Below are positions 1 through 41,123 of a stretch of DNA of 41,123 nucleotides, in pieces. The stretch is from NCBI RefSeq assembly GCF_013141825.1, contig NZ_RZNH01000047.1, forward strand, positions 1-41,123. Reading direction: 5' to 3'. The position numbers and the translations under genes were made by a program. This stretch comes from Marinifilum caeruleilacunae. Its GTDB lineage: Bacteria > Bacteroidota > Bacteroidia > Bacteroidales > Marinifilaceae. The first letter of the stretch is position 1, and every line of letters begins with the position of its first letter. The notes below the pieces were generated by a model, which had not been told where the DNA came from, did not search any database, and saw only the letters and a program-made list of their open reading frames with translations.

Positions 1-58
1 GAGTGTGCCGTCTAATTTCTTTTACCTTAGCCTCGGTACTTTGTTTCTTTGTTCTCAT
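1..58 (-). CDS. IS3-family transposase OrfA, N-terminal 19 residues only
   Basis: An ATG at 58 on the minus strand opens a frame that stays open to the window edge and reads MRTKKQSTEAKVKEIRRHT. The lysine/arginine-rich start with KVKEIRRHT resembles the N-terminus of OrfA proteins of IS3-family elements, which continue into a helix-turn-helix that binds the IS ends. Only 19 codons are present, so the family call rests on this short match and on the IS-like flank. It is a partial gene cut by the window edge, not evidence of a broken one. Confidence 0.5.
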   Translation of the reverse strand, partial: MRTKKQSTEAKVKEIRRHT

Positions 59-146
59 TTTATAGACATTAATTGGTTACAAAAAGTTAAGAAATCTATC
101 TCTTAAATTTTATACCAACTTGTCCAAATTAGGCTGAAGACTTACA
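1..146 (-). mobile_element. IS3-family insertion sequence, truncated by the window edge
   Basis: The left edge holds the upstream end of an insertion sequence whose transposase gene reads leftwards out of the window. The likely outer tip is at 145-146, where the plus strand reads CTTACA, so that the element would begin TGTAAG on its own top strand, matching the TG...CA ends of IS3-family elements. The tip is inferred from this motif and its distance to the transposase start. The rest of the element and the other inverted repeat lie outside the window. Confidence 0.55.
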
Positions 147-258
147 GTACATTTATTTTTATCAAACAGATGAATTCTGGCGAAATTTTTAGATTAAGAA
201 GAATTGGTGAATGTTACACTGGGGAATTTTAATAGCTTTGTGATATTAATAAGGAATA
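147..258 (+). promoter_or_regulatory. Promoter region of the S24-type repressor
   Basis: This AT-rich stretch between the IS tip and the repressor holds TAGCTTTG at 233-240, an exact match to the Bacteroidetes -7 element TAnnTTTG. No good -33 TTTG sits 19-21 bases upstream; TTGG at 204-207 is too far. Transcription would start near 246. No clear operator palindrome was recognised. Confidence 0.4.
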
Positions 259-315
259 TTGGTAAAAATAACCTATCGAGGAAGGTGTTGTTCTCGAAAT
301 AAATATGATAATAAA

Positions 316-1008
316 ATGGATGATAACTTTTCATCATATCATAATGAATCAGTTTCCCAAAGAGTGAAAAAGCTTATCACTCATTTTAATTATACAATTC
401 ATTCATTTGAAAAACATATTGGAGTTTCCCCAAACATGTTAGGAGTGGCAATAAGGAAAAATACAGATATTAAATCTGAAACCCTACGAAAAATATTATA
501 TCAATTTTCAAATGTGAACCCAATTTGGCTTCTAACTGGAGATGGTGCAATGCTATTAGACTCGATGCAACATTTAACTGGAAATCAAGAATTAAACAAC
601 AAAGATTTTATTGATATTAAATTAATAGATCGTCAAAAGCACTTTGATAATCTCTTAATTGAAGAAGAAGTTGATCAATTAATTACCATTCAGGTGAGAA
701 AAATTGATGAATTAAACTATGATAACACTTTCGCTATTAATGTTAAAGATGACTATATGGAACCCACGCTTCTTAATGGTGAAAAAATTATCATTGAAGC
801 ATTACCAATAAAGGATATTAAATATCTAACAGGTATAGTAGTTTTATATTTTAACAATGAATTTGTAATAAAGAGAATTCAAAAGAATCTTAATGGAATT
901 CTTACATTATCATGTGATAGTATGAAAGGAACTACTTTTGAGGTAAGGCATCAAGATATAAAAAGGATCTTTAAGGTAAAATACTCATATTTCCGGCCTA
1001 TAGAGTAA
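316..1008 (+). CDS. cI/LexA-like HTH repressor with S24-type C-terminal domain, catalytic Ser replaced by Tyr
   Basis: Probable regulator of the integrated element. An open frame begins with TTG at 259, but I prefer the in-frame ATG at 316 (230 aa) because the helix-turn-helix starts soon after it and the first 19 residues look unstructured. The N-terminal half has a HTH followed by NPIWLLTGDGAM, typical of Bacteroidetes phage-like repressors. The C-terminal half has the S24 fold signature: DDYMEPTLLNGEKIIIE, then GIVVLYFNNEFVIKRI. In LexA/cI proteins the motif is (G/D)SMxP with a nucleophilic serine and a later catalytic lysine. Here the lysine is kept (K205 in the long frame) but the serine position is Tyr166, so self-cleavage by the usual mechanism is not expected. 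It converges on the integrase gene with a 2-base gap. Base composition looks more AT-rich than the region beyond 2500. Confidence 0.75.
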   Translation: MDDNFSSYHNESVSQRVKKLITHFNYTIHSFEKHIGVSPNMLGVAIRKNTDIKSETLRKILYQFSNVNPIWLLTGDGAMLLDSMQHLTGNQELNNKDFIDIKLIDRQKHFDNLLIEEEVDQLITIQVRKIDELNYDNTFAINVKDDYMEPTLLNGEKIIIEALPIKDIKYLTGIVVLYFNNEFVIKRIQKNLNGILTLSCDSMKGTTFEVRHQDIKRIFKVKYSYFRPIE

Positions 1009-1010
1009 AA

Positions 1011-2228
1011 TTATTCTACAGGATATAATAAAAAATCAATTACCTTTCGATTAGCCTGATCCATCAAACTTCTATCTTTTTTTATATAGTATTTCCAGGC
1101 CAGTGACTTTTTACTTTTATGACCTAAAGAAAATTCAATTATTGACTCTGAAATATTTAAATCATTAAAGGCTATTGTAGCCCATGTATGTCGAATCATT
1201 GATAAATGAAAACTTCCTATATCTATTTTCTTACAGATTAATTTTATACCATCATTTATAGCATCCCGAAATGCTTTTGCATCTTTAAATGATTCTTGAA
1301 AAATTAGTTTAGACTCACCCTTAAGTTTTGATAAAAGAATCTCAGCTTCAGGCTCAATTCTGATAGAATGGTTTACTGAAGTTTTTGAACGTTCAAAATA
1401 AAATCTTCCATCGTTAACTTCTCCTCCTGAATTATTTAGATGATACAAATCAACTGGGTTAATTCCAATTAATAAAAAATTTAATTGAAAGACTGCTTGA
1501 GCTATTTCTTCTTGACTGCAAGTTGGTTTATATTTAAAAAACCTTCTTAGATCTGGAACACTAATAACTCGAATTTCTTTTTCCTTTCTATACGAATTTA
1601 CCTTAATATTCCTGAATGGATAATAATCCGAAGAAACAATATTATCAGTAACAGCACGATTATAAACTGCCCTAAAATCTTTTAGAATATTCCAAATGCC
1701 ATTATCCAATCCTCTGTTTTGTAAATATGATATAAAATTTTTGATATACTTAGAATCAATGTCTTGAAAGCGTTTCATTTCTATAGAAGAATCAAACTGT
1801 TTAAGTTTTCTTTTCAATGCCGTATAATTATCGAAAGTGCTCTTTGAAGCTTTTCCATGATTTTTTAAACTGGCATGATACTTTTCCTGTAAATCAGATA
1901 GTACTTGATCAAGATATCTAATAAAACCTATATCAATACTTCTTTCAGATATCAAGTACTTTTTGATTTGAATCACAGACAAGGATTCAATTTTAAGTCC
2001 TAATTGAAAAATTTTAACTTCGTACTCCGAAATCTGGCTATGTATTTTAGCATTTATGATCCCTGAATTTGTGTGGGATCTTGCCATACCAGATTTTGAA
2101 AGCTGATTCTTAAAAAGATAATATTCGGTTCGAATATATGCAGCTTTCCCTTTATGGATTATTTGTATTTTTAGATTATATGTAGAATCCTTTCTTTTAT
2201 CCTTCAGCACCGCTTTAATACTAGCCAT
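1011..2228 (-). CDS. Tyrosine-type site-specific recombinase (integrase) of the Bacteroidetes family
   Basis: A 405-residue integrase. The N-terminal arm-binding domain is followed by a SAM-like core-binding domain (about 110-210) and the catalytic domain. The C-terminal catalytic box is clear: SMIRHTWATIAF carries the second catalytic arginine, SLGHKSKKSLAWKYY carries the GH motif and the nucleophilic tyrosine. The first catalytic arginine, usually in an RGM or RGI motif, is replaced: the segment reads LLIGINPVDLYHL. Some Bacteroidetes integrases show a similar IGIN motif from memory, so this may be a subfamily trait rather than decay. The gene starts 128 bases from the tRNA-Pro fragment at 2357-2403, as expected for an integrase beside its own attachment site. 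It excises or integrates the element that also carries the S24 repressor. Confidence 0.9.
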   Translation of the reverse strand: MASIKAVLKDKRKDSTYNLKIQIIHKGKAAYIRTEYYLFKNQLSKSGMARSHTNSGIINAKIHSQISEYEVKIFQLGLKIESLSVIQIKKYLISERSIDIGFIRYLDQVLSDLQEKYHASLKNHGKASKSTFDNYTALKRKLKQFDSSIEMKRFQDIDSKYIKNFISYLQNRGLDNGIWNILKDFRAVYNRAVTDNIVSSDYYPFRNIKVNSYRKEKEIRVISVPDLRRFFKYKPTCSQEEIAQAVFQLNFLLIGINPVDLYHLNNSGGEVNDGRFYFERSKTSVNHSIRIEPEAEILLSKLKGESKLIFQESFKDAKAFRDAINDGIKLICKKIDIGSFHLSMIRHTWATIAFNDLNISESIIEFSLGHKSKKSLAWKYYIKKDRSLMDQANRKVIDFLLYPVE

Positions 2229-2235
2229 ATTTTAC

Positions 2236-2255
2236 CGTGAGTAAATCGTGAGTAA
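2236..2255 (+). repeat. Two direct repeats CGTGAGTAA upstream of the integrase
   Basis: CGTGAGTAA occurs at 2236-2244 and again at 2247-2255, an 11-base period close to one helical turn. It lies just upstream of the integrase start, between the gene and the tRNA attachment site. That position fits arm-type integrase sites or an operator for integrase control; this role is inference. Confidence 0.5.
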
Positions 2256-2356
2256 TTATTTTTACAATCAACTACATTGTAGAAAATGTAAAACTAGTAA
2301 AACACTGCACTACACACAACAACTTAAAAACCAAAACTTCCAATATTCTATGTTAT

Positions 2357-2403
2357 CACGTCTGGGGGGCGTGGGGTCGGAAGTTCGAATCTTCTCGCCC
2401 CGA
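2357..2403 (+). other. Attachment site: 3' part of a tRNA-Pro(GGG) gene
   Basis: The sequence folds as the anticodon arm, variable loop, T arm and acceptor 3' strand of a tRNA. The anticodon stem is CACGT/GCGTG (2357-2361 with 2369-2373), and the loop is CTGGGGG with anticodon GGG at 2364-2366 followed by G37, typical of tRNA-Pro. Then come variable loop GGGTC, T stem GGAAG/CTTCT, loop TTCGAAT, acceptor strand CGCCCCG and discriminator A at 2403; CCA is not encoded. The D arm and the 5' acceptor strand are absent: the sequence before 2357 is not tRNA-like. It is therefore a fragment recreated by integration beside the integrase, and the intact gene should be at the other end of the element, outside the window. 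Confidence 0.8.
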
Positions 2404-2411
2404 CTAAGTAA

Positions 2412-2449
2412 AATAAGGGTTTCCATTTTAGGAAACCCTTATTGGTTTA
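2412..2449 (+). terminator. Intrinsic terminator following the tRNA-Pro fragment
   Basis: A perfect 13-base inverted repeat (2412-2424 with 2431-2443, loop ATTTTA) is followed by a T-rich tail. It sits directly after the tRNA end and is most simply the native terminator of the tRNA-Pro gene, kept on this side of the integrated element. Confidence 0.75.
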
Positions 2450-2563
2450 TTGTGGTTTAAATATGGTTTAAACTTTCAAATAGTACGATTTTAGGCGATT
2501 AAAACATCTTGAATCAGTTTCATTTCATTTGCAAACTCAATCACCTCTATCATTTTGGATCCC
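2450..2563. other. Gene-free stretch between the attachment site and the peptidase gene
   Basis: No gene, RNA or strong hairpin is recognised here. TGGTTTAAA occurs twice (about 2453 and 2465). Open frames crossing 2248-2563 overlap the tRNA fragment and terminator, and no gene is supported. Together with 2229-2449 this makes a 335-base stretch without protein genes. Confidence 0.4.
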
Positions 2564-4318
2564 TCAGAATTCTGCATTATAAATTTTACCAACCGGATAC
2601 AAGTTTTTTAAGCGATCGCGATAAGCTGACCTTTCCAGGAACCAATTCACTTTTGCCCATTGGTTGTTGTAAACATCCGGATGCTCTTTTAAAGCTTGCT
2701 GAAAATCTTTCAGTAATTGCGGATTTTCTTGAATCATTTTGCGTGCCATTTTTTCCATTACATAGGTTTCAACATACTCTTTCCGCTCGAAAATGGAATT
2801 GAAAAATCCCCATCGTAAAAAAGAGTCTGGTCCTTCAGGTTCCAATAAATGAGCTATTATTTTCGCGCTACGTTGATTTACAGGAACAATAACAGAACCC
2901 GCCGGATAGTTTTGGATTATACTAAGCTCTTCCACATCGAATCCTCTTACCATTTGTCGGCCTTCATAAGGAAAATTGGCAAAAGTGATATTGCTGAATT
3001 TATAAGTTCTTATTGTAAACTCTTTCGATTCTTCAAGCGTTGTATACTGAATTCCATGTAGCTTTAGCTTATTGATAACATGATACCATTGAGCAGGAAT
3101 AATATATGCATCAGGCAGTTTTACTTTTTTGCTTTCCTTCAGTTTATCGAATAAAACCAGCTTGTAATCTATAGGTTTATCGCTGAATTGTACCCACATG
3201 CCATCGGTTAAATCACTATGTACAATGTCATATTCTACTCCTTTAAAAAGCACATTTGTACTATCCTTTTTTGAGGTATAATATGTTAGAACAAAATCCT
3301 TACCGGCCAACTTTCCTGCCTCTTCATCAGCCCGTTGATTGATTTTCTTAAGTGTCTGATAGTGCTTATCAGTATATTTAATTGTATGCTTTAATAAATG
3401 GTAAGTCGCATCTACCCTGGTTTTATAATTTTTTAGCATGTGTGTTTCCACCAGTAAAGCCGGACGGTTTTGCATGGCCAGATAACCTGTTGAATAACGC
3501 GGAGAATAAGTCTTTCGAATTAATCCACTTCTCGGATCGTGCCAGGTTCTATACGATACATAGGGAAACATCAATATCTCATCTTGTTTTAGTTCCTTTT
3601 CGATGCTAAAAAGGTATTCATTTTGCCAGTCTGTTTGTTCCTGGTTCATATCGCCCATAATATGCATGGCATAGGTCAGCTGGTATTGATAATCCGCTCC
3701 ATCGGTGGTGTGGATATCTACAAACATATCGGGCAACCAACGATTAAATAAAGCATGCCAATCCTGCATTTCAGGCGCATCGGCTTTTGTAAAATCACGG
3801 TTTAAATTGTAGTTTTCAGCCGTAGTACGCCAGCCCATTTCTTTTGGACCGTTTTGGTTGATCCTGCTAAAGGCACTAAATCTTTCGTGTCCATCGGCAT
3901 TGAAAATGGGAATAAAAAGTATACTCGTATTTTCGAGTAAGTCAGCATACTTGTTAAAAACCAGTATGTCTCTAATTAGCATCAAGCCAGCATCTTTCCC
4001 TTCAGATTCTCCCGGGTGAATACATGCTTCAATCAATAAGATAGCATTGCCCGATTCCCTGATGCTCTCAGGCGTAAAGTTTTGGTTTTTATCAATAATC
4101 AACACAGGTAAATCGCGCCCTTGAGTACTTTGTCCAAAGATCTCATATCTGATACAATCTGAATAATCTGCTAATTTTTTACAGTACTCTATTGTTTTAT
4201 CATAGCGGGGAGTTTCCAGGTAATTTGATTGCTCGTAATAAGTATCCCATTCCGATTGTTGGGCTTTCAGAATCCCAAAGCACATGCTTAAAACTGCGAG
4301 TAAAAACCACTTATTCAT
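2564..4318 (-). CDS. Secreted M14-family zinc carboxypeptidase
   Basis: A 584-residue exported metallopeptidase that would remove C-terminal residues from peptides outside the cytoplasm. The frame opens at 4345, but the ATG at 4318 places a classical signal peptide (MNKWFLLAVLSMCFGILKAQ) at the N-terminus, so I choose it. M14 landmarks are all present, numbered from this start: HPGE with zinc ligands His101 and Glu104, NADGHERF, the DIHTTDG motif with zinc ligand His203, and RPALLVETHML with the general base Glu291. The peptidase domain ends near residue 330; the remaining ~250 residues are an additional C-terminal region of a kind common in Bacteroidetes M14 proteins. It stands alone between the integrated element and the divergent metal operon. 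Confidence 0.88.
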   Translation of the reverse strand: MNKWFLLAVLSMCFGILKAQQSEWDTYYEQSNYLETPRYDKTIEYCKKLADYSDCIRYEIFGQSTQGRDLPVLIIDKNQNFTPESIRESGNAILLIEACIHPGESEGKDAGLMLIRDILVFNKYADLLENTSILFIPIFNADGHERFSAFSRINQNGPKEMGWRTTAENYNLNRDFTKADAPEMQDWHALFNRWLPDMFVDIHTTDGADYQYQLTYAMHIMGDMNQEQTDWQNEYLFSIEKELKQDEILMFPYVSYRTWHDPRSGLIRKTYSPRYSTGYLAMQNRPALLVETHMLKNYKTRVDATYHLLKHTIKYTDKHYQTLKKINQRADEEAGKLAGKDFVLTYYTSKKDSTNVLFKGVEYDIVHSDLTDGMWVQFSDKPIDYKLVLFDKLKESKKVKLPDAYIIPAQWYHVINKLKLHGIQYTTLEESKEFTIRTYKFSNITFANFPYEGRQMVRGFDVEELSIIQNYPAGSVIVPVNQRSAKIIAHLLEPEGPDSFLRWGFFNSIFERKEYVETYVMEKMARKMIQENPQLLKDFQQALKEHPDVYNNQWAKVNWFLERSAYRDRLKNLYPVGKIYNAEF

Positions 4319-4557
4319 GATAGTGTAATTCGTGAGAAAAATCAAATAAACATATTTTTTAATTCATATGCACAAAAAAGGCTATATCATTTGATACAAG
4401 CCAACTATTATTCGACAATAAGGAAGCTTATTTTATATACTGGCCCTGGCATTCGAGCATCACCCTTTGCCTGCTTGAGAAAGCTTTAAAATTACACAAA
4501 GAATCCCACCACTCTTCACCTTACTTAATTGTTCATGTTTTCAAAGCATCTTTATTT
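4319..4557. other. Divergent intergenic region, peptidase / metal operon
   Basis: This stretch separates the minus-strand peptidase gene from the plus-strand metal operon. No coding frame is convincing and no consensus promoter for the peptidase was found. A short imperfect hairpin (GGCTATATCATTTGATACAAGCC, about 4380-4402, with GGCT/AGCC outer and TATC/GATA inner pairing) is visible and of unknown role. Confidence 0.35.
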
Positions 4558-4605
4558 TTTGCAACATTATTGCATTTAGACTATCTTTGCAACATTGATG
4601 CATTT
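4558..4605 (+). promoter_or_regulatory. Promoter with overlapping Fur/Zur-type operators for the metal operon
   Basis: TTTG at 4558-4561 and TATCTTTG at 4582-4589 are separated by exactly 20 bases, a textbook Bacteroidetes promoter. Two near-identical 17-base repeats, GCAACATTATTGCATTT (4561-4577) and GCAACATTGATGCATTT (4589-4605), fill the spacer and the start region. The first contains the palindrome GCAA-N5-TTGC. A third related half, AATGTTGTTG in reverse orientation, follows at 4608-4617. Sites placed like this would block RNA polymerase. The natural binder is the Fur-family protein encoded 16 bases downstream (autorepression); the identity of the binder is inference. Confidence 0.7.
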
Positions 4606-4620
4606 GAAATGTTGTTGTAA

Positions 4621-5028
4621 ATGAAGCCTGCTGAAATATTAAATACTCATAAGCTAAAAAGAACAAGTTGCCGTGAAGGCATTCTTGAAGTGGTAATAAA
4701 CGCCGGTCAACCGCTTTCGGAAAACGAAATCAGGGAAAATCTTCCTGGAAATTATGATCGAACAACTTTCTATCGTTCGTTTAAAACTTTGGAAGAACAT
4801 CAAATCATACACAAAATTGTAATTGACAATCAATTGGTAAAATATGCCTTGCACAATTCAATTACCCACAAGCAGGATCATGCACATTTTTATTGCAACG
4901 ATTGTGATATGGTAAAATGCCTGGATGATATACCGGTACAAAAGTATCAACTACCCGATGGTTTTTCCGATAATGAAACTGAAGTAATAATAAAAGGAAC
5001 CTGCCCAAAATGTAAAAACAAAGACTAG
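4621..5028 (+). CDS. Fur-family metal-responsive repressor, probably Zur-like
   Basis: A 135-residue Fur/Zur/PerR-type regulator. Residues 1-80 form the winged helix with the recognition segment NYDRTTFYRSFKTLEEHQIIH. The dimerisation and metal domain has HAHFYCNDC (His87, His89, Cys92, Cys95) and a second CPKC pair (Cys128, Cys131), giving the four-cysteine structural zinc site. The first ATG fits the family length; no Shine-Dalgarno is evident, as is usual in this phylum. The zinc assignment is inferred from the downstream ZnuD-like receptor and His-rich proteins; iron or peroxide sensing cannot be excluded from the protein alone. It leads the operon and is followed after 3 bases by the small Cys/His protein. 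Confidence 0.85.
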   Translation: MKPAEILNTHKLKRTSCREGILEVVINAGQPLSENEIRENLPGNYDRTTFYRSFKTLEEHQIIHKIVIDNQLVKYALHNSITHKQDHAHFYCNDCDMVKCLDDIPVQKYQLPDGFSDNETEVIIKGTCPKCKNKD

Positions 5029-5031
5029 GAA

Positions 5032-5403
5032 ATGTTTGGTTTAAAAAAACATATCGCAATTCTTTTATTTGGAATTTTCTTTTTCCCACTGGCCTATCAG
5101 CCTTGGCATGTGATTGTGCATCATTCACAAGATTCACAATGCCATCATGCCTGCTGTCATTCAAAAGGAGCAAAAAAGACATGTGATTTTGGACATTGGC
5201 TTGCTTCTAAAGTGGAAAAACAAGAATCATGTCCTGTTTGTGAATACCATTTCCCGATTAATATTATACCTGAATTAAATCTATTCAAGCCTAAAAATCC
5301 AAATTTGGATAGGAATTTGTTTGAATTGGAGACCAGTATAGCATTACAACAAATCGACTCCAGAAAATCCCCGAGAGCACCACCCCTCTCAATCAAATCA
5401 TAA
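5032..5403 (+). CDS. Small Cys/His-rich exported or membrane-anchored protein of the metal operon
   Basis: A 123-residue protein I cannot assign to a named family with confidence. It starts with a positively charged segment and a hydrophobic helix (about residues 6-23), so it is exported or inner-membrane anchored. The mature part holds a dense metal-ligand cluster, HHSQDSQCHHACCHSKG, then TCDFGH, then a CPVCEYHFP pair. The C-terminal third is polar and without ligands. Its location 3 bases after the Fur-family gene and 35 bases before the TonB receptor suggests periplasmic metal binding, buffering or delivery. It recalls small His/Cys proteins such as DUF2946 members by composition only. Confidence 0.65.
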   Translation: MFGLKKHIAILLFGIFFFPLAYQPWHVIVHHSQDSQCHHACCHSKGAKKTCDFGHWLASKVEKQESCPVCEYHFPINIIPELNLFKPKNPNLDRNLFELETSIALQQIDSRKSPRAPPLSIKS

Positions 5404-5438
5404 GATCGTTTTTGGAGGTTTAATCTCATTTATATTAC

Positions 5439-7847
5439 ATGCACAAATACATTATACTCTTTTTGTGCATCAATATTTTGTCCTTTTCTGCAATCGGACA
5501 AAGTAATTGTGTACTCGAAGGGATGGTCGTTGACCAGAATAACCAGGTTCTACCTGGTGCATCACTAATGCTATATCCAATCAAAAAGGGTGGCGTAAGC
5601 GATCGTAATGGTAAATTTGAAATATCTGATTTACCCAAGGATACCTATGTGATCGAAATTTCGTTTATTGGATACAATACTTTGGTAGACACTCTTATTA
5701 TTAACAAGAACACCAGCTATAATGCCCAACTTACGGTTTCTAATCTCAGTTTAAGCGAAGTGCTTATTACCGATAATTATGCCGAACAACGAAAGCGCGA
5801 AGAGGCTCTTAGCATCGAGATTGTTAGCGATGATGACCTGAAAAAAAATCTTGGCGGAAGTTTGATGAACTCTTTGGAAAGATTACCAGGCGTTACCACA
5901 ATTAATATTGGTTCAGGACAATCGAAACCAGTAATTCGGGGCCTTGGCTTTAACCGGGTTGTGGTGGTTGAAAACAATATTAAACATGAGGCCCAGCAGT
6001 GGGGATCGGATCATGGATTAGAAATAGATCAATATGCTGTTGATAATATAGAGGTGATTAAAGGTCCAGCTTCGTTAATGTATGGTTCCGATGCTATTGG
6101 TGGCGTTATTAATATGAAAAACAGCAAATTACCTGCAAGTGACACCTTCGGAGGATTAGTTGACCTTACAGGCAAAAGCAATAATGAGCTGCTTGGTACA
6201 TCTGTTTCATTGTACGGCAGAAAGGGGAAATTCTTTGCCAATGCGAGGGCTACCTACATTGACTATGGAGATTACAAAGTTCCTGTGGATAGTGTTGATA
6301 TCTATTCGTATCGAGCACCTTTGTACAAAAATCACTTGCGAAATACTGCCGGATATGAGAAAAACCTGCATGTAAGTTTGGGAATAGCTCAAGATGGTTT
6401 TATCAGCAAATTTTATGTGAGTTCGGTAAACAGTAAAAGTGGCTTTTTTGCCAATGCGCATGGCCTTGAACCACGTAATGTTGATACTGATTTACACGAC
6501 AAGTCAAATCGTGACATCAATTATCCATATCAAAAAGTAAATCATTTTAAACTGATTAACACTACACAATATGAATGGAAAAAACTAAAATTCGATCTTG
6601 ACCTGGGTTTTCAACGAAACTTCCGACAGGAATGGAGTCAATACGTTAGTCATGGATATATGCCTGCAGTTTTTCCCGACACACTTGCTTTTCATTCTGA
6701 TTTGGAAAGAGAATTTGAAAAATTTGTGTACTCAGGAAATTTCAAAATATCCTACCAGCTCAATGAAAAAACTGAAATGTTTTTTGGTGTGAATAGCGAA
6801 TTTCATGATAATCAAATAGATGGAAGAGGATTTATCATTCCTGCCTATGAACAGTTTACCTTGGGTGGATTTGCTTTGGTTCGCAATAATTTTTCAGAGA
6901 AGAGTAGCATTCAATTTGGTATTCGATATGACTATGGTCAGATTGAAACCACAGAATACCAGGATTGGTTTCCATCTCCGGTAGATGAAAATCAGCCGAC
7001 TAACTTGCAATATCTTTTAAGGGCTGAAAATATCGACCGTAACTTTTCCAACCTAAGCTGGTCCTTGGGCTATACCTATAATGCCGAAAATTGGTCTTTC
7101 AAAGCCAATGTTGGGAAGAGTTTTAGAATGCCTATAGCCAAAGAACTTGCCGCAAATGGCGTGAATTATCATCGATTTAGTTACGAGGTTGGTAATGCTG
7201 ATTTGTCACCAGAAAAATCATATCAGTTTGATGCTGGTTTAGAATATCAATCCAAAAAATTGACAGTCGGTATTTCACCATTTATAAATTATTTTTCAAA
7301 TTACATTTATCTGAATCCAACATCGGAGCACGACAGACTATATGGAAATGGAAACCAGGTATACTATTACACCGAAAGTGAGGTAATACGGTATGGCGGG
7401 GAAATTCATGCTTACTATGACCTTTTGGAAAACATTCAATTGGGCCTAATGGGGGAATATGTTTATTCAGAGCAGTTATCGGGCGAAAAGAAAGGTTTTA
7501 CACTTCCTTTTTCACCTCCGGCTTCGGCCATTTTCAGTGCCAAATATCACAAAAGCAAGCTAGGGCTAATCAAAGACTTTTATTTCTCGGTAGATTACCG
7601 ATTAACTGCTTCTCAAAATGAGATTGTTCCTCCCGAAAAAACCACCGATGGATACCAACTGATTAAGCTTGGGCTTGGTGGTAATATCGAAATGGGGAAA
7701 CAAAAAGTAAATATTTCAATGCAGGTACACAACCTGCTAAACACAAAATATTTTAACCATACCAGCTTTTACAGGCTGATTAACGTACCTGAGCCGGGAA
7801 GGAATTTTATTATAAATATTTCCATTCCTTTTTCAGGCTATTTTTAA
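5439..7847 (+). CDS. TonB-dependent outer-membrane receptor, ZnuD-like, with N-terminal carboxypeptidase-like domain
   Basis: An 802-residue receptor that imports a small ligand, probably zinc or a zinc complex, across the outer membrane using TonB. After a signal peptide (MHKYIILFLCINILSFSAIGQ) comes a CarboxypepD_reg-like domain (about 24-105), then the plug with VSDDDLKKNLGGSLMNSLE, LPGVTT, VIRGLGFNRVVVVENNIKHE and VIKGPASLMYGSDAIGGVINM, and a 22-strand type barrel ending in an aromatic C-terminal residue. The run GLGFNRVVVVENNIKHEAQQWGSDHG resembles ZnuD-type receptors more than siderophore receptors (from memory of the families). The Fur-family regulator upstream and two His-containing lipoproteins downstream support metal uptake. 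It does not have a SusD partner. Confidence 0.88.
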   Translation: MHKYIILFLCINILSFSAIGQSNCVLEGMVVDQNNQVLPGASLMLYPIKKGGVSDRNGKFEISDLPKDTYVIEISFIGYNTLVDTLIINKNTSYNAQLTVSNLSLSEVLITDNYAEQRKREEALSIEIVSDDDLKKNLGGSLMNSLERLPGVTTINIGSGQSKPVIRGLGFNRVVVVENNIKHEAQQWGSDHGLEIDQYAVDNIEVIKGPASLMYGSDAIGGVINMKNSKLPASDTFGGLVDLTGKSNNELLGTSVSLYGRKGKFFANARATYIDYGDYKVPVDSVDIYSYRAPLYKNHLRNTAGYEKNLHVSLGIAQDGFISKFYVSSVNSKSGFFANAHGLEPRNVDTDLHDKSNRDINYPYQKVNHFKLINTTQYEWKKLKFDLDLGFQRNFRQEWSQYVSHGYMPAVFPDTLAFHSDLEREFEKFVYSGNFKISYQLNEKTEMFFGVNSEFHDNQIDGRGFIIPAYEQFTLGGFALVRNNFSEKSSIQFGIRYDYGQIETTEYQDWFPSPVDENQPTNLQYLLRAENIDRNFSNLSWSLGYTYNAENWSFKANVGKSFRMPIAKELAANGVNYHRFSYEVGNADLSPEKSYQFDAGLEYQSKKLTVGISPFINYFSNYIYLNPTSEHDRLYGNGNQVYYYTESEVIRYGGEIHAYYDLLENIQLGLMGEYVYSEQLSGEKKGFTLPFSPPASAIFSAKYHKSKLGLIKDFYFSVDYRLTASQNEIVPPEKTTDGYQLIKLGLGGNIEMGKQKVNISMQVHNLLNTKYFNHTSFYRLINVPEPGRNFIINISIPFSGYF

Positions 7848-7875
7848 ATAGTAAACAATTTAATCTATAATAATT

Positions 7876-8328
7876 ATGAACAAAAAAGTTATTTTATTTA
7901 CGTTTATTTTAGGACTTGCAAGCCTAATTACTGCATGCGATAGCGATGATGATACGAATGCAAAACCAGAAATCACAATTTTAGAACTAGGTGATGGTGA
8001 AAGCCATGGCGACGAGCGCACCGCAAAAATTGGTGGCGAACTTCATATGGAAATTGAAGTTGTAGCTGAAGGAAAAATCGATAAAATTCAGGTAAGATTG
8101 CATCCTGAAGGTGAGCACCACAAAAGCGGAGAAGAAGGTGAACACGAAGAATGGGAAATCGACACTACCTACACAAAATTTTCAGGTTTACGAAATACAA
8201 CTTTTCACGAGCATCTTGAAATCGATTTGGATGCAGAACCTGGTGACTACCACTTTGATTTTGTAGTTACCGATATGGAAGGTAACCAAACTGATGCCGA
8301 AGCTGAAATTGAAATTATTGAAGAATAA
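7876..8328 (+). CDS. DUF4625-like lipoprotein, His/Glu-rich, first of two
   Basis: A 150-residue lipoprotein with lipobox LITAC (Cys21) followed by DSDDD, an acidic run like the lipoprotein export signals that send Bacteroidetes lipoproteins to the cell surface. The mature protein is a single beta-sandwich-type domain, DUF4625-like by overall pattern, and contains HPEGEHHKSGEEGEHEEWE, a likely metal-binding loop, and further His residues near HEHLEI. It follows the TonB receptor by 28 bases. By position it could capture metal at the surface for the receptor, as haemophore- or zincophore-type lipoproteins do; that role is inference. Confidence 0.75.
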   Translation: MNKKVILFTFILGLASLITACDSDDDTNAKPEITILELGDGESHGDERTAKIGGELHMEIEVVAEGKIDKIQVRLHPEGEHHKSGEEGEHEEWEIDTTYTKFSGLRNTTFHEHLEIDLDAEPGDYHFDFVVTDMEGNQTDAEAEIEIIEE

Positions 8329-8337
8329 AAAACTAAA

Positions 8338-8374
8338 AGCCAGGCAGGGATACTTTTACCTGCCGGCTTTTTTT
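8338..8374 (+). terminator. Terminator between the two DUF4625-like genes
   Basis: AGCCAGGCAGG (8338-8348) pairs with CCTGCCGGCT (8359-8368) with one mismatch/bulge, followed by a seven-T run to 8374. It lies 10 bases after the first lipoprotein stop and only 13 bases before the second gene, so the second would be expressed by read-through or at a reduced level. Confidence 0.8.
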
Positions 8375-8386
8375 ATATTTATTGAT

Positions 8387-8878
8387 ATGAAGAGAAAAAA
8401 TATACTAGTGCTACTTGCATCTTTCATGCTATTTGCAAGTGCCTGTAGCGATGACAGCGAGGTGGATTCTATTAAGCCTACAATTGACATTGGTTTTACC
8501 AATGCATTTCCTAATAATTGTGACACCATCTATTTTGGGGAGTCTTTCCAATTAAAACTACGATTTTCAGACAATGCTGAATTGGGTTCATACAGTATCG
8601 ACATTCATAATAATTTCGATCATCATTCACACAGCACCGAAGTAAGCGAATGTGATCTTGGCCCTGTAAAAGAACCTGTTAACCCATATGTTCTTATAGA
8701 TGATTATTCAATCCCACAAGGTTTGAAGGCATATGAAACCAACCTTACAATTTCAGTTCCGGCAACAAATGAAGGAGTTTTGCTGGATGAAGGAGATTAT
8801 CATTTTTATATCAGTTTAACTGATAGTGAAGGATGGTCGGTACAAAAAGGCTTAAGCATTAAAATGTTGCATCGATAG
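8387..8878 (+). CDS. DUF4625-like lipoprotein, second of two
   Basis: A 163-residue lipoprotein related in plan to the preceding one. A longer open frame begins inside the previous gene, but the ATG at 8387 gives a clean lipoprotein signal (MKRKNILVLLASFMLFASAC, Cys20) and so is the real start. The acidic SDDSEVDS after the cysteine suggests surface exposure. The domain contains a histidine cluster, NNFDHHSHSTEVSECD, and ends with LDEGDYHFYISLTDSEGWS, parallel to EPGDYHFDFVVTDMEGN in its neighbour, so the pair looks like a divergent duplication. Likely a metal-binding partner of the TonB receptor. Confidence 0.75.
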   Translation: MKRKNILVLLASFMLFASACSDDSEVDSIKPTIDIGFTNAFPNNCDTIYFGESFQLKLRFSDNAELGSYSIDIHNNFDHHSHSTEVSECDLGPVKEPVNPYVLIDDYSIPQGLKAYETNLTISVPATNEGVLLDEGDYHFYISLTDSEGWSVQKGLSIKMLHR

Positions 8879-8905
8879 AAATTTTCGAAGGAACGTGATG
8901 CTGTT

Positions 8906-8935
8906 GTTGGAAGAGACCTATAGTCTCTTTTCAAC
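8906..8935 (+). terminator. Hairpin closing the metal operon
   Basis: GTTGGAAGAGAC (8906-8917) pairs with GTCTCTTTTCAAC (8923-8935) around the loop CTATA, with one G-T pair and a one-base bulge. It lies 27 bases after the last lipoprotein stop. It lacks a long T-run, so it may act as an RNA 3' end stabiliser together with the next terminator. Confidence 0.5.
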
Positions 8936-8971
8936 ATCCGGCCTGGCTATATTATTTTAAGGCTAATAAAC

Positions 8972-9009
8972 AAAAAAGCCATCCATTTTGTTTCTTGGAC
9001 AGCTTTTTT
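8972..9009. terminator. Bidirectional terminator between convergent operons
   Basis: AAAAAAGC...TCCA (8973-8985) pairs with TGGA...GCTTTTTT (8996-9009), giving A-runs and T-runs on both sides. It separates the plus-strand metal operon from the minus-strand PUL operon and would end transcripts from both directions. Confidence 0.7.
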
Positions 9010-9028
9010 CTTGTTCTAAAATCACTAC

Positions 9029-10381
9029 TTATTCTTTTCCCCTTCTTGCATCCAAATCTTTCTTCATTTGTTCGCAAGTTTCATGGTCGATCGTATAGTA
9101 ATACAACAATATTGCACACGACATGTAAAGAATGCCTGGGAATACCGATATCATTAATTTAATTCCTGTAATTGCTGTTTCTGTTTGTTCAGCATTAGGT
9201 GTAAACTGGAAAACTGCCAACAACCATCCTGCCAATGCACCACCTACTCCCCAGCCCGCTTTTTGAGCAAAAGTAGCAGCAGAAAATACCAACCCGGTGG
9301 CTCTTCGGCCCGATTTCCACTCCGAATAATCTGCCGTATCGGCCAACATGGTCCATAATAATGGTACAGCGGGAGCATAAGCAATTTTGGCCAGAATGTT
9401 AAAGGTATAAATCAGAAACAGGTTATCGGAAGATGGGATATAGAGGCAAATGAAGAAAAATCCAGACAATAATGAACTAGCCAAGAACACATTTCTCTTA
9501 CCAAATTTTTGAGCCAATGGTTTCGAAAACGGAATGGCTACAATTAGTGCCACCGTTCCAATCACATTGAATAGCTGGACATTTTCCTCATTACCAATAT
9601 AATACTTGAAATAATATGCGATAGATAAATTTTGCATGGCAAACATGACAAAGGAGATGATGCCTACAAAAAACAGGATCACCCAGGGTTTGTTTTTGAA
9701 GAGGTTAAGAATGTCCTCTTTTAGGTTTTCCTTTTGTTCCTTGGGTGGTTGAACTCTTTCCCTGGTGGTTTTAAAGGTGATGAAAAACAGAATTAAACTG
9801 ATCGCTCCAAAAAGCATTAAAGTATATTGATATCCCTTTGCTGTATCGCCACCACCAAAATACAAGGCCAGCGATAATGCAGTTCCCGAAACAATAAACT
9901 GCCCTACAAAAGCAAAAATGAATCGATAGGAATTCAGGCCGGCACGCTCGTACGAATCCGAGGTCATTACTGCTCCTAAAGACGAGTATGGCAGGTTAAT
10001 GGCCGTAAAAACTGTCATCAGAAGAAAATAGGTGGTTCCGGCATAAATCACCTTGCCAGTTGGTCCCAAATTAGGAGTTGTAAAGGTCAGAACTGCCAAA
10101 ACACTATAAGGGATAGCCATCCATAAGATATAGGGTCTGAATTTTCCCCACCGTGTATTTGTTCTATCCGCAATTATTCCCATTACAGGATCGCTCACCA
10201 TATCCCACAAGCGGGCAATTAACATGATGGTTCCTGCGGCAGCTGCCGATATTCCAAAAGTATCGGTGTAAAATATCAGGATCCAGAATCCAACCATATC
10301 CCACACAAAATGTGAGGCTGTATCTCCCAGACTGTAACCAATCTTCTCTTTTAGTGAAAGTTTTGTGTCTGCTTTATTCAT
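9029..10381 (-). CDS. GPH-family sugar:cation symporter (MelB-like), distal PUL transporter
   Basis: A 450-residue, 12-helix inner-membrane transporter of the glycoside-pentoside-hexuronide family. Signatures are LSLKEKIGYSLGDTASHFVWD at the start, the cytoplasmic loop motif RTNTRWGKFRPYILW (about 73-87) after DPVMGIIAD, and ADTADYSEWKSGRRATG (about 335-351) in the second half. It would use a Na+ or H+ gradient to take up a glucoside or short beta-glucan oligosaccharide released in the periplasm. It is the last gene of the minus-strand PUL and follows the mutarotase-fold gene by 59 bases. The substrate is inferred from context only. Confidence 0.88.
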   Translation of the reverse strand: MNKADTKLSLKEKIGYSLGDTASHFVWDMVGFWILIFYTDTFGISAAAAGTIMLIARLWDMVSDPVMGIIADRTNTRWGKFRPYILWMAIPYSVLAVLTFTTPNLGPTGKVIYAGTTYFLLMTVFTAINLPYSSLGAVMTSDSYERAGLNSYRFIFAFVGQFIVSGTALSLALYFGGGDTAKGYQYTLMLFGAISLILFFITFKTTRERVQPPKEQKENLKEDILNLFKNKPWVILFFVGIISFVMFAMQNLSIAYYFKYYIGNEENVQLFNVIGTVALIVAIPFSKPLAQKFGKRNVFLASSLLSGFFFICLYIPSSDNLFLIYTFNILAKIAYAPAVPLLWTMLADTADYSEWKSGRRATGLVFSAATFAQKAGWGVGGALAGWLLAVFQFTPNAEQTETAITGIKLMISVFPGILYMSCAILLYYYTIDHETCEQMKKDLDARRGKE

Positions 10382-10440
10382 TGTTTTATCTTCTGTTGTT
10401 TATGCAATTCTGATTTGAAATGAGAACTTCAATATTGGGT

Positions 10441-11328
10441 TCATTCGTCCAATTCGAAAACTTTGTATGTCCTGCTCCACTCCGTTTCCTGTCCTGCTTT
10501 TAGATCGATATCAAAAAACAATTCCGGACTAATGACATGTTTCCATCCCCACAAGTTAATTTTAGAGGTAGTAAAATTGCCGCTTTCGCTGATTCCAATC
10601 TTGCTTTTGGTATTGATCAATTCCCAACTGGCAGGAACAGTTTTATTTCCTGTAAGATTGCCATAAAAGAACTGCTCTTCCGGGGTATCATAGAAAGTAA
10701 TATGCTCTCTGTTCACAATCACTTTCCTTTCCGGATTCAAAAGCTCATCAAACAAATCCTGTTTTAAATCGAAAGGAAACTTTAAGATGTAATTGCTGCT
10801 CATTAATTCTTTATCAATGGCTAAAAAATTATGACAGTATTCGTTCGTTGAAATTGTCTTTTCTCCTGTGTTTTTAAGTCGATATCGAATGACAAAACTA
10901 TTATCCAGTAGCTCAATTTCCTTATGCAATTCGTAAGAATAGCCATTTACATTTCCAGAATTACAGTGCAATGTGAGCTTGTTAAAATCTTTAAAATGCT
11001 TAAAACTGGCAGGTTTAATATGGTAAGCATGGCTAAAAGCATATTTTTTTCCTTCTTTTTGTAATGCTCCAACTCCAATTTTAATAAAATCGTCTCCCTC
11101 CTTTACCTCATCAAAACCAACAGGCAATTCTATTCCAAACTCATTGTAAAATCCCTTGCCAAACACATTATCAGGATCACCATTCATCTTTTCCTGGGTG
11201 GAAATGGGAATGCCTTTAAATTTTACAGATGTAATCTTCCCTGTCCAATTAAATCTTGAAAATTGATAATTTTCCATAGGCAGATCTATGCAAATTTCCA
11301 GATTCTTATTTTTCAAGAGATAAGTCAT
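10441..11328 (-). CDS. Cytoplasmic galactose-mutarotase-fold protein of unknown substrate
   Basis: A 295-residue protein without a signal peptide. The beta-rich sequence and motifs such as KGFYNEFGIELPVGFDEV, the EYCHNFLAID segment and the regular alternation typical of aldose-epimerase-like proteins suggest the galactose mutarotase superfamily, though the fit is not to the classical aldose 1-epimerase motif set. In that fold the protein would interconvert sugar anomers or bind a sugar ligand. It lies 23 bases after the GH-A enzyme and before a GPH transporter, so a role on glucose or an oligoglucoside in the cytoplasm is plausible. I am not certain of the family. Confidence 0.5.
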   Translation of the reverse strand: MTYLLKNKNLEICIDLPMENYQFSRFNWTGKITSVKFKGIPISTQEKMNGDPDNVFGKGFYNEFGIELPVGFDEVKEGDDFIKIGVGALQKEGKKYAFSHAYHIKPASFKHFKDFNKLTLHCNSGNVNGYSYELHKEIELLDNSFVIRYRLKNTGEKTISTNEYCHNFLAIDKELMSSNYILKFPFDLKQDLFDELLNPERKVIVNREHITFYDTPEEQFFYGNLTGNKTVPASWELINTKSKIGISESGNFTTSKINLWGWKHVISPELFFDIDLKAGQETEWSRTYKVFELDE

Positions 11329-11351
11329 TTCAATCTTTCTTTACAAACTGC

Positions 11352-12350
11352 TTATTTCACGAATTGTTCTTTCACCACAAAATAAGCTTCCTTTTTGTTT
11401 CGTTCGATGTCTACAATTCCCCAGTATTCCTCGTTGGGTGCTCCATCGTAAGGAACTCCACTGCTGTTTGGAGCCCAACCTCCCGGATCTTGTGCATCCG
11501 GATTTCCGGCCTTCCAGAATTCATCCACGAATGCAAATATCGCCACTCCGGCACATACTTCCTGGTTCTCCAGCGTCGATTTCAAAATCTGTCTTGTAGC
11601 ATCGGCCTGGGCTTTCTCATTTTCGCCTTGTTCATAGCCATTCTTCGAAATGGTCATAAAGCTATCTGCTCCGGCTTCAGACAAATACATTGGTTGATTA
11701 CTAACAGCCTTCCATTCTCTAAAAATATCTTTAGGATCATCCCATCGGTACACATTCATTCCCCAGATATCAATATCAGTGCAAATGCTGCGTGCAAGCG
11801 AATCGGGAAGCTCTCCATGAGCCGTTGCAACCGGATGGTTTACATCAATCTCTTTGGCTTTTAAGGCAGCTTTATTTAAGGCAAGGTACCAGTTTCTCAA
11901 ATCGCCATCGAACCATTCCGGATGGTAATTGTATTCATTGCCCAACTCCCAGAACAAAATAGCCGGATGCGTTTTATATTTCTCGATATAATCAGCAAAA
12001 CTTCCCGAAAGCATATCGAAATGCCCCGCTTGATTGTAGCCAAAGCCTACTATGATTTTTATTCCAGCTTCATGAATTTGATCCAGAACAGCCTGATCAT
12101 CAACTGGCGAATAAAACCTGATCGTATTGATCCCTGCTTCATTCATCAGGGCCAAATCCTGCTCAAGCCTGTCAAAACTTCTTTCATTGCTGCCTTTGGG
12201 AACAGGATGATAACAGATTCCCTTAATCAGGAAGGCAGAATCATTAAGCACAATTGTTCTACCCGATATTGAAACAATATTATCCCTTTGACCACATGCA
12301 AAGCAAATCAGCACAAGGGCGATGCAAAGACATTTATTCATAGTAGGCAT
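11352..12350 (-). CDS. Clan GH-A glycoside hydrolase lipoprotein (GH2/GH5/GH72-like TIM barrel)
   Basis: A 332-residue lipoprotein; the frame starts MPTMNK, and the second ATG (12341) serves equally well before the lipobox LICFAC (Cys19). The body is a bare TIM barrel: FLIKGICYHPVPKGS after strand 1, INTIRFYSPVDD, then WELGNEYN with the acid/base Glu139, and MYLSEAGADS with the nucleophile Glu225. The first-strand motif and the short barrel recall GH72-type beta-1,3-glucanosyltransferases and GH2 catalytic domains without the beta-sandwich domains; I cannot choose the family by eye. The residues after the cysteine (GQRDN) lack an acidic run, so a periplasmic location is more likely. Eight bases separate it from the upstream GH30 gene. 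Confidence 0.75.
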   Translation of the reverse strand: MPTMNKCLCIALVLICFACGQRDNIVSISGRTIVLNDSAFLIKGICYHPVPKGSNERSFDRLEQDLALMNEAGINTIRFYSPVDDQAVLDQIHEAGIKIIVGFGYNQAGHFDMLSGSFADYIEKYKTHPAILFWELGNEYNYHPEWFDGDLRNWYLALNKAALKAKEIDVNHPVATAHGELPDSLARSICTDIDIWGMNVYRWDDPKDIFREWKAVSNQPMYLSEAGADSFMTISKNGYEQGENEKAQADATRQILKSTLENQEVCAGVAIFAFVDEFWKAGNPDAQDPGGWAPNSSGVPYDGAPNEEYWGIVDIERNKKEAYFVVKEQFVK

Positions 12351-12358
12351 ATTTTCAT

Positions 12359-13849
12359 TTATTTTTCCTTGTGAATCACAATGGTTTGAACCGCTTGTGC
12401 ATCTATCCTGAAAGAACTTTCTTGTTCACCCAGTGCTAGCTTGATCTCCTTGGCCTCCTCTTTCATATTCAATACCACTACTGCAATTGAACCATCTGGA
12501 TTTTGAGCCGCAGTTACCATCAATTCTTCATCGTTCAGCTCAAATCCAATTCTTGTAGCACCCGGGCGGATGTACTTGCTAAAATGAGCTAGAGTGTAGT
12601 ACATTGGAGTATAGTAAACCTCATCTTTCTTAGGGTCGACAATTACAGGAGCCAAACACCAGTTATTTGCCCAGTTTGGACCACCTTGAGTGTCAAGCAC
12701 CATATTCCAGTCAATCCATCCTTGAACCCAATTGTTTAAACAGCCAATAATATCTCGTGCATAACGATATACCGGAACATATTTTGGATGCAGGTGCTTT
12801 TGCTCTTCAGGAGCCCAGTCCCACCCCCAATCGGTTGCTTCTTTTTTCCAGTACCAGGCATCATCGTTCCAGTGAGGAACTTCAGCATCAACACAGGCTT
12901 CCGATTGAATCATCATCTTATTTGGAGCTTTCGCATAGGTATATTGCAATGCTTCAGGCATATAATCGAATGTACTTGCATACCAGTGAATGGCCATACC
13001 ATCGAAATATTTCGATGATTCTTCATCCTTATACATGATATCGGCCCATTCATTCAGCTCATCGCGATTTTGGTCGTAACCAAATACCTTAACATCATGT
13101 CCATCAGCTTTCAGTTTTGGTCCCAGGTGTTTACTTACAAAATCAACCATTTCCTCTGGTGTATAATGCATACTCTCCCAGTTGTAACCATTTCCCAATG
13201 GTTCATTTTCAACTGTCAAGGCCCAGATATCAATTCCCTCTTTCTTGTACTCGTTAATATACTTCGAGAAGAACAATGCCCAGGTATCGTAATATTCAGG
13301 CAATAGTTTTCCACCTTTCCAATCCTTATTGTCTTTCATCCAAACAGGAGCTGTCCATGGCGAGGACATAATCTTAAAACCATCCTTCGAAACTACCATT
13401 GCCTCTTTTATCATTGGAATGATATCATCACGATCTTCGTCGATAGAAAAATGCTTCAATTCCTTGTCTCCTTCAACCGGAGCGTAAGAGTAGTTGCTTA
13501 GCGAGAAATCGCAAGAATTAATATGGGTTCTGGTCAATGAATATCGTGCTCCATTTTCACCAAAATAGGCATCCAAAATTTGTTTTCGGTTTTCTTTCCC
13601 AAGCTGATTCATCAAATAGGCAGTAGACTCGGTAAATGAGCCTCCAAAACCAATAATTTCCTGAAATTTTTCATCAGGATTAATCCTGATTTCAACATCT
13701 GCCTTCGTGTTTTCTGATGCTTCAATTTTCTGAAGTTTGTTTCCTGCTGCCGATGTTTCGTAAACATCTACAAGTAGGCTATTGTCTTTTGAATTACAAG
13801 CCATCATACCAATACTTATCAATATGATCAATAATTTGTTTCGTTTCAT
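12359..13849 (-). CDS. GH30 family glucosidase/beta-1,6-glucanase lipoprotein
   Basis: A 496-residue lipoprotein (lipobox GMMAC, Cys18). It has the GH30 layout: a beta-sandwich strand at the N-terminus, then FQEIIGFGGSFTESTAYL, SLTRTHINSCDFS, SSPWTAPVWMKDN, the acid/base Glu216 in LTVENEPLG, and the nucleophile Glu317 in MMIQSEACVD, closing with a C-terminal beta domain ending in an AVQTIVI strand. GH30 members include beta-1,6-glucanases (subfamily 3) and beta-glucosidases (subfamily 1); either would deal with the beta-1,6 branches of laminarin. The residues after Cys18 (NSKDNS) suggest the periplasm rather than the surface. It follows a GPH transporter gene by 21 bases. Subfamily not determined. 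Confidence 0.9.
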   Translation of the reverse strand: MKRNKLLIILISIGMMACNSKDNSLLVDVYETSAAGNKLQKIEASENTKADVEIRINPDEKFQEIIGFGGSFTESTAYLMNQLGKENRKQILDAYFGENGARYSLTRTHINSCDFSLSNYSYAPVEGDKELKHFSIDEDRDDIIPMIKEAMVVSKDGFKIMSSPWTAPVWMKDNKDWKGGKLLPEYYDTWALFFSKYINEYKKEGIDIWALTVENEPLGNGYNWESMHYTPEEMVDFVSKHLGPKLKADGHDVKVFGYDQNRDELNEWADIMYKDEESSKYFDGMAIHWYASTFDYMPEALQYTYAKAPNKMMIQSEACVDAEVPHWNDDAWYWKKEATDWGWDWAPEEQKHLHPKYVPVYRYARDIIGCLNNWVQGWIDWNMVLDTQGGPNWANNWCLAPVIVDPKKDEVYYTPMYYTLAHFSKYIRPGATRIGFELNDEELMVTAAQNPDGSIAVVVLNMKEEAKEIKLALGEQESSFRIDAQAVQTIVIHKEK

Positions 13850-13870
13850 GATTGTCCAATAAAGTTTTAT

Positions 13871-15307
13871 TTAATGTTTTACTTTTCCTCTTCGAGCAAT
13901 TAAGGCTTGTCTAATTTCGAGAGCTCTCTTTTCCGAAATGCTATATTTCATCATCATCCAAATGGCGATTAATGCAAATATGATTGGGATAATAATATCT
14001 GCCAACCTAAGATTTATCAGCGACTCAGCTGTTTGTGTCCCCGCATTTTGATTAAATCCAACCATTTTAAGCACTATTCCACTAACAAGCATAGCTAATC
14101 CGTTACCAATTTTTACCATGAGCCAATACACAGCTCCAAACATTCCCTCGCGGCGCGTTCCATTATTCAGCTCATCCAAATCGCAAACATCGGCGGTCAT
14201 CGACATCATTAGGGTAAACAAACCACCAATACCAAAAGAAATCAATGGCAATGGAATGAACATCAACCATGGGTTGGCCGGGTTAAATCCCCACCATTTT
14301 AACACATATCCTACAATTGAAAGTAATGTGGAAATAATGAAGGCATTTTTTTTACCAACTCGTGTTGATATCCTGGTAATAATAGGAATAATTAAAAACG
14401 CTGTAGCTGCAGCATTAATGGTACTATACATTGGAGGCCAGTAGCCTGCTTCTGTCATACTTCCATTAAAAATGTAATATAGAATAATAAAGTACGAGAA
14501 CTGTGCAATGGTCTGAAAGCCATTGAATATTAAAAATGTAGCTCCACACAGCTTCACAAATGGTTTACAGGTTAAGGTTTGTACAATTGCTTGCCAAAAC
14601 TCCTTTAAGTTAGATGTCATGTTTTTCATCGAAAGTTTCGACTCGCTTTGCGATTCTGGTAGCACCAATTCTTTACAAAACAATGCAGGAAGCGCTCCAA
14701 TTATAATACTTACACCACCTACCCATAAAGAAAGTACCCTTACTCCTTCGGTCGATTCTTTAAAAAACAAATCAGGATTTCCAATTAATGACCAGAACCA
14801 CGGAGCAATCATCCAAGCAAACTGACCAAAAACCTGACCTACAGCCATTAACCTGGTTCTTTCATTGTAATCTGGTGTCATTTCATAACCCAGACCAATA
14901 AATGGAGTGGAGTATATTGTAAATGAAATGAAGAAAACAATTGACAGAATCAGAAAGTAAATAAAATTATAGGCTTGTGAGTTTTCCGGATACAATTGCC
15001 ATAATATCATAAAAGAAATACCCGACAACATTGTTCCTAGCAGAATATAAGGTTTTCTTCTACCCCATTTTGATCTGGTGTTATCAGATAAAAAGCCCAT
15101 TATTGGATCAATTAAAGCATCAAAAATTTTGGGCAGAGCAGCAACCAAGCCAGCAAGAGCAGGATCCATTTTAAATCCGTAAATCAGATAGAACATAAAA
15201 ACGCCGAGGGCTGCCGGATAAAGGTTGATTGTTAATTGTCCTGCTCCATAAGCTGCTTTTTGTCCAAAAGGAACTTTGTCTTCTGCTGCTGTTTTATAGG
15301 GTGCCAT
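13871..15307 (-). CDS. GPH-family sugar:cation symporter, first of two in the PUL
   Basis: A 478-residue inner-membrane symporter. GPH hallmarks are DALIDPIMGFLSDNTRSKWGRRKPYILLG and, in the second half, MTADVCDLDELNNGTRREGMFGAVYW. It differs clearly from the distal GPH protein in the locus, so the two are not a recent duplication and may carry different oligosaccharides or glucose. The 189-base gap upstream holds an inverted-repeat element. The gene ends 21 bases before the GH30 gene. Substrate by context: beta-glucan oligosaccharides or disaccharides. Confidence 0.85.
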   Translation of the reverse strand: MAPYKTAAEDKVPFGQKAAYGAGQLTINLYPAALGVFMFYLIYGFKMDPALAGLVAALPKIFDALIDPIMGFLSDNTRSKWGRRKPYILLGTMLSGISFMILWQLYPENSQAYNFIYFLILSIVFFISFTIYSTPFIGLGYEMTPDYNERTRLMAVGQVFGQFAWMIAPWFWSLIGNPDLFFKESTEGVRVLSLWVGGVSIIIGALPALFCKELVLPESQSESKLSMKNMTSNLKEFWQAIVQTLTCKPFVKLCGATFLIFNGFQTIAQFSYFIILYYIFNGSMTEAGYWPPMYSTINAAATAFLIIPIITRISTRVGKKNAFIISTLLSIVGYVLKWWGFNPANPWLMFIPLPLISFGIGGLFTLMMSMTADVCDLDELNNGTRREGMFGAVYWLMVKIGNGLAMLVSGIVLKMVGFNQNAGTQTAESLINLRLADIIIPIIFALIAIWMMMKYSISEKRALEIRQALIARRGKVKH

Positions 15308-15368
15308 ATGATTGGAATTATGAATTAAAAATTAAGAATAGGGTTTAATCTTTTTAAGCTTATTACTT

Positions 15369-15487
15369 CTTCACCCCTCTGTCTATCGACATCTCCCCTT
15401 GCAGGGGAGAAAACAAACTTTTTGCACTACCGGTCTTATTAAATCTTCACCTTTTAAGGGAAGTGTCGATAGGCGAAGGGGTTGTTC
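15369..15487. repeat. MITE/REP-like inverted-repeat element in an operon gap
   Basis: The left arm (about 15371-15400, containing ACCCC, CTATCGACA and CTCCCCTT) is mirrored by the right arm (about 15456-15485, containing AAGGGAA, TGTCGATAG and GGGGTT). CTATCGACA/TGTCGATAG is a perfect 9-base pair, and the outer CCCC and inner CCCTT blocks pair at the same register. The left arm also folds on itself (CTCCCCT 15393-15399 with AGGGGAG 15403-15409). Such C-rich mirror elements are often dispersed in Bacteroidetes genomes; no other copy is seen in this window. In the RNA it would form a long hairpin between the GH17 and GPH genes. Confidence 0.6.
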
Positions 15488-15496
15488 CTTTATTTT

Positions 15497-16579
15497 TTAA
15501 TTGAGCTCAGGAAATAATGCCTGCATTACCTTTTTGGGTTTGCGGTCAACTGTGAATATTCCCCAGTGCTTTTCAGCTCCTAAAGGGTTTGCTGTTTCAC
15601 CTTTCCAATCCTCGTCGAAAGCTTCGAAAAAGAAGGTGGTAATGTTCATTTCCTTCGACCACTTGTTCAACTCCTGGTAGTAACGCTCCTGCTTCTCTTC
15701 GCTAGCTCTTTCGCCAAATTCAGTTGCAATACTTGCCCATCCAGCTTCTGTAATCACAAGTTTGCTATCGGGGAATGCATTTCGTACATCCTGAACGTTT
15801 TGTATGGTATATGACATTCCTTCGTCAATGTCTTTTCCTTCCCACACCGGGTAAACATGAATCGAAACAAAATCAACAGTTTTTGCCAGTTCTTGTCCAC
15901 TTTTAATCCACCATTCGTAGTTATCGGCAACAGTTACCGGCTGCTCAATTTCTTTCTGCACGCTCTTCACATAAGAAATAATCGAATCGGTATCCACTTT
16001 GTGGTCGTTCCATTCAACCAATGCTTCGTTTCCCACATTTACAGCAATTACCGTTTCCGGATATTTCTTGGCTAAAGCAATTCCCCTTTGAATTTCTTCC
16101 TGGTTCAGTATCATGTTTTTATCCAATGTTTCCTGCGGAATAGGTTCCGTTAACCAAGAACAAGTTTCATGTGCACTTAACTCTGCCTTTAACCAAACGC
16201 CCAACATCACTTTAATATTCAGCTGATTTTCTTCAATAATCCTTAGAACTGCCTGCGAATTTTCGCCACAGTCGTACAGTCTGATTAGATTGAACAATGA
16301 ATCTTTCGATATGATTTTTAAATCTTCCAGCACTTCCGAATCACTAGGGTTTACGGCTCCATTTCCCCTGTCGGGATGTTGTCCGCTGCGAAATCCAGAG
16401 TAGGCCACAGCCCACGATGTTCCACCTAAAAGATCTGTTTCCTTTTGTTTGATTTCCATATTCTGCTTTGCTTCTTCCTGAATATTTGCATCCGATTTCT
16501 TGGCAGCATTCTTACAAGAGAACATGCCTATCGTAATGCATATCAGTACTGAAATATTTTTAATCGTTGAGTTTTTCAT
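15497..16579 (-). CDS. GH17 beta-1,3-glucanase lipoprotein
   Basis: A 360-residue exported GH17 enzyme. The signal has lipobox IGMFSC (Cys22), followed by a lysine- and glutamine-rich linker to about residue 52. The barrel begins at WAVAYSGFRSGQHPD; INVGNEALVEW after strand 4 provides the acid/base Glu185 and LVITEAGWAS after strand 7 the nucleophile Glu278. The protein ends with HWGIFTVDRKPKKVMQALF, shared in form with the next GH17. GH17 cuts beta-1,3-glucan or transfers it. The basic residues after the cysteine (KNAAKKSD) favour a periplasmic position. It would shorten imported laminarin fragments. Eleven bases separate it from the second GH17 gene. Confidence 0.88.
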   Translation of the reverse strand: MKNSTIKNISVLICITIGMFSCKNAAKKSDANIQEEAKQNMEIKQKETDLLGGTSWAVAYSGFRSGQHPDRGNGAVNPSDSEVLEDLKIISKDSLFNLIRLYDCGENSQAVLRIIEENQLNIKVMLGVWLKAELSAHETCSWLTEPIPQETLDKNMILNQEEIQRGIALAKKYPETVIAVNVGNEALVEWNDHKVDTDSIISYVKSVQKEIEQPVTVADNYEWWIKSGQELAKTVDFVSIHVYPVWEGKDIDEGMSYTIQNVQDVRNAFPDSKLVITEAGWASIATEFGERASEEKQERYYQELNKWSKEMNITTFFFEAFDEDWKGETANPLGAEKHWGIFTVDRKPKKVMQALFPELN

Positions 16580-16590
16580 ATGCTTTGTTT

Positions 16591-17538
16591 TTAAGCTTTC
16601 ATTAGTTCGGCAAACTGATTCTCCATTACCTTTTTTGGCTTTCTATCGAGCGTAAACAATCCCCAGTGTTTTTCCGGTTCCATTGGTTCTGGCGAACCTT
16701 TCCACGATTCATCAAAAGCTTCGAAGTAGAAGCAAAGAATCTCCTCCTCTTCTGTCCATTTCATCAAATCCTGGTAGTAAACAGATTGAAAATCTTCGCT
16801 CACATTTCCTGGATCGATCCCTCGTCCATTAGAATTGGTTGCCCATCCTGCCTCGGTAATTACAACTGGTTTGTGTGGATATTTTTCAGCAATACTGTAA
16901 TAGTTCTGTTTTGTATATTCCAGGGCCTCATGAATATTCTTGTACTCCCAAACCGGGTAGGTATGAATGGAAATAAAATCAACAGCCTCTACCAGGTCTT
17001 TAATATGATCGAGCCAAGGCACGTAGTTTTCGCAAAAAGTAACTGGCTGCTTGGCGCCCTTTTTTATGATATTTACATATCGAATCACGCTTTCAACCGG
17101 AACGTAATGATCTGTCCAGCTAACTGTGGCCTCATTTCCTGCCGAAAGAGCAAACACAATATCAGAATACTGGTTTGCAAGTTGTATCAATTTCTCAATC
17201 TGATTGATATTGTGTTCCTTATTGGCAATCAATTGTCCTTCGGAATAAACGCCACCCCAGGGACAGGCAAAATTGTTCATTTCGGCACCAATGTATGCGC
17301 CCAGCATCACCTGGAAATCAAGCTTTTCATTGCGAATTACTTCGAGCACTGTATCAGTTTGCTCATCGCAGGCATAAAGTCGCAAGTATTTCCAGTGTCC
17401 TTGCAGAATTAAAAGGTCCTCCTTAATCTGTTCGTAGCTTGGAAAAATTCCTGCATCCGGACTCTGTCCTTCTCTAAATCCTGAGTAACAGATTGCCTTA
17501 TCAAATTTTATATTCAGTTCTTCAGTAATCTTCTTCAT
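16591..17538 (-). CDS. GH17 family enzyme without signal peptide (probably cytoplasmic)
   Basis: A 315-residue GH17 protein closely parallel to the exported neighbour: AICYSGFREGQSPDAG at the start of the barrel, ALSAGNEATVSW with the acid/base Glu136, VVITEAGWATNS with the nucleophile Glu229, and the same HWGLFTLDRKPKKVMENQF ending. It starts MKKITEELNIKFDKAICY with no hydrophobic segment and no upstream in-frame extension, so it should act in the cytoplasm. Together with the phosphorylase it suggests intracellular handling of beta-1,3-oligoglucosides, either hydrolysis to shorter substrates or transglycosylation. It lies 29 bases after the third GH17 gene. Confidence 0.85.
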   Translation of the reverse strand: MKKITEELNIKFDKAICYSGFREGQSPDAGIFPSYEQIKEDLLILQGHWKYLRLYACDEQTDTVLEVIRNEKLDFQVMLGAYIGAEMNNFACPWGGVYSEGQLIANKEHNINQIEKLIQLANQYSDIVFALSAGNEATVSWTDHYVPVESVIRYVNIIKKGAKQPVTFCENYVPWLDHIKDLVEAVDFISIHTYPVWEYKNIHEALEYTKQNYYSIAEKYPHKPVVITEAGWATNSNGRGIDPGNVSEDFQSVYYQDLMKWTEEEEILCFYFEAFDESWKGSPEPMEPEKHWGLFTLDRKPKKVMENQFAELMKA

Positions 17539-17567
17539 TCAATTGGCTTTCTTCGTGAGTACACGAA

Positions 17568-18452
17568 TTAGAATTTCAACTTTTCATTTTTATCCCAAAT
17601 GCCCCAATAGGCACCCACATCACCTTCGTCCGAAGTTTTCCATTCTTCATCGAACGAAGAGAAATAGAAGATTTCAATATCTTCCTCTTTCGACCAGTTT
17701 TGAGATTGAATGAAATATTTCATTGCATTTTCCTGCGAAGGTTCCGCTCCATGAAATGGTTCTCCAACATTTGGCCAACCGGTTTCCGAGATAATCACCT
17801 TTTTGCCTGCTCCGGCGCTTAATGCGCGGTTGTACATATCTTTCATGTACAGGTATGAATTTTCGAGACTACAGCCTTCCCAAAACGGATAACAGTTTGC
17901 AAGGATCACATCGCAAGCTTCGGTTACTTTAGGTCGGTTAGCGAACTCATAGTAGGCATCCACATAAGCCACAGGAATGCCAGGAAGTTCCTCTTTCACG
18001 CGATAGATGTATTTCAAAAGTTCCTCTTCCGTTAAATCTTCGCGATACAGCACTTCATTTCCCACAGCTACAATATCTGCGTAACCTGCTTTTGCAACTT
18101 CGATTACACCTTCAATTTCATTTTCGTTAATGCTTTGGTACTTCCCCAACCATGCTCCTACCATGGTTTTCAAACCAAATTCCCTAGCTATCTTCGGAAT
18201 CAATTCGTTTCCTTCAGTACATGAAAAAGATCGAATCCACTTGGTATGCGGACTCACAATTTCCATTCTTCTTCGAATCTGTTCCTCGCTAATTTGGGTT
18301 CCCGGCTCCTGTCCTTCCATATATGGACTAAAACAGATCCCATGCATTCCTCTATTTAAATGCTGATAGTATAGCGCTCGTAATTCATCTTGGCTCTTGT
18401 CTTCAAGATCAACCCCTGCCAAGGACATTAAATATTCACTTCTTACCGACAT
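17568..18452 (-). CDS. Divergent GH17 family enzyme without signal peptide
   Basis: A 294-residue GH17 protein, more distant from the other two: HGICFSPYMEGQEPGTQIS at the first strand, IVAVGNEVLYRED with the acid/base Glu133 and VIISETGWPNVG with the nucleophile Glu223. ETGWPN is closer to classical plant and fungal GH17 motifs than the EAGWA of its neighbours. It lacks any signal sequence, so a cytoplasmic location is expected. It directly follows the phosphorylase gene and a strong intercistronic hairpin. It may be a beta-1,3-glucanase or glucosyltransferase acting on imported oligosaccharides. Confidence 0.85.
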   Translation of the reverse strand: MSVRSEYLMSLAGVDLEDKSQDELRALYYQHLNRGMHGICFSPYMEGQEPGTQISEEQIRRRMEIVSPHTKWIRSFSCTEGNELIPKIAREFGLKTMVGAWLGKYQSINENEIEGVIEVAKAGYADIVAVGNEVLYREDLTEEELLKYIYRVKEELPGIPVAYVDAYYEFANRPKVTEACDVILANCYPFWEGCSLENSYLYMKDMYNRALSAGAGKKVIISETGWPNVGEPFHGAEPSQENAMKYFIQSQNWSKEEDIEIFYFSSFDEEWKTSDEGDVGAYWGIWDKNEKLKF

Positions 18453-18481
18453 AGGTTTAGGCTTAAAAGGTTAAAGTTTAC

Positions 18482-18513
18482 CGGAGTGCTCACAAATCTT
18501 TACAAGCACTCCG
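18482..18513. promoter_or_regulatory. Intercistronic hairpin between phosphorylase and GH17 genes
   Basis: CGGAGTGCT (18482-18490) and AGCACTCCG (18505-18513) form a perfect 9-base inverted repeat with a 14-base loop. In the minus-strand RNA the stem is not followed by a T-run, so it fits a processing or mRNA-stabilising structure better than a terminator. It lies in the 73-base gap after the phosphorylase stop. Confidence 0.55.
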
Positions 18514-18525
18514 ATTGTCTATTTG

Positions 18526-21500
18526 TTAGTTTTTCGACATTGTATAATCAATTCTTCTCACAGAATCTTCTCTTCTAAATATGGATGCACTGTTCTCCTC
18601 ATCCATGATATTTCCAGGGATTAAAGTGCTGGTTCCATCTTTGTAGGTGATTTTTATCTCAGAAACTGAACCTTTTGTAAATACAATTGGAACCTTACAA
18701 AATGTTAAGGCCAGTTGACCCTGGTTCAATTCAATGTTTTGCTTTGTATCTTGAAGATCGTAGTACTCAAACTGCTCATTGTTTTTAAGAACCTCCTGCT
18801 CATTCAACAAAGGCAAATCAAAAACAATTTTCCCCTGATCGATACGGATACCCAGTTCTCCCATTCTCGAAATAAAATCTTCCTTCACCTGACCAGTCAT
18901 ACCTGGTTGTTTGGCTCCTGCATTTCCAGGAGTATGAGAATAAGCATCAGTTGGGAAAGCTCCATACAAGTCTGGCGATTTGTAAATTCCAATACCTGCT
19001 TTAATTTCGTAGTAGTGTTCTTTCAATCTACCAATTAGTTCGGCACTCAAGTTCTGATCGCTTGCCAGGAAAAAGTTCTCCTGTGTAGCAAGAAGCAGTT
19101 TGGAAACCATGTGCCAGTAAATGCTTCCCAGGCCTTCGTAGCCATAGAATGTTCCCGATCTTCCGGTAAACGACTGATGATCGAACATGCTTTCATATGC
19201 GTTCAACACAAGATCTCGATCGGCTTTTACCAATTCTGCATATTCAGAATTTAATCCATCCAGAATTCCATGTAGCACCTCTGCATTTCTAATTTTTCCA
19301 TTAAAATGGCAGTTTCCTGATTCATCAACCGAAACCAGCGCAGTATTCTTATTTTCAATTAATTTCTGAAGTAAGGATGATTGTGCGACCTGTTCTTTTG
19401 GAATGTTGTTCTTCTCGGTGAACCTGGCCAATTGCCTGTCGGGATACAAGATGTAACTAAACTGATCGGCACGGAACAAGGAACTTGCCTTTAAAGCGTC
19501 CAACACTTCCAGGCTTTCTTCAGCCGATAAGTACCCAGAACTTAGTACAGCAACCTGTCCTTCCAACATTTCATACAGGTAACGAATCGATATTTCATTA
19601 TCCGATATTGAAATCAGGTTATAAGCATGGTACAATTTGTCTTCTCGTTTATTGACACGAATCGATTGATCCATATAAGCCATTGCCAAGCTTGTAAATT
19701 CTACCAAATCGGCAACTTTCAGAGACTTTCGTTCTCCCGAGAAAGCATTGGTATAAATTGCTTCACGGTATTCAGTTCCAGCCAAACCTAGTACATCGGC
19801 AAAGTGCTTTCTGTCTTTGTTGGTAAAACCAGTATTCAACAAATTCGATTGCTCGTTGAACAAGTTAAAAATCTGATCCAACAACACTTTCACCTCTGCT
19901 GAAACGCTAATTTCTTCAACTGATAATTGAGCCAGCTTCTCGGTCCAGAACTTCAAAAATCTACGCAAGTAGTAAAGGGTTACCATAGAAACACCATTAC
20001 CCACCAATGCATTGTTTGCATCGTTCCATTCCGGACGCTGAGTATTCAGCCAAATTCCTGCTTCAGGGATAAAATTGCTTAGCTTGCTTAGTAAGGTCAC
20101 CAAAACTTTTTCCATCAGGTTAACCCTGTATATCTCGTTTCCTTGATGCAACAAGAAAGCATCGGCGCCAAGCTCTTTGTATTTGGCTTTTATTTCTTTG
20201 TTCAGATCAAAATCAAAACCGATGGTATCTTGCGGATTTTTGACAATCTGATCGTATGATTTAATTCTGTAAGGAACATTGGCATACACAAACATCTCCT
20301 TGCTCAAGAGTTCATCCAGCTTTCCAGGATGGAATTCGTTCGATAACTCCAAAAGCTTCTGCAAGTAGATAATCTGGTGATCGCCCCAATATCCGATGTA
20401 TGCCCATGGATCATCCGGGTCTGGGCATTCCCAGTCGATTCCTTCACGTGTAATTCGATATGGATTGTAACCATCGGCTGTAGAAGCATTCACGAATTTG
20501 CTAATCATTCCTTCCAGGTACTCAGGGAACGACCAGGCCAAAGCTTCCCAGTTTTGGAAAATATCTCTCCAGTTACCCTGATAATTTAATTTCGGGCTTC
20601 CATCTTCGTTTTTGGTTTCGATAGAGAACTGGTTCCATGGACGACTTGGATCGCCATGACGTCGGCTAAAAGTCAATGGAAGGTATTCCACGCAAATTCT
20701 TTGAAAATCGGAATTCGCTTTACTTCCTACCAAATTTAAAAGCTCACTGTATGAAATTTCATCTGATAAATCGTTCAGCCAGTTTTCAAACTGGGAGAAA
20801 ATTGCAGTGTTTGTCTGCTTCACAAACAGTTTAAAATCGGCAGTATTTACCTTGTAGGCATCAACAAAAATTCCACCTCTCATTACATTAAAAAGCGTAT
20901 TCGAGAAATGTCTGGCCGTACATAAACTGTCATCGCCAACCTGTAAACCATCGGCATCAGCTACAATTTTTATCAGGTTATCGGTTCCTAACTGAATATC
21001 TTTATTGATTTCAGAAAGAGCATCCGAATCACTTAAAATAAAATCATTCAAGTTTGAAACTGCAGTGCTGTCCTGGTTAATTTCAGCAATAATTAACCAC
21101 TCTTTGCTTCCTTGAGGAGTTAGCTCGAACTCGGCATTCAGCATGTATGCTCCACGTGTTGCTTTTACATCAACTTCGGTTTGCAGGCTTTCTCCTTTCA
21201 TGAAGTTTTGCTCTTGTTTGGCCGATAAAAGAATCTTCTTGTTTTCCAGTCCAAGCGACCAAACACTTGTACATTTCAACGATTCACTCGGCTCAGCCTT
21301 ATCTACCGGAATAGAACTCAACATATACAATCCCAATCCTGATTCGGATAGCAGTTCATTCTTTTTGTAAGCATCGAGCAAGTTACTGTATTCGCTCTGA
21401 AATGCATAATCAAATCCGTAAGGAATGATGTTTTGAATTCCATCCAAAACTTCAACACTTACATAAGTTTCGCCAGTGTTTTTAACCTTCGATTTTCTTA

Positions 21501-21978
21501 CAAATCCAAATTTTTCTGAATAATGCCATGCATACTCGAATGCAACACCAAGATCAAGATTAACCTCTTCGAAAATAATCTTGTTTCCATAGATGCTCTT
21601 GTACAGATTTCTCTGAATTTTATATACTTCATTCAAATTTTTTGCGAAAGGTTCCCACAAAAAAGTTCTCTCATTTTTTTCAACCAAGAATAAAGTCTTA
21701 CTACCTGTTATCCCCTTAAAATCGTGGATTTTATCAACAGTGTAATATGGAAACAATGCGTTGTCGCGATTTTTTCTACCAGCCGATAATGATCCGTTAC
21801 TTGATATAAACATCCAATGATCCGAATCACTTACCATGCTCATAAAGAAATCAGGCATTTGGTCTGAATTGCTAATCTTGTAGAACTTCTCATTGTTAAA
21901 GTCTACAAATTCTCCCTTAATTTCAGCCTCGCTGCAATTCAGGTTCGTGTTTCCCAGATAAATGTTACTCTTCTTCAT
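18526..21978 (-). CDS. Beta-1,3-oligoglucan phosphorylase, GH149-like
   Basis: A 1150-residue cytoplasmic protein, no signal peptide. Its size and layout (N-terminal beta-sandwich, linker, alpha/alpha-barrel catalytic domain, C-terminal extension) match inverting phosphorylases related to GH94, and the length matches GH149 (GH161 is the close alternative). Conserved blocks are RHGDPSRPWNQFSI, YQGNWRDIFQNWEALAWSF (about 465-485), and PDPDDPWAYIGYWGDHQIIY (about 513-533), where an aspartate acts as general acid. Ending blocks include GLGSIYWHMVSKLLLA. GH149 enzymes split beta-1,3-oligoglucosides with phosphate to alpha-glucose-1-phosphate. Placement between a sugar porter and three GH17 genes supports this. 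It conserves energy relative to hydrolysis. GH149 versus GH161 not settled by eye. Confidence 0.8.
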   Translation of the reverse strand: MKKSNIYLGNTNLNCSEAEIKGEFVDFNNEKFYKISNSDQMPDFFMSMVSDSDHWMFISSNGSLSAGRKNRDNALFPYYTVDKIHDFKGITGSKTLFLVEKNERTFLWEPFAKNLNEVYKIQRNLYKSIYGNKIIFEEVNLDLGVAFEYAWHYSEKFGFVRKSKVKNTGETYVSVEVLDGIQNIIPYGFDYAFQSEYSNLLDAYKKNELLSESGLGLYMLSSIPVDKAEPSESLKCTSVWSLGLENKKILLSAKQEQNFMKGESLQTEVDVKATRGAYMLNAEFELTPQGSKEWLIIAEINQDSTAVSNLNDFILSDSDALSEINKDIQLGTDNLIKIVADADGLQVGDDSLCTARHFSNTLFNVMRGGIFVDAYKVNTADFKLFVKQTNTAIFSQFENWLNDLSDEISYSELLNLVGSKANSDFQRICVEYLPLTFSRRHGDPSRPWNQFSIETKNEDGSPKLNYQGNWRDIFQNWEALAWSFPEYLEGMISKFVNASTADGYNPYRITREGIDWECPDPDDPWAYIGYWGDHQIIYLQKLLELSNEFHPGKLDELLSKEMFVYANVPYRIKSYDQIVKNPQDTIGFDFDLNKEIKAKYKELGADAFLLHQGNEIYRVNLMEKVLVTLLSKLSNFIPEAGIWLNTQRPEWNDANNALVGNGVSMVTLYYLRRFLKFWTEKLAQLSVEEISVSAEVKVLLDQIFNLFNEQSNLLNTGFTNKDRKHFADVLGLAGTEYREAIYTNAFSGERKSLKVADLVEFTSLAMAYMDQSIRVNKREDKLYHAYNLISISDNEISIRYLYEMLEGQVAVLSSGYLSAEESLEVLDALKASSLFRADQFSYILYPDRQLARFTEKNNIPKEQVAQSSLLQKLIENKNTALVSVDESGNCHFNGKIRNAEVLHGILDGLNSEYAELVKADRDLVLNAYESMFDHQSFTGRSGTFYGYEGLGSIYWHMVSKLLLATQENFFLASDQNLSAELIGRLKEHYYEIKAGIGIYKSPDLYGAFPTDAYSHTPGNAGAKQPGMTGQVKEDFISRMGELGIRIDQGKIVFDLPLLNEQEVLKNNEQFEYYDLQDTKQNIELNQGQLALTFCKVPIVFTKGSVSEIKITYKDGTSTLIPGNIMDEENSASIFRREDSVRRIDYTMSKN

Positions 21979-22066
21979 TTTAATCTAAATAGATTCTACT
22001 TCAATTTCCTACAACAAAAAACTTCTGAGTTTTATATAATAAATCCTAAATGGATACAATCTGTTC

Positions 22067-23623
22067 CTATTCCTTAACCAGAATTACTTCCAGTTCTTCA
22101 AGGGATTTCCCCTTGGTTTCGGGCAGCATTACAATGACAAATACAAGTCCTAATGCTCCGAATATTCCATATATTAAAAAGGTTGTGGCATTCCCAAGGT
22201 TCATCTGTTCCCATGGAAAAGCCAGCTGTACTATAAAACTTACTCCCGAATTAATCAGCCCCACAAATGATATGGCCAGGCCTCGTACCCGATTTGGAAA
22301 AAGTTCTGAAAACAAGACCCACATCACAGGGCCGATTGAAATCGCAAAAGAGGCTACAAAGCCAATAATTCCAGCCAAAACCAACCATGGGTTGATGCTG
22401 ATTGCTTTCGCGATAAATTCTGATTGGTGCTCTTTAAAAGTTTGTTCACCAACACTACTTAAGAGTGCATTATTAAATTCGATATCGCTTTCGAATACAA
22501 TATTTTTCATCTCATTCAATTGCGAAGGCTCAATAAAAACTGAACATTCGGCTATGCTCTTTTCGCTTAACTGGTAGGTGGCATTTCCAAAGCTTGCCGA
22601 TAGCACAAACATGGATACTGCAATACCAAACAAACCAAAAACCAGAAGAGGTTTTCTGCCCACCTTATCGATTAACCAAATGGCGAAAAGAGTAAATACA
22701 AGATTGGTTAATCCTACCAAAATGGCTTGTGAGAATGAGGCATCGGTTCCAATACCTGTTTGTTCAAATATCATTGGAGCATAAAAAAACACAGAGTTGA
22801 TTCCCGTAATTTGCTGTGTAATTGCAATCACTACTCCAATAATCAAAACCAACTTTAAGGATGGTTTAAATAACTCCTTAACAGAGATTCGTTCCTTACT
22901 TTTCGATGATTGAATGCTTCGGGCAATGTTTACCAACTGTTCTTTTGCTTTCGATTCACCCACTGCTTTAGTCATTACCTGAAGAGCTTCATCGTCGAGG
23001 CCATTCATGGCCAGCCATCGCGGACTTCTTGGCACAAAAAACAAGAGGAAAAAATAAAGCAAAGCAGGAATGGCTTCAAGTCCAAGCATCCATCTCCAAT
23101 TGTAGGCATCGAACTGCAGCCAGCTAGCCCAACCAGCAGTCGATTTCCCCAATTGTAAAATCAGGTAATTGGTAAAAAAAGCTACCGATATACCCAGTAC
23201 AATATTCAGCTGGTTAAAGGATACCATAGTTCCCCTAAGTTTTGGAGGGGCGATTTCGGCAATGTACATTGGAGCAATAATCAGCGATGCGCCAACTCCT
23301 ATTCCTCCAATCATTCTAGCCAAAACCAAGAGTAAAAAATTAGGAGCTATGGCTGATCCTAAAGCTGAAATAAAATATAATGCTGCCGCACATTTTAAGA
23401 CTGATCTTCTTCCAAACCTATCACTAACAGGACCAGCCAACATCATGGCCAGGGTTGCAGTAAGAGTCAGACAGCTTACAGCCCAACCCAGCTGAATTTT
23501 GCTAAGGTCGAACTGAGGCTCAATGAATTTCACAACGCCAGAAATCACCGACGCGTCGAAACCCATTAGAAATCCTCCTAAGGCAACAATTAAAGAAACA
23601 GCAGCACTATATTTTAAGTTCAT
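22067..23623 (-). CDS. MFS sugar porter (SP family)
   Basis: A 518-residue, 12-helix MFS transporter of the sugar porter family. Landmarks are GGFLMGFDASVISG in helix 1, DRFGRRSVL after helix 2, RMIGGIGVGASLIIAPMYIAEIAPPKLRG, PRSPRWLAM before the central loop, QQITGINSVFFYAP in helix 7, DKVGRKPLL, and the closing PETKGKSLEEL. A longer than usual insertion (about 345-405) precedes helix 9-10. It imports glucose or a gluco-oligosaccharide by proton symport or facilitation. It starts 3 bases after the first GH16 gene stops and lies 88 bases before the phosphorylase gene, so it likely feeds that enzyme. Confidence 0.9.
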   Translation of the reverse strand: MNLKYSAAVSLIVALGGFLMGFDASVISGVVKFIEPQFDLSKIQLGWAVSCLTLTATLAMMLAGPVSDRFGRRSVLKCAAALYFISALGSAIAPNFLLLVLARMIGGIGVGASLIIAPMYIAEIAPPKLRGTMVSFNQLNIVLGISVAFFTNYLILQLGKSTAGWASWLQFDAYNWRWMLGLEAIPALLYFFLLFFVPRSPRWLAMNGLDDEALQVMTKAVGESKAKEQLVNIARSIQSSKSKERISVKELFKPSLKLVLIIGVVIAITQQITGINSVFFYAPMIFEQTGIGTDASFSQAILVGLTNLVFTLFAIWLIDKVGRKPLLVFGLFGIAVSMFVLSASFGNATYQLSEKSIAECSVFIEPSQLNEMKNIVFESDIEFNNALLSSVGEQTFKEHQSEFIAKAISINPWLVLAGIIGFVASFAISIGPVMWVLFSELFPNRVRGLAISFVGLINSGVSFIVQLAFPWEQMNLGNATTFLIYGIFGALGLVFVIVMLPETKGKSLEELEVILVKE

Positions 23624-23626
23624 ATT

Positions 23627-24463
23627 CTATTTTTTTTGATAAACTCTTACAAAGTCTATTTCCATTGTTTGCGGGAAAGCTTCCTGGTCGATTCCCTTTA
23701 CACTTCCCCAGGCACCGCCAACTGCAACATTTAATATCAGGTAAAAGGGTTTGGTGTAAGGCCATTTCGATTCTCCCAGGCCTTCATTTTTATACTCGAA
23801 ATACAATTGATCGTCTACATAACATTTCATTACATCTTCTGACCATTCCAGTATGTATGAGTGAAATTTTTCGGTGGCATCAGCAATATTGATGGTTGCA
23901 GTTTGCTGCGTTCCTTTTTGCCACTGATAATCTTTTGAGTGTGCAGAGGCATGAATTACTCCTGCTTCATGGCCCACATGTTCCATGATGTCTATTTCGC
24001 CAATATTTGGCCAGTTTCCATCATTGAAAGACCAATCACCAGGCATCATCCAAATGGCCGGCCAGGTGCCAATTCCATCCGGTAGTTTTGCCCTTACCTC
24101 AATCTTTCCATGCAACCAATCTGCTTTTGAATTCAATCGGGCTGAAGAATACTCTTTGCCGTCCATATTTTCATGACGAGCAGTGATGAACAGTACTCCA
24201 TTCTCTACCCAGGCATTTTCTTTCCTGCCTTGCGTATAATATTGCAATTCATTATTGCCCCATCCTTTGCTATTACCTTCCGTATCGTAAATCCACTTTG
24301 TGGAATCTGGCAATCCTTTGTAATCGAATTCATCGGACCATACCAGTTGATACTCACGCTCTTTCTTATGTTCTTCCTTTTTTGTATTGGCAAACTTACA
24401 TGCGGACATGAGAAGTAGAATGCCTACAAATAGGCTTATTTTTTTTAGCAGCATATGTTTCAC
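23627..24463 (-). CDS. GH16 laminarinase lipoprotein (single domain)
   Basis: A 278-residue GH16 endo-beta-1,3-glucanase. The lipobox LMSAC gives Cys22; the following KFANTKKEEHKK is basic and then mixed, so periplasmic placement is likely. The catalytic signature GEIDIMEHVG has nucleophile Glu156 and acid/base Glu161, in the laminarinase-type E-I-D-I-M-E spacing. Supporting blocks are LVWSDEFDYKGLPD, GWGNNELQYYT, TWPAIWMMPGDW and PFYLILNVAVGGAWG. It is one of two GH16 enzymes in the locus and lies directly upstream of the sugar porter gene (3 bases). The start could also be the second Met at 24454. Confidence 0.92.
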   Translation of the reverse strand: MKHMLLKKISLFVGILLLMSACKFANTKKEEHKKEREYQLVWSDEFDYKGLPDSTKWIYDTEGNSKGWGNNELQYYTQGRKENAWVENGVLFITARHENMDGKEYSSARLNSKADWLHGKIEVRAKLPDGIGTWPAIWMMPGDWSFNDGNWPNIGEIDIMEHVGHEAGVIHASAHSKDYQWQKGTQQTATINIADATEKFHSYILEWSEDVMKCYVDDQLYFEYKNEGLGESKWPYTKPFYLILNVAVGGAWGSVKGIDQEAFPQTMEIDFVRVYQKK

Positions 24464-24489
24464 TTTACAGCGATTTACAATCCAATAAA

Positions 24490-25587
24490 TTATTGGTATA
24501 CTCTAACGTAGTCGATCTCCATTGTTTGAGGGAATATCGAATTATCGATTCCCTGAAGACCACCCCAGCTTCCTCCAACTGCAATGTTCAGAATGAAAAA
24601 GTGAGGTTTATTAAACGGCCAATTCGAAGCTGTTTTGTTCGAAGGAGAATAGGTATGGGTAATGTTATTCTCAGTATCCACATAAAATTGGATTTTATCT
24701 TCATCCCAAATCATACCATAAATGTGAAATTCCTCTTCGGCTGTTTCCAAAGATGCTGAGCTTCCATTTCCATCTCCGGCATATCCTGAAGGAGTATGAA
24801 CTGTTGCATGAATTACATTGGGTTCAAAACCTACATATTCCATGATATCAATCTCTCCACAAGCTGGCCATCCTACTTCGTCAAGATTTGCTCCAAGCAT
24901 CCAAATGGCTGGCCAAATTCCTGTACCCGAAGGCAGTTTCGCACGAATCTCCATTCTTCCGTAAGTAAACTCTTGCTTTCCCCAGCTAATCATTCGGGTT
25001 GAAGTATATGAACCTGCAACTTTATTGTCATTCACTTTTCGTGCAGTGATCACCAATTTGCCATCCTCGATATGCGCATTATCACCATTGGTATAATTTT
25101 GCAGTTCCTGGTTTCCCCATCCACCGTCACCAGTCTCAAAAGTCCAGTTGTCGGTATTAATTGTGGTCCCATTAAACTCATCAGACCATACCAAATTTTC
25201 ACCTTGCACATAGTCTGGATCATCACTTGCAATCGTAACAGTTTTAGTTACAGTTTTCGTATCGCTTAAACTGTTCATTTTACCCCAAACTGTTAAGGTA
25301 ATTTCATAAGTTCCTTTTTCAGGATAATGAATGCTTCGAACCGAAGTTTTGTCGGTTTCTTTTGCACTGGAACTACCATTTCCGTAATTCCACTGCAGGT
25401 ATAAGTAATCTCCTTCGGATGTATTGGTAAGGTTCACCAGATTAGGGTTATCCTGATCTATCTCAAGTTCAAAACCTGCTGTATATTCTTCTCCTTCGTC
25501 ACTCCCACTACTTGAACATGATGAAATACCAATTGTTGAAACAACAAGAAGCATTAGCATCCATATCGTATTCTTTACTTGAGTCAT
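24490..25587 (-). CDS. PKD-GH16 laminarinase lipoprotein, probably surface exposed
   Basis: A 365-residue lipoprotein (lipobox ISSC, Cys24) followed by an acidic serine-rich segment, SSSGSDEGEE, which resembles surface export signals. Residues ~38-121 are a PKD-type domain (LQWNYGNGSSS, HYPEKGTYEITLTV), residues ~130-365 a GH16 laminarinase with GEIDIMEYVG (nucleophile Glu245, acid/base Glu250), GWGNQELQNYT, IWPAIWMLGAN and PHFFILNIAVGGSWG. It would make the first endo-cuts in laminarin at the cell surface, with the PKD module as spacer or binder. The PKD module resembles that of the neighbouring SGBP. Confidence 0.92.
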   Translation of the reverse strand: MTQVKNTIWMLMLLVVSTIGISSCSSSGSDEGEEYTAGFELEIDQDNPNLVNLTNTSEGDYLYLQWNYGNGSSSAKETDKTSVRSIHYPEKGTYEITLTVWGKMNSLSDTKTVTKTVTIASDDPDYVQGENLVWSDEFNGTTINTDNWTFETGDGGWGNQELQNYTNGDNAHIEDGKLVITARKVNDNKVAGSYTSTRMISWGKQEFTYGRMEIRAKLPSGTGIWPAIWMLGANLDEVGWPACGEIDIMEYVGFEPNVIHATVHTPSGYAGDGNGSSASLETAEEEFHIYGMIWDEDKIQFYVDTENNITHTYSPSNKTASNWPFNKPHFFILNIAVGGSWGGLQGIDNSIFPQTMEIDYVRVYQ

Positions 25588-25617
25588 TGAATTTTGATTT
25601 TTAATTCAGTTGTAGAA

Positions 25618-25649
25618 AAGAGAGTTCTGAGCGAACCCAAAACTCTCTT
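25618..25649 (-). terminator. Attenuator-like hairpin between SGBP and GH16 genes
   Basis: AAGAGAGTT (25618-25626) and AACTCTCTT (25641-25649) form a perfect 9-base inverted repeat with a 14-base loop. In the minus-strand RNA the stem is followed by TTTTC-type T-richness, so partial termination or RNA protection is plausible. It separates the binding/import genes from the enzyme genes and would let SusC, SusD and SGBP be made in excess. Confidence 0.55.
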
Positions 25650-25658
25650 GTATTCTGA

Positions 25659-27425
25659 TTAATTCAATTTTCCTGATTTTACACCTTCTACGTGAGGACC
25701 TGATAGGTCATCGAAATAGAATTCGTGTGCACCGTCGCCGTTTCCAGGATTCACCATAATACGAATCACATTATAGAAATCGCTAGAGAATCGATCGTCA
25801 GTTGTAACATCTGAAGTAAACTGGTCGCCAGTCCAATCAAAACCTGCACCAACTCCTGCAAAGTCATACTCGGCAACTTCCCATGTATCATCTTCCTGGA
25901 TGGTATAGATTAAATCGTAAGTACCAGTTTGCCATGCATTGCCACCTTTATCGGTATTTTCAAGTTTTAGCAATACTTGCTGTCCTGCTTTACCATACAC
26001 CATCATTTTGAAAGTACTGATGCTGCTGATATCAAATCTATGACCTGCTGGCAATTGCATGTAAGCATTTGCCCATTGCTGATTTTCTTTAAAGTAGTGG
26101 AATACACTTGCACCACGGTTAGGGTAAATTCTATTCGGGTTGTCAACTACGTTTACAGCACAATCTTGTCCCAATACAGGAGCCAGTTCGAAATCACTGT
26201 TATCAACATACATTACCATTTGATCTAACAAGAATGGTACGTAAGTTGAATGGTGATTATCAACGGTAATAGATGAAGTAGATACCAAATCTTCGTTAGA
26301 AGCTTTTACAGTAACAGTAACTGGGTATGTACCTTTTCTCATGTATGTATACTCAATGCTTGCGTTGGCATCATCGGTTTCAACAAGTGCACCACCGTCA
26401 CCAAAGTCAACAGAAAATCCATTTACAAATAATCCGTCAGGAATTACAAGATCTGTAAGACTAACAGCCCATGTATTTTCAGTACCAGTTGTTTGAACAT
26501 CAACTGTGAAAGTTACGGTTGGCTTTACATATCCTTTAAGCACCATGGTATTGTACCATCTGTTTCCATCGGCACCAATACAACTTACTGCCAGCTTGGT
26601 ATCTGTAATTTCATCGATTCTAAACTCATTGTTTACGGCACCATAATTAAATCCGAAGAACGAAGGTTTTTCTGATGATAATACAATGTAATTTACTCCA
26701 TCTCTTTCTGTTAATGACCAATTTGCAGCTGCAGGAGTATAATTTACTCTTGCATCAGTACCATCAACTTCAACCGGATTCGAATAGTTAGGATCATCCA
26801 ATAGTAGATCTTTCACATAAGAAGTACCGTTGTTTACGTAGTCGAAAACAAAATCAACCAACTTAAATGTAAACTCATCGTCGTAAGCACCAGCACCAGT
26901 TTTCTGCAATGGACTTGCTGCCCACCATTCTGGCCAGTCGCCCCCTGCAGGGCCAATACCAAAGTGTCCCGATTCCAAGCTATCAACCACCCATGTTTTT
27001 CCTTCAGCTGCCGAAGCACCACCAGAAATCATTGTCAGTACCGGGCTATCCAAAAATGCATAGTCTGTTTCGGTATGCTCAATGGTAGTTGTTTTTACTC
27101 CTTCGCTTCCATCAGAAGCTGCAATGGTAAGTGTTACCTCGTAAGATCCTGGTAATGGATAGTATGCTGTCACCTGGTTTCCTTCGGCACTTGAACCATT
27201 TCCGAAATCCCACTTTACAGTCTGAATTCCCGAAAGAGGAGTTAAATTTTCAAAATTATAGTGAAATGCATCCTCACCCTGAGTCACTGTAAAGTTCATC
27301 TCTTCAGCGGTAGGAGCTGTGCCGATATTCAATTCGGACTTATCGAATTCATTTGGATCACAGGCAACCAACATCATCAACATTGCCAGTGCAATTCCAA
27401 ATCCTGATTTTATAATATTTTTCAT
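25659..27425 (-). CDS. Surface glycan-binding lipoprotein with PKD domains (SGBP, SusE/F position)
   Basis: A 588-residue lipoprotein (lipobox LMMLVAC, Cys22, then acidic DPNEFDK). It has a first PKD domain (about 45-115: VKWDFGNGSS, YYPLPGSYEVTLTI), a central beta-rich module (about 125-300), a second PKD domain (about 302-385: FSVDFGDGG, YTYMRKGTYPVTVTV) and a C-terminal beta-sandwich carbohydrate-binding-like module (about 395-580, ending in YNVIRIMVNPGNGDGAHEFYFDDLSGP). No catalytic motif is seen. It follows SusD by 20 bases, the place of SusE/SusF-like proteins, and should capture beta-1,3-glucan at the surface. Confidence 0.85.
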   Translation of the reverse strand: MKNIIKSGFGIALAMLMMLVACDPNEFDKSELNIGTAPTAEEMNFTVTQGEDAFHYNFENLTPLSGIQTVKWDFGNGSSAEGNQVTAYYPLPGSYEVTLTIAASDGSEGVKTTTIEHTETDYAFLDSPVLTMISGGASAAEGKTWVVDSLESGHFGIGPAGGDWPEWWAASPLQKTGAGAYDDEFTFKLVDFVFDYVNNGTSYVKDLLLDDPNYSNPVEVDGTDARVNYTPAAANWSLTERDGVNYIVLSSEKPSFFGFNYGAVNNEFRIDEITDTKLAVSCIGADGNRWYNTMVLKGYVKPTVTFTVDVQTTGTENTWAVSLTDLVIPDGLFVNGFSVDFGDGGALVETDDANASIEYTYMRKGTYPVTVTVKASNEDLVSTSSITVDNHHSTYVPFLLDQMVMYVDNSDFELAPVLGQDCAVNVVDNPNRIYPNRGASVFHYFKENQQWANAYMQLPAGHRFDISSISTFKMMVYGKAGQQVLLKLENTDKGGNAWQTGTYDLIYTIQEDDTWEVAEYDFAGVGAGFDWTGDQFTSDVTTDDRFSSDFYNVIRIMVNPGNGDGAHEFYFDDLSGPHVEGVKSGKLN

Positions 27426-27445
27426 GATTTTAACTTTAAATGTGA

Positions 27446-28966
27446 TTAGTAACCTGGATTCTGTACCAACTTGAATTCTCCGTACGTTCTATCAATTTCA
27501 GATTGAGGAATTGGGAAATACTTTCTTGTTTCGTCCCAGGTTCTTTCTGAAGAAAATTCAGGAATACTTTCATTCAACAGAGCTGTATCACCCCATCGTA
27601 CCAAATCCCAGTAACGCATACCTTCTCCGAAGAATTCTCTTCTACGTTCCAGCTTAATATTCTCAGCTGTTGCAGGAATAGAGGCAACACCAGCTCTTGT
27701 TCTAACAGCATCAAGACAAGTTTCTGCAGTTAAACCAGATGTAGCTGCCTGACCGTGTACCACAATCAGTTCGGCTGCATTTAATAGAGCTTCCGAGTAA
27801 CGGAAAATACGTACATTGTTCTCGTAGTTCAAATCGGCAGTATATGGAGCATCGTTATACTCTTCGCGAGCTGCATATTTAGCCATAAAGTAACCAGTAT
27901 TCTGGAAACGAGCAGTATATGTTCCAGCTTCAAACTGGTTTACAGATGCTGCCAATCTTGTATCACCAGCTTCGTAAATATCCACAATTTCTGTACGAGC
28001 AGGACCAAATCCCCATCCTCCTTGATACTCAGTGCTACCGCTTAATAAATCGGTACCAGTTAATTCGTTTGGAGAAATAAAGGTTGGCAGGTTGGTTCCA
28101 TAACCAGTCCATGCAGCATCCCAGTCTTTTCCTTCTGCCAAATGATTTGCTTCAAAAATTGAACCTGAACCGAATTCACCAGCTCTGTCCCAAATTGAAG
28201 CATAGTCAGCCAACTGGAATTCACCACTGTTGTAAATTTCCTCCATATCGGCAAGTACCTCTGCATATTTGCTTTGATCTTTCTGATACATTACAATTCT
28301 TGCCTTCAACATCATGGCAGCAGCTTTGCTCGCACGACCATCGTCTACCGCACTTGTTTGTAATGGCAGTTTATCGCCTTCGATTGCAAAGTTTACATCT
28401 TCTATCAATTCTGCATAAATCTGATCGGCAGTAAACTGAGGAGCAAAATAAGGAGCTTCCAATTCTTCCTCGAAATAAGGAATGTTACCCCAGAATTTCC
28501 ATAACCAGTGTACATAGTATGCTCTTAAGAAACGAGCTTCTGCCTTGAATTGATTTAATTTATCTTCGTCAACACCTACTGCATTTTCACAAGCTAAAAT
28601 TACACCATTACAACGGCTTAAACCTGCATAGTAAATGTTCCAAAGTCCGCCTGCAGTTAAATCACCATTCAGGTTGTACTGCGACATATTATAAAGCACC
28701 TGCTGGTCACCCGCAGAACCTCCACCTTTGTATACATCATCAGATAAAAGGTCCGACATGAATGTTACACTGTTGTACTGAAAATCGGCGTAACTATCGA
28801 ATAGCAATATCTGGTAAGCAGATCCAAGGTTTGATAAAATCGCTCCTTCGGTTGCATCACCTCCTGCCTCTTGAGAAGAAGTAGGCTCTACTGTTAAAAA
28901 TTCATCGCTACAGGCTGTAAAACCTATTAAAACAGCAAGGAATAATGTTTTTATATATTTATTCAT
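27446..28966 (-). CDS. susD: SusD/RagB-type outer-membrane lipoprotein
   Basis: A 506-residue SusD homologue (lipobox GFTAC, then SDEFLTVEP, the usual start of mature SusD proteins and an acidic surface-export signal). The TPR-like helical body contains ARFLRAYYVHWLWKFWGNIPYF and the C-terminal RRREFFGEGMRYWDLVRWGD, both hallmarks of RagB/SusD proteins. It caps the SusC transporter and binds the oligosaccharide before import. It lies 18 bases after the SusC gene. The partner and the enzymes in the locus point to beta-1,3-glucan; the symbol refers to the family, not to the starch-specific gene. Confidence 0.95.
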   Translation of the reverse strand: MNKYIKTLFLAVLIGFTACSDEFLTVEPTSSQEAGGDATEGAILSNLGSAYQILLFDSYADFQYNSVTFMSDLLSDDVYKGGGSAGDQQVLYNMSQYNLNGDLTAGGLWNIYYAGLSRCNGVILACENAVGVDEDKLNQFKAEARFLRAYYVHWLWKFWGNIPYFEEELEAPYFAPQFTADQIYAELIEDVNFAIEGDKLPLQTSAVDDGRASKAAAMMLKARIVMYQKDQSKYAEVLADMEEIYNSGEFQLADYASIWDRAGEFGSGSIFEANHLAEGKDWDAAWTGYGTNLPTFISPNELTGTDLLSGSTEYQGGWGFGPARTEIVDIYEAGDTRLAASVNQFEAGTYTARFQNTGYFMAKYAAREEYNDAPYTADLNYENNVRIFRYSEALLNAAELIVVHGQAATSGLTAETCLDAVRTRAGVASIPATAENIKLERRREFFGEGMRYWDLVRWGDTALLNESIPEFSSERTWDETRKYFPIPQSEIDRTYGEFKLVQNPGY

Positions 28967-28984
28967 AATGTTTTCTTTTTTGAG

Positions 28985-31900
28985 TTAGAAAGTAATATTT
29001 GCCCCAAATGTAATTGTGCGTGATTGTGGGTATACCCCTTTATCAACACCAATTGTGGTATAACCTCCAGAAGCAACTTCCGGCTCAAATCCTTCGTAAT
29101 CAGTTAATGTAAACAGGTTTTCAGCAGCTACATATACTCTGAATCTCTGGATGATATTCTTACTAATAATTGAAGAAGGAATCGTATATCCTAACTGGAT
29201 CGATTTTAATCTAACATATGATCCATCTTTTACATACAAGTCAGAAGAACGTGCGTTACCATTTGGATCTTCAGATGTAACACGTGGAATTGAATTTGAA
29301 GTACCTTCACCTCTCCAACGATCCAGGATCCATGCAGGACGGTTCATATTTGGAATATCCGCTCTTTGAGAGAAATCGTAAATGTCATTTCCATAACTTC
29401 CCTGGAAGAAAGCATTGAAATCAAAGTTTTTGTAGTCTGCAGAAATGTTCAAACCAAATGTCCAGTCAGCCATCCCTTTACCAATTTTGGTTCTATCATC
29501 GTCATTGATAATACCGTCATTGTTGTAGTCTACAAATCTTACATCACCAGGCATTGCCGATTCACCGTAAGTATTGTTGTACTGTGTAGCTTCAGCTTCG
29601 TTTTGAATCAAACCATTGGTTTTAAAACCGTAGAAGAATGGGAAAACTTCACCGTTCTGACCTTTTACGTAACTACCTACACCAGAAGCACCATTACTCT
29701 CGTAAATTGCTTCACCAGAATCGTTACCCATATCAATCAATTCATTTTTGATATAAGAAGCCTGAGCACTTACCGAATAGTTCAATTCACCAATATTATC
29801 TTTCCAGGTAATTTCAAACTCGATCCCTTTGTTTTCCATATCACCAGCATTGGCAATAGGAGCACCTTTTCCAACATATCCAGGAATTGGCTGAGCGATC
29901 AACATTCCTTCAGTATCTTTCTTAAAGTAATCGAATCCAACTGTTAATGCATGGTTAAACAATCTCAAGTCAAAACCAACATCGATTTGCTCTGATTCCT
30001 CCCATTTTACATCTGGATTTGCAATTCTCGATGCATTTGTACCATACTGTAAGGTTGAATTATCACCAGAACCGAAATAGTAGTTTGTACCACCATCCAT
30101 CAAACTGGTGTATGAGAAAGCATCGATATTTTCGTTACCATTTCTACCCCAGCTGGCGCGAACTTTTAAGTAATCAACCCACTCTGGTAAACCATCCATG
30201 AAAGATTCGTTGGTAACATTCCAACCCACAGAGAATGATGGGAAGGTTGCCCATTTGTTGTTAGGACCAAAGTTTGATGAACCATCGCGACGAACTGTTG
30301 CCTGGAACATGTATTTTTCATCGAAGTTATAATCGATACGACCAAAGTATGATGCCAATGTTTTAGAAGTATATCCTCCTGTTCCTCCAGAAACCATTGA
30401 ATCGTCTTCGTCAGCAGTTGCATAATCGATAACTGCTTTGGTTGGATTTTCTTCCAATAAATCGAAGTCGGTACCCGATAAGTTTCGGTAAGTATATTCT
30501 TTTGAAGACTGACCCAATAATGCTGAGAAATTGTGCTTCTCATTAATGGTCTTCATATAATGTAAGGTGTTTTCAATCTGCCAGTTGTAACCTCTATTCA
30601 TGCTCGACCATACAGAACTACGACTGAAGTTTTTACCTTGCGAAGTAAGGTAGTAAGGAAATCTATATCCATCTGCTCCCCAGAAAGCAAGATCAACACC
30701 ATAACTTGATTTGAATTTTAAATCCTTGATAATTTCCAATTCAGCCCAAAGTGTTGCCACAAACTTGTCTGAGTTATCTTTTGAGTTATCAGGAGCATTC
30801 AACATTGCTACAGGGTTTGCAATTTCCTGAAAACCTGATGGAGGAAGTGAGAAAACACGACCATCTTTATCTGTAACAGCAGTAGGCTGAGCAGCAAGAA
30901 CAGCATCAGGATCGGTAGCATATACAGGTACACTTGGATCGAATGCCAAAGCACTACCCAAAACAGAACCGAATTCCGAGTTGGTCTCAATTCCTGTTGA
31001 TTTAATTCTGGTATAACCAGCATTAATTCCAACTTTTAAGTTACTAAACCACTGACGTTCTTCTTTTAACACATCGTATGTATTGTTTAAACGCAGACTG
31101 TAACGTTCGAAGTTCGATTTGTTAAAGTTACCACCAACAATACCTTCCTGGTTGAAATAACCAAATGATACAAAGTAGTTTGATCTGTCGTTTCCACCAC
31201 TAATGCTTACCTGGTGGTTTTGAACAGGAGCATCGTAATTGAATGTTTCATCCTGCCAATCGGTTCCCGAACCTGCACTTGCAATTTGCTCCGAAGAATA
31301 GATTGCGCTATTGCCATCGTTCAATTGCATTTCGTTCATAATTACCATGTACTCTTCAGCGTTTAGAACTGCTTTTTTGGTCCATGGATTCTGGAATCCG
31401 TATGAGAAATCGTAGCTAATTGTTGCTTTACCCTGAGAACCTGATTTTGTGGTTACCAAAATAACACCGTTTGCACCTCTGGCACCATAAATAGCAGAAG
31501 AAGCAGCATCTTTCAATACCTCAACAGACTCAATATCCGAAGGGTTTAAGTAATTAATACCACCATCAACAGCCATTCCATCTACAATGTATAAAGGATC
31601 ACTATTGTTGATTGTACCAATACCACGAATTCTTACTTTAGAATCGGCACCTGGCTGACCTGAACTTTGAGTAATCTGTACACCAGAAACTCGTCCTTTC
31701 AGCACATTTTCGATACGTGAAGGAGTAGATTTTTCAAGATCTTCAGCATCTACACTACTAATAGAAGCAGTTACGACACTTTTCTTCTGAACACCATAAC
31801 CAATTACAACAACTTCATCCAAGCCAGTTGTTTCTGTGTCCAAAATCACATTAATTTCAGTTTTATCACCTACAAGTACTTCCTGAGAGGTAAAACCAAT

Positions 31901-32119
31901 AAGAGAAAATACCAAAACATCTTCACTCGATGCTTCAAGGCTAAACTTACCATCAAAATCTGTAGAAGTACCTATAGTAGTACCTTTAACAACAACCGAC
32001 GCAAATGGTAATGGTGTACCATCCTCGGCCGAAGTAACTAAACCTGTTACAACTTGTTTTTGTGCAAAAGATTGCAAACAAAAGAAAGCCATAACTAAAA
32101 ACAAGACTGTTTTTTTCAT
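28985..32119 (-). CDS. susC: SusC/RagA-type TonB-dependent outer-membrane transporter
   Basis: A 1044-residue transporter importing glycan oligosaccharides. It has a signal peptide (MKKTVLFLVMAFFCLQSFAQ), a CarboxypepD_reg-like domain (VTGLVTSAEDGTPLPFASVVVKG...), a TonB box region GLDEVVVIGYGVQKK, the plug (LKGRVSGVQITQSSGQPG, IRGIGTINNSDPLYIVDGM, SIESVEVLKDAASSAIYGARGANGVILVTTKSG) and a large barrel ending in GANITF. All blocks are typical of SusC/RagA. It heads the structural genes of the locus, downstream of the regulator gene and a 311-base gap. The symbol denotes the family. Confidence 0.95.
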   Translation of the reverse strand: MKKTVLFLVMAFFCLQSFAQKQVVTGLVTSAEDGTPLPFASVVVKGTTIGTSTDFDGKFSLEASSEDVLVFSLIGFTSQEVLVGDKTEINVILDTETTGLDEVVVIGYGVQKKSVVTASISSVDAEDLEKSTPSRIENVLKGRVSGVQITQSSGQPGADSKVRIRGIGTINNSDPLYIVDGMAVDGGINYLNPSDIESVEVLKDAASSAIYGARGANGVILVTTKSGSQGKATISYDFSYGFQNPWTKKAVLNAEEYMVIMNEMQLNDGNSAIYSSEQIASAGSGTDWQDETFNYDAPVQNHQVSISGGNDRSNYFVSFGYFNQEGIVGGNFNKSNFERYSLRLNNTYDVLKEERQWFSNLKVGINAGYTRIKSTGIETNSEFGSVLGSALAFDPSVPVYATDPDAVLAAQPTAVTDKDGRVFSLPPSGFQEIANPVAMLNAPDNSKDNSDKFVATLWAELEIIKDLKFKSSYGVDLAFWGADGYRFPYYLTSQGKNFSRSSVWSSMNRGYNWQIENTLHYMKTINEKHNFSALLGQSSKEYTYRNLSGTDFDLLEENPTKAVIDYATADEDDSMVSGGTGGYTSKTLASYFGRIDYNFDEKYMFQATVRRDGSSNFGPNNKWATFPSFSVGWNVTNESFMDGLPEWVDYLKVRASWGRNGNENIDAFSYTSLMDGGTNYYFGSGDNSTLQYGTNASRIANPDVKWEESEQIDVGFDLRLFNHALTVGFDYFKKDTEGMLIAQPIPGYVGKGAPIANAGDMENKGIEFEITWKDNIGELNYSVSAQASYIKNELIDMGNDSGEAIYESNGASGVGSYVKGQNGEVFPFFYGFKTNGLIQNEAEATQYNNTYGESAMPGDVRFVDYNNDGIINDDDRTKIGKGMADWTFGLNISADYKNFDFNAFFQGSYGNDIYDFSQRADIPNMNRPAWILDRWRGEGTSNSIPRVTSEDPNGNARSSDLYVKDGSYVRLKSIQLGYTIPSSIISKNIIQRFRVYVAAENLFTLTDYEGFEPEVASGGYTTIGVDKGVYPQSRTITFGANITF

Positions 32120-32377
32120 AAATTCGTTCGTTAAGATTAGAAAAAAATTAGTTCACACATTTGGGTTACATTTATTTCACCTAAATCGTTTGCAATATCT
32201 TCCAATGTTAACTCAATGTCAAAAAATCAGCTACATCACGAACTCATCATTAGCAAATTACCAATACATCATTACTACATCATCTTGCTTTTTAAAAGCT
32301 ATAACTCCCTGACTCACTACCGCTTAACAAATACAACAATTCTTAAAAAATGCACATCTCTTATACATCAAAAAACA
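32120..32377 (-). promoter_or_regulatory. Leader and promoter region of the PUL operon
   Basis: This AT-rich gap upstream of the SusC gene must hold the operon promoter. I found no exact Bacteroidetes TAnnTTTG on the minus strand, as expected for a promoter that needs an activator such as the regulator encoded at 32431-35343. GTTAAC occurs at about 32208-32213. A short open frame at 32216-32419 (plus strand) covers the regulator terminator and is not a credible gene. Confidence 0.4.
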
Positions 32378-32412
32378 AAAAAGGCAAATCTGTTAATCAG
32401 ATCTGCCTTTTT
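32378..32412 (-). terminator. Terminator of the SusR-like regulator gene
   Basis: AAAAAGGCAAATCTG (32378-32392) pairs with CAGATCTGCCTTTTT (32398-32412) around TTAAT with one mismatch. A- and T-runs on both sides make it usable in both directions. It ends regulator transcripts before the PUL operon, so the operon has its own promoter. Confidence 0.75.
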
Positions 32413-32430
32413 ATCTTAAAATGATGTTTT

Positions 32431-35343
32431 TTATACGTTCAATAAGAAATCTATTAGATTTTCGTCTCTTGTAAGATCAAATTTTTTCCGTAATCGGTAT
32501 CGGCTAATTTCAACCCCACGAACCGAGATATTCATAAGCGGTGCAATTTCCTTTGTCGATAAATTCATTCTTAAATAGGCACACATGCGAAGATCTTTCG
32601 GCGTTAACTGAGAATACGCATTTCTTAACCTCTTCAGGAAATTCTCGTGTACCTGATCGAAGTGTAATTCGAACTGTTCCCAATCCTGGTCGCTATTGAA
32701 TTCCGAATCGAGGGTTTTCATCAATTGACGCACCTGAACCAAAGCAGTAGGATCCTTTATTTTTTTCAATGCCTTTTTTAGTTCTCCAACAGCATAAGAG
32801 AGAACCTCGTTTTTATGAATGATATTCATGGTAGAACTTGCCAGTTCGCGAGTCTTAAAATCAACCTCGCTTCTCAGCTTTTCATTTCTCAGCTGTATAA
32901 TTTCCCTCTCGGCGATTAATGCTTCTTCTCTAAACTTTTGCTCCTTGGCTTTTAACTCCTCTTGTTGTTGTTGTTCTAATTTTTCGTGCATTCTTTTAAT
33001 GCGCAATCGAATTAAGAGTACAATTCCCCATAAGAAAGCAATGGAAATTAACAGGTAAACAAAGTAGGCCAGTTTTGATCGGTACCAGGGAGGTAAAATG
33101 GTAAATCTAAACTCGTCGGGAACAGATTGTACACCATATTGATTCTGCGCCAGAACACGAAAAACATAGTCGCCTTCGCGAAGATTGGTATATTCTTTAC
33201 CTGTATTGATTTCCCATTTTGAAGTATCTTGTTCGAAGCCTTGCAGTTGATATTTATATTTTACCAATTGCATCTGACTCGACTGGGGAGCACTATATTG
33301 AAAACTGATTGCATTATTTCTAAATTTTAGATACATATTCGTCTTCTCATTCTGTCGTTCTCCTCCAAAATAAATAAGAGAATCTTGTGATTTACGCTTA
33401 TCAGCTACTTTCACTTCCCGAATCAGGGTATGGAATGTGTTCTCATATCTTTTTCGCATTTCGGGGTTATAGTGTACAAATCCATCTTCGGTCGTAATTA
33501 ATACATTTGCCCTGTCAATTTCGTAAACATTCTCAAATGCCCCAATAAAAGAACCTCTTATGGAAGAGAAAGCAAGCTCATGCTTCTCGTATGATCGATC
33601 TACTTGTAATTTTAATACTCCCACCTTTTCGCCCTGGAAATACCAAATATCACCATTGGATTGTTCAAAGATTTTTGTCACCTCATTTTCCCTGCCAAAT
33701 AAATTGTTTAAAGATTGATAAGTCTCGAATTTGTTAATTTCCGGTACATACTCGTAAAAACCCATTTCGCTTGTAAAAACTACCTTATCGCGAATTTTAT
33801 GAATTCCAAGACTTATATCTGCAGGAAGTGCATCTTCTTCTCCATACAATTTATAATTGATACATGAATCCAAAGCTGTATTCAGAACAATCCTGAATAA
33901 TCCTTTGTAGCCATGGCTCATCCATATGCTGTTATCCTCATTCCAAATCATCTCTCTCGATGATTCCTGGAAACCGCCAATTTTCTGTTTGAATTTCCAT
34001 TTTCCCTTTTCGGATTCTCGTTCAAACAAAATCAGACCCGAATAAGTTCCACCAATCATTTGATTCGGAAACTCATCTTTATATAGGTATTTCCATCCTC
34101 CTTCAACATCAGATATCAGTTCACCCCTGTTCTGATTTACACGAAAAGTACCTTTTGTATGCCCGCAGATAAGTTCGCCACCTATTACTTGTAAACTCCA
34201 AACTTGCCCTGAGGTATTTTCCACCAGCCTGAACTTTTCGTTCAAATTTAAAGCGATATCCGAGAAATCGTATTTACGGACAAACAATCCCATATTTGTT
34301 CCCAGGTACAAATATCCATTGTGGTAAATCGAAGCATAACCGGTTCCAACATCTCTAATTCTGGGGAAAGTAGAAACCGGAGAACTAATTTCAAGATGAT
34401 TTATCCCATTATCCAACCCCAACCAGAGATTCTCTTCCGAATCCTGAAATAAGCTAAGTATGGTATTATTTAGCAGACCTAAATCAGTATTTACATGCTG
34501 AATAATTTGACCTTTTTTATTAATGATATACAAACCATTTCTAACAGTTCCAAAAACAAAATGGTCATCTCTTACCGCTAAACCCGAATAAATTTGCTCT
34601 TTAACAAAGGATTTATTTGCCTCAAGATTCCACAATTCGGTGGTTCTTCCATTAAAAAGGAACAAACCATTCAGTGCTGTTGTAATGACAAGTTCATTTT
34701 CTGAATAAGGCAACACACTTACAATTTCAAAATCTGCAAAACTCTCACCTCCTGGCAACAATTGAAATTCCTGTCCTATCAGTTTACAAAGCCCTTTCCC
34801 CGGAATTTGTACATAAAACTCATCTTCTATCACAAAACTTTTTCGAAAAAGCATACCTTCCCCTATGATGGATAATTTATCATCCTTATAGAACATTACT
34901 TTTTCGAATGAGTGAAAGACAATTCCATTTTTATAGTGGTAAATCTGCCAAATTTCTTCGAAGTCGATTTCTGTTTCGGGCAATAAATCAACCAGTGATT
35001 TATAAATCAATTTGCCATTGGAATTAGATTCCAAATAGCCAAATTCATTGTAAGCTCCCACATAAACCCGGTCCGACTTATCGATAGCCAAAGAGCGTAC
35101 AACCGATTTATTAGGCATTTCTATCAGTCGCCAATTTGTTCCATCGAATTCTAAAACACCTTCGTTATTGGCAAAATACATCAAGCCTTTCGAAGATTGC
35201 GTAATATCCCAATTTTGAGTACCGCCCTGGTATTCATGTCGTGGAAAATTCTTGATAAAAGGGATTCCATTATTTTTTACTTTTGCCAAACAGCTGAAAT
35301 GAGCGATTAGCAAAACCAGGAGTAAGGAGGTAGATTTATTCAA
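32431..35343 (-). CDS. SusR-like membrane-spanning regulator: periplasmic sensor, Y_Y_Y domain, LuxR-type HTH
   Basis: A 970-residue one-protein regulator, the likely activator of the laminarin PUL. It begins at a TTG codon (35343), the only start that keeps the signal peptide MNKSTSLLLVLLIAHFSCLA. Residues ~30-680 are a beta-propeller-like periplasmic sensor (repeats such as ENLWLGLDNGINHLEI), ~690-755 the triple-tyrosine domain ending FTILPPWYRSKLAY, ~757-785 a transmembrane helix, ~786-900 a coiled-coil segment (EKLEQQQQEELKAKEQKF), and ~905-965 a LuxR-type HTH (LTPKDLRMCAYLRMNLSTKEIAPLMNISVRGVEISRYRLRKKF). No histidine kinase or receiver domain exists, so it differs from hybrid two-component systems and resembles SusR-like architecture. 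It is preceded by a near-consensus promoter (35366-35397). Confidence 0.88.
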   Translation of the reverse strand: MNKSTSLLLVLLIAHFSCLAKVKNNGIPFIKNFPRHEYQGGTQNWDITQSSKGLMYFANNEGVLEFDGTNWRLIEMPNKSVVRSLAIDKSDRVYVGAYNEFGYLESNSNGKLIYKSLVDLLPETEIDFEEIWQIYHYKNGIVFHSFEKVMFYKDDKLSIIGEGMLFRKSFVIEDEFYVQIPGKGLCKLIGQEFQLLPGGESFADFEIVSVLPYSENELVITTALNGLFLFNGRTTELWNLEANKSFVKEQIYSGLAVRDDHFVFGTVRNGLYIINKKGQIIQHVNTDLGLLNNTILSLFQDSEENLWLGLDNGINHLEISSPVSTFPRIRDVGTGYASIYHNGYLYLGTNMGLFVRKYDFSDIALNLNEKFRLVENTSGQVWSLQVIGGELICGHTKGTFRVNQNRGELISDVEGGWKYLYKDEFPNQMIGGTYSGLILFERESEKGKWKFKQKIGGFQESSREMIWNEDNSIWMSHGYKGLFRIVLNTALDSCINYKLYGEEDALPADISLGIHKIRDKVVFTSEMGFYEYVPEINKFETYQSLNNLFGRENEVTKIFEQSNGDIWYFQGEKVGVLKLQVDRSYEKHELAFSSIRGSFIGAFENVYEIDRANVLITTEDGFVHYNPEMRKRYENTFHTLIREVKVADKRKSQDSLIYFGGERQNEKTNMYLKFRNNAISFQYSAPQSSQMQLVKYKYQLQGFEQDTSKWEINTGKEYTNLREGDYVFRVLAQNQYGVQSVPDEFRFTILPPWYRSKLAYFVYLLISIAFLWGIVLLIRLRIKRMHEKLEQQQQEELKAKEQKFREEALIAEREIIQLRNEKLRSEVDFKTRELASSTMNIIHKNEVLSYAVGELKKALKKIKDPTALVQVRQLMKTLDSEFNSDQDWEQFELHFDQVHENFLKRLRNAYSQLTPKDLRMCAYLRMNLSTKEIAPLMNISVRGVEISRYRLRKKFDLTRDENLIDFLLNV

Positions 35344-35365
35344 GGCAATAGTAGTTTAGTTTGCT

Positions 35366-35397
35366 GAAATATATAATGATTCATAAACATATCCAAA
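35366..35397 (-). promoter_or_regulatory. Near-consensus promoter of the SusR-like regulator
   Basis: On the minus strand TTTG (35397-35394) is followed after 20 bases by TATATTTC (35373-35366), one base off the -7 consensus TAnnTTTG. Transcription would start near 35360, leaving a leader of about 17 bases before the TTG start. Confidence 0.5.
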
Positions 35398-35459
35398 GTA
35401 AAGATGATTTCAATTTTAAAGAGTCAGCAATAATTTAATACAAAACAGAACTTCTCTTA

Positions 35460-35476
35460 TTAACAACTCTTAACAA
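35460..35476 (+). repeat. TTAACAA direct repeats, 10-base period
   Basis: TTAACAA occurs at 35460-35466 and 35470-35476, one helical turn apart, upstream of the barrel gene. They resemble the TTAACC boxes at 35549-35576 and may be weaker copies of the same site. Confidence 0.4.
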
Positions 35477-35548
35477 GATTCAAGATTCATTTTTTTACAT
35501 TTATCGCTGTTTTACTGCAATTTGCGCATCATTCTTATTACCGATACA

Positions 35549-35576
35549 TTAACCTTATTTAACCTTGATTCACCTT
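35549..35576 (+). promoter_or_regulatory. Three 10-base-periodic TTAACC boxes upstream of the barrel gene
   Basis: TTAACCTT at 35549-35556, TTAACCTT at 35559-35566 and TTCACCTT at 35569-35576 repeat with an exact 10-base period. Direct repeats at one helical turn are the binding pattern of OmpR/PhoB-type regulators. The last box ends 30 bases before the -7 element TATCTTTG (35607-35614), and the -33 position has no TTTG, as in an activated promoter. The same box occurs before the kinase gene at 38513-38528. Confidence 0.7.
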
Positions 35577-35606
35577 AAATCAGCAAAAGGAATAGAGTCC
35601 TGAACT

Positions 35607-35614
35607 TATCTTTG
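35607..35614 (+). promoter_or_regulatory. -7 element TATCTTTG of the barrel gene
   Basis: Exact match to the Bacteroidetes -7 consensus TAnnTTTG, without a -33 TTTG at the right distance. Transcription would start about 35620, leaving a leader of some 20 bases before the ATG at 35639. Confidence 0.55.
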
Positions 35615-35638
35615 AATTGAATTTAAAAACGAAAATGC

Positions 35639-38407
35639 ATGTACAGAATTTTACTATCTATATTTTTTATCCTTACAGGATTTACCCTTTTTGCTCAAAA
35701 GACTTTTACATTAAAAGGTAACGTTATCGATTCTCACCTAGAAGGATCACTTCCTGGCGCTACCATTCTTTTGATTAACAAGGGTGATACCATTCAAAAA
35801 AGTGGAACCATCACCAACGAACATGGGGAGTTTCATCTGAAAGTGAAGCCAGGGCAGTACGATTTCCAGGTTTCTTTTATAGGATACAAAGAAATTAAAA
35901 GAAACATCACTGTTGAAGAAGAGTCGATAAATTTAGGACAGTTTAAACTTATTGAGAATACAGAGTTTTTGCAGGAAATTAATATTACAGAAACACTTCC
36001 TCCCACAAAAATTAAGGGTGATACCACAGTTTTTAATCCAGAAGCATTTAAGGTAAACCCAGATGCTACTGCCGGGGAACTTTTGGCCAAAATGCCCGGT
36101 TTCTACGAAATGGATGGAAAACTGATTGTAGAAGGCGAAGAAGTTGCAGAAATATTGGTGGATGGTAAAAAGTTCTTTGGTAACAATATGAATCAGGCAT
36201 TAGAAACCATTCCGAATGATGTAATCAAAAACATAGAGGTATATGAATACAAAAGTGATGAAGAAAAATTCACCGGCCTAAAGAAAAACGAGGAAGATAA
36301 AAAGACCGTAAATATTGTTACCAATAAAAGTAAAAAAAGACTTGTATTTGGGGAAGTTGCTGCCGGATATGGCAAAGAGAACAAGTATGGATTTGATGGA
36401 AATATTAACAGTTTTTCTGATAACAATAGCATTACCGCAACTGCAAAATCGAGAAATGTAAACGCCCCTTTAAAACTAAACAACCGAAGGTTTGGCAATT
36501 CGAGTATTGATGGAAACGACATTCAGGATGATTCTTTTGGGATTAACCTGGTTAAATCGAAAAACAAGAACGATATTGAGTTTAGTTATGAATTGGGCAA
36601 TCAGGAGTATGAGAACAAAAGCAGTAATGTAACAACATATACCACAGAAGCACTTGCCGGACAGGTTCAAAACTCCAGCAGCACATCCAATAATGATGTT
36701 GATGATCATCGAATGAACCTTAGAGTTTCCCTAAATTCTAACCCAAAAAACAGGTTGATGTTGTATACAAACCTTTCGCTTTCTGACAATGAATCAAGTT
36801 CGAGGTCAATATCAGATACCTATTTAAATGGGAACAGCTTGAATTCAAACAGCAACCTAAATACATCAGAAGGTCAAAATTACAATCTCAATCAGAATAT
36901 CAATTATTCGCGCACTCTCGGCAAAAAAGGCAGAACATTAAATCTTACAGCCGGATTTAACCATTCAAAAAATGAATCGGATGGTAAACAGTTATCAGAA
37001 ACTCTAAATGAGAGCGATGAAGTGAGCCAAAGTATCAATCGCATATCCGATTCGGAAAGCAAGAATACCGGCATAGATGCAGGATTATCATATAATGAAC
37101 CAATTGGCAAAAAAGGTTTTGCGAGCATCGGTTATCGATTCAATTATAACGAGCAAAAATCGGATAAGTACGGATATAATTTTAACCAGGACGAAAACTC
37201 TTACAGTGATTTGGACGAACTAACTACCAATAATTTCGAAAACTCGACCACGCAAAATGCAGGAAGGTTTTCATATAATATGCATGGCAAAAAACATGGA
37301 TTTAGCCTTGGTGCCGATCTTGAACTGACCACTTTAAAAAATGAGGAGTCTTTTCCAAACCAGACCGATTTCGATAAAGACTTTTTCTCATTTAAACCCT
37401 ACGTGAGATATTCATTGAATTTGAAAAACCAGAAGCGAATCAGGCTGAATTACATGTCGAGAACTTCGACTCCTTCGGTTCGCGATTTGCAGGAGGTTGT
37501 AGACTTATCGAATCCATTGTACATTTCGACTGGAAACTCGGAATTGGATCAATCTCGCTCTCATGCTTTAATGGCAAGTTTCTCGAAATCGAACATGAAA
37601 AAGGGGAGTCATTTATCGATTCATGCCATGGCAACAACAACCAATAATACCGTGGGTAGAAGAACCATTGTGGCCAGTCAGGATACCACAATTAATGGTT
37701 TGTATTTCTTGCCAGCAGGAGGTCAGTTTTCGGAGCCGGTAAATCTTGACGGACAATACATGCTGAGCACCAGTGTGAGTTACAGTTTTCCGGTAAAAAA
37801 GCTAAAATCGAAGCTCAATATCAATACACGAGCCAACTTATCTCATAACCCAACCTTTGTAAATGATAAAAAGGCTTATACCGATTCGTGGAATTTGAAT
37901 CATGGCATGACACTGAGCTCAAACATCAATGAGAAAATCGATTTTACTTTTTCCAGTTCGAGCAACTATCGAAAATCGACCAATGCTTCGAGCTCTGGTT
38001 CTGAATATTTTTCGCAAACCACATCATTAAATATGTATTGGAATTTCTTAAAAGATTTGGTATTCAGAACCAATGCCAGCAACAACTATCAGAACAACTT
38101 TTCTACGAATAATGAAGACAGTTACTGGCACTTGAATCTTGGCTTATCAACGAAAGTGTTTAAAAGCAAAAGGGGCGAAATATCTTTTACTGCTTATGAT
38201 ATTTTAAGCAAGGAAGACCAAAGATCACACATTGTAACCGATTTGTATACTGCCGATTACTACTCGAATAAACTAAACAACTTCTACATGTTTACCTTTA
38301 GTTATAAACTAAGGGATGGAAAAGGCAAAGGGAAACACAGGCGACACAGAGGTGGACATGGCAGGTATCCGGGCGCTTATAACAATTACAATATGATGAT
38401 GATGTAA
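35639..38407 (+). CDS. Outer-membrane beta-barrel protein with CarboxypepD_reg-like and plug-like domains
   Basis: A 922-residue protein of the OMP_b-brl_3 / TonB-receptor-like class. It has a signal peptide (MYRILLSIFFILTGFTLFAQ), a carboxypeptidase-regulatory-like domain (about 22-110), a short plug-like segment (about 135-215, ILVDGKKFFGNNMNQALETIPNDVIKNIEVYEYKS) and a long Ser/Asn-rich barrel. A TonB box and the usual SusC plug motifs are not evident, and no SusD partner is adjacent. The protein ends in an unusual basic tail, KGKGKHRRHRGGHGRYPG, followed by YNNYNMMMM. It precedes the histidine kinase by 162 bases, including a terminator, and both share TTAACC boxes, suggesting an envelope function controlled by that two-component system. 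Function unknown. Confidence 0.8.
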   Translation: MYRILLSIFFILTGFTLFAQKTFTLKGNVIDSHLEGSLPGATILLINKGDTIQKSGTITNEHGEFHLKVKPGQYDFQVSFIGYKEIKRNITVEEESINLGQFKLIENTEFLQEINITETLPPTKIKGDTTVFNPEAFKVNPDATAGELLAKMPGFYEMDGKLIVEGEEVAEILVDGKKFFGNNMNQALETIPNDVIKNIEVYEYKSDEEKFTGLKKNEEDKKTVNIVTNKSKKRLVFGEVAAGYGKENKYGFDGNINSFSDNNSITATAKSRNVNAPLKLNNRRFGNSSIDGNDIQDDSFGINLVKSKNKNDIEFSYELGNQEYENKSSNVTTYTTEALAGQVQNSSSTSNNDVDDHRMNLRVSLNSNPKNRLMLYTNLSLSDNESSSRSISDTYLNGNSLNSNSNLNTSEGQNYNLNQNINYSRTLGKKGRTLNLTAGFNHSKNESDGKQLSETLNESDEVSQSINRISDSESKNTGIDAGLSYNEPIGKKGFASIGYRFNYNEQKSDKYGYNFNQDENSYSDLDELTTNNFENSTTQNAGRFSYNMHGKKHGFSLGADLELTTLKNEESFPNQTDFDKDFFSFKPYVRYSLNLKNQKRIRLNYMSRTSTPSVRDLQEVVDLSNPLYISTGNSELDQSRSHALMASFSKSNMKKGSHLSIHAMATTTNNTVGRRTIVASQDTTINGLYFLPAGGQFSEPVNLDGQYMLSTSVSYSFPVKKLKSKLNINTRANLSHNPTFVNDKKAYTDSWNLNHGMTLSSNINEKIDFTFSSSSNYRKSTNASSSGSEYFSQTTSLNMYWNFLKDLVFRTNASNNYQNNFSTNNEDSYWHLNLGLSTKVFKSKRGEISFTAYDILSKEDQRSHIVTDLYTADYYSNKLNNFYMFTFSYKLRDGKGKGKHRRHRGGHGRYPGAYNNYNMMMM

Positions 38408-38456
38408 GAATCGAAAAACAAAAATTATTTTCTTTTAAATTTTCATAGTCAATGTG

Positions 38457-38484
38457 GGCCATTCCTTTTGGAGTGGCCTTTTTT
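38457..38484 (+). terminator. Intrinsic terminator of the barrel gene
   Basis: GGCCATTCC (38457-38465) pairs with GGAGTGGCC (38470-38478) across a TTTT loop with one G-T pair, then six Ts. It separates the barrel gene from the kinase gene, so the two are separate transcripts. Confidence 0.85.
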
Positions 38485-38512
38485 ATTGCCAATTCTGATC
38501 GAAGATCAATTT

Positions 38513-38528
38513 GGTTAATTAAGGTTAA
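38513..38528 (+). promoter_or_regulatory. Two 10-base-periodic GGTTAA (TTAACC) boxes upstream of the kinase gene
   Basis: GGTTAA occurs at 38513-38518 and 38523-38528, the reverse complement of the TTAACC boxes before the barrel gene, again with a 10-base period. They end 29 bases before the -7 element TATATTTG. This supports positive autoregulation of the two-component pair by its own response regulator; the binder is inferred. Confidence 0.65.
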
Positions 38529-38557
38529 CAAATGCCCTATTCACATCTGAAAGCCAG

Positions 38558-38565
38558 TATATTTG
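38558..38565 (+). promoter_or_regulatory. -7 element TATATTTG, very short or absent leader for the kinase gene
   Basis: Exact match to TAnnTTTG, ending only 4 bases before the ATG at 38570. Transcription would begin at or within a few bases of the start codon, so the mRNA is likely leaderless or nearly so. The -33 position (about 38534-38537) is GCCC, so an activator is needed. Confidence 0.55.
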
Positions 38566-38569
38566 TCTC

Positions 38570-40060
38570 ATGCAGAAAAACAGACTGAATAGAAAGAAGT
38601 ATAAAATCATTTCGCCAATGGTTTTAAGTATGTTTTTACTGGTAACCTTTGTAGGATACTGGTTGCACAGTCAGTACAATAACGAAAAAAAGAACCTGCA
38701 GGTAGAACTTACCAGCCTTTACCACGAATCATACGCCGATGGGGAGTTTATTTATTTCTATCAGAATGTGATAAAACCCTCGCTAAACTATAAGGACACA
38801 ACAAATTTCGATCAGTTGAAAATTGGCAATGACAAAACCAGTGCTGAATTTAAAAAGGCTTACGTAAACGAGTTGAAGAACTATTTAGATTCTAATCAGA
38901 ATTACCTCAATATTTTTCGTTCCATAGAAAGCAACTTAATCATCCCCGATAGCTTAAAAGAAGACAGGCGCTTCGAAATTGTGCGATTGGGTTACCGCTA
39001 TCAGATTTACCCTGCCCAGATTTTATACAATCAAAGGCAAACAGCTCATGATACCATAAAGAAATTCTTTAGAAACCTGTTTCTTAGATCGGTAGAAGAG
39101 AAATACCCAAGCCTTAAATCAGGTGAAGAAAAGGCTCTTGACAGGGACAACCTGGAATTAATTGAAAAAACAAATAGCGAATCGCTAAGAAGAGGAAGAT
39201 TAGGCATTATTGTTTATCCGAGCAGATACGATAAGGCAAGTGTTCTGTACTTCGATCACTACTTCTTTCATCTGGTAAAAGAGATTCTGGCACAAATTAT
39301 ATTTGGAATTGTATTGATTGGATTATCGGTTTTTGCCCTTGTATTTGCTTACCGAAGCTATCTTACACAGGCCAAATTAAACATGCTTCGCTCCGATTTT
39401 GTGAGCAATATCACTCACGAGCTAAAAATTCCGGTTTCAACGGCCAAAGCAGCAATGGAGGCCATTCTGAATTATGGCATTACCGACGACAAGGAGAAGA
39501 CCAAGTCGTACCTAAACATGGTGGCCCTGGAAATGAATCGATTGGATAGTCTTACCTCGAGGGTGTTGGAACATTCGAAACTGGAATCGAACCAACACCT
39601 GCTTAAAAAGGAGGAAACCAACTTGAACGATTTTGTTGATCGAATTGTAAACTCGGTTCAATTGTTTTATGCCGATACGGTCAATATCAAATTCAGCAGG
39701 TCTGACAAAAGCATTAGTATCCCGATTGACCAGGTTTATATAGAAGGGGTGATTCGAAACCTGATTGAGAACAGCAAAAAGTACGGTGGCAATGATGTGA
39801 GCATAGCAGTAAACCTTTGGCAGGAAGGCTTGCATGTATACCTTTCGGTGATTGATAACGGTCCAGGTATACCAAAAGAATACCTCAATAAAGTCTTCGA
39901 TCGGTTCTTTAGAGTGCCAACCGGCGATCAGCACAATGTAAAAGGATTTGGCCTTGGTTTGAGTTTTGCAGCCCTTGTAATGAAGCAGCACAATGGTTCT
40001 ATTAGTGCCAGCAACCTGTCTGAAACGGGTTGTGAAATCAAACTTGAATTTCCTGCTTAG
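38570..40060 (+). CDS. Sensor histidine kinase, RprX-like
   Basis: A 496-residue membrane kinase. A first transmembrane helix lies at about 15-32 (SPMVLSMFLLVTFVGYWLH), a ~200-residue extracytoplasmic sensor at about 33-235, and a second helix at about 240-265 (EILAQIIFGIVLIGLSVFALVFAY). The HisKA motif SDFVSNITHELKIPVSTAKA carries phosphoacceptor His283. The catalytic domain has the N box NLIENSKKYGG, DNGPGIP and GFGLGLSFA. It resembles the RprX kinases of Bacteroides by layout. It phosphorylates the OmpR-type protein encoded 147 bases downstream. Confidence 0.92.
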   Translation: MQKNRLNRKKYKIISPMVLSMFLLVTFVGYWLHSQYNNEKKNLQVELTSLYHESYADGEFIYFYQNVIKPSLNYKDTTNFDQLKIGNDKTSAEFKKAYVNELKNYLDSNQNYLNIFRSIESNLIIPDSLKEDRRFEIVRLGYRYQIYPAQILYNQRQTAHDTIKKFFRNLFLRSVEEKYPSLKSGEEKALDRDNLELIEKTNSESLRRGRLGIIVYPSRYDKASVLYFDHYFFHLVKEILAQIIFGIVLIGLSVFALVFAYRSYLTQAKLNMLRSDFVSNITHELKIPVSTAKAAMEAILNYGITDDKEKTKSYLNMVALEMNRLDSLTSRVLEHSKLESNQHLLKKEETNLNDFVDRIVNSVQLFYADTVNIKFSRSDKSISIPIDQVYIEGVIRNLIENSKKYGGNDVSIAVNLWQEGLHVYLSVIDNGPGIPKEYLNKVFDRFFRVPTGDQHNVKGFGLGLSFAALVMKQHNGSISASNLSETGCEIKLEFPA

Positions 40061-40207
40061 AAAGTTTTTTTTCAGAAACACCCATTGCCACGAGATACAT
40101 TCCATAATGCCAGGCAGTAAGTGAAATTTAAGCTTTATTAACAAGACTCTCCAATCTATTTCTTATTTCATTTTCTTATCTTGCATGGCATTCAAGCTAA
40201 GATAATC

Positions 40208-40918
40208 ATGGAAAAAGTTAAAGTACTCTATGTAGAGGATGAGCCAAATTTGGGTCAGATTGTCTACGACTCACTCTTACTAAAAGGATTTGATATTGTT
40301 TGGGAAACCGATGGTGCCCAGGTAATGTCTAAATTTCATGATTTTGCACCAGATATTTGTGTTCTGGACATTATGCTTCCAAATGTGGATGGATACCAAC
40401 TTTGCGAACACATCAGGAGTAAATTCCCAAACCTTCCTATCATTTTCCTGACTGCAAAAACAGAAACTCACGACCTGGTAAAAGGATTCGAAGCCGGTGG
40501 AACCGATTATATTCGTAAGCCTTTTAGCATTGAAGAATTGGTGATTCGAATTGAGAATCAATTGAAAATTCATGGCAGCAATCAAAACGCTAATACTTCC
40601 AACGAAAGCAAAAATGAGTTGGATGAGATCAAATTAGGAACCTATACCTATTTCCCTAAAAGATATGAATTGATTACTCCCTCTAAAACCATCAACCTAT
40701 CGAACCGTGAAGGTGAATTGCTAAAAAAGCTTACCGAAATGGGCAGCAAGGTGGTCGAGCGCAAAGACATTCTCATGCAGGTTTGGGGCGATGATTCCTT
40801 CTTCAACTCCCGAAATTTGGATGTCTACATTAAAAAGCTTCGAAACTATTTTGGCGAGGATGAAAATATTGAAATCCAAACCCTAAGAGGTAGAGGCTAT
40901 TTGTTTTTAGTGAAATAA
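40208..40918 (+). CDS. OmpR/PhoB-family response regulator, RprY-like
   Basis: A 236-residue regulator. A longer frame begins at 40181, but the ATG at 40208 gives the normal receiver start (MEKVKVLYVEDEPNLG). The receiver has the acidic pair DE at positions 9-10, phosphoacceptor Asp54 in CVLDIMLP, Thr in FLTAKT and Lys in YIRKPF. The C-terminal winged helix (about 135-236) contains LSNREGELLKKLTEMGSKVVERKDILMQVWG and LDVYIKKLRNYF...RGRGYLF, characteristic of OmpR-type DNA binding. OmpR-type proteins bind direct repeats a helical turn apart, which matches the TTAACC boxes upstream of the barrel and kinase genes. Confidence 0.95.
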   Translation: MEKVKVLYVEDEPNLGQIVYDSLLLKGFDIVWETDGAQVMSKFHDFAPDICVLDIMLPNVDGYQLCEHIRSKFPNLPIIFLTAKTETHDLVKGFEAGGTDYIRKPFSIEELVIRIENQLKIHGSNQNANTSNESKNELDEIKLGTYTYFPKRYELITPSKTINLSNREGELLKKLTEMGSKVVERKDILMQVWGDDSFFNSRNLDVYIKKLRNYFGEDENIEIQTLRGRGYLFLVK

Positions 40919-40940
40919 ATCAGACAAGAATATAATAAGA

Positions 40941-40972
40941 AAGGAGTACGCTACAGGTACTCCTTCTTTTTT
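40941..40972 (+). terminator. Intrinsic terminator of the two-component operon
   Basis: AAGGAGTAC (40941-40949) and GTACTCCTT (40957-40965) pair perfectly across a 7-base loop and are followed by CTTTTTT. It closes the kinase/regulator operon just before the insertion sequence at 40979. Confidence 0.9.
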
Positions 40973-40978
40973 ATCAAA

Positions 40979-41123
40979 TGTCCCGTCCTGAAATAAGTTG
41001 ACAGTAAATCGACTTATTTATGAAAATATTGAGAAAGACTGTAGCAAGGCGTACCCAACGAAATTATAATTTATCCTTTAAATTGTCAGTTGTACGTCAA
41101 GTTGAAGAAGGGGAAATGACCTA
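40979..41123 (+). mobile_element. IS3-family insertion sequence, left end, truncated by the window edge
   Basis: The sequence TGTCCCGTCCTGAAATAAG starting at 40979 looks like the left terminal inverted repeat of a Bacteroidetes IS3-family element (TG start). It is followed at 41020 by the start of a transposase gene. It lies 6 bases after the terminator of the two-component operon, so it has inserted without interrupting a gene. The remainder lies outside the window. Confidence 0.75.
41020..41123 (+). CDS. IS3-family transposase OrfA, N-terminal 34 residues only
   Basis: An ATG at 41020 opens a frame that runs to the window edge: MKILRKTVARRTQRNYNLSF, then KLSVVRQVEEGEMT. The pattern K-L-S-V-V-x-Q-V-E-x-G is the start of the OrfA helix-turn-helix found in many IS3-family transposases of Bacteroidota. 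The gene is cut by the window edge and is not known to be broken. It differs from the other IS3 fragment at 1-58, so two different elements flank the window. Confidence 0.8.
   Translation, partial: MKILRKTVARRTQRNYNLSFKLSVVRQVEEGEMT

Follow-up and report, generated by a model that had tools for sequence, protein, structure and literature searches.

The window, that is, the whole stretch of 41,123 nucleotides analyzed here, comes from Marinifilum caeruleilacunae (contig NZ_RZNH01000047.1). It carries a 15-gene minus-strand run in which the gene of a 1150-residue protein is accompanied by susCD, two GH16 genes, a sugar porter, three GH17 genes, symporters and a GH30 gene (Table 1). Export signals throughout were assigned by a simple hydropathy/lipobox heuristic, not by SignalP, and the literature is cited from partial texts. 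An earlier sequence-only reading had placed a phosphorylase gene between a sugar porter and three GH17 genes inside a laminarin-type PUL. This was confirmed: the porter (22067-23623) lies upstream, the GH17 genes (15497-18452) lie downstream, and SusCD, GH16, GH17 and GH30 belong to the same run. All items of the feature list for laminarin PULs that we compiled from the available parts of PMC5827456, PMC13188888 and PMC10108472, namely susCD, GH149, GH17, GH30 and GH16, are found in this one run, GH30 and GH16 at the family level. The sensor-regulator is probably the regulator of the PUL, and the PKD lipoprotein is probably a surface glycan-binding protein. Judging from relatives and from the role described for GH30_1 (PMC13188888), the GH30 enzyme may act as a beta-1,6-glucosidase and trim off side chains. 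The leaderless 295-residue protein gave no credible match in Pfam or among PDB sequences. Its predicted structure led, by VIA-align, to the galactose mutarotase/aldose 1-epimerase fold. The matches also include other beta-sandwich proteins, such as the YidC periplasmic domain and the N-terminal domain of cellobiose phosphorylase, so the fold alone is no proof of epimerase activity.

Table 1. Genes of the predicted laminarin PUL in the window and the matches on which their assignments rest.
Feature	Coordinates	Strand	Evidence
Sensor-regulator, upstream of susC	32431..35343	-	Reg_prop PF07494 31.3 bits; Y_Y_Y PF07495 27.3 bits; weak GerE PF00196 22.4 bits (cut-off 23.5)
SusC TonB-dependent transporter	28985..32119	-	PF07715, PF00593, PF13715
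SusD	27446..28966	-	PF07980 93.5 bits
PKD-domain lipoprotein	25659..27425	-	PF18911 67.9 bits; lipobox
GH16 lipoprotein with PKD domain	24490..25587	-	PF00722 87.7 bits and PF00801; lipobox
GH16 lipoprotein, laminarinase-like	23627..24463	-	PF00722 86 bits; lipobox
Sugar porter family MFS transporter	22067..23623	-	TIGR00879 357.5 bits (cut-off 237.8); upstream of GH149
GH149 beta-1,3-oligoglucan phosphorylase (predicted)	18526..21978	-	NF058639 1704.6 bits; 6hq6 1283 bits; no signal peptide
GH17B, leaderless, glucanosyltransferase type	17568..18452	-	PDB 4wtp 1.6e-33; above Pfam GH17 cut-off
GH17M, second leaderless GH17	16591..17538	-	PDB 6fcg 1.5e-34
GH17A lipoprotein	15497..16579	-	PF00332 36.5 bits, above cut-off; lipobox
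MFS_2 (GPH-type) symporter	13871..15307	-	PF13347 237 bits; TIGR00792 190.1 bits, below cut-off 231.35
GH30 lipoprotein	12359..13849	-	PF02055 269.9 bits; lipobox
Exported TIM-barrel glycosidase, weakly GH158/GH2-like	11352..12350	-	PF02836 39.2 bits; GH158 chain 9oro 3e-8; signal peptide (heuristic)
Leaderless 295-aa protein, predicted galactose-mutarotase fold	10441..11328	-	Structure prediction
Second MFS_2 (GPH-type) symporter	9029..10381	-	PF13347 369.9 bits

The 1150-residue frame is real. It begins with ATG on the minus strand, which the earlier reading had not named, and many stops appear if the plus strand is read. In a profile search, the protein exceeded the cut-off of the GH149 equivalog NCBIfam NF058639 (1150 bits) over residues 17-1146, and it aligned nearly over its full length (residues 8-1146) with PDB 6hq6, the GH149 enzyme Pro_7066. 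The next-best PDB sequences were 9qqk (GH161A, 53.6 bits) and 9h8v (annotated as "cellobiose phosphorylase", 51.7 bits), with residues 529-708 as the best stretch of this distant kinship. At E<=0.001 the protein matched no Pfam family, GH94 (PF17167) included. Thus, the GH94-related blocks reported earlier stand at the level of motifs and not as a GH94 Pfam match. The earlier family call, GH149 with GH161 as the alternative, was borne out in its first choice: the best match is neither a hydrolase nor GH94, and the catalytic aspartate of the WND motif is in place. A GH161 assignment was rejected at 53.6 versus 1283 bits, and a GH94 assignment was rejected on the missing PF17167 match and the GH149 profile score. 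Judged by these scores, the gene product is a GH149 enzyme predicted to phosphorolyze beta-1,3-glucan. The heuristic also agrees with the earlier statement that it has no signal peptide; 91 of the 92 GH149 frames are alike in this (loci L022-L113), and one was flagged 'sp'.

The residues named as the active site of Pro_7066, WND, RD, Glu and His (PMC6771811), correspond to W651, N652 and D653, R471 and D472, E948 and H956 of the window protein and are invariant in 92/92 aligned sequences, the window included. Asp653 is the predicted catalytic residue. GH94 and GH149 are described as sharing a clan and active-site residues (PMC6771811). The surface oligosaccharide site of Pro_7066 (Glu990/Tyr993/Glu994) is also present, as E987, Y990 and E991. 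This site is not universal in GH149: the three residues are conserved in 39/92, 66/92 and 82/92 sequences, and position 987 is Glu in 39 and Asp in 43 of them. Through the regions of Dom 1 and Dom 2, additional domains within the GH149 catalytic domain, the alignment with the Pro_7066 sequence passes with short gaps in the portion shown.

Two of the three GH17 proteins are leaderless according to the heuristic. The PDB match of GH17B, 4wtp, is a beta-1,3-glucanosyltransferase. E133 and E223 together with Y136, W191 and E192 are kept in all 65 GH17B sequences, the window included, and 64 of the 65 appear leaderless. Y136/W191/E192 is the triad of the glucanosyltransferase MlGH17B (PMC11005184). 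Thus, GH17B combines the features of the MlGH17B type: the catalytic Glu pair, Tyr136, Trp191 and Glu192, and the lack of a signal peptide. The middle gene product, GH17M, scored 22.1 bits with Pfam GH17, under the cut-off of 28.2, yet it clearly matched the solved GH17 structure 6FCG (Table 1), which is FbGH17A in PMC13188888. By sequence, GH17M appears closer to the endo-laminarinases; it is leaderless by the heuristic in 21/21 close relatives. GH17A, for which a lipobox was called in 14 of 15 close relatives, is probably a periplasmic endo-laminarinase.

The transporters were compared in the 49 named loci in which GH149 is flanked by 8 kb or more on both sides. Relatives of the symporter at 13871-15307 were present in 42/49 loci and the sugar porter in 12/49. 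On this comparison, the MFS_2 symporter is the likeliest candidate for oligosaccharide import and the sugar porter a less likely one. In a further 12 relatives' loci of 20 kb, the two were almost equal (symporter 12/12, sugar porter 10/12). GH16b was also found in 12/12, its label in locus L113 resting on 31% identity only. The genes susC (contained only in part in these 20-kb loci), susD, GH16a and each of the three GH17 types were found in 11/12.

We searched the bacterium's own genome for GH149, GH1, GH3, GH94, GH17B, GH30 and GH16. It contains one GH149 copy. GH94 is represented by one protein, the sole PF17167 match, which is encoded on another contig and is closest to cellobiose phosphorylases. 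There are six GH3 proteins, none encoded on this contig and all with export signals by the heuristic, and no GH1 was found in the 202 contigs, between which a gene for a cytosolic beta-glucosidase could fall. With no GH1 among the matches and the GH3 enzymes apparently all exported, breakdown in the cytosol probably proceeds by phosphorolysis. Of the families covered by this search, GH149 is likely the only cytosolic one that takes beta-1,3-oligoglucosides to monomers. Pro_7066 converts laminaritriose down to glucose (PMC6484121).

We also determined how often GH149 accompanies other genes of the PUL, counting the own genome in every sample. In the class sample, all 15 genomes with GH17B also carried GH149. 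In the phylum sample, 35 of 37 did, and the 35 span nine families. The two exceptions (G324 and G373) have proteins of 31% identity in frames of 543 and 552 aa; we counted them as other proteins, a judgment made after viewing them. It turned out that GH30 (E<=1e-100) was accompanied by GH149 just as consistently in the class sample (13/13), while GH16 (E<=1e-40) was so in 18 of 52 genomes; conversely, 18/18 GH149 genomes had GH16. Hypergeometric values calculated for these counts take no account of relatedness and do not serve here as probabilities. The GH30 control weakens a dependence specific to GH17B and indicates that the link is module-wide. As all sampled genomes of the class in which a close relative of the laminarin-PUL GH30 or GH17B occurs carry GH149, phosphorolysis looks like the rule among them rather than the exception.

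The observed gene order, family membership, catalytic residues, export signals (heuristic) and conservation point to a canonical laminarin PUL with a phosphorolytic cytosolic step, and we consider this reading very likely. Its genes would be co-regulated. Laminarin fragments would be taken in by the surface GH16 enzymes and SusCD, and in the periplasm the lipoproteins GH17A and GH30 would shorten and debranch them. Linear beta-1,3-oligoglucosides would then enter the cytosol through the MFS_2 symporter. There, GH149 would remove glucose units with phosphate as alpha-glucose-1-phosphate, and the leaderless GH17B and GH17M may prepare longer or branched chains for this step by rearranging or shortening them. 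The formation of glucose-1-phosphate would save ATP; a kinase is needed all the same for the glucose left at the end of each chain. Phosphorolysis is reversible.

It is conceivable, if unlikely, that GH149 is a minor scavenger and that most of the imported sugar is glucose that is set free by hydrolysis in the periplasm and enters through the sugar porter. Members of the sugar porter family carry mostly monosaccharides. The genome encodes six exported GH3 enzymes, and GH3 occurs in 10/49 named GH149 loci. Muricauda clusters may carry GH3 instead of GH149 (PMC13188888). However, GH3 is absent from the window's run and from the 12 relatives' 20-kb loci, of the two transporters the MFS_2 symporter is better conserved among the 49 named loci, and GH149 is complete in four congeners and truncated by a contig end in the fifth. 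That GH149 is mainly synthetic, forming short beta-1,3-glucans from glucose-1-phosphate that GH17B branches into a cytosolic reserve, seems quite improbable. The gene sits between uptake and hydrolysis genes of the PUL, and every GH149 genome of the class sample has GH16. Cytosolic phosphate, moreover, normally exceeds glucose-1-phosphate. On the other side, the reaction can run backwards and characterized GH149 enzymes use glucose-1-phosphate to elongate glucose and oligosaccharides (PMC6484121); MlGH17B yields beta-1,6-branched oligosaccharides, for which its authors proposed storage (PMC13188888, PMC11005184). A phosphorylase of the GH161 or GH94 type that differs in chain length or in linkage (beta-1,4, for instance) is hardly credible: the kinship to 9qqk and 9h8v over residues 529-708 is distant, the scores with NF058639 and 6hq6 are far higher, and the adjoining glucanases are GH16, GH17 and GH30.

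Within the preferred phosphorolytic reading, we tentatively propose, as a rather doubtful idea, that GH149 and GH17B (here together with GH17M) form a functional pair, equivalent for beta-glucan to MalQ-MalP of E. coli. The glucanosyltransferase would rearrange imported chains and the phosphorylase would finish them, possibly via a transient branched cytosolic beta-glucan. The GH17B counts in both samples argue for this, but GH30 behaves likewise, and the link may reflect merely a shared locus. MlGH17B prefers DP5 and longer, performs poorly on shorter chains and forms beta-1,6 linkages (PMC13188888), which disfavors a simple MalQ role. PMC13188888 treats GH17B and GH149 within one PUL; in the partial texts found, with most subscription journals outside the search, no paper proposed them as a disproportionation-phosphorolysis unit.

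Laminarin ranks among the major carbon stores of the sea, and with this locus the known phosphorolytic route extends to a further lineage of Bacteroidota. The earlier reading had regarded the arrangement as unusual on the grounds that most laminarin PULs rely on hydrolysis. This is not supported: the founding GH149 report (2018) described Bacteroidetes PULs with GH149, GH3 and/or GH30_1, and GH17 and/or GH16 (PMC5827456), and GH149 laminarin PULs were reported again for Formosa (PMC6246565), Muricauda (PMC13188888) and bloom transcriptomes (PMC10108472). The finding is thus correct and largely ordinary, since such clusters are already on record from many marine bacteria. New here are the two leaderless GH17 out of three, one with the glucanosyltransferase triad, and the GH17B-GH149 co-occurrence counts. 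The cytosolic GH17-GH149 pairing offers a test of why cells that import laminari-oligosaccharides keep an intracellular transglycosylase.

Compared with known systems, the window GH149 resembles Pro_7066 (6HQ6/6HQ8) in its full-length match, active-site residues, lack of a targeting peptide and surface-site Glu/Tyr/Glu. Pro_7066 is metagenome-derived; the activity of the window enzyme is predicted from its sequence. The GH161 enzyme PapP and the GH94 laminaribiose phosphorylases also act on beta-1,3-glucosides, but their sequences score far lower; laminaribiose is split by characterized GH149 and GH94 enzymes and not by PapP (PMC6484121). The Formosa variant 1 laminarin PUL with its relatives and the Muricauda laminarin PUL, as far as the available texts describe them, likewise hold GH149, GH17, GH30 and MFS together, GH16 in most, and a leaderless GH17B. 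In contrast to them, the window has GH17B and GH17M directly after GH149, an extra leaderless GH17M, and a stand-alone symporter instead of an MFS-GH17 fusion. The window GH30 also differs in bearing a lipoprotein signal, which the Muricauda GH30_1 reportedly lacks (PMC13188888). MlGH17B, the beta-1,3-glucanosyltransglycosylase of Muricauda lutaonensis, and the window GH17B are both leaderless and share identically numbered E133, Y136, W191 and E192; the former has been characterized, and the latter is predicted to be its counterpart.

The GH149 gene is an ORF of 1150 codons; the plus strand of the same interval contains many stops. The protein has a single match in its own genome (5.27 Mb, 202 contigs). 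It matches no Pfam family at 0.001, and its sole NCBIfam match is the equivalog GH149_beta_1_3 (1704.6 bits, cut-off 1150). A search of PDB sequences at E<=1 gave three matches: 6hq6, the GH149 enzyme Pro_7066 (1283 bits, residues 8-1146), a GH161 phosphorylase (53.6 bits) and 9h8v, a chain named cellobiose phosphorylase (51.7 bits). The active-site residues reported for Pro_7066 (W651, N652, D653, R470, D471, E951, H959; PMC6771811) have as counterparts W651, N652, D653, R471, D472, E948 and H956. They are unchanged across all 92 aligned sequences, which are the window protein and 91 of the 92 GH149 ORFs from 80 contig-scan and 12 relatives' loci (a 986-aa ORF ending at the contig edge, L031, was excluded). 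The window protein also has the surface-site residues, which vary across the family (39/92, 66/92 and 82/92).

GH149 lies within fifteen successive minus-strand genes, with a sensor-regulator gene upstream of susC. The intergenic gaps, taken from ORF coordinates, are at most 189 bp, close enough to suggest transcription as one unit or a small number of units. Export was called with a simple hydropathy/lipobox rule, not SignalP, and the agreement of calls among relatives served as an internal control for it. By this rule, no export signal was found in 91/92 GH149, 64/65 GH17B and 21/21 GH17M ORFs. Close GH30 relatives carry a signal in 55 of 56 cases, and the lipoprotein call holds for 14 of 15 close relatives of GH17A.

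Features of the window, with gene families from Pfam and NCBIfam in run order and export calls by the hydropathy/lipobox rule
Coordinates	Strand	Feature	Export call
32431-35343	-	sensor-regulator	signal peptide
start 32119	-	SusC (run begins)	signal peptide
	-	SusD	lipoprotein
	-	PKD	lipoprotein
	-	GH16 (two genes)	lipoprotein (both)
22067-23623	-	sugar porter	
18526-21978	-	GH149	none
17568-18452	-	GH17B	none
16591-17538	-	GH17M	none
15497-16579	-	GH17A	lipoprotein
13871-15307	-	MFS_2 symporter	
12359-13849	-	GH30	lipoprotein
11352-12350	-	TIM barrel	signal peptide
10441-11328	-	no family match	none
end 9029	-	second MFS_2 symporter (run ends)	
7876-8878	+	two successive DUF4625 genes	
1011-2228	-	phage-integrase-type recombinase	
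259-1008		HTH + S24-peptidase domains	

The DUF4625 genes stand behind a TonB-dependent receptor and a FUR-family gene, and this group is possibly a metal-uptake locus. The recombinase gene is close to the contig edge and adjoins the HTH/S24 gene.

Judging by family content, GH149 is likely the sole searched family able to bring laminari-oligosaccharides to glucose and glucose-1-phosphate in the cytosol, because the genome contains no GH1, all six of its GH3 (none on the window contig) have export signals by the same rule, and its one GH94 has cellobiose phosphorylases as top matches. Pro_7066 is reported to convert laminaritriose to glucose and glucose-1-phosphate (PMC6484121). A second phosphorylase locus of this genome (G000:C50:66000-80500) contains a GPH symporter, a GH94 nearest cellobiose phosphorylases, SusC, GH30 and GH3; its GH30 falls below the cut-off of the BT3312 endo-1,6-beta-glucanase model (249 of 700 bits).

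The best match of GH17B among solved enzymes is the glucanosyltransferase 4wtp (1.6e-33), which we take to be the R. miehei enzyme. GH17B retains the Tyr136-Trp191-Glu192 set, and these residues and both catalytic Glu are identical in 65/65 GH17B sequences, window included. The set has been linked to transfer in MlGH17B, the Muricauda lutaonensis glucanosyltransglycosylase (PMC11005184). GH17M is probably a cytosolic endo-acting enzyme, since its sequence reads Val at the Tyr136 position, with Trp-Glu at the other two, and its best match is 6FCG, the endo-laminarinase FbGH17A. A MalQ-like role, in which GH17B would rearrange chains for GH149, is most vulnerable at one point: MlGH17B is described as poor below DP5, releasing laminaribiose and forming beta-1,6 links (PMC13188888). 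Such links would impede an exo-acting phosphorylase unless another enzyme takes off the branch.

The protein at 10441-11328 has a predicted galactose-mutarotase fold, which would fit cytosolic sugar handling. Contrary to this role, a relative in one locus (L026) forms a fusion with a TIM barrel of the exported type, and such a fusion would put the protein outside the cytosol. The window TIM barrel is predicted to be exported and is assigned to no family, resembling GH158 and GH2 only weakly (a GH158 chain matches at E 3e-8); relatives of >45% identity occur in 23/92 GH149 loci.

A scan of genome contigs with the GH149 protein confirmed at least 590 stretches, of which the best 80 were kept. 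Bacteroidota predominate among these 80; some carry Gammaproteobacteria labels (SAR92, Porticoccaceae, Cellvibrionales), and a few labels of other phyla, each occurring singly, may reflect mis-binning. In 49 of the 80 loci the sequence extends 8 kb or more to either side of GH149. They contain GH16 (42/49), a relative of the 13871-15307 symporter (42/49), GH17 (41/49), GH30 (38/49), close GH17B (36/49), the sugar porter (12/49) and GH3 (10/49); SusC was found in 13/49, 10 kb often being too short to reach it. Across all 92 loci, the 80 from the scan and the 12 relatives' loci, close GH17B occurs in 61. Locus labels are best BLAST matches at 1e-8 to window proteins, and weak ones are loose (the TIM barrel at 25-30%, for example). 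The symporter-relative label probably covers some MFS-GH17 fusions: 14 ORFs that carry it measure 775-799 aa. The 12 relatives' loci (20 kb each) contain GH17A, GH17M, GH17B, susC, susD and GH16a in 11 cases, the sugar porter in 10 and GH3 in none; L113, which comes from a different family, is limited to GH149, both symporters and a GH16 of 31% identity. In three contigs labelled SAR92, Cellvibrionales and Porticoccaceae (L050, L073, L089), GH17B, in two of them with GH17M, lies beside GH149 in divergent orientation; the leaderless set therefore occurs also in contigs labelled outside Bacteroidota.

The genome itself was counted in every whole-genome tally. GH149 was found in 14 of 58 relatives (above cut-off in 13) and in 18 of the 198 genomes of the class sample. 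In that sample, GH149 accompanies GH17B (E<=1e-40) in 15/15 genomes, GH30 (E<=1e-100) in 13/13 and GH16 (E<=1e-40) in 18/52. The phylum sample (395 genomes) has GH149 in 70 and GH17B in 37, both occurring in 35 of these 37; the two GH17B genomes without GH149 have proteins 31% identical, in frames of 543 and 552 aa. The samples overlap, and distinct genomes with both genes number 45. Seven of them (G108, G145, G249, G264, G280, G365, G569) have no GH17B match on the GH149 contig; in G280 and G365 GH17B is near a contig start, and the apparent loss of linkage may be only an assembly break. In these tallies, which ignore relatedness, GH149 forms a co-occurring module with GH30 and GH17B, and GH17B is not singled out.

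The window locus adds to an already published kind of GH149 PUL, because such PULs are reported in the founding paper, where Bacteroidetes GH149 genes occur with GH3 and/or GH30_1 and GH17 and/or GH16 (PMC5827456), and the same context is described in Formosa (PMC6246565), Muricauda (PMC13188888) and, with metatranscriptomes, North Sea bloom MAGs (PMC10108472) and polar sediments (PMC10811738). The differences from published loci are small: two leaderless GH17 genes immediately follow GH149, and GH30 is a predicted lipoprotein, whereas the Muricauda GH30 is reported without a signal.
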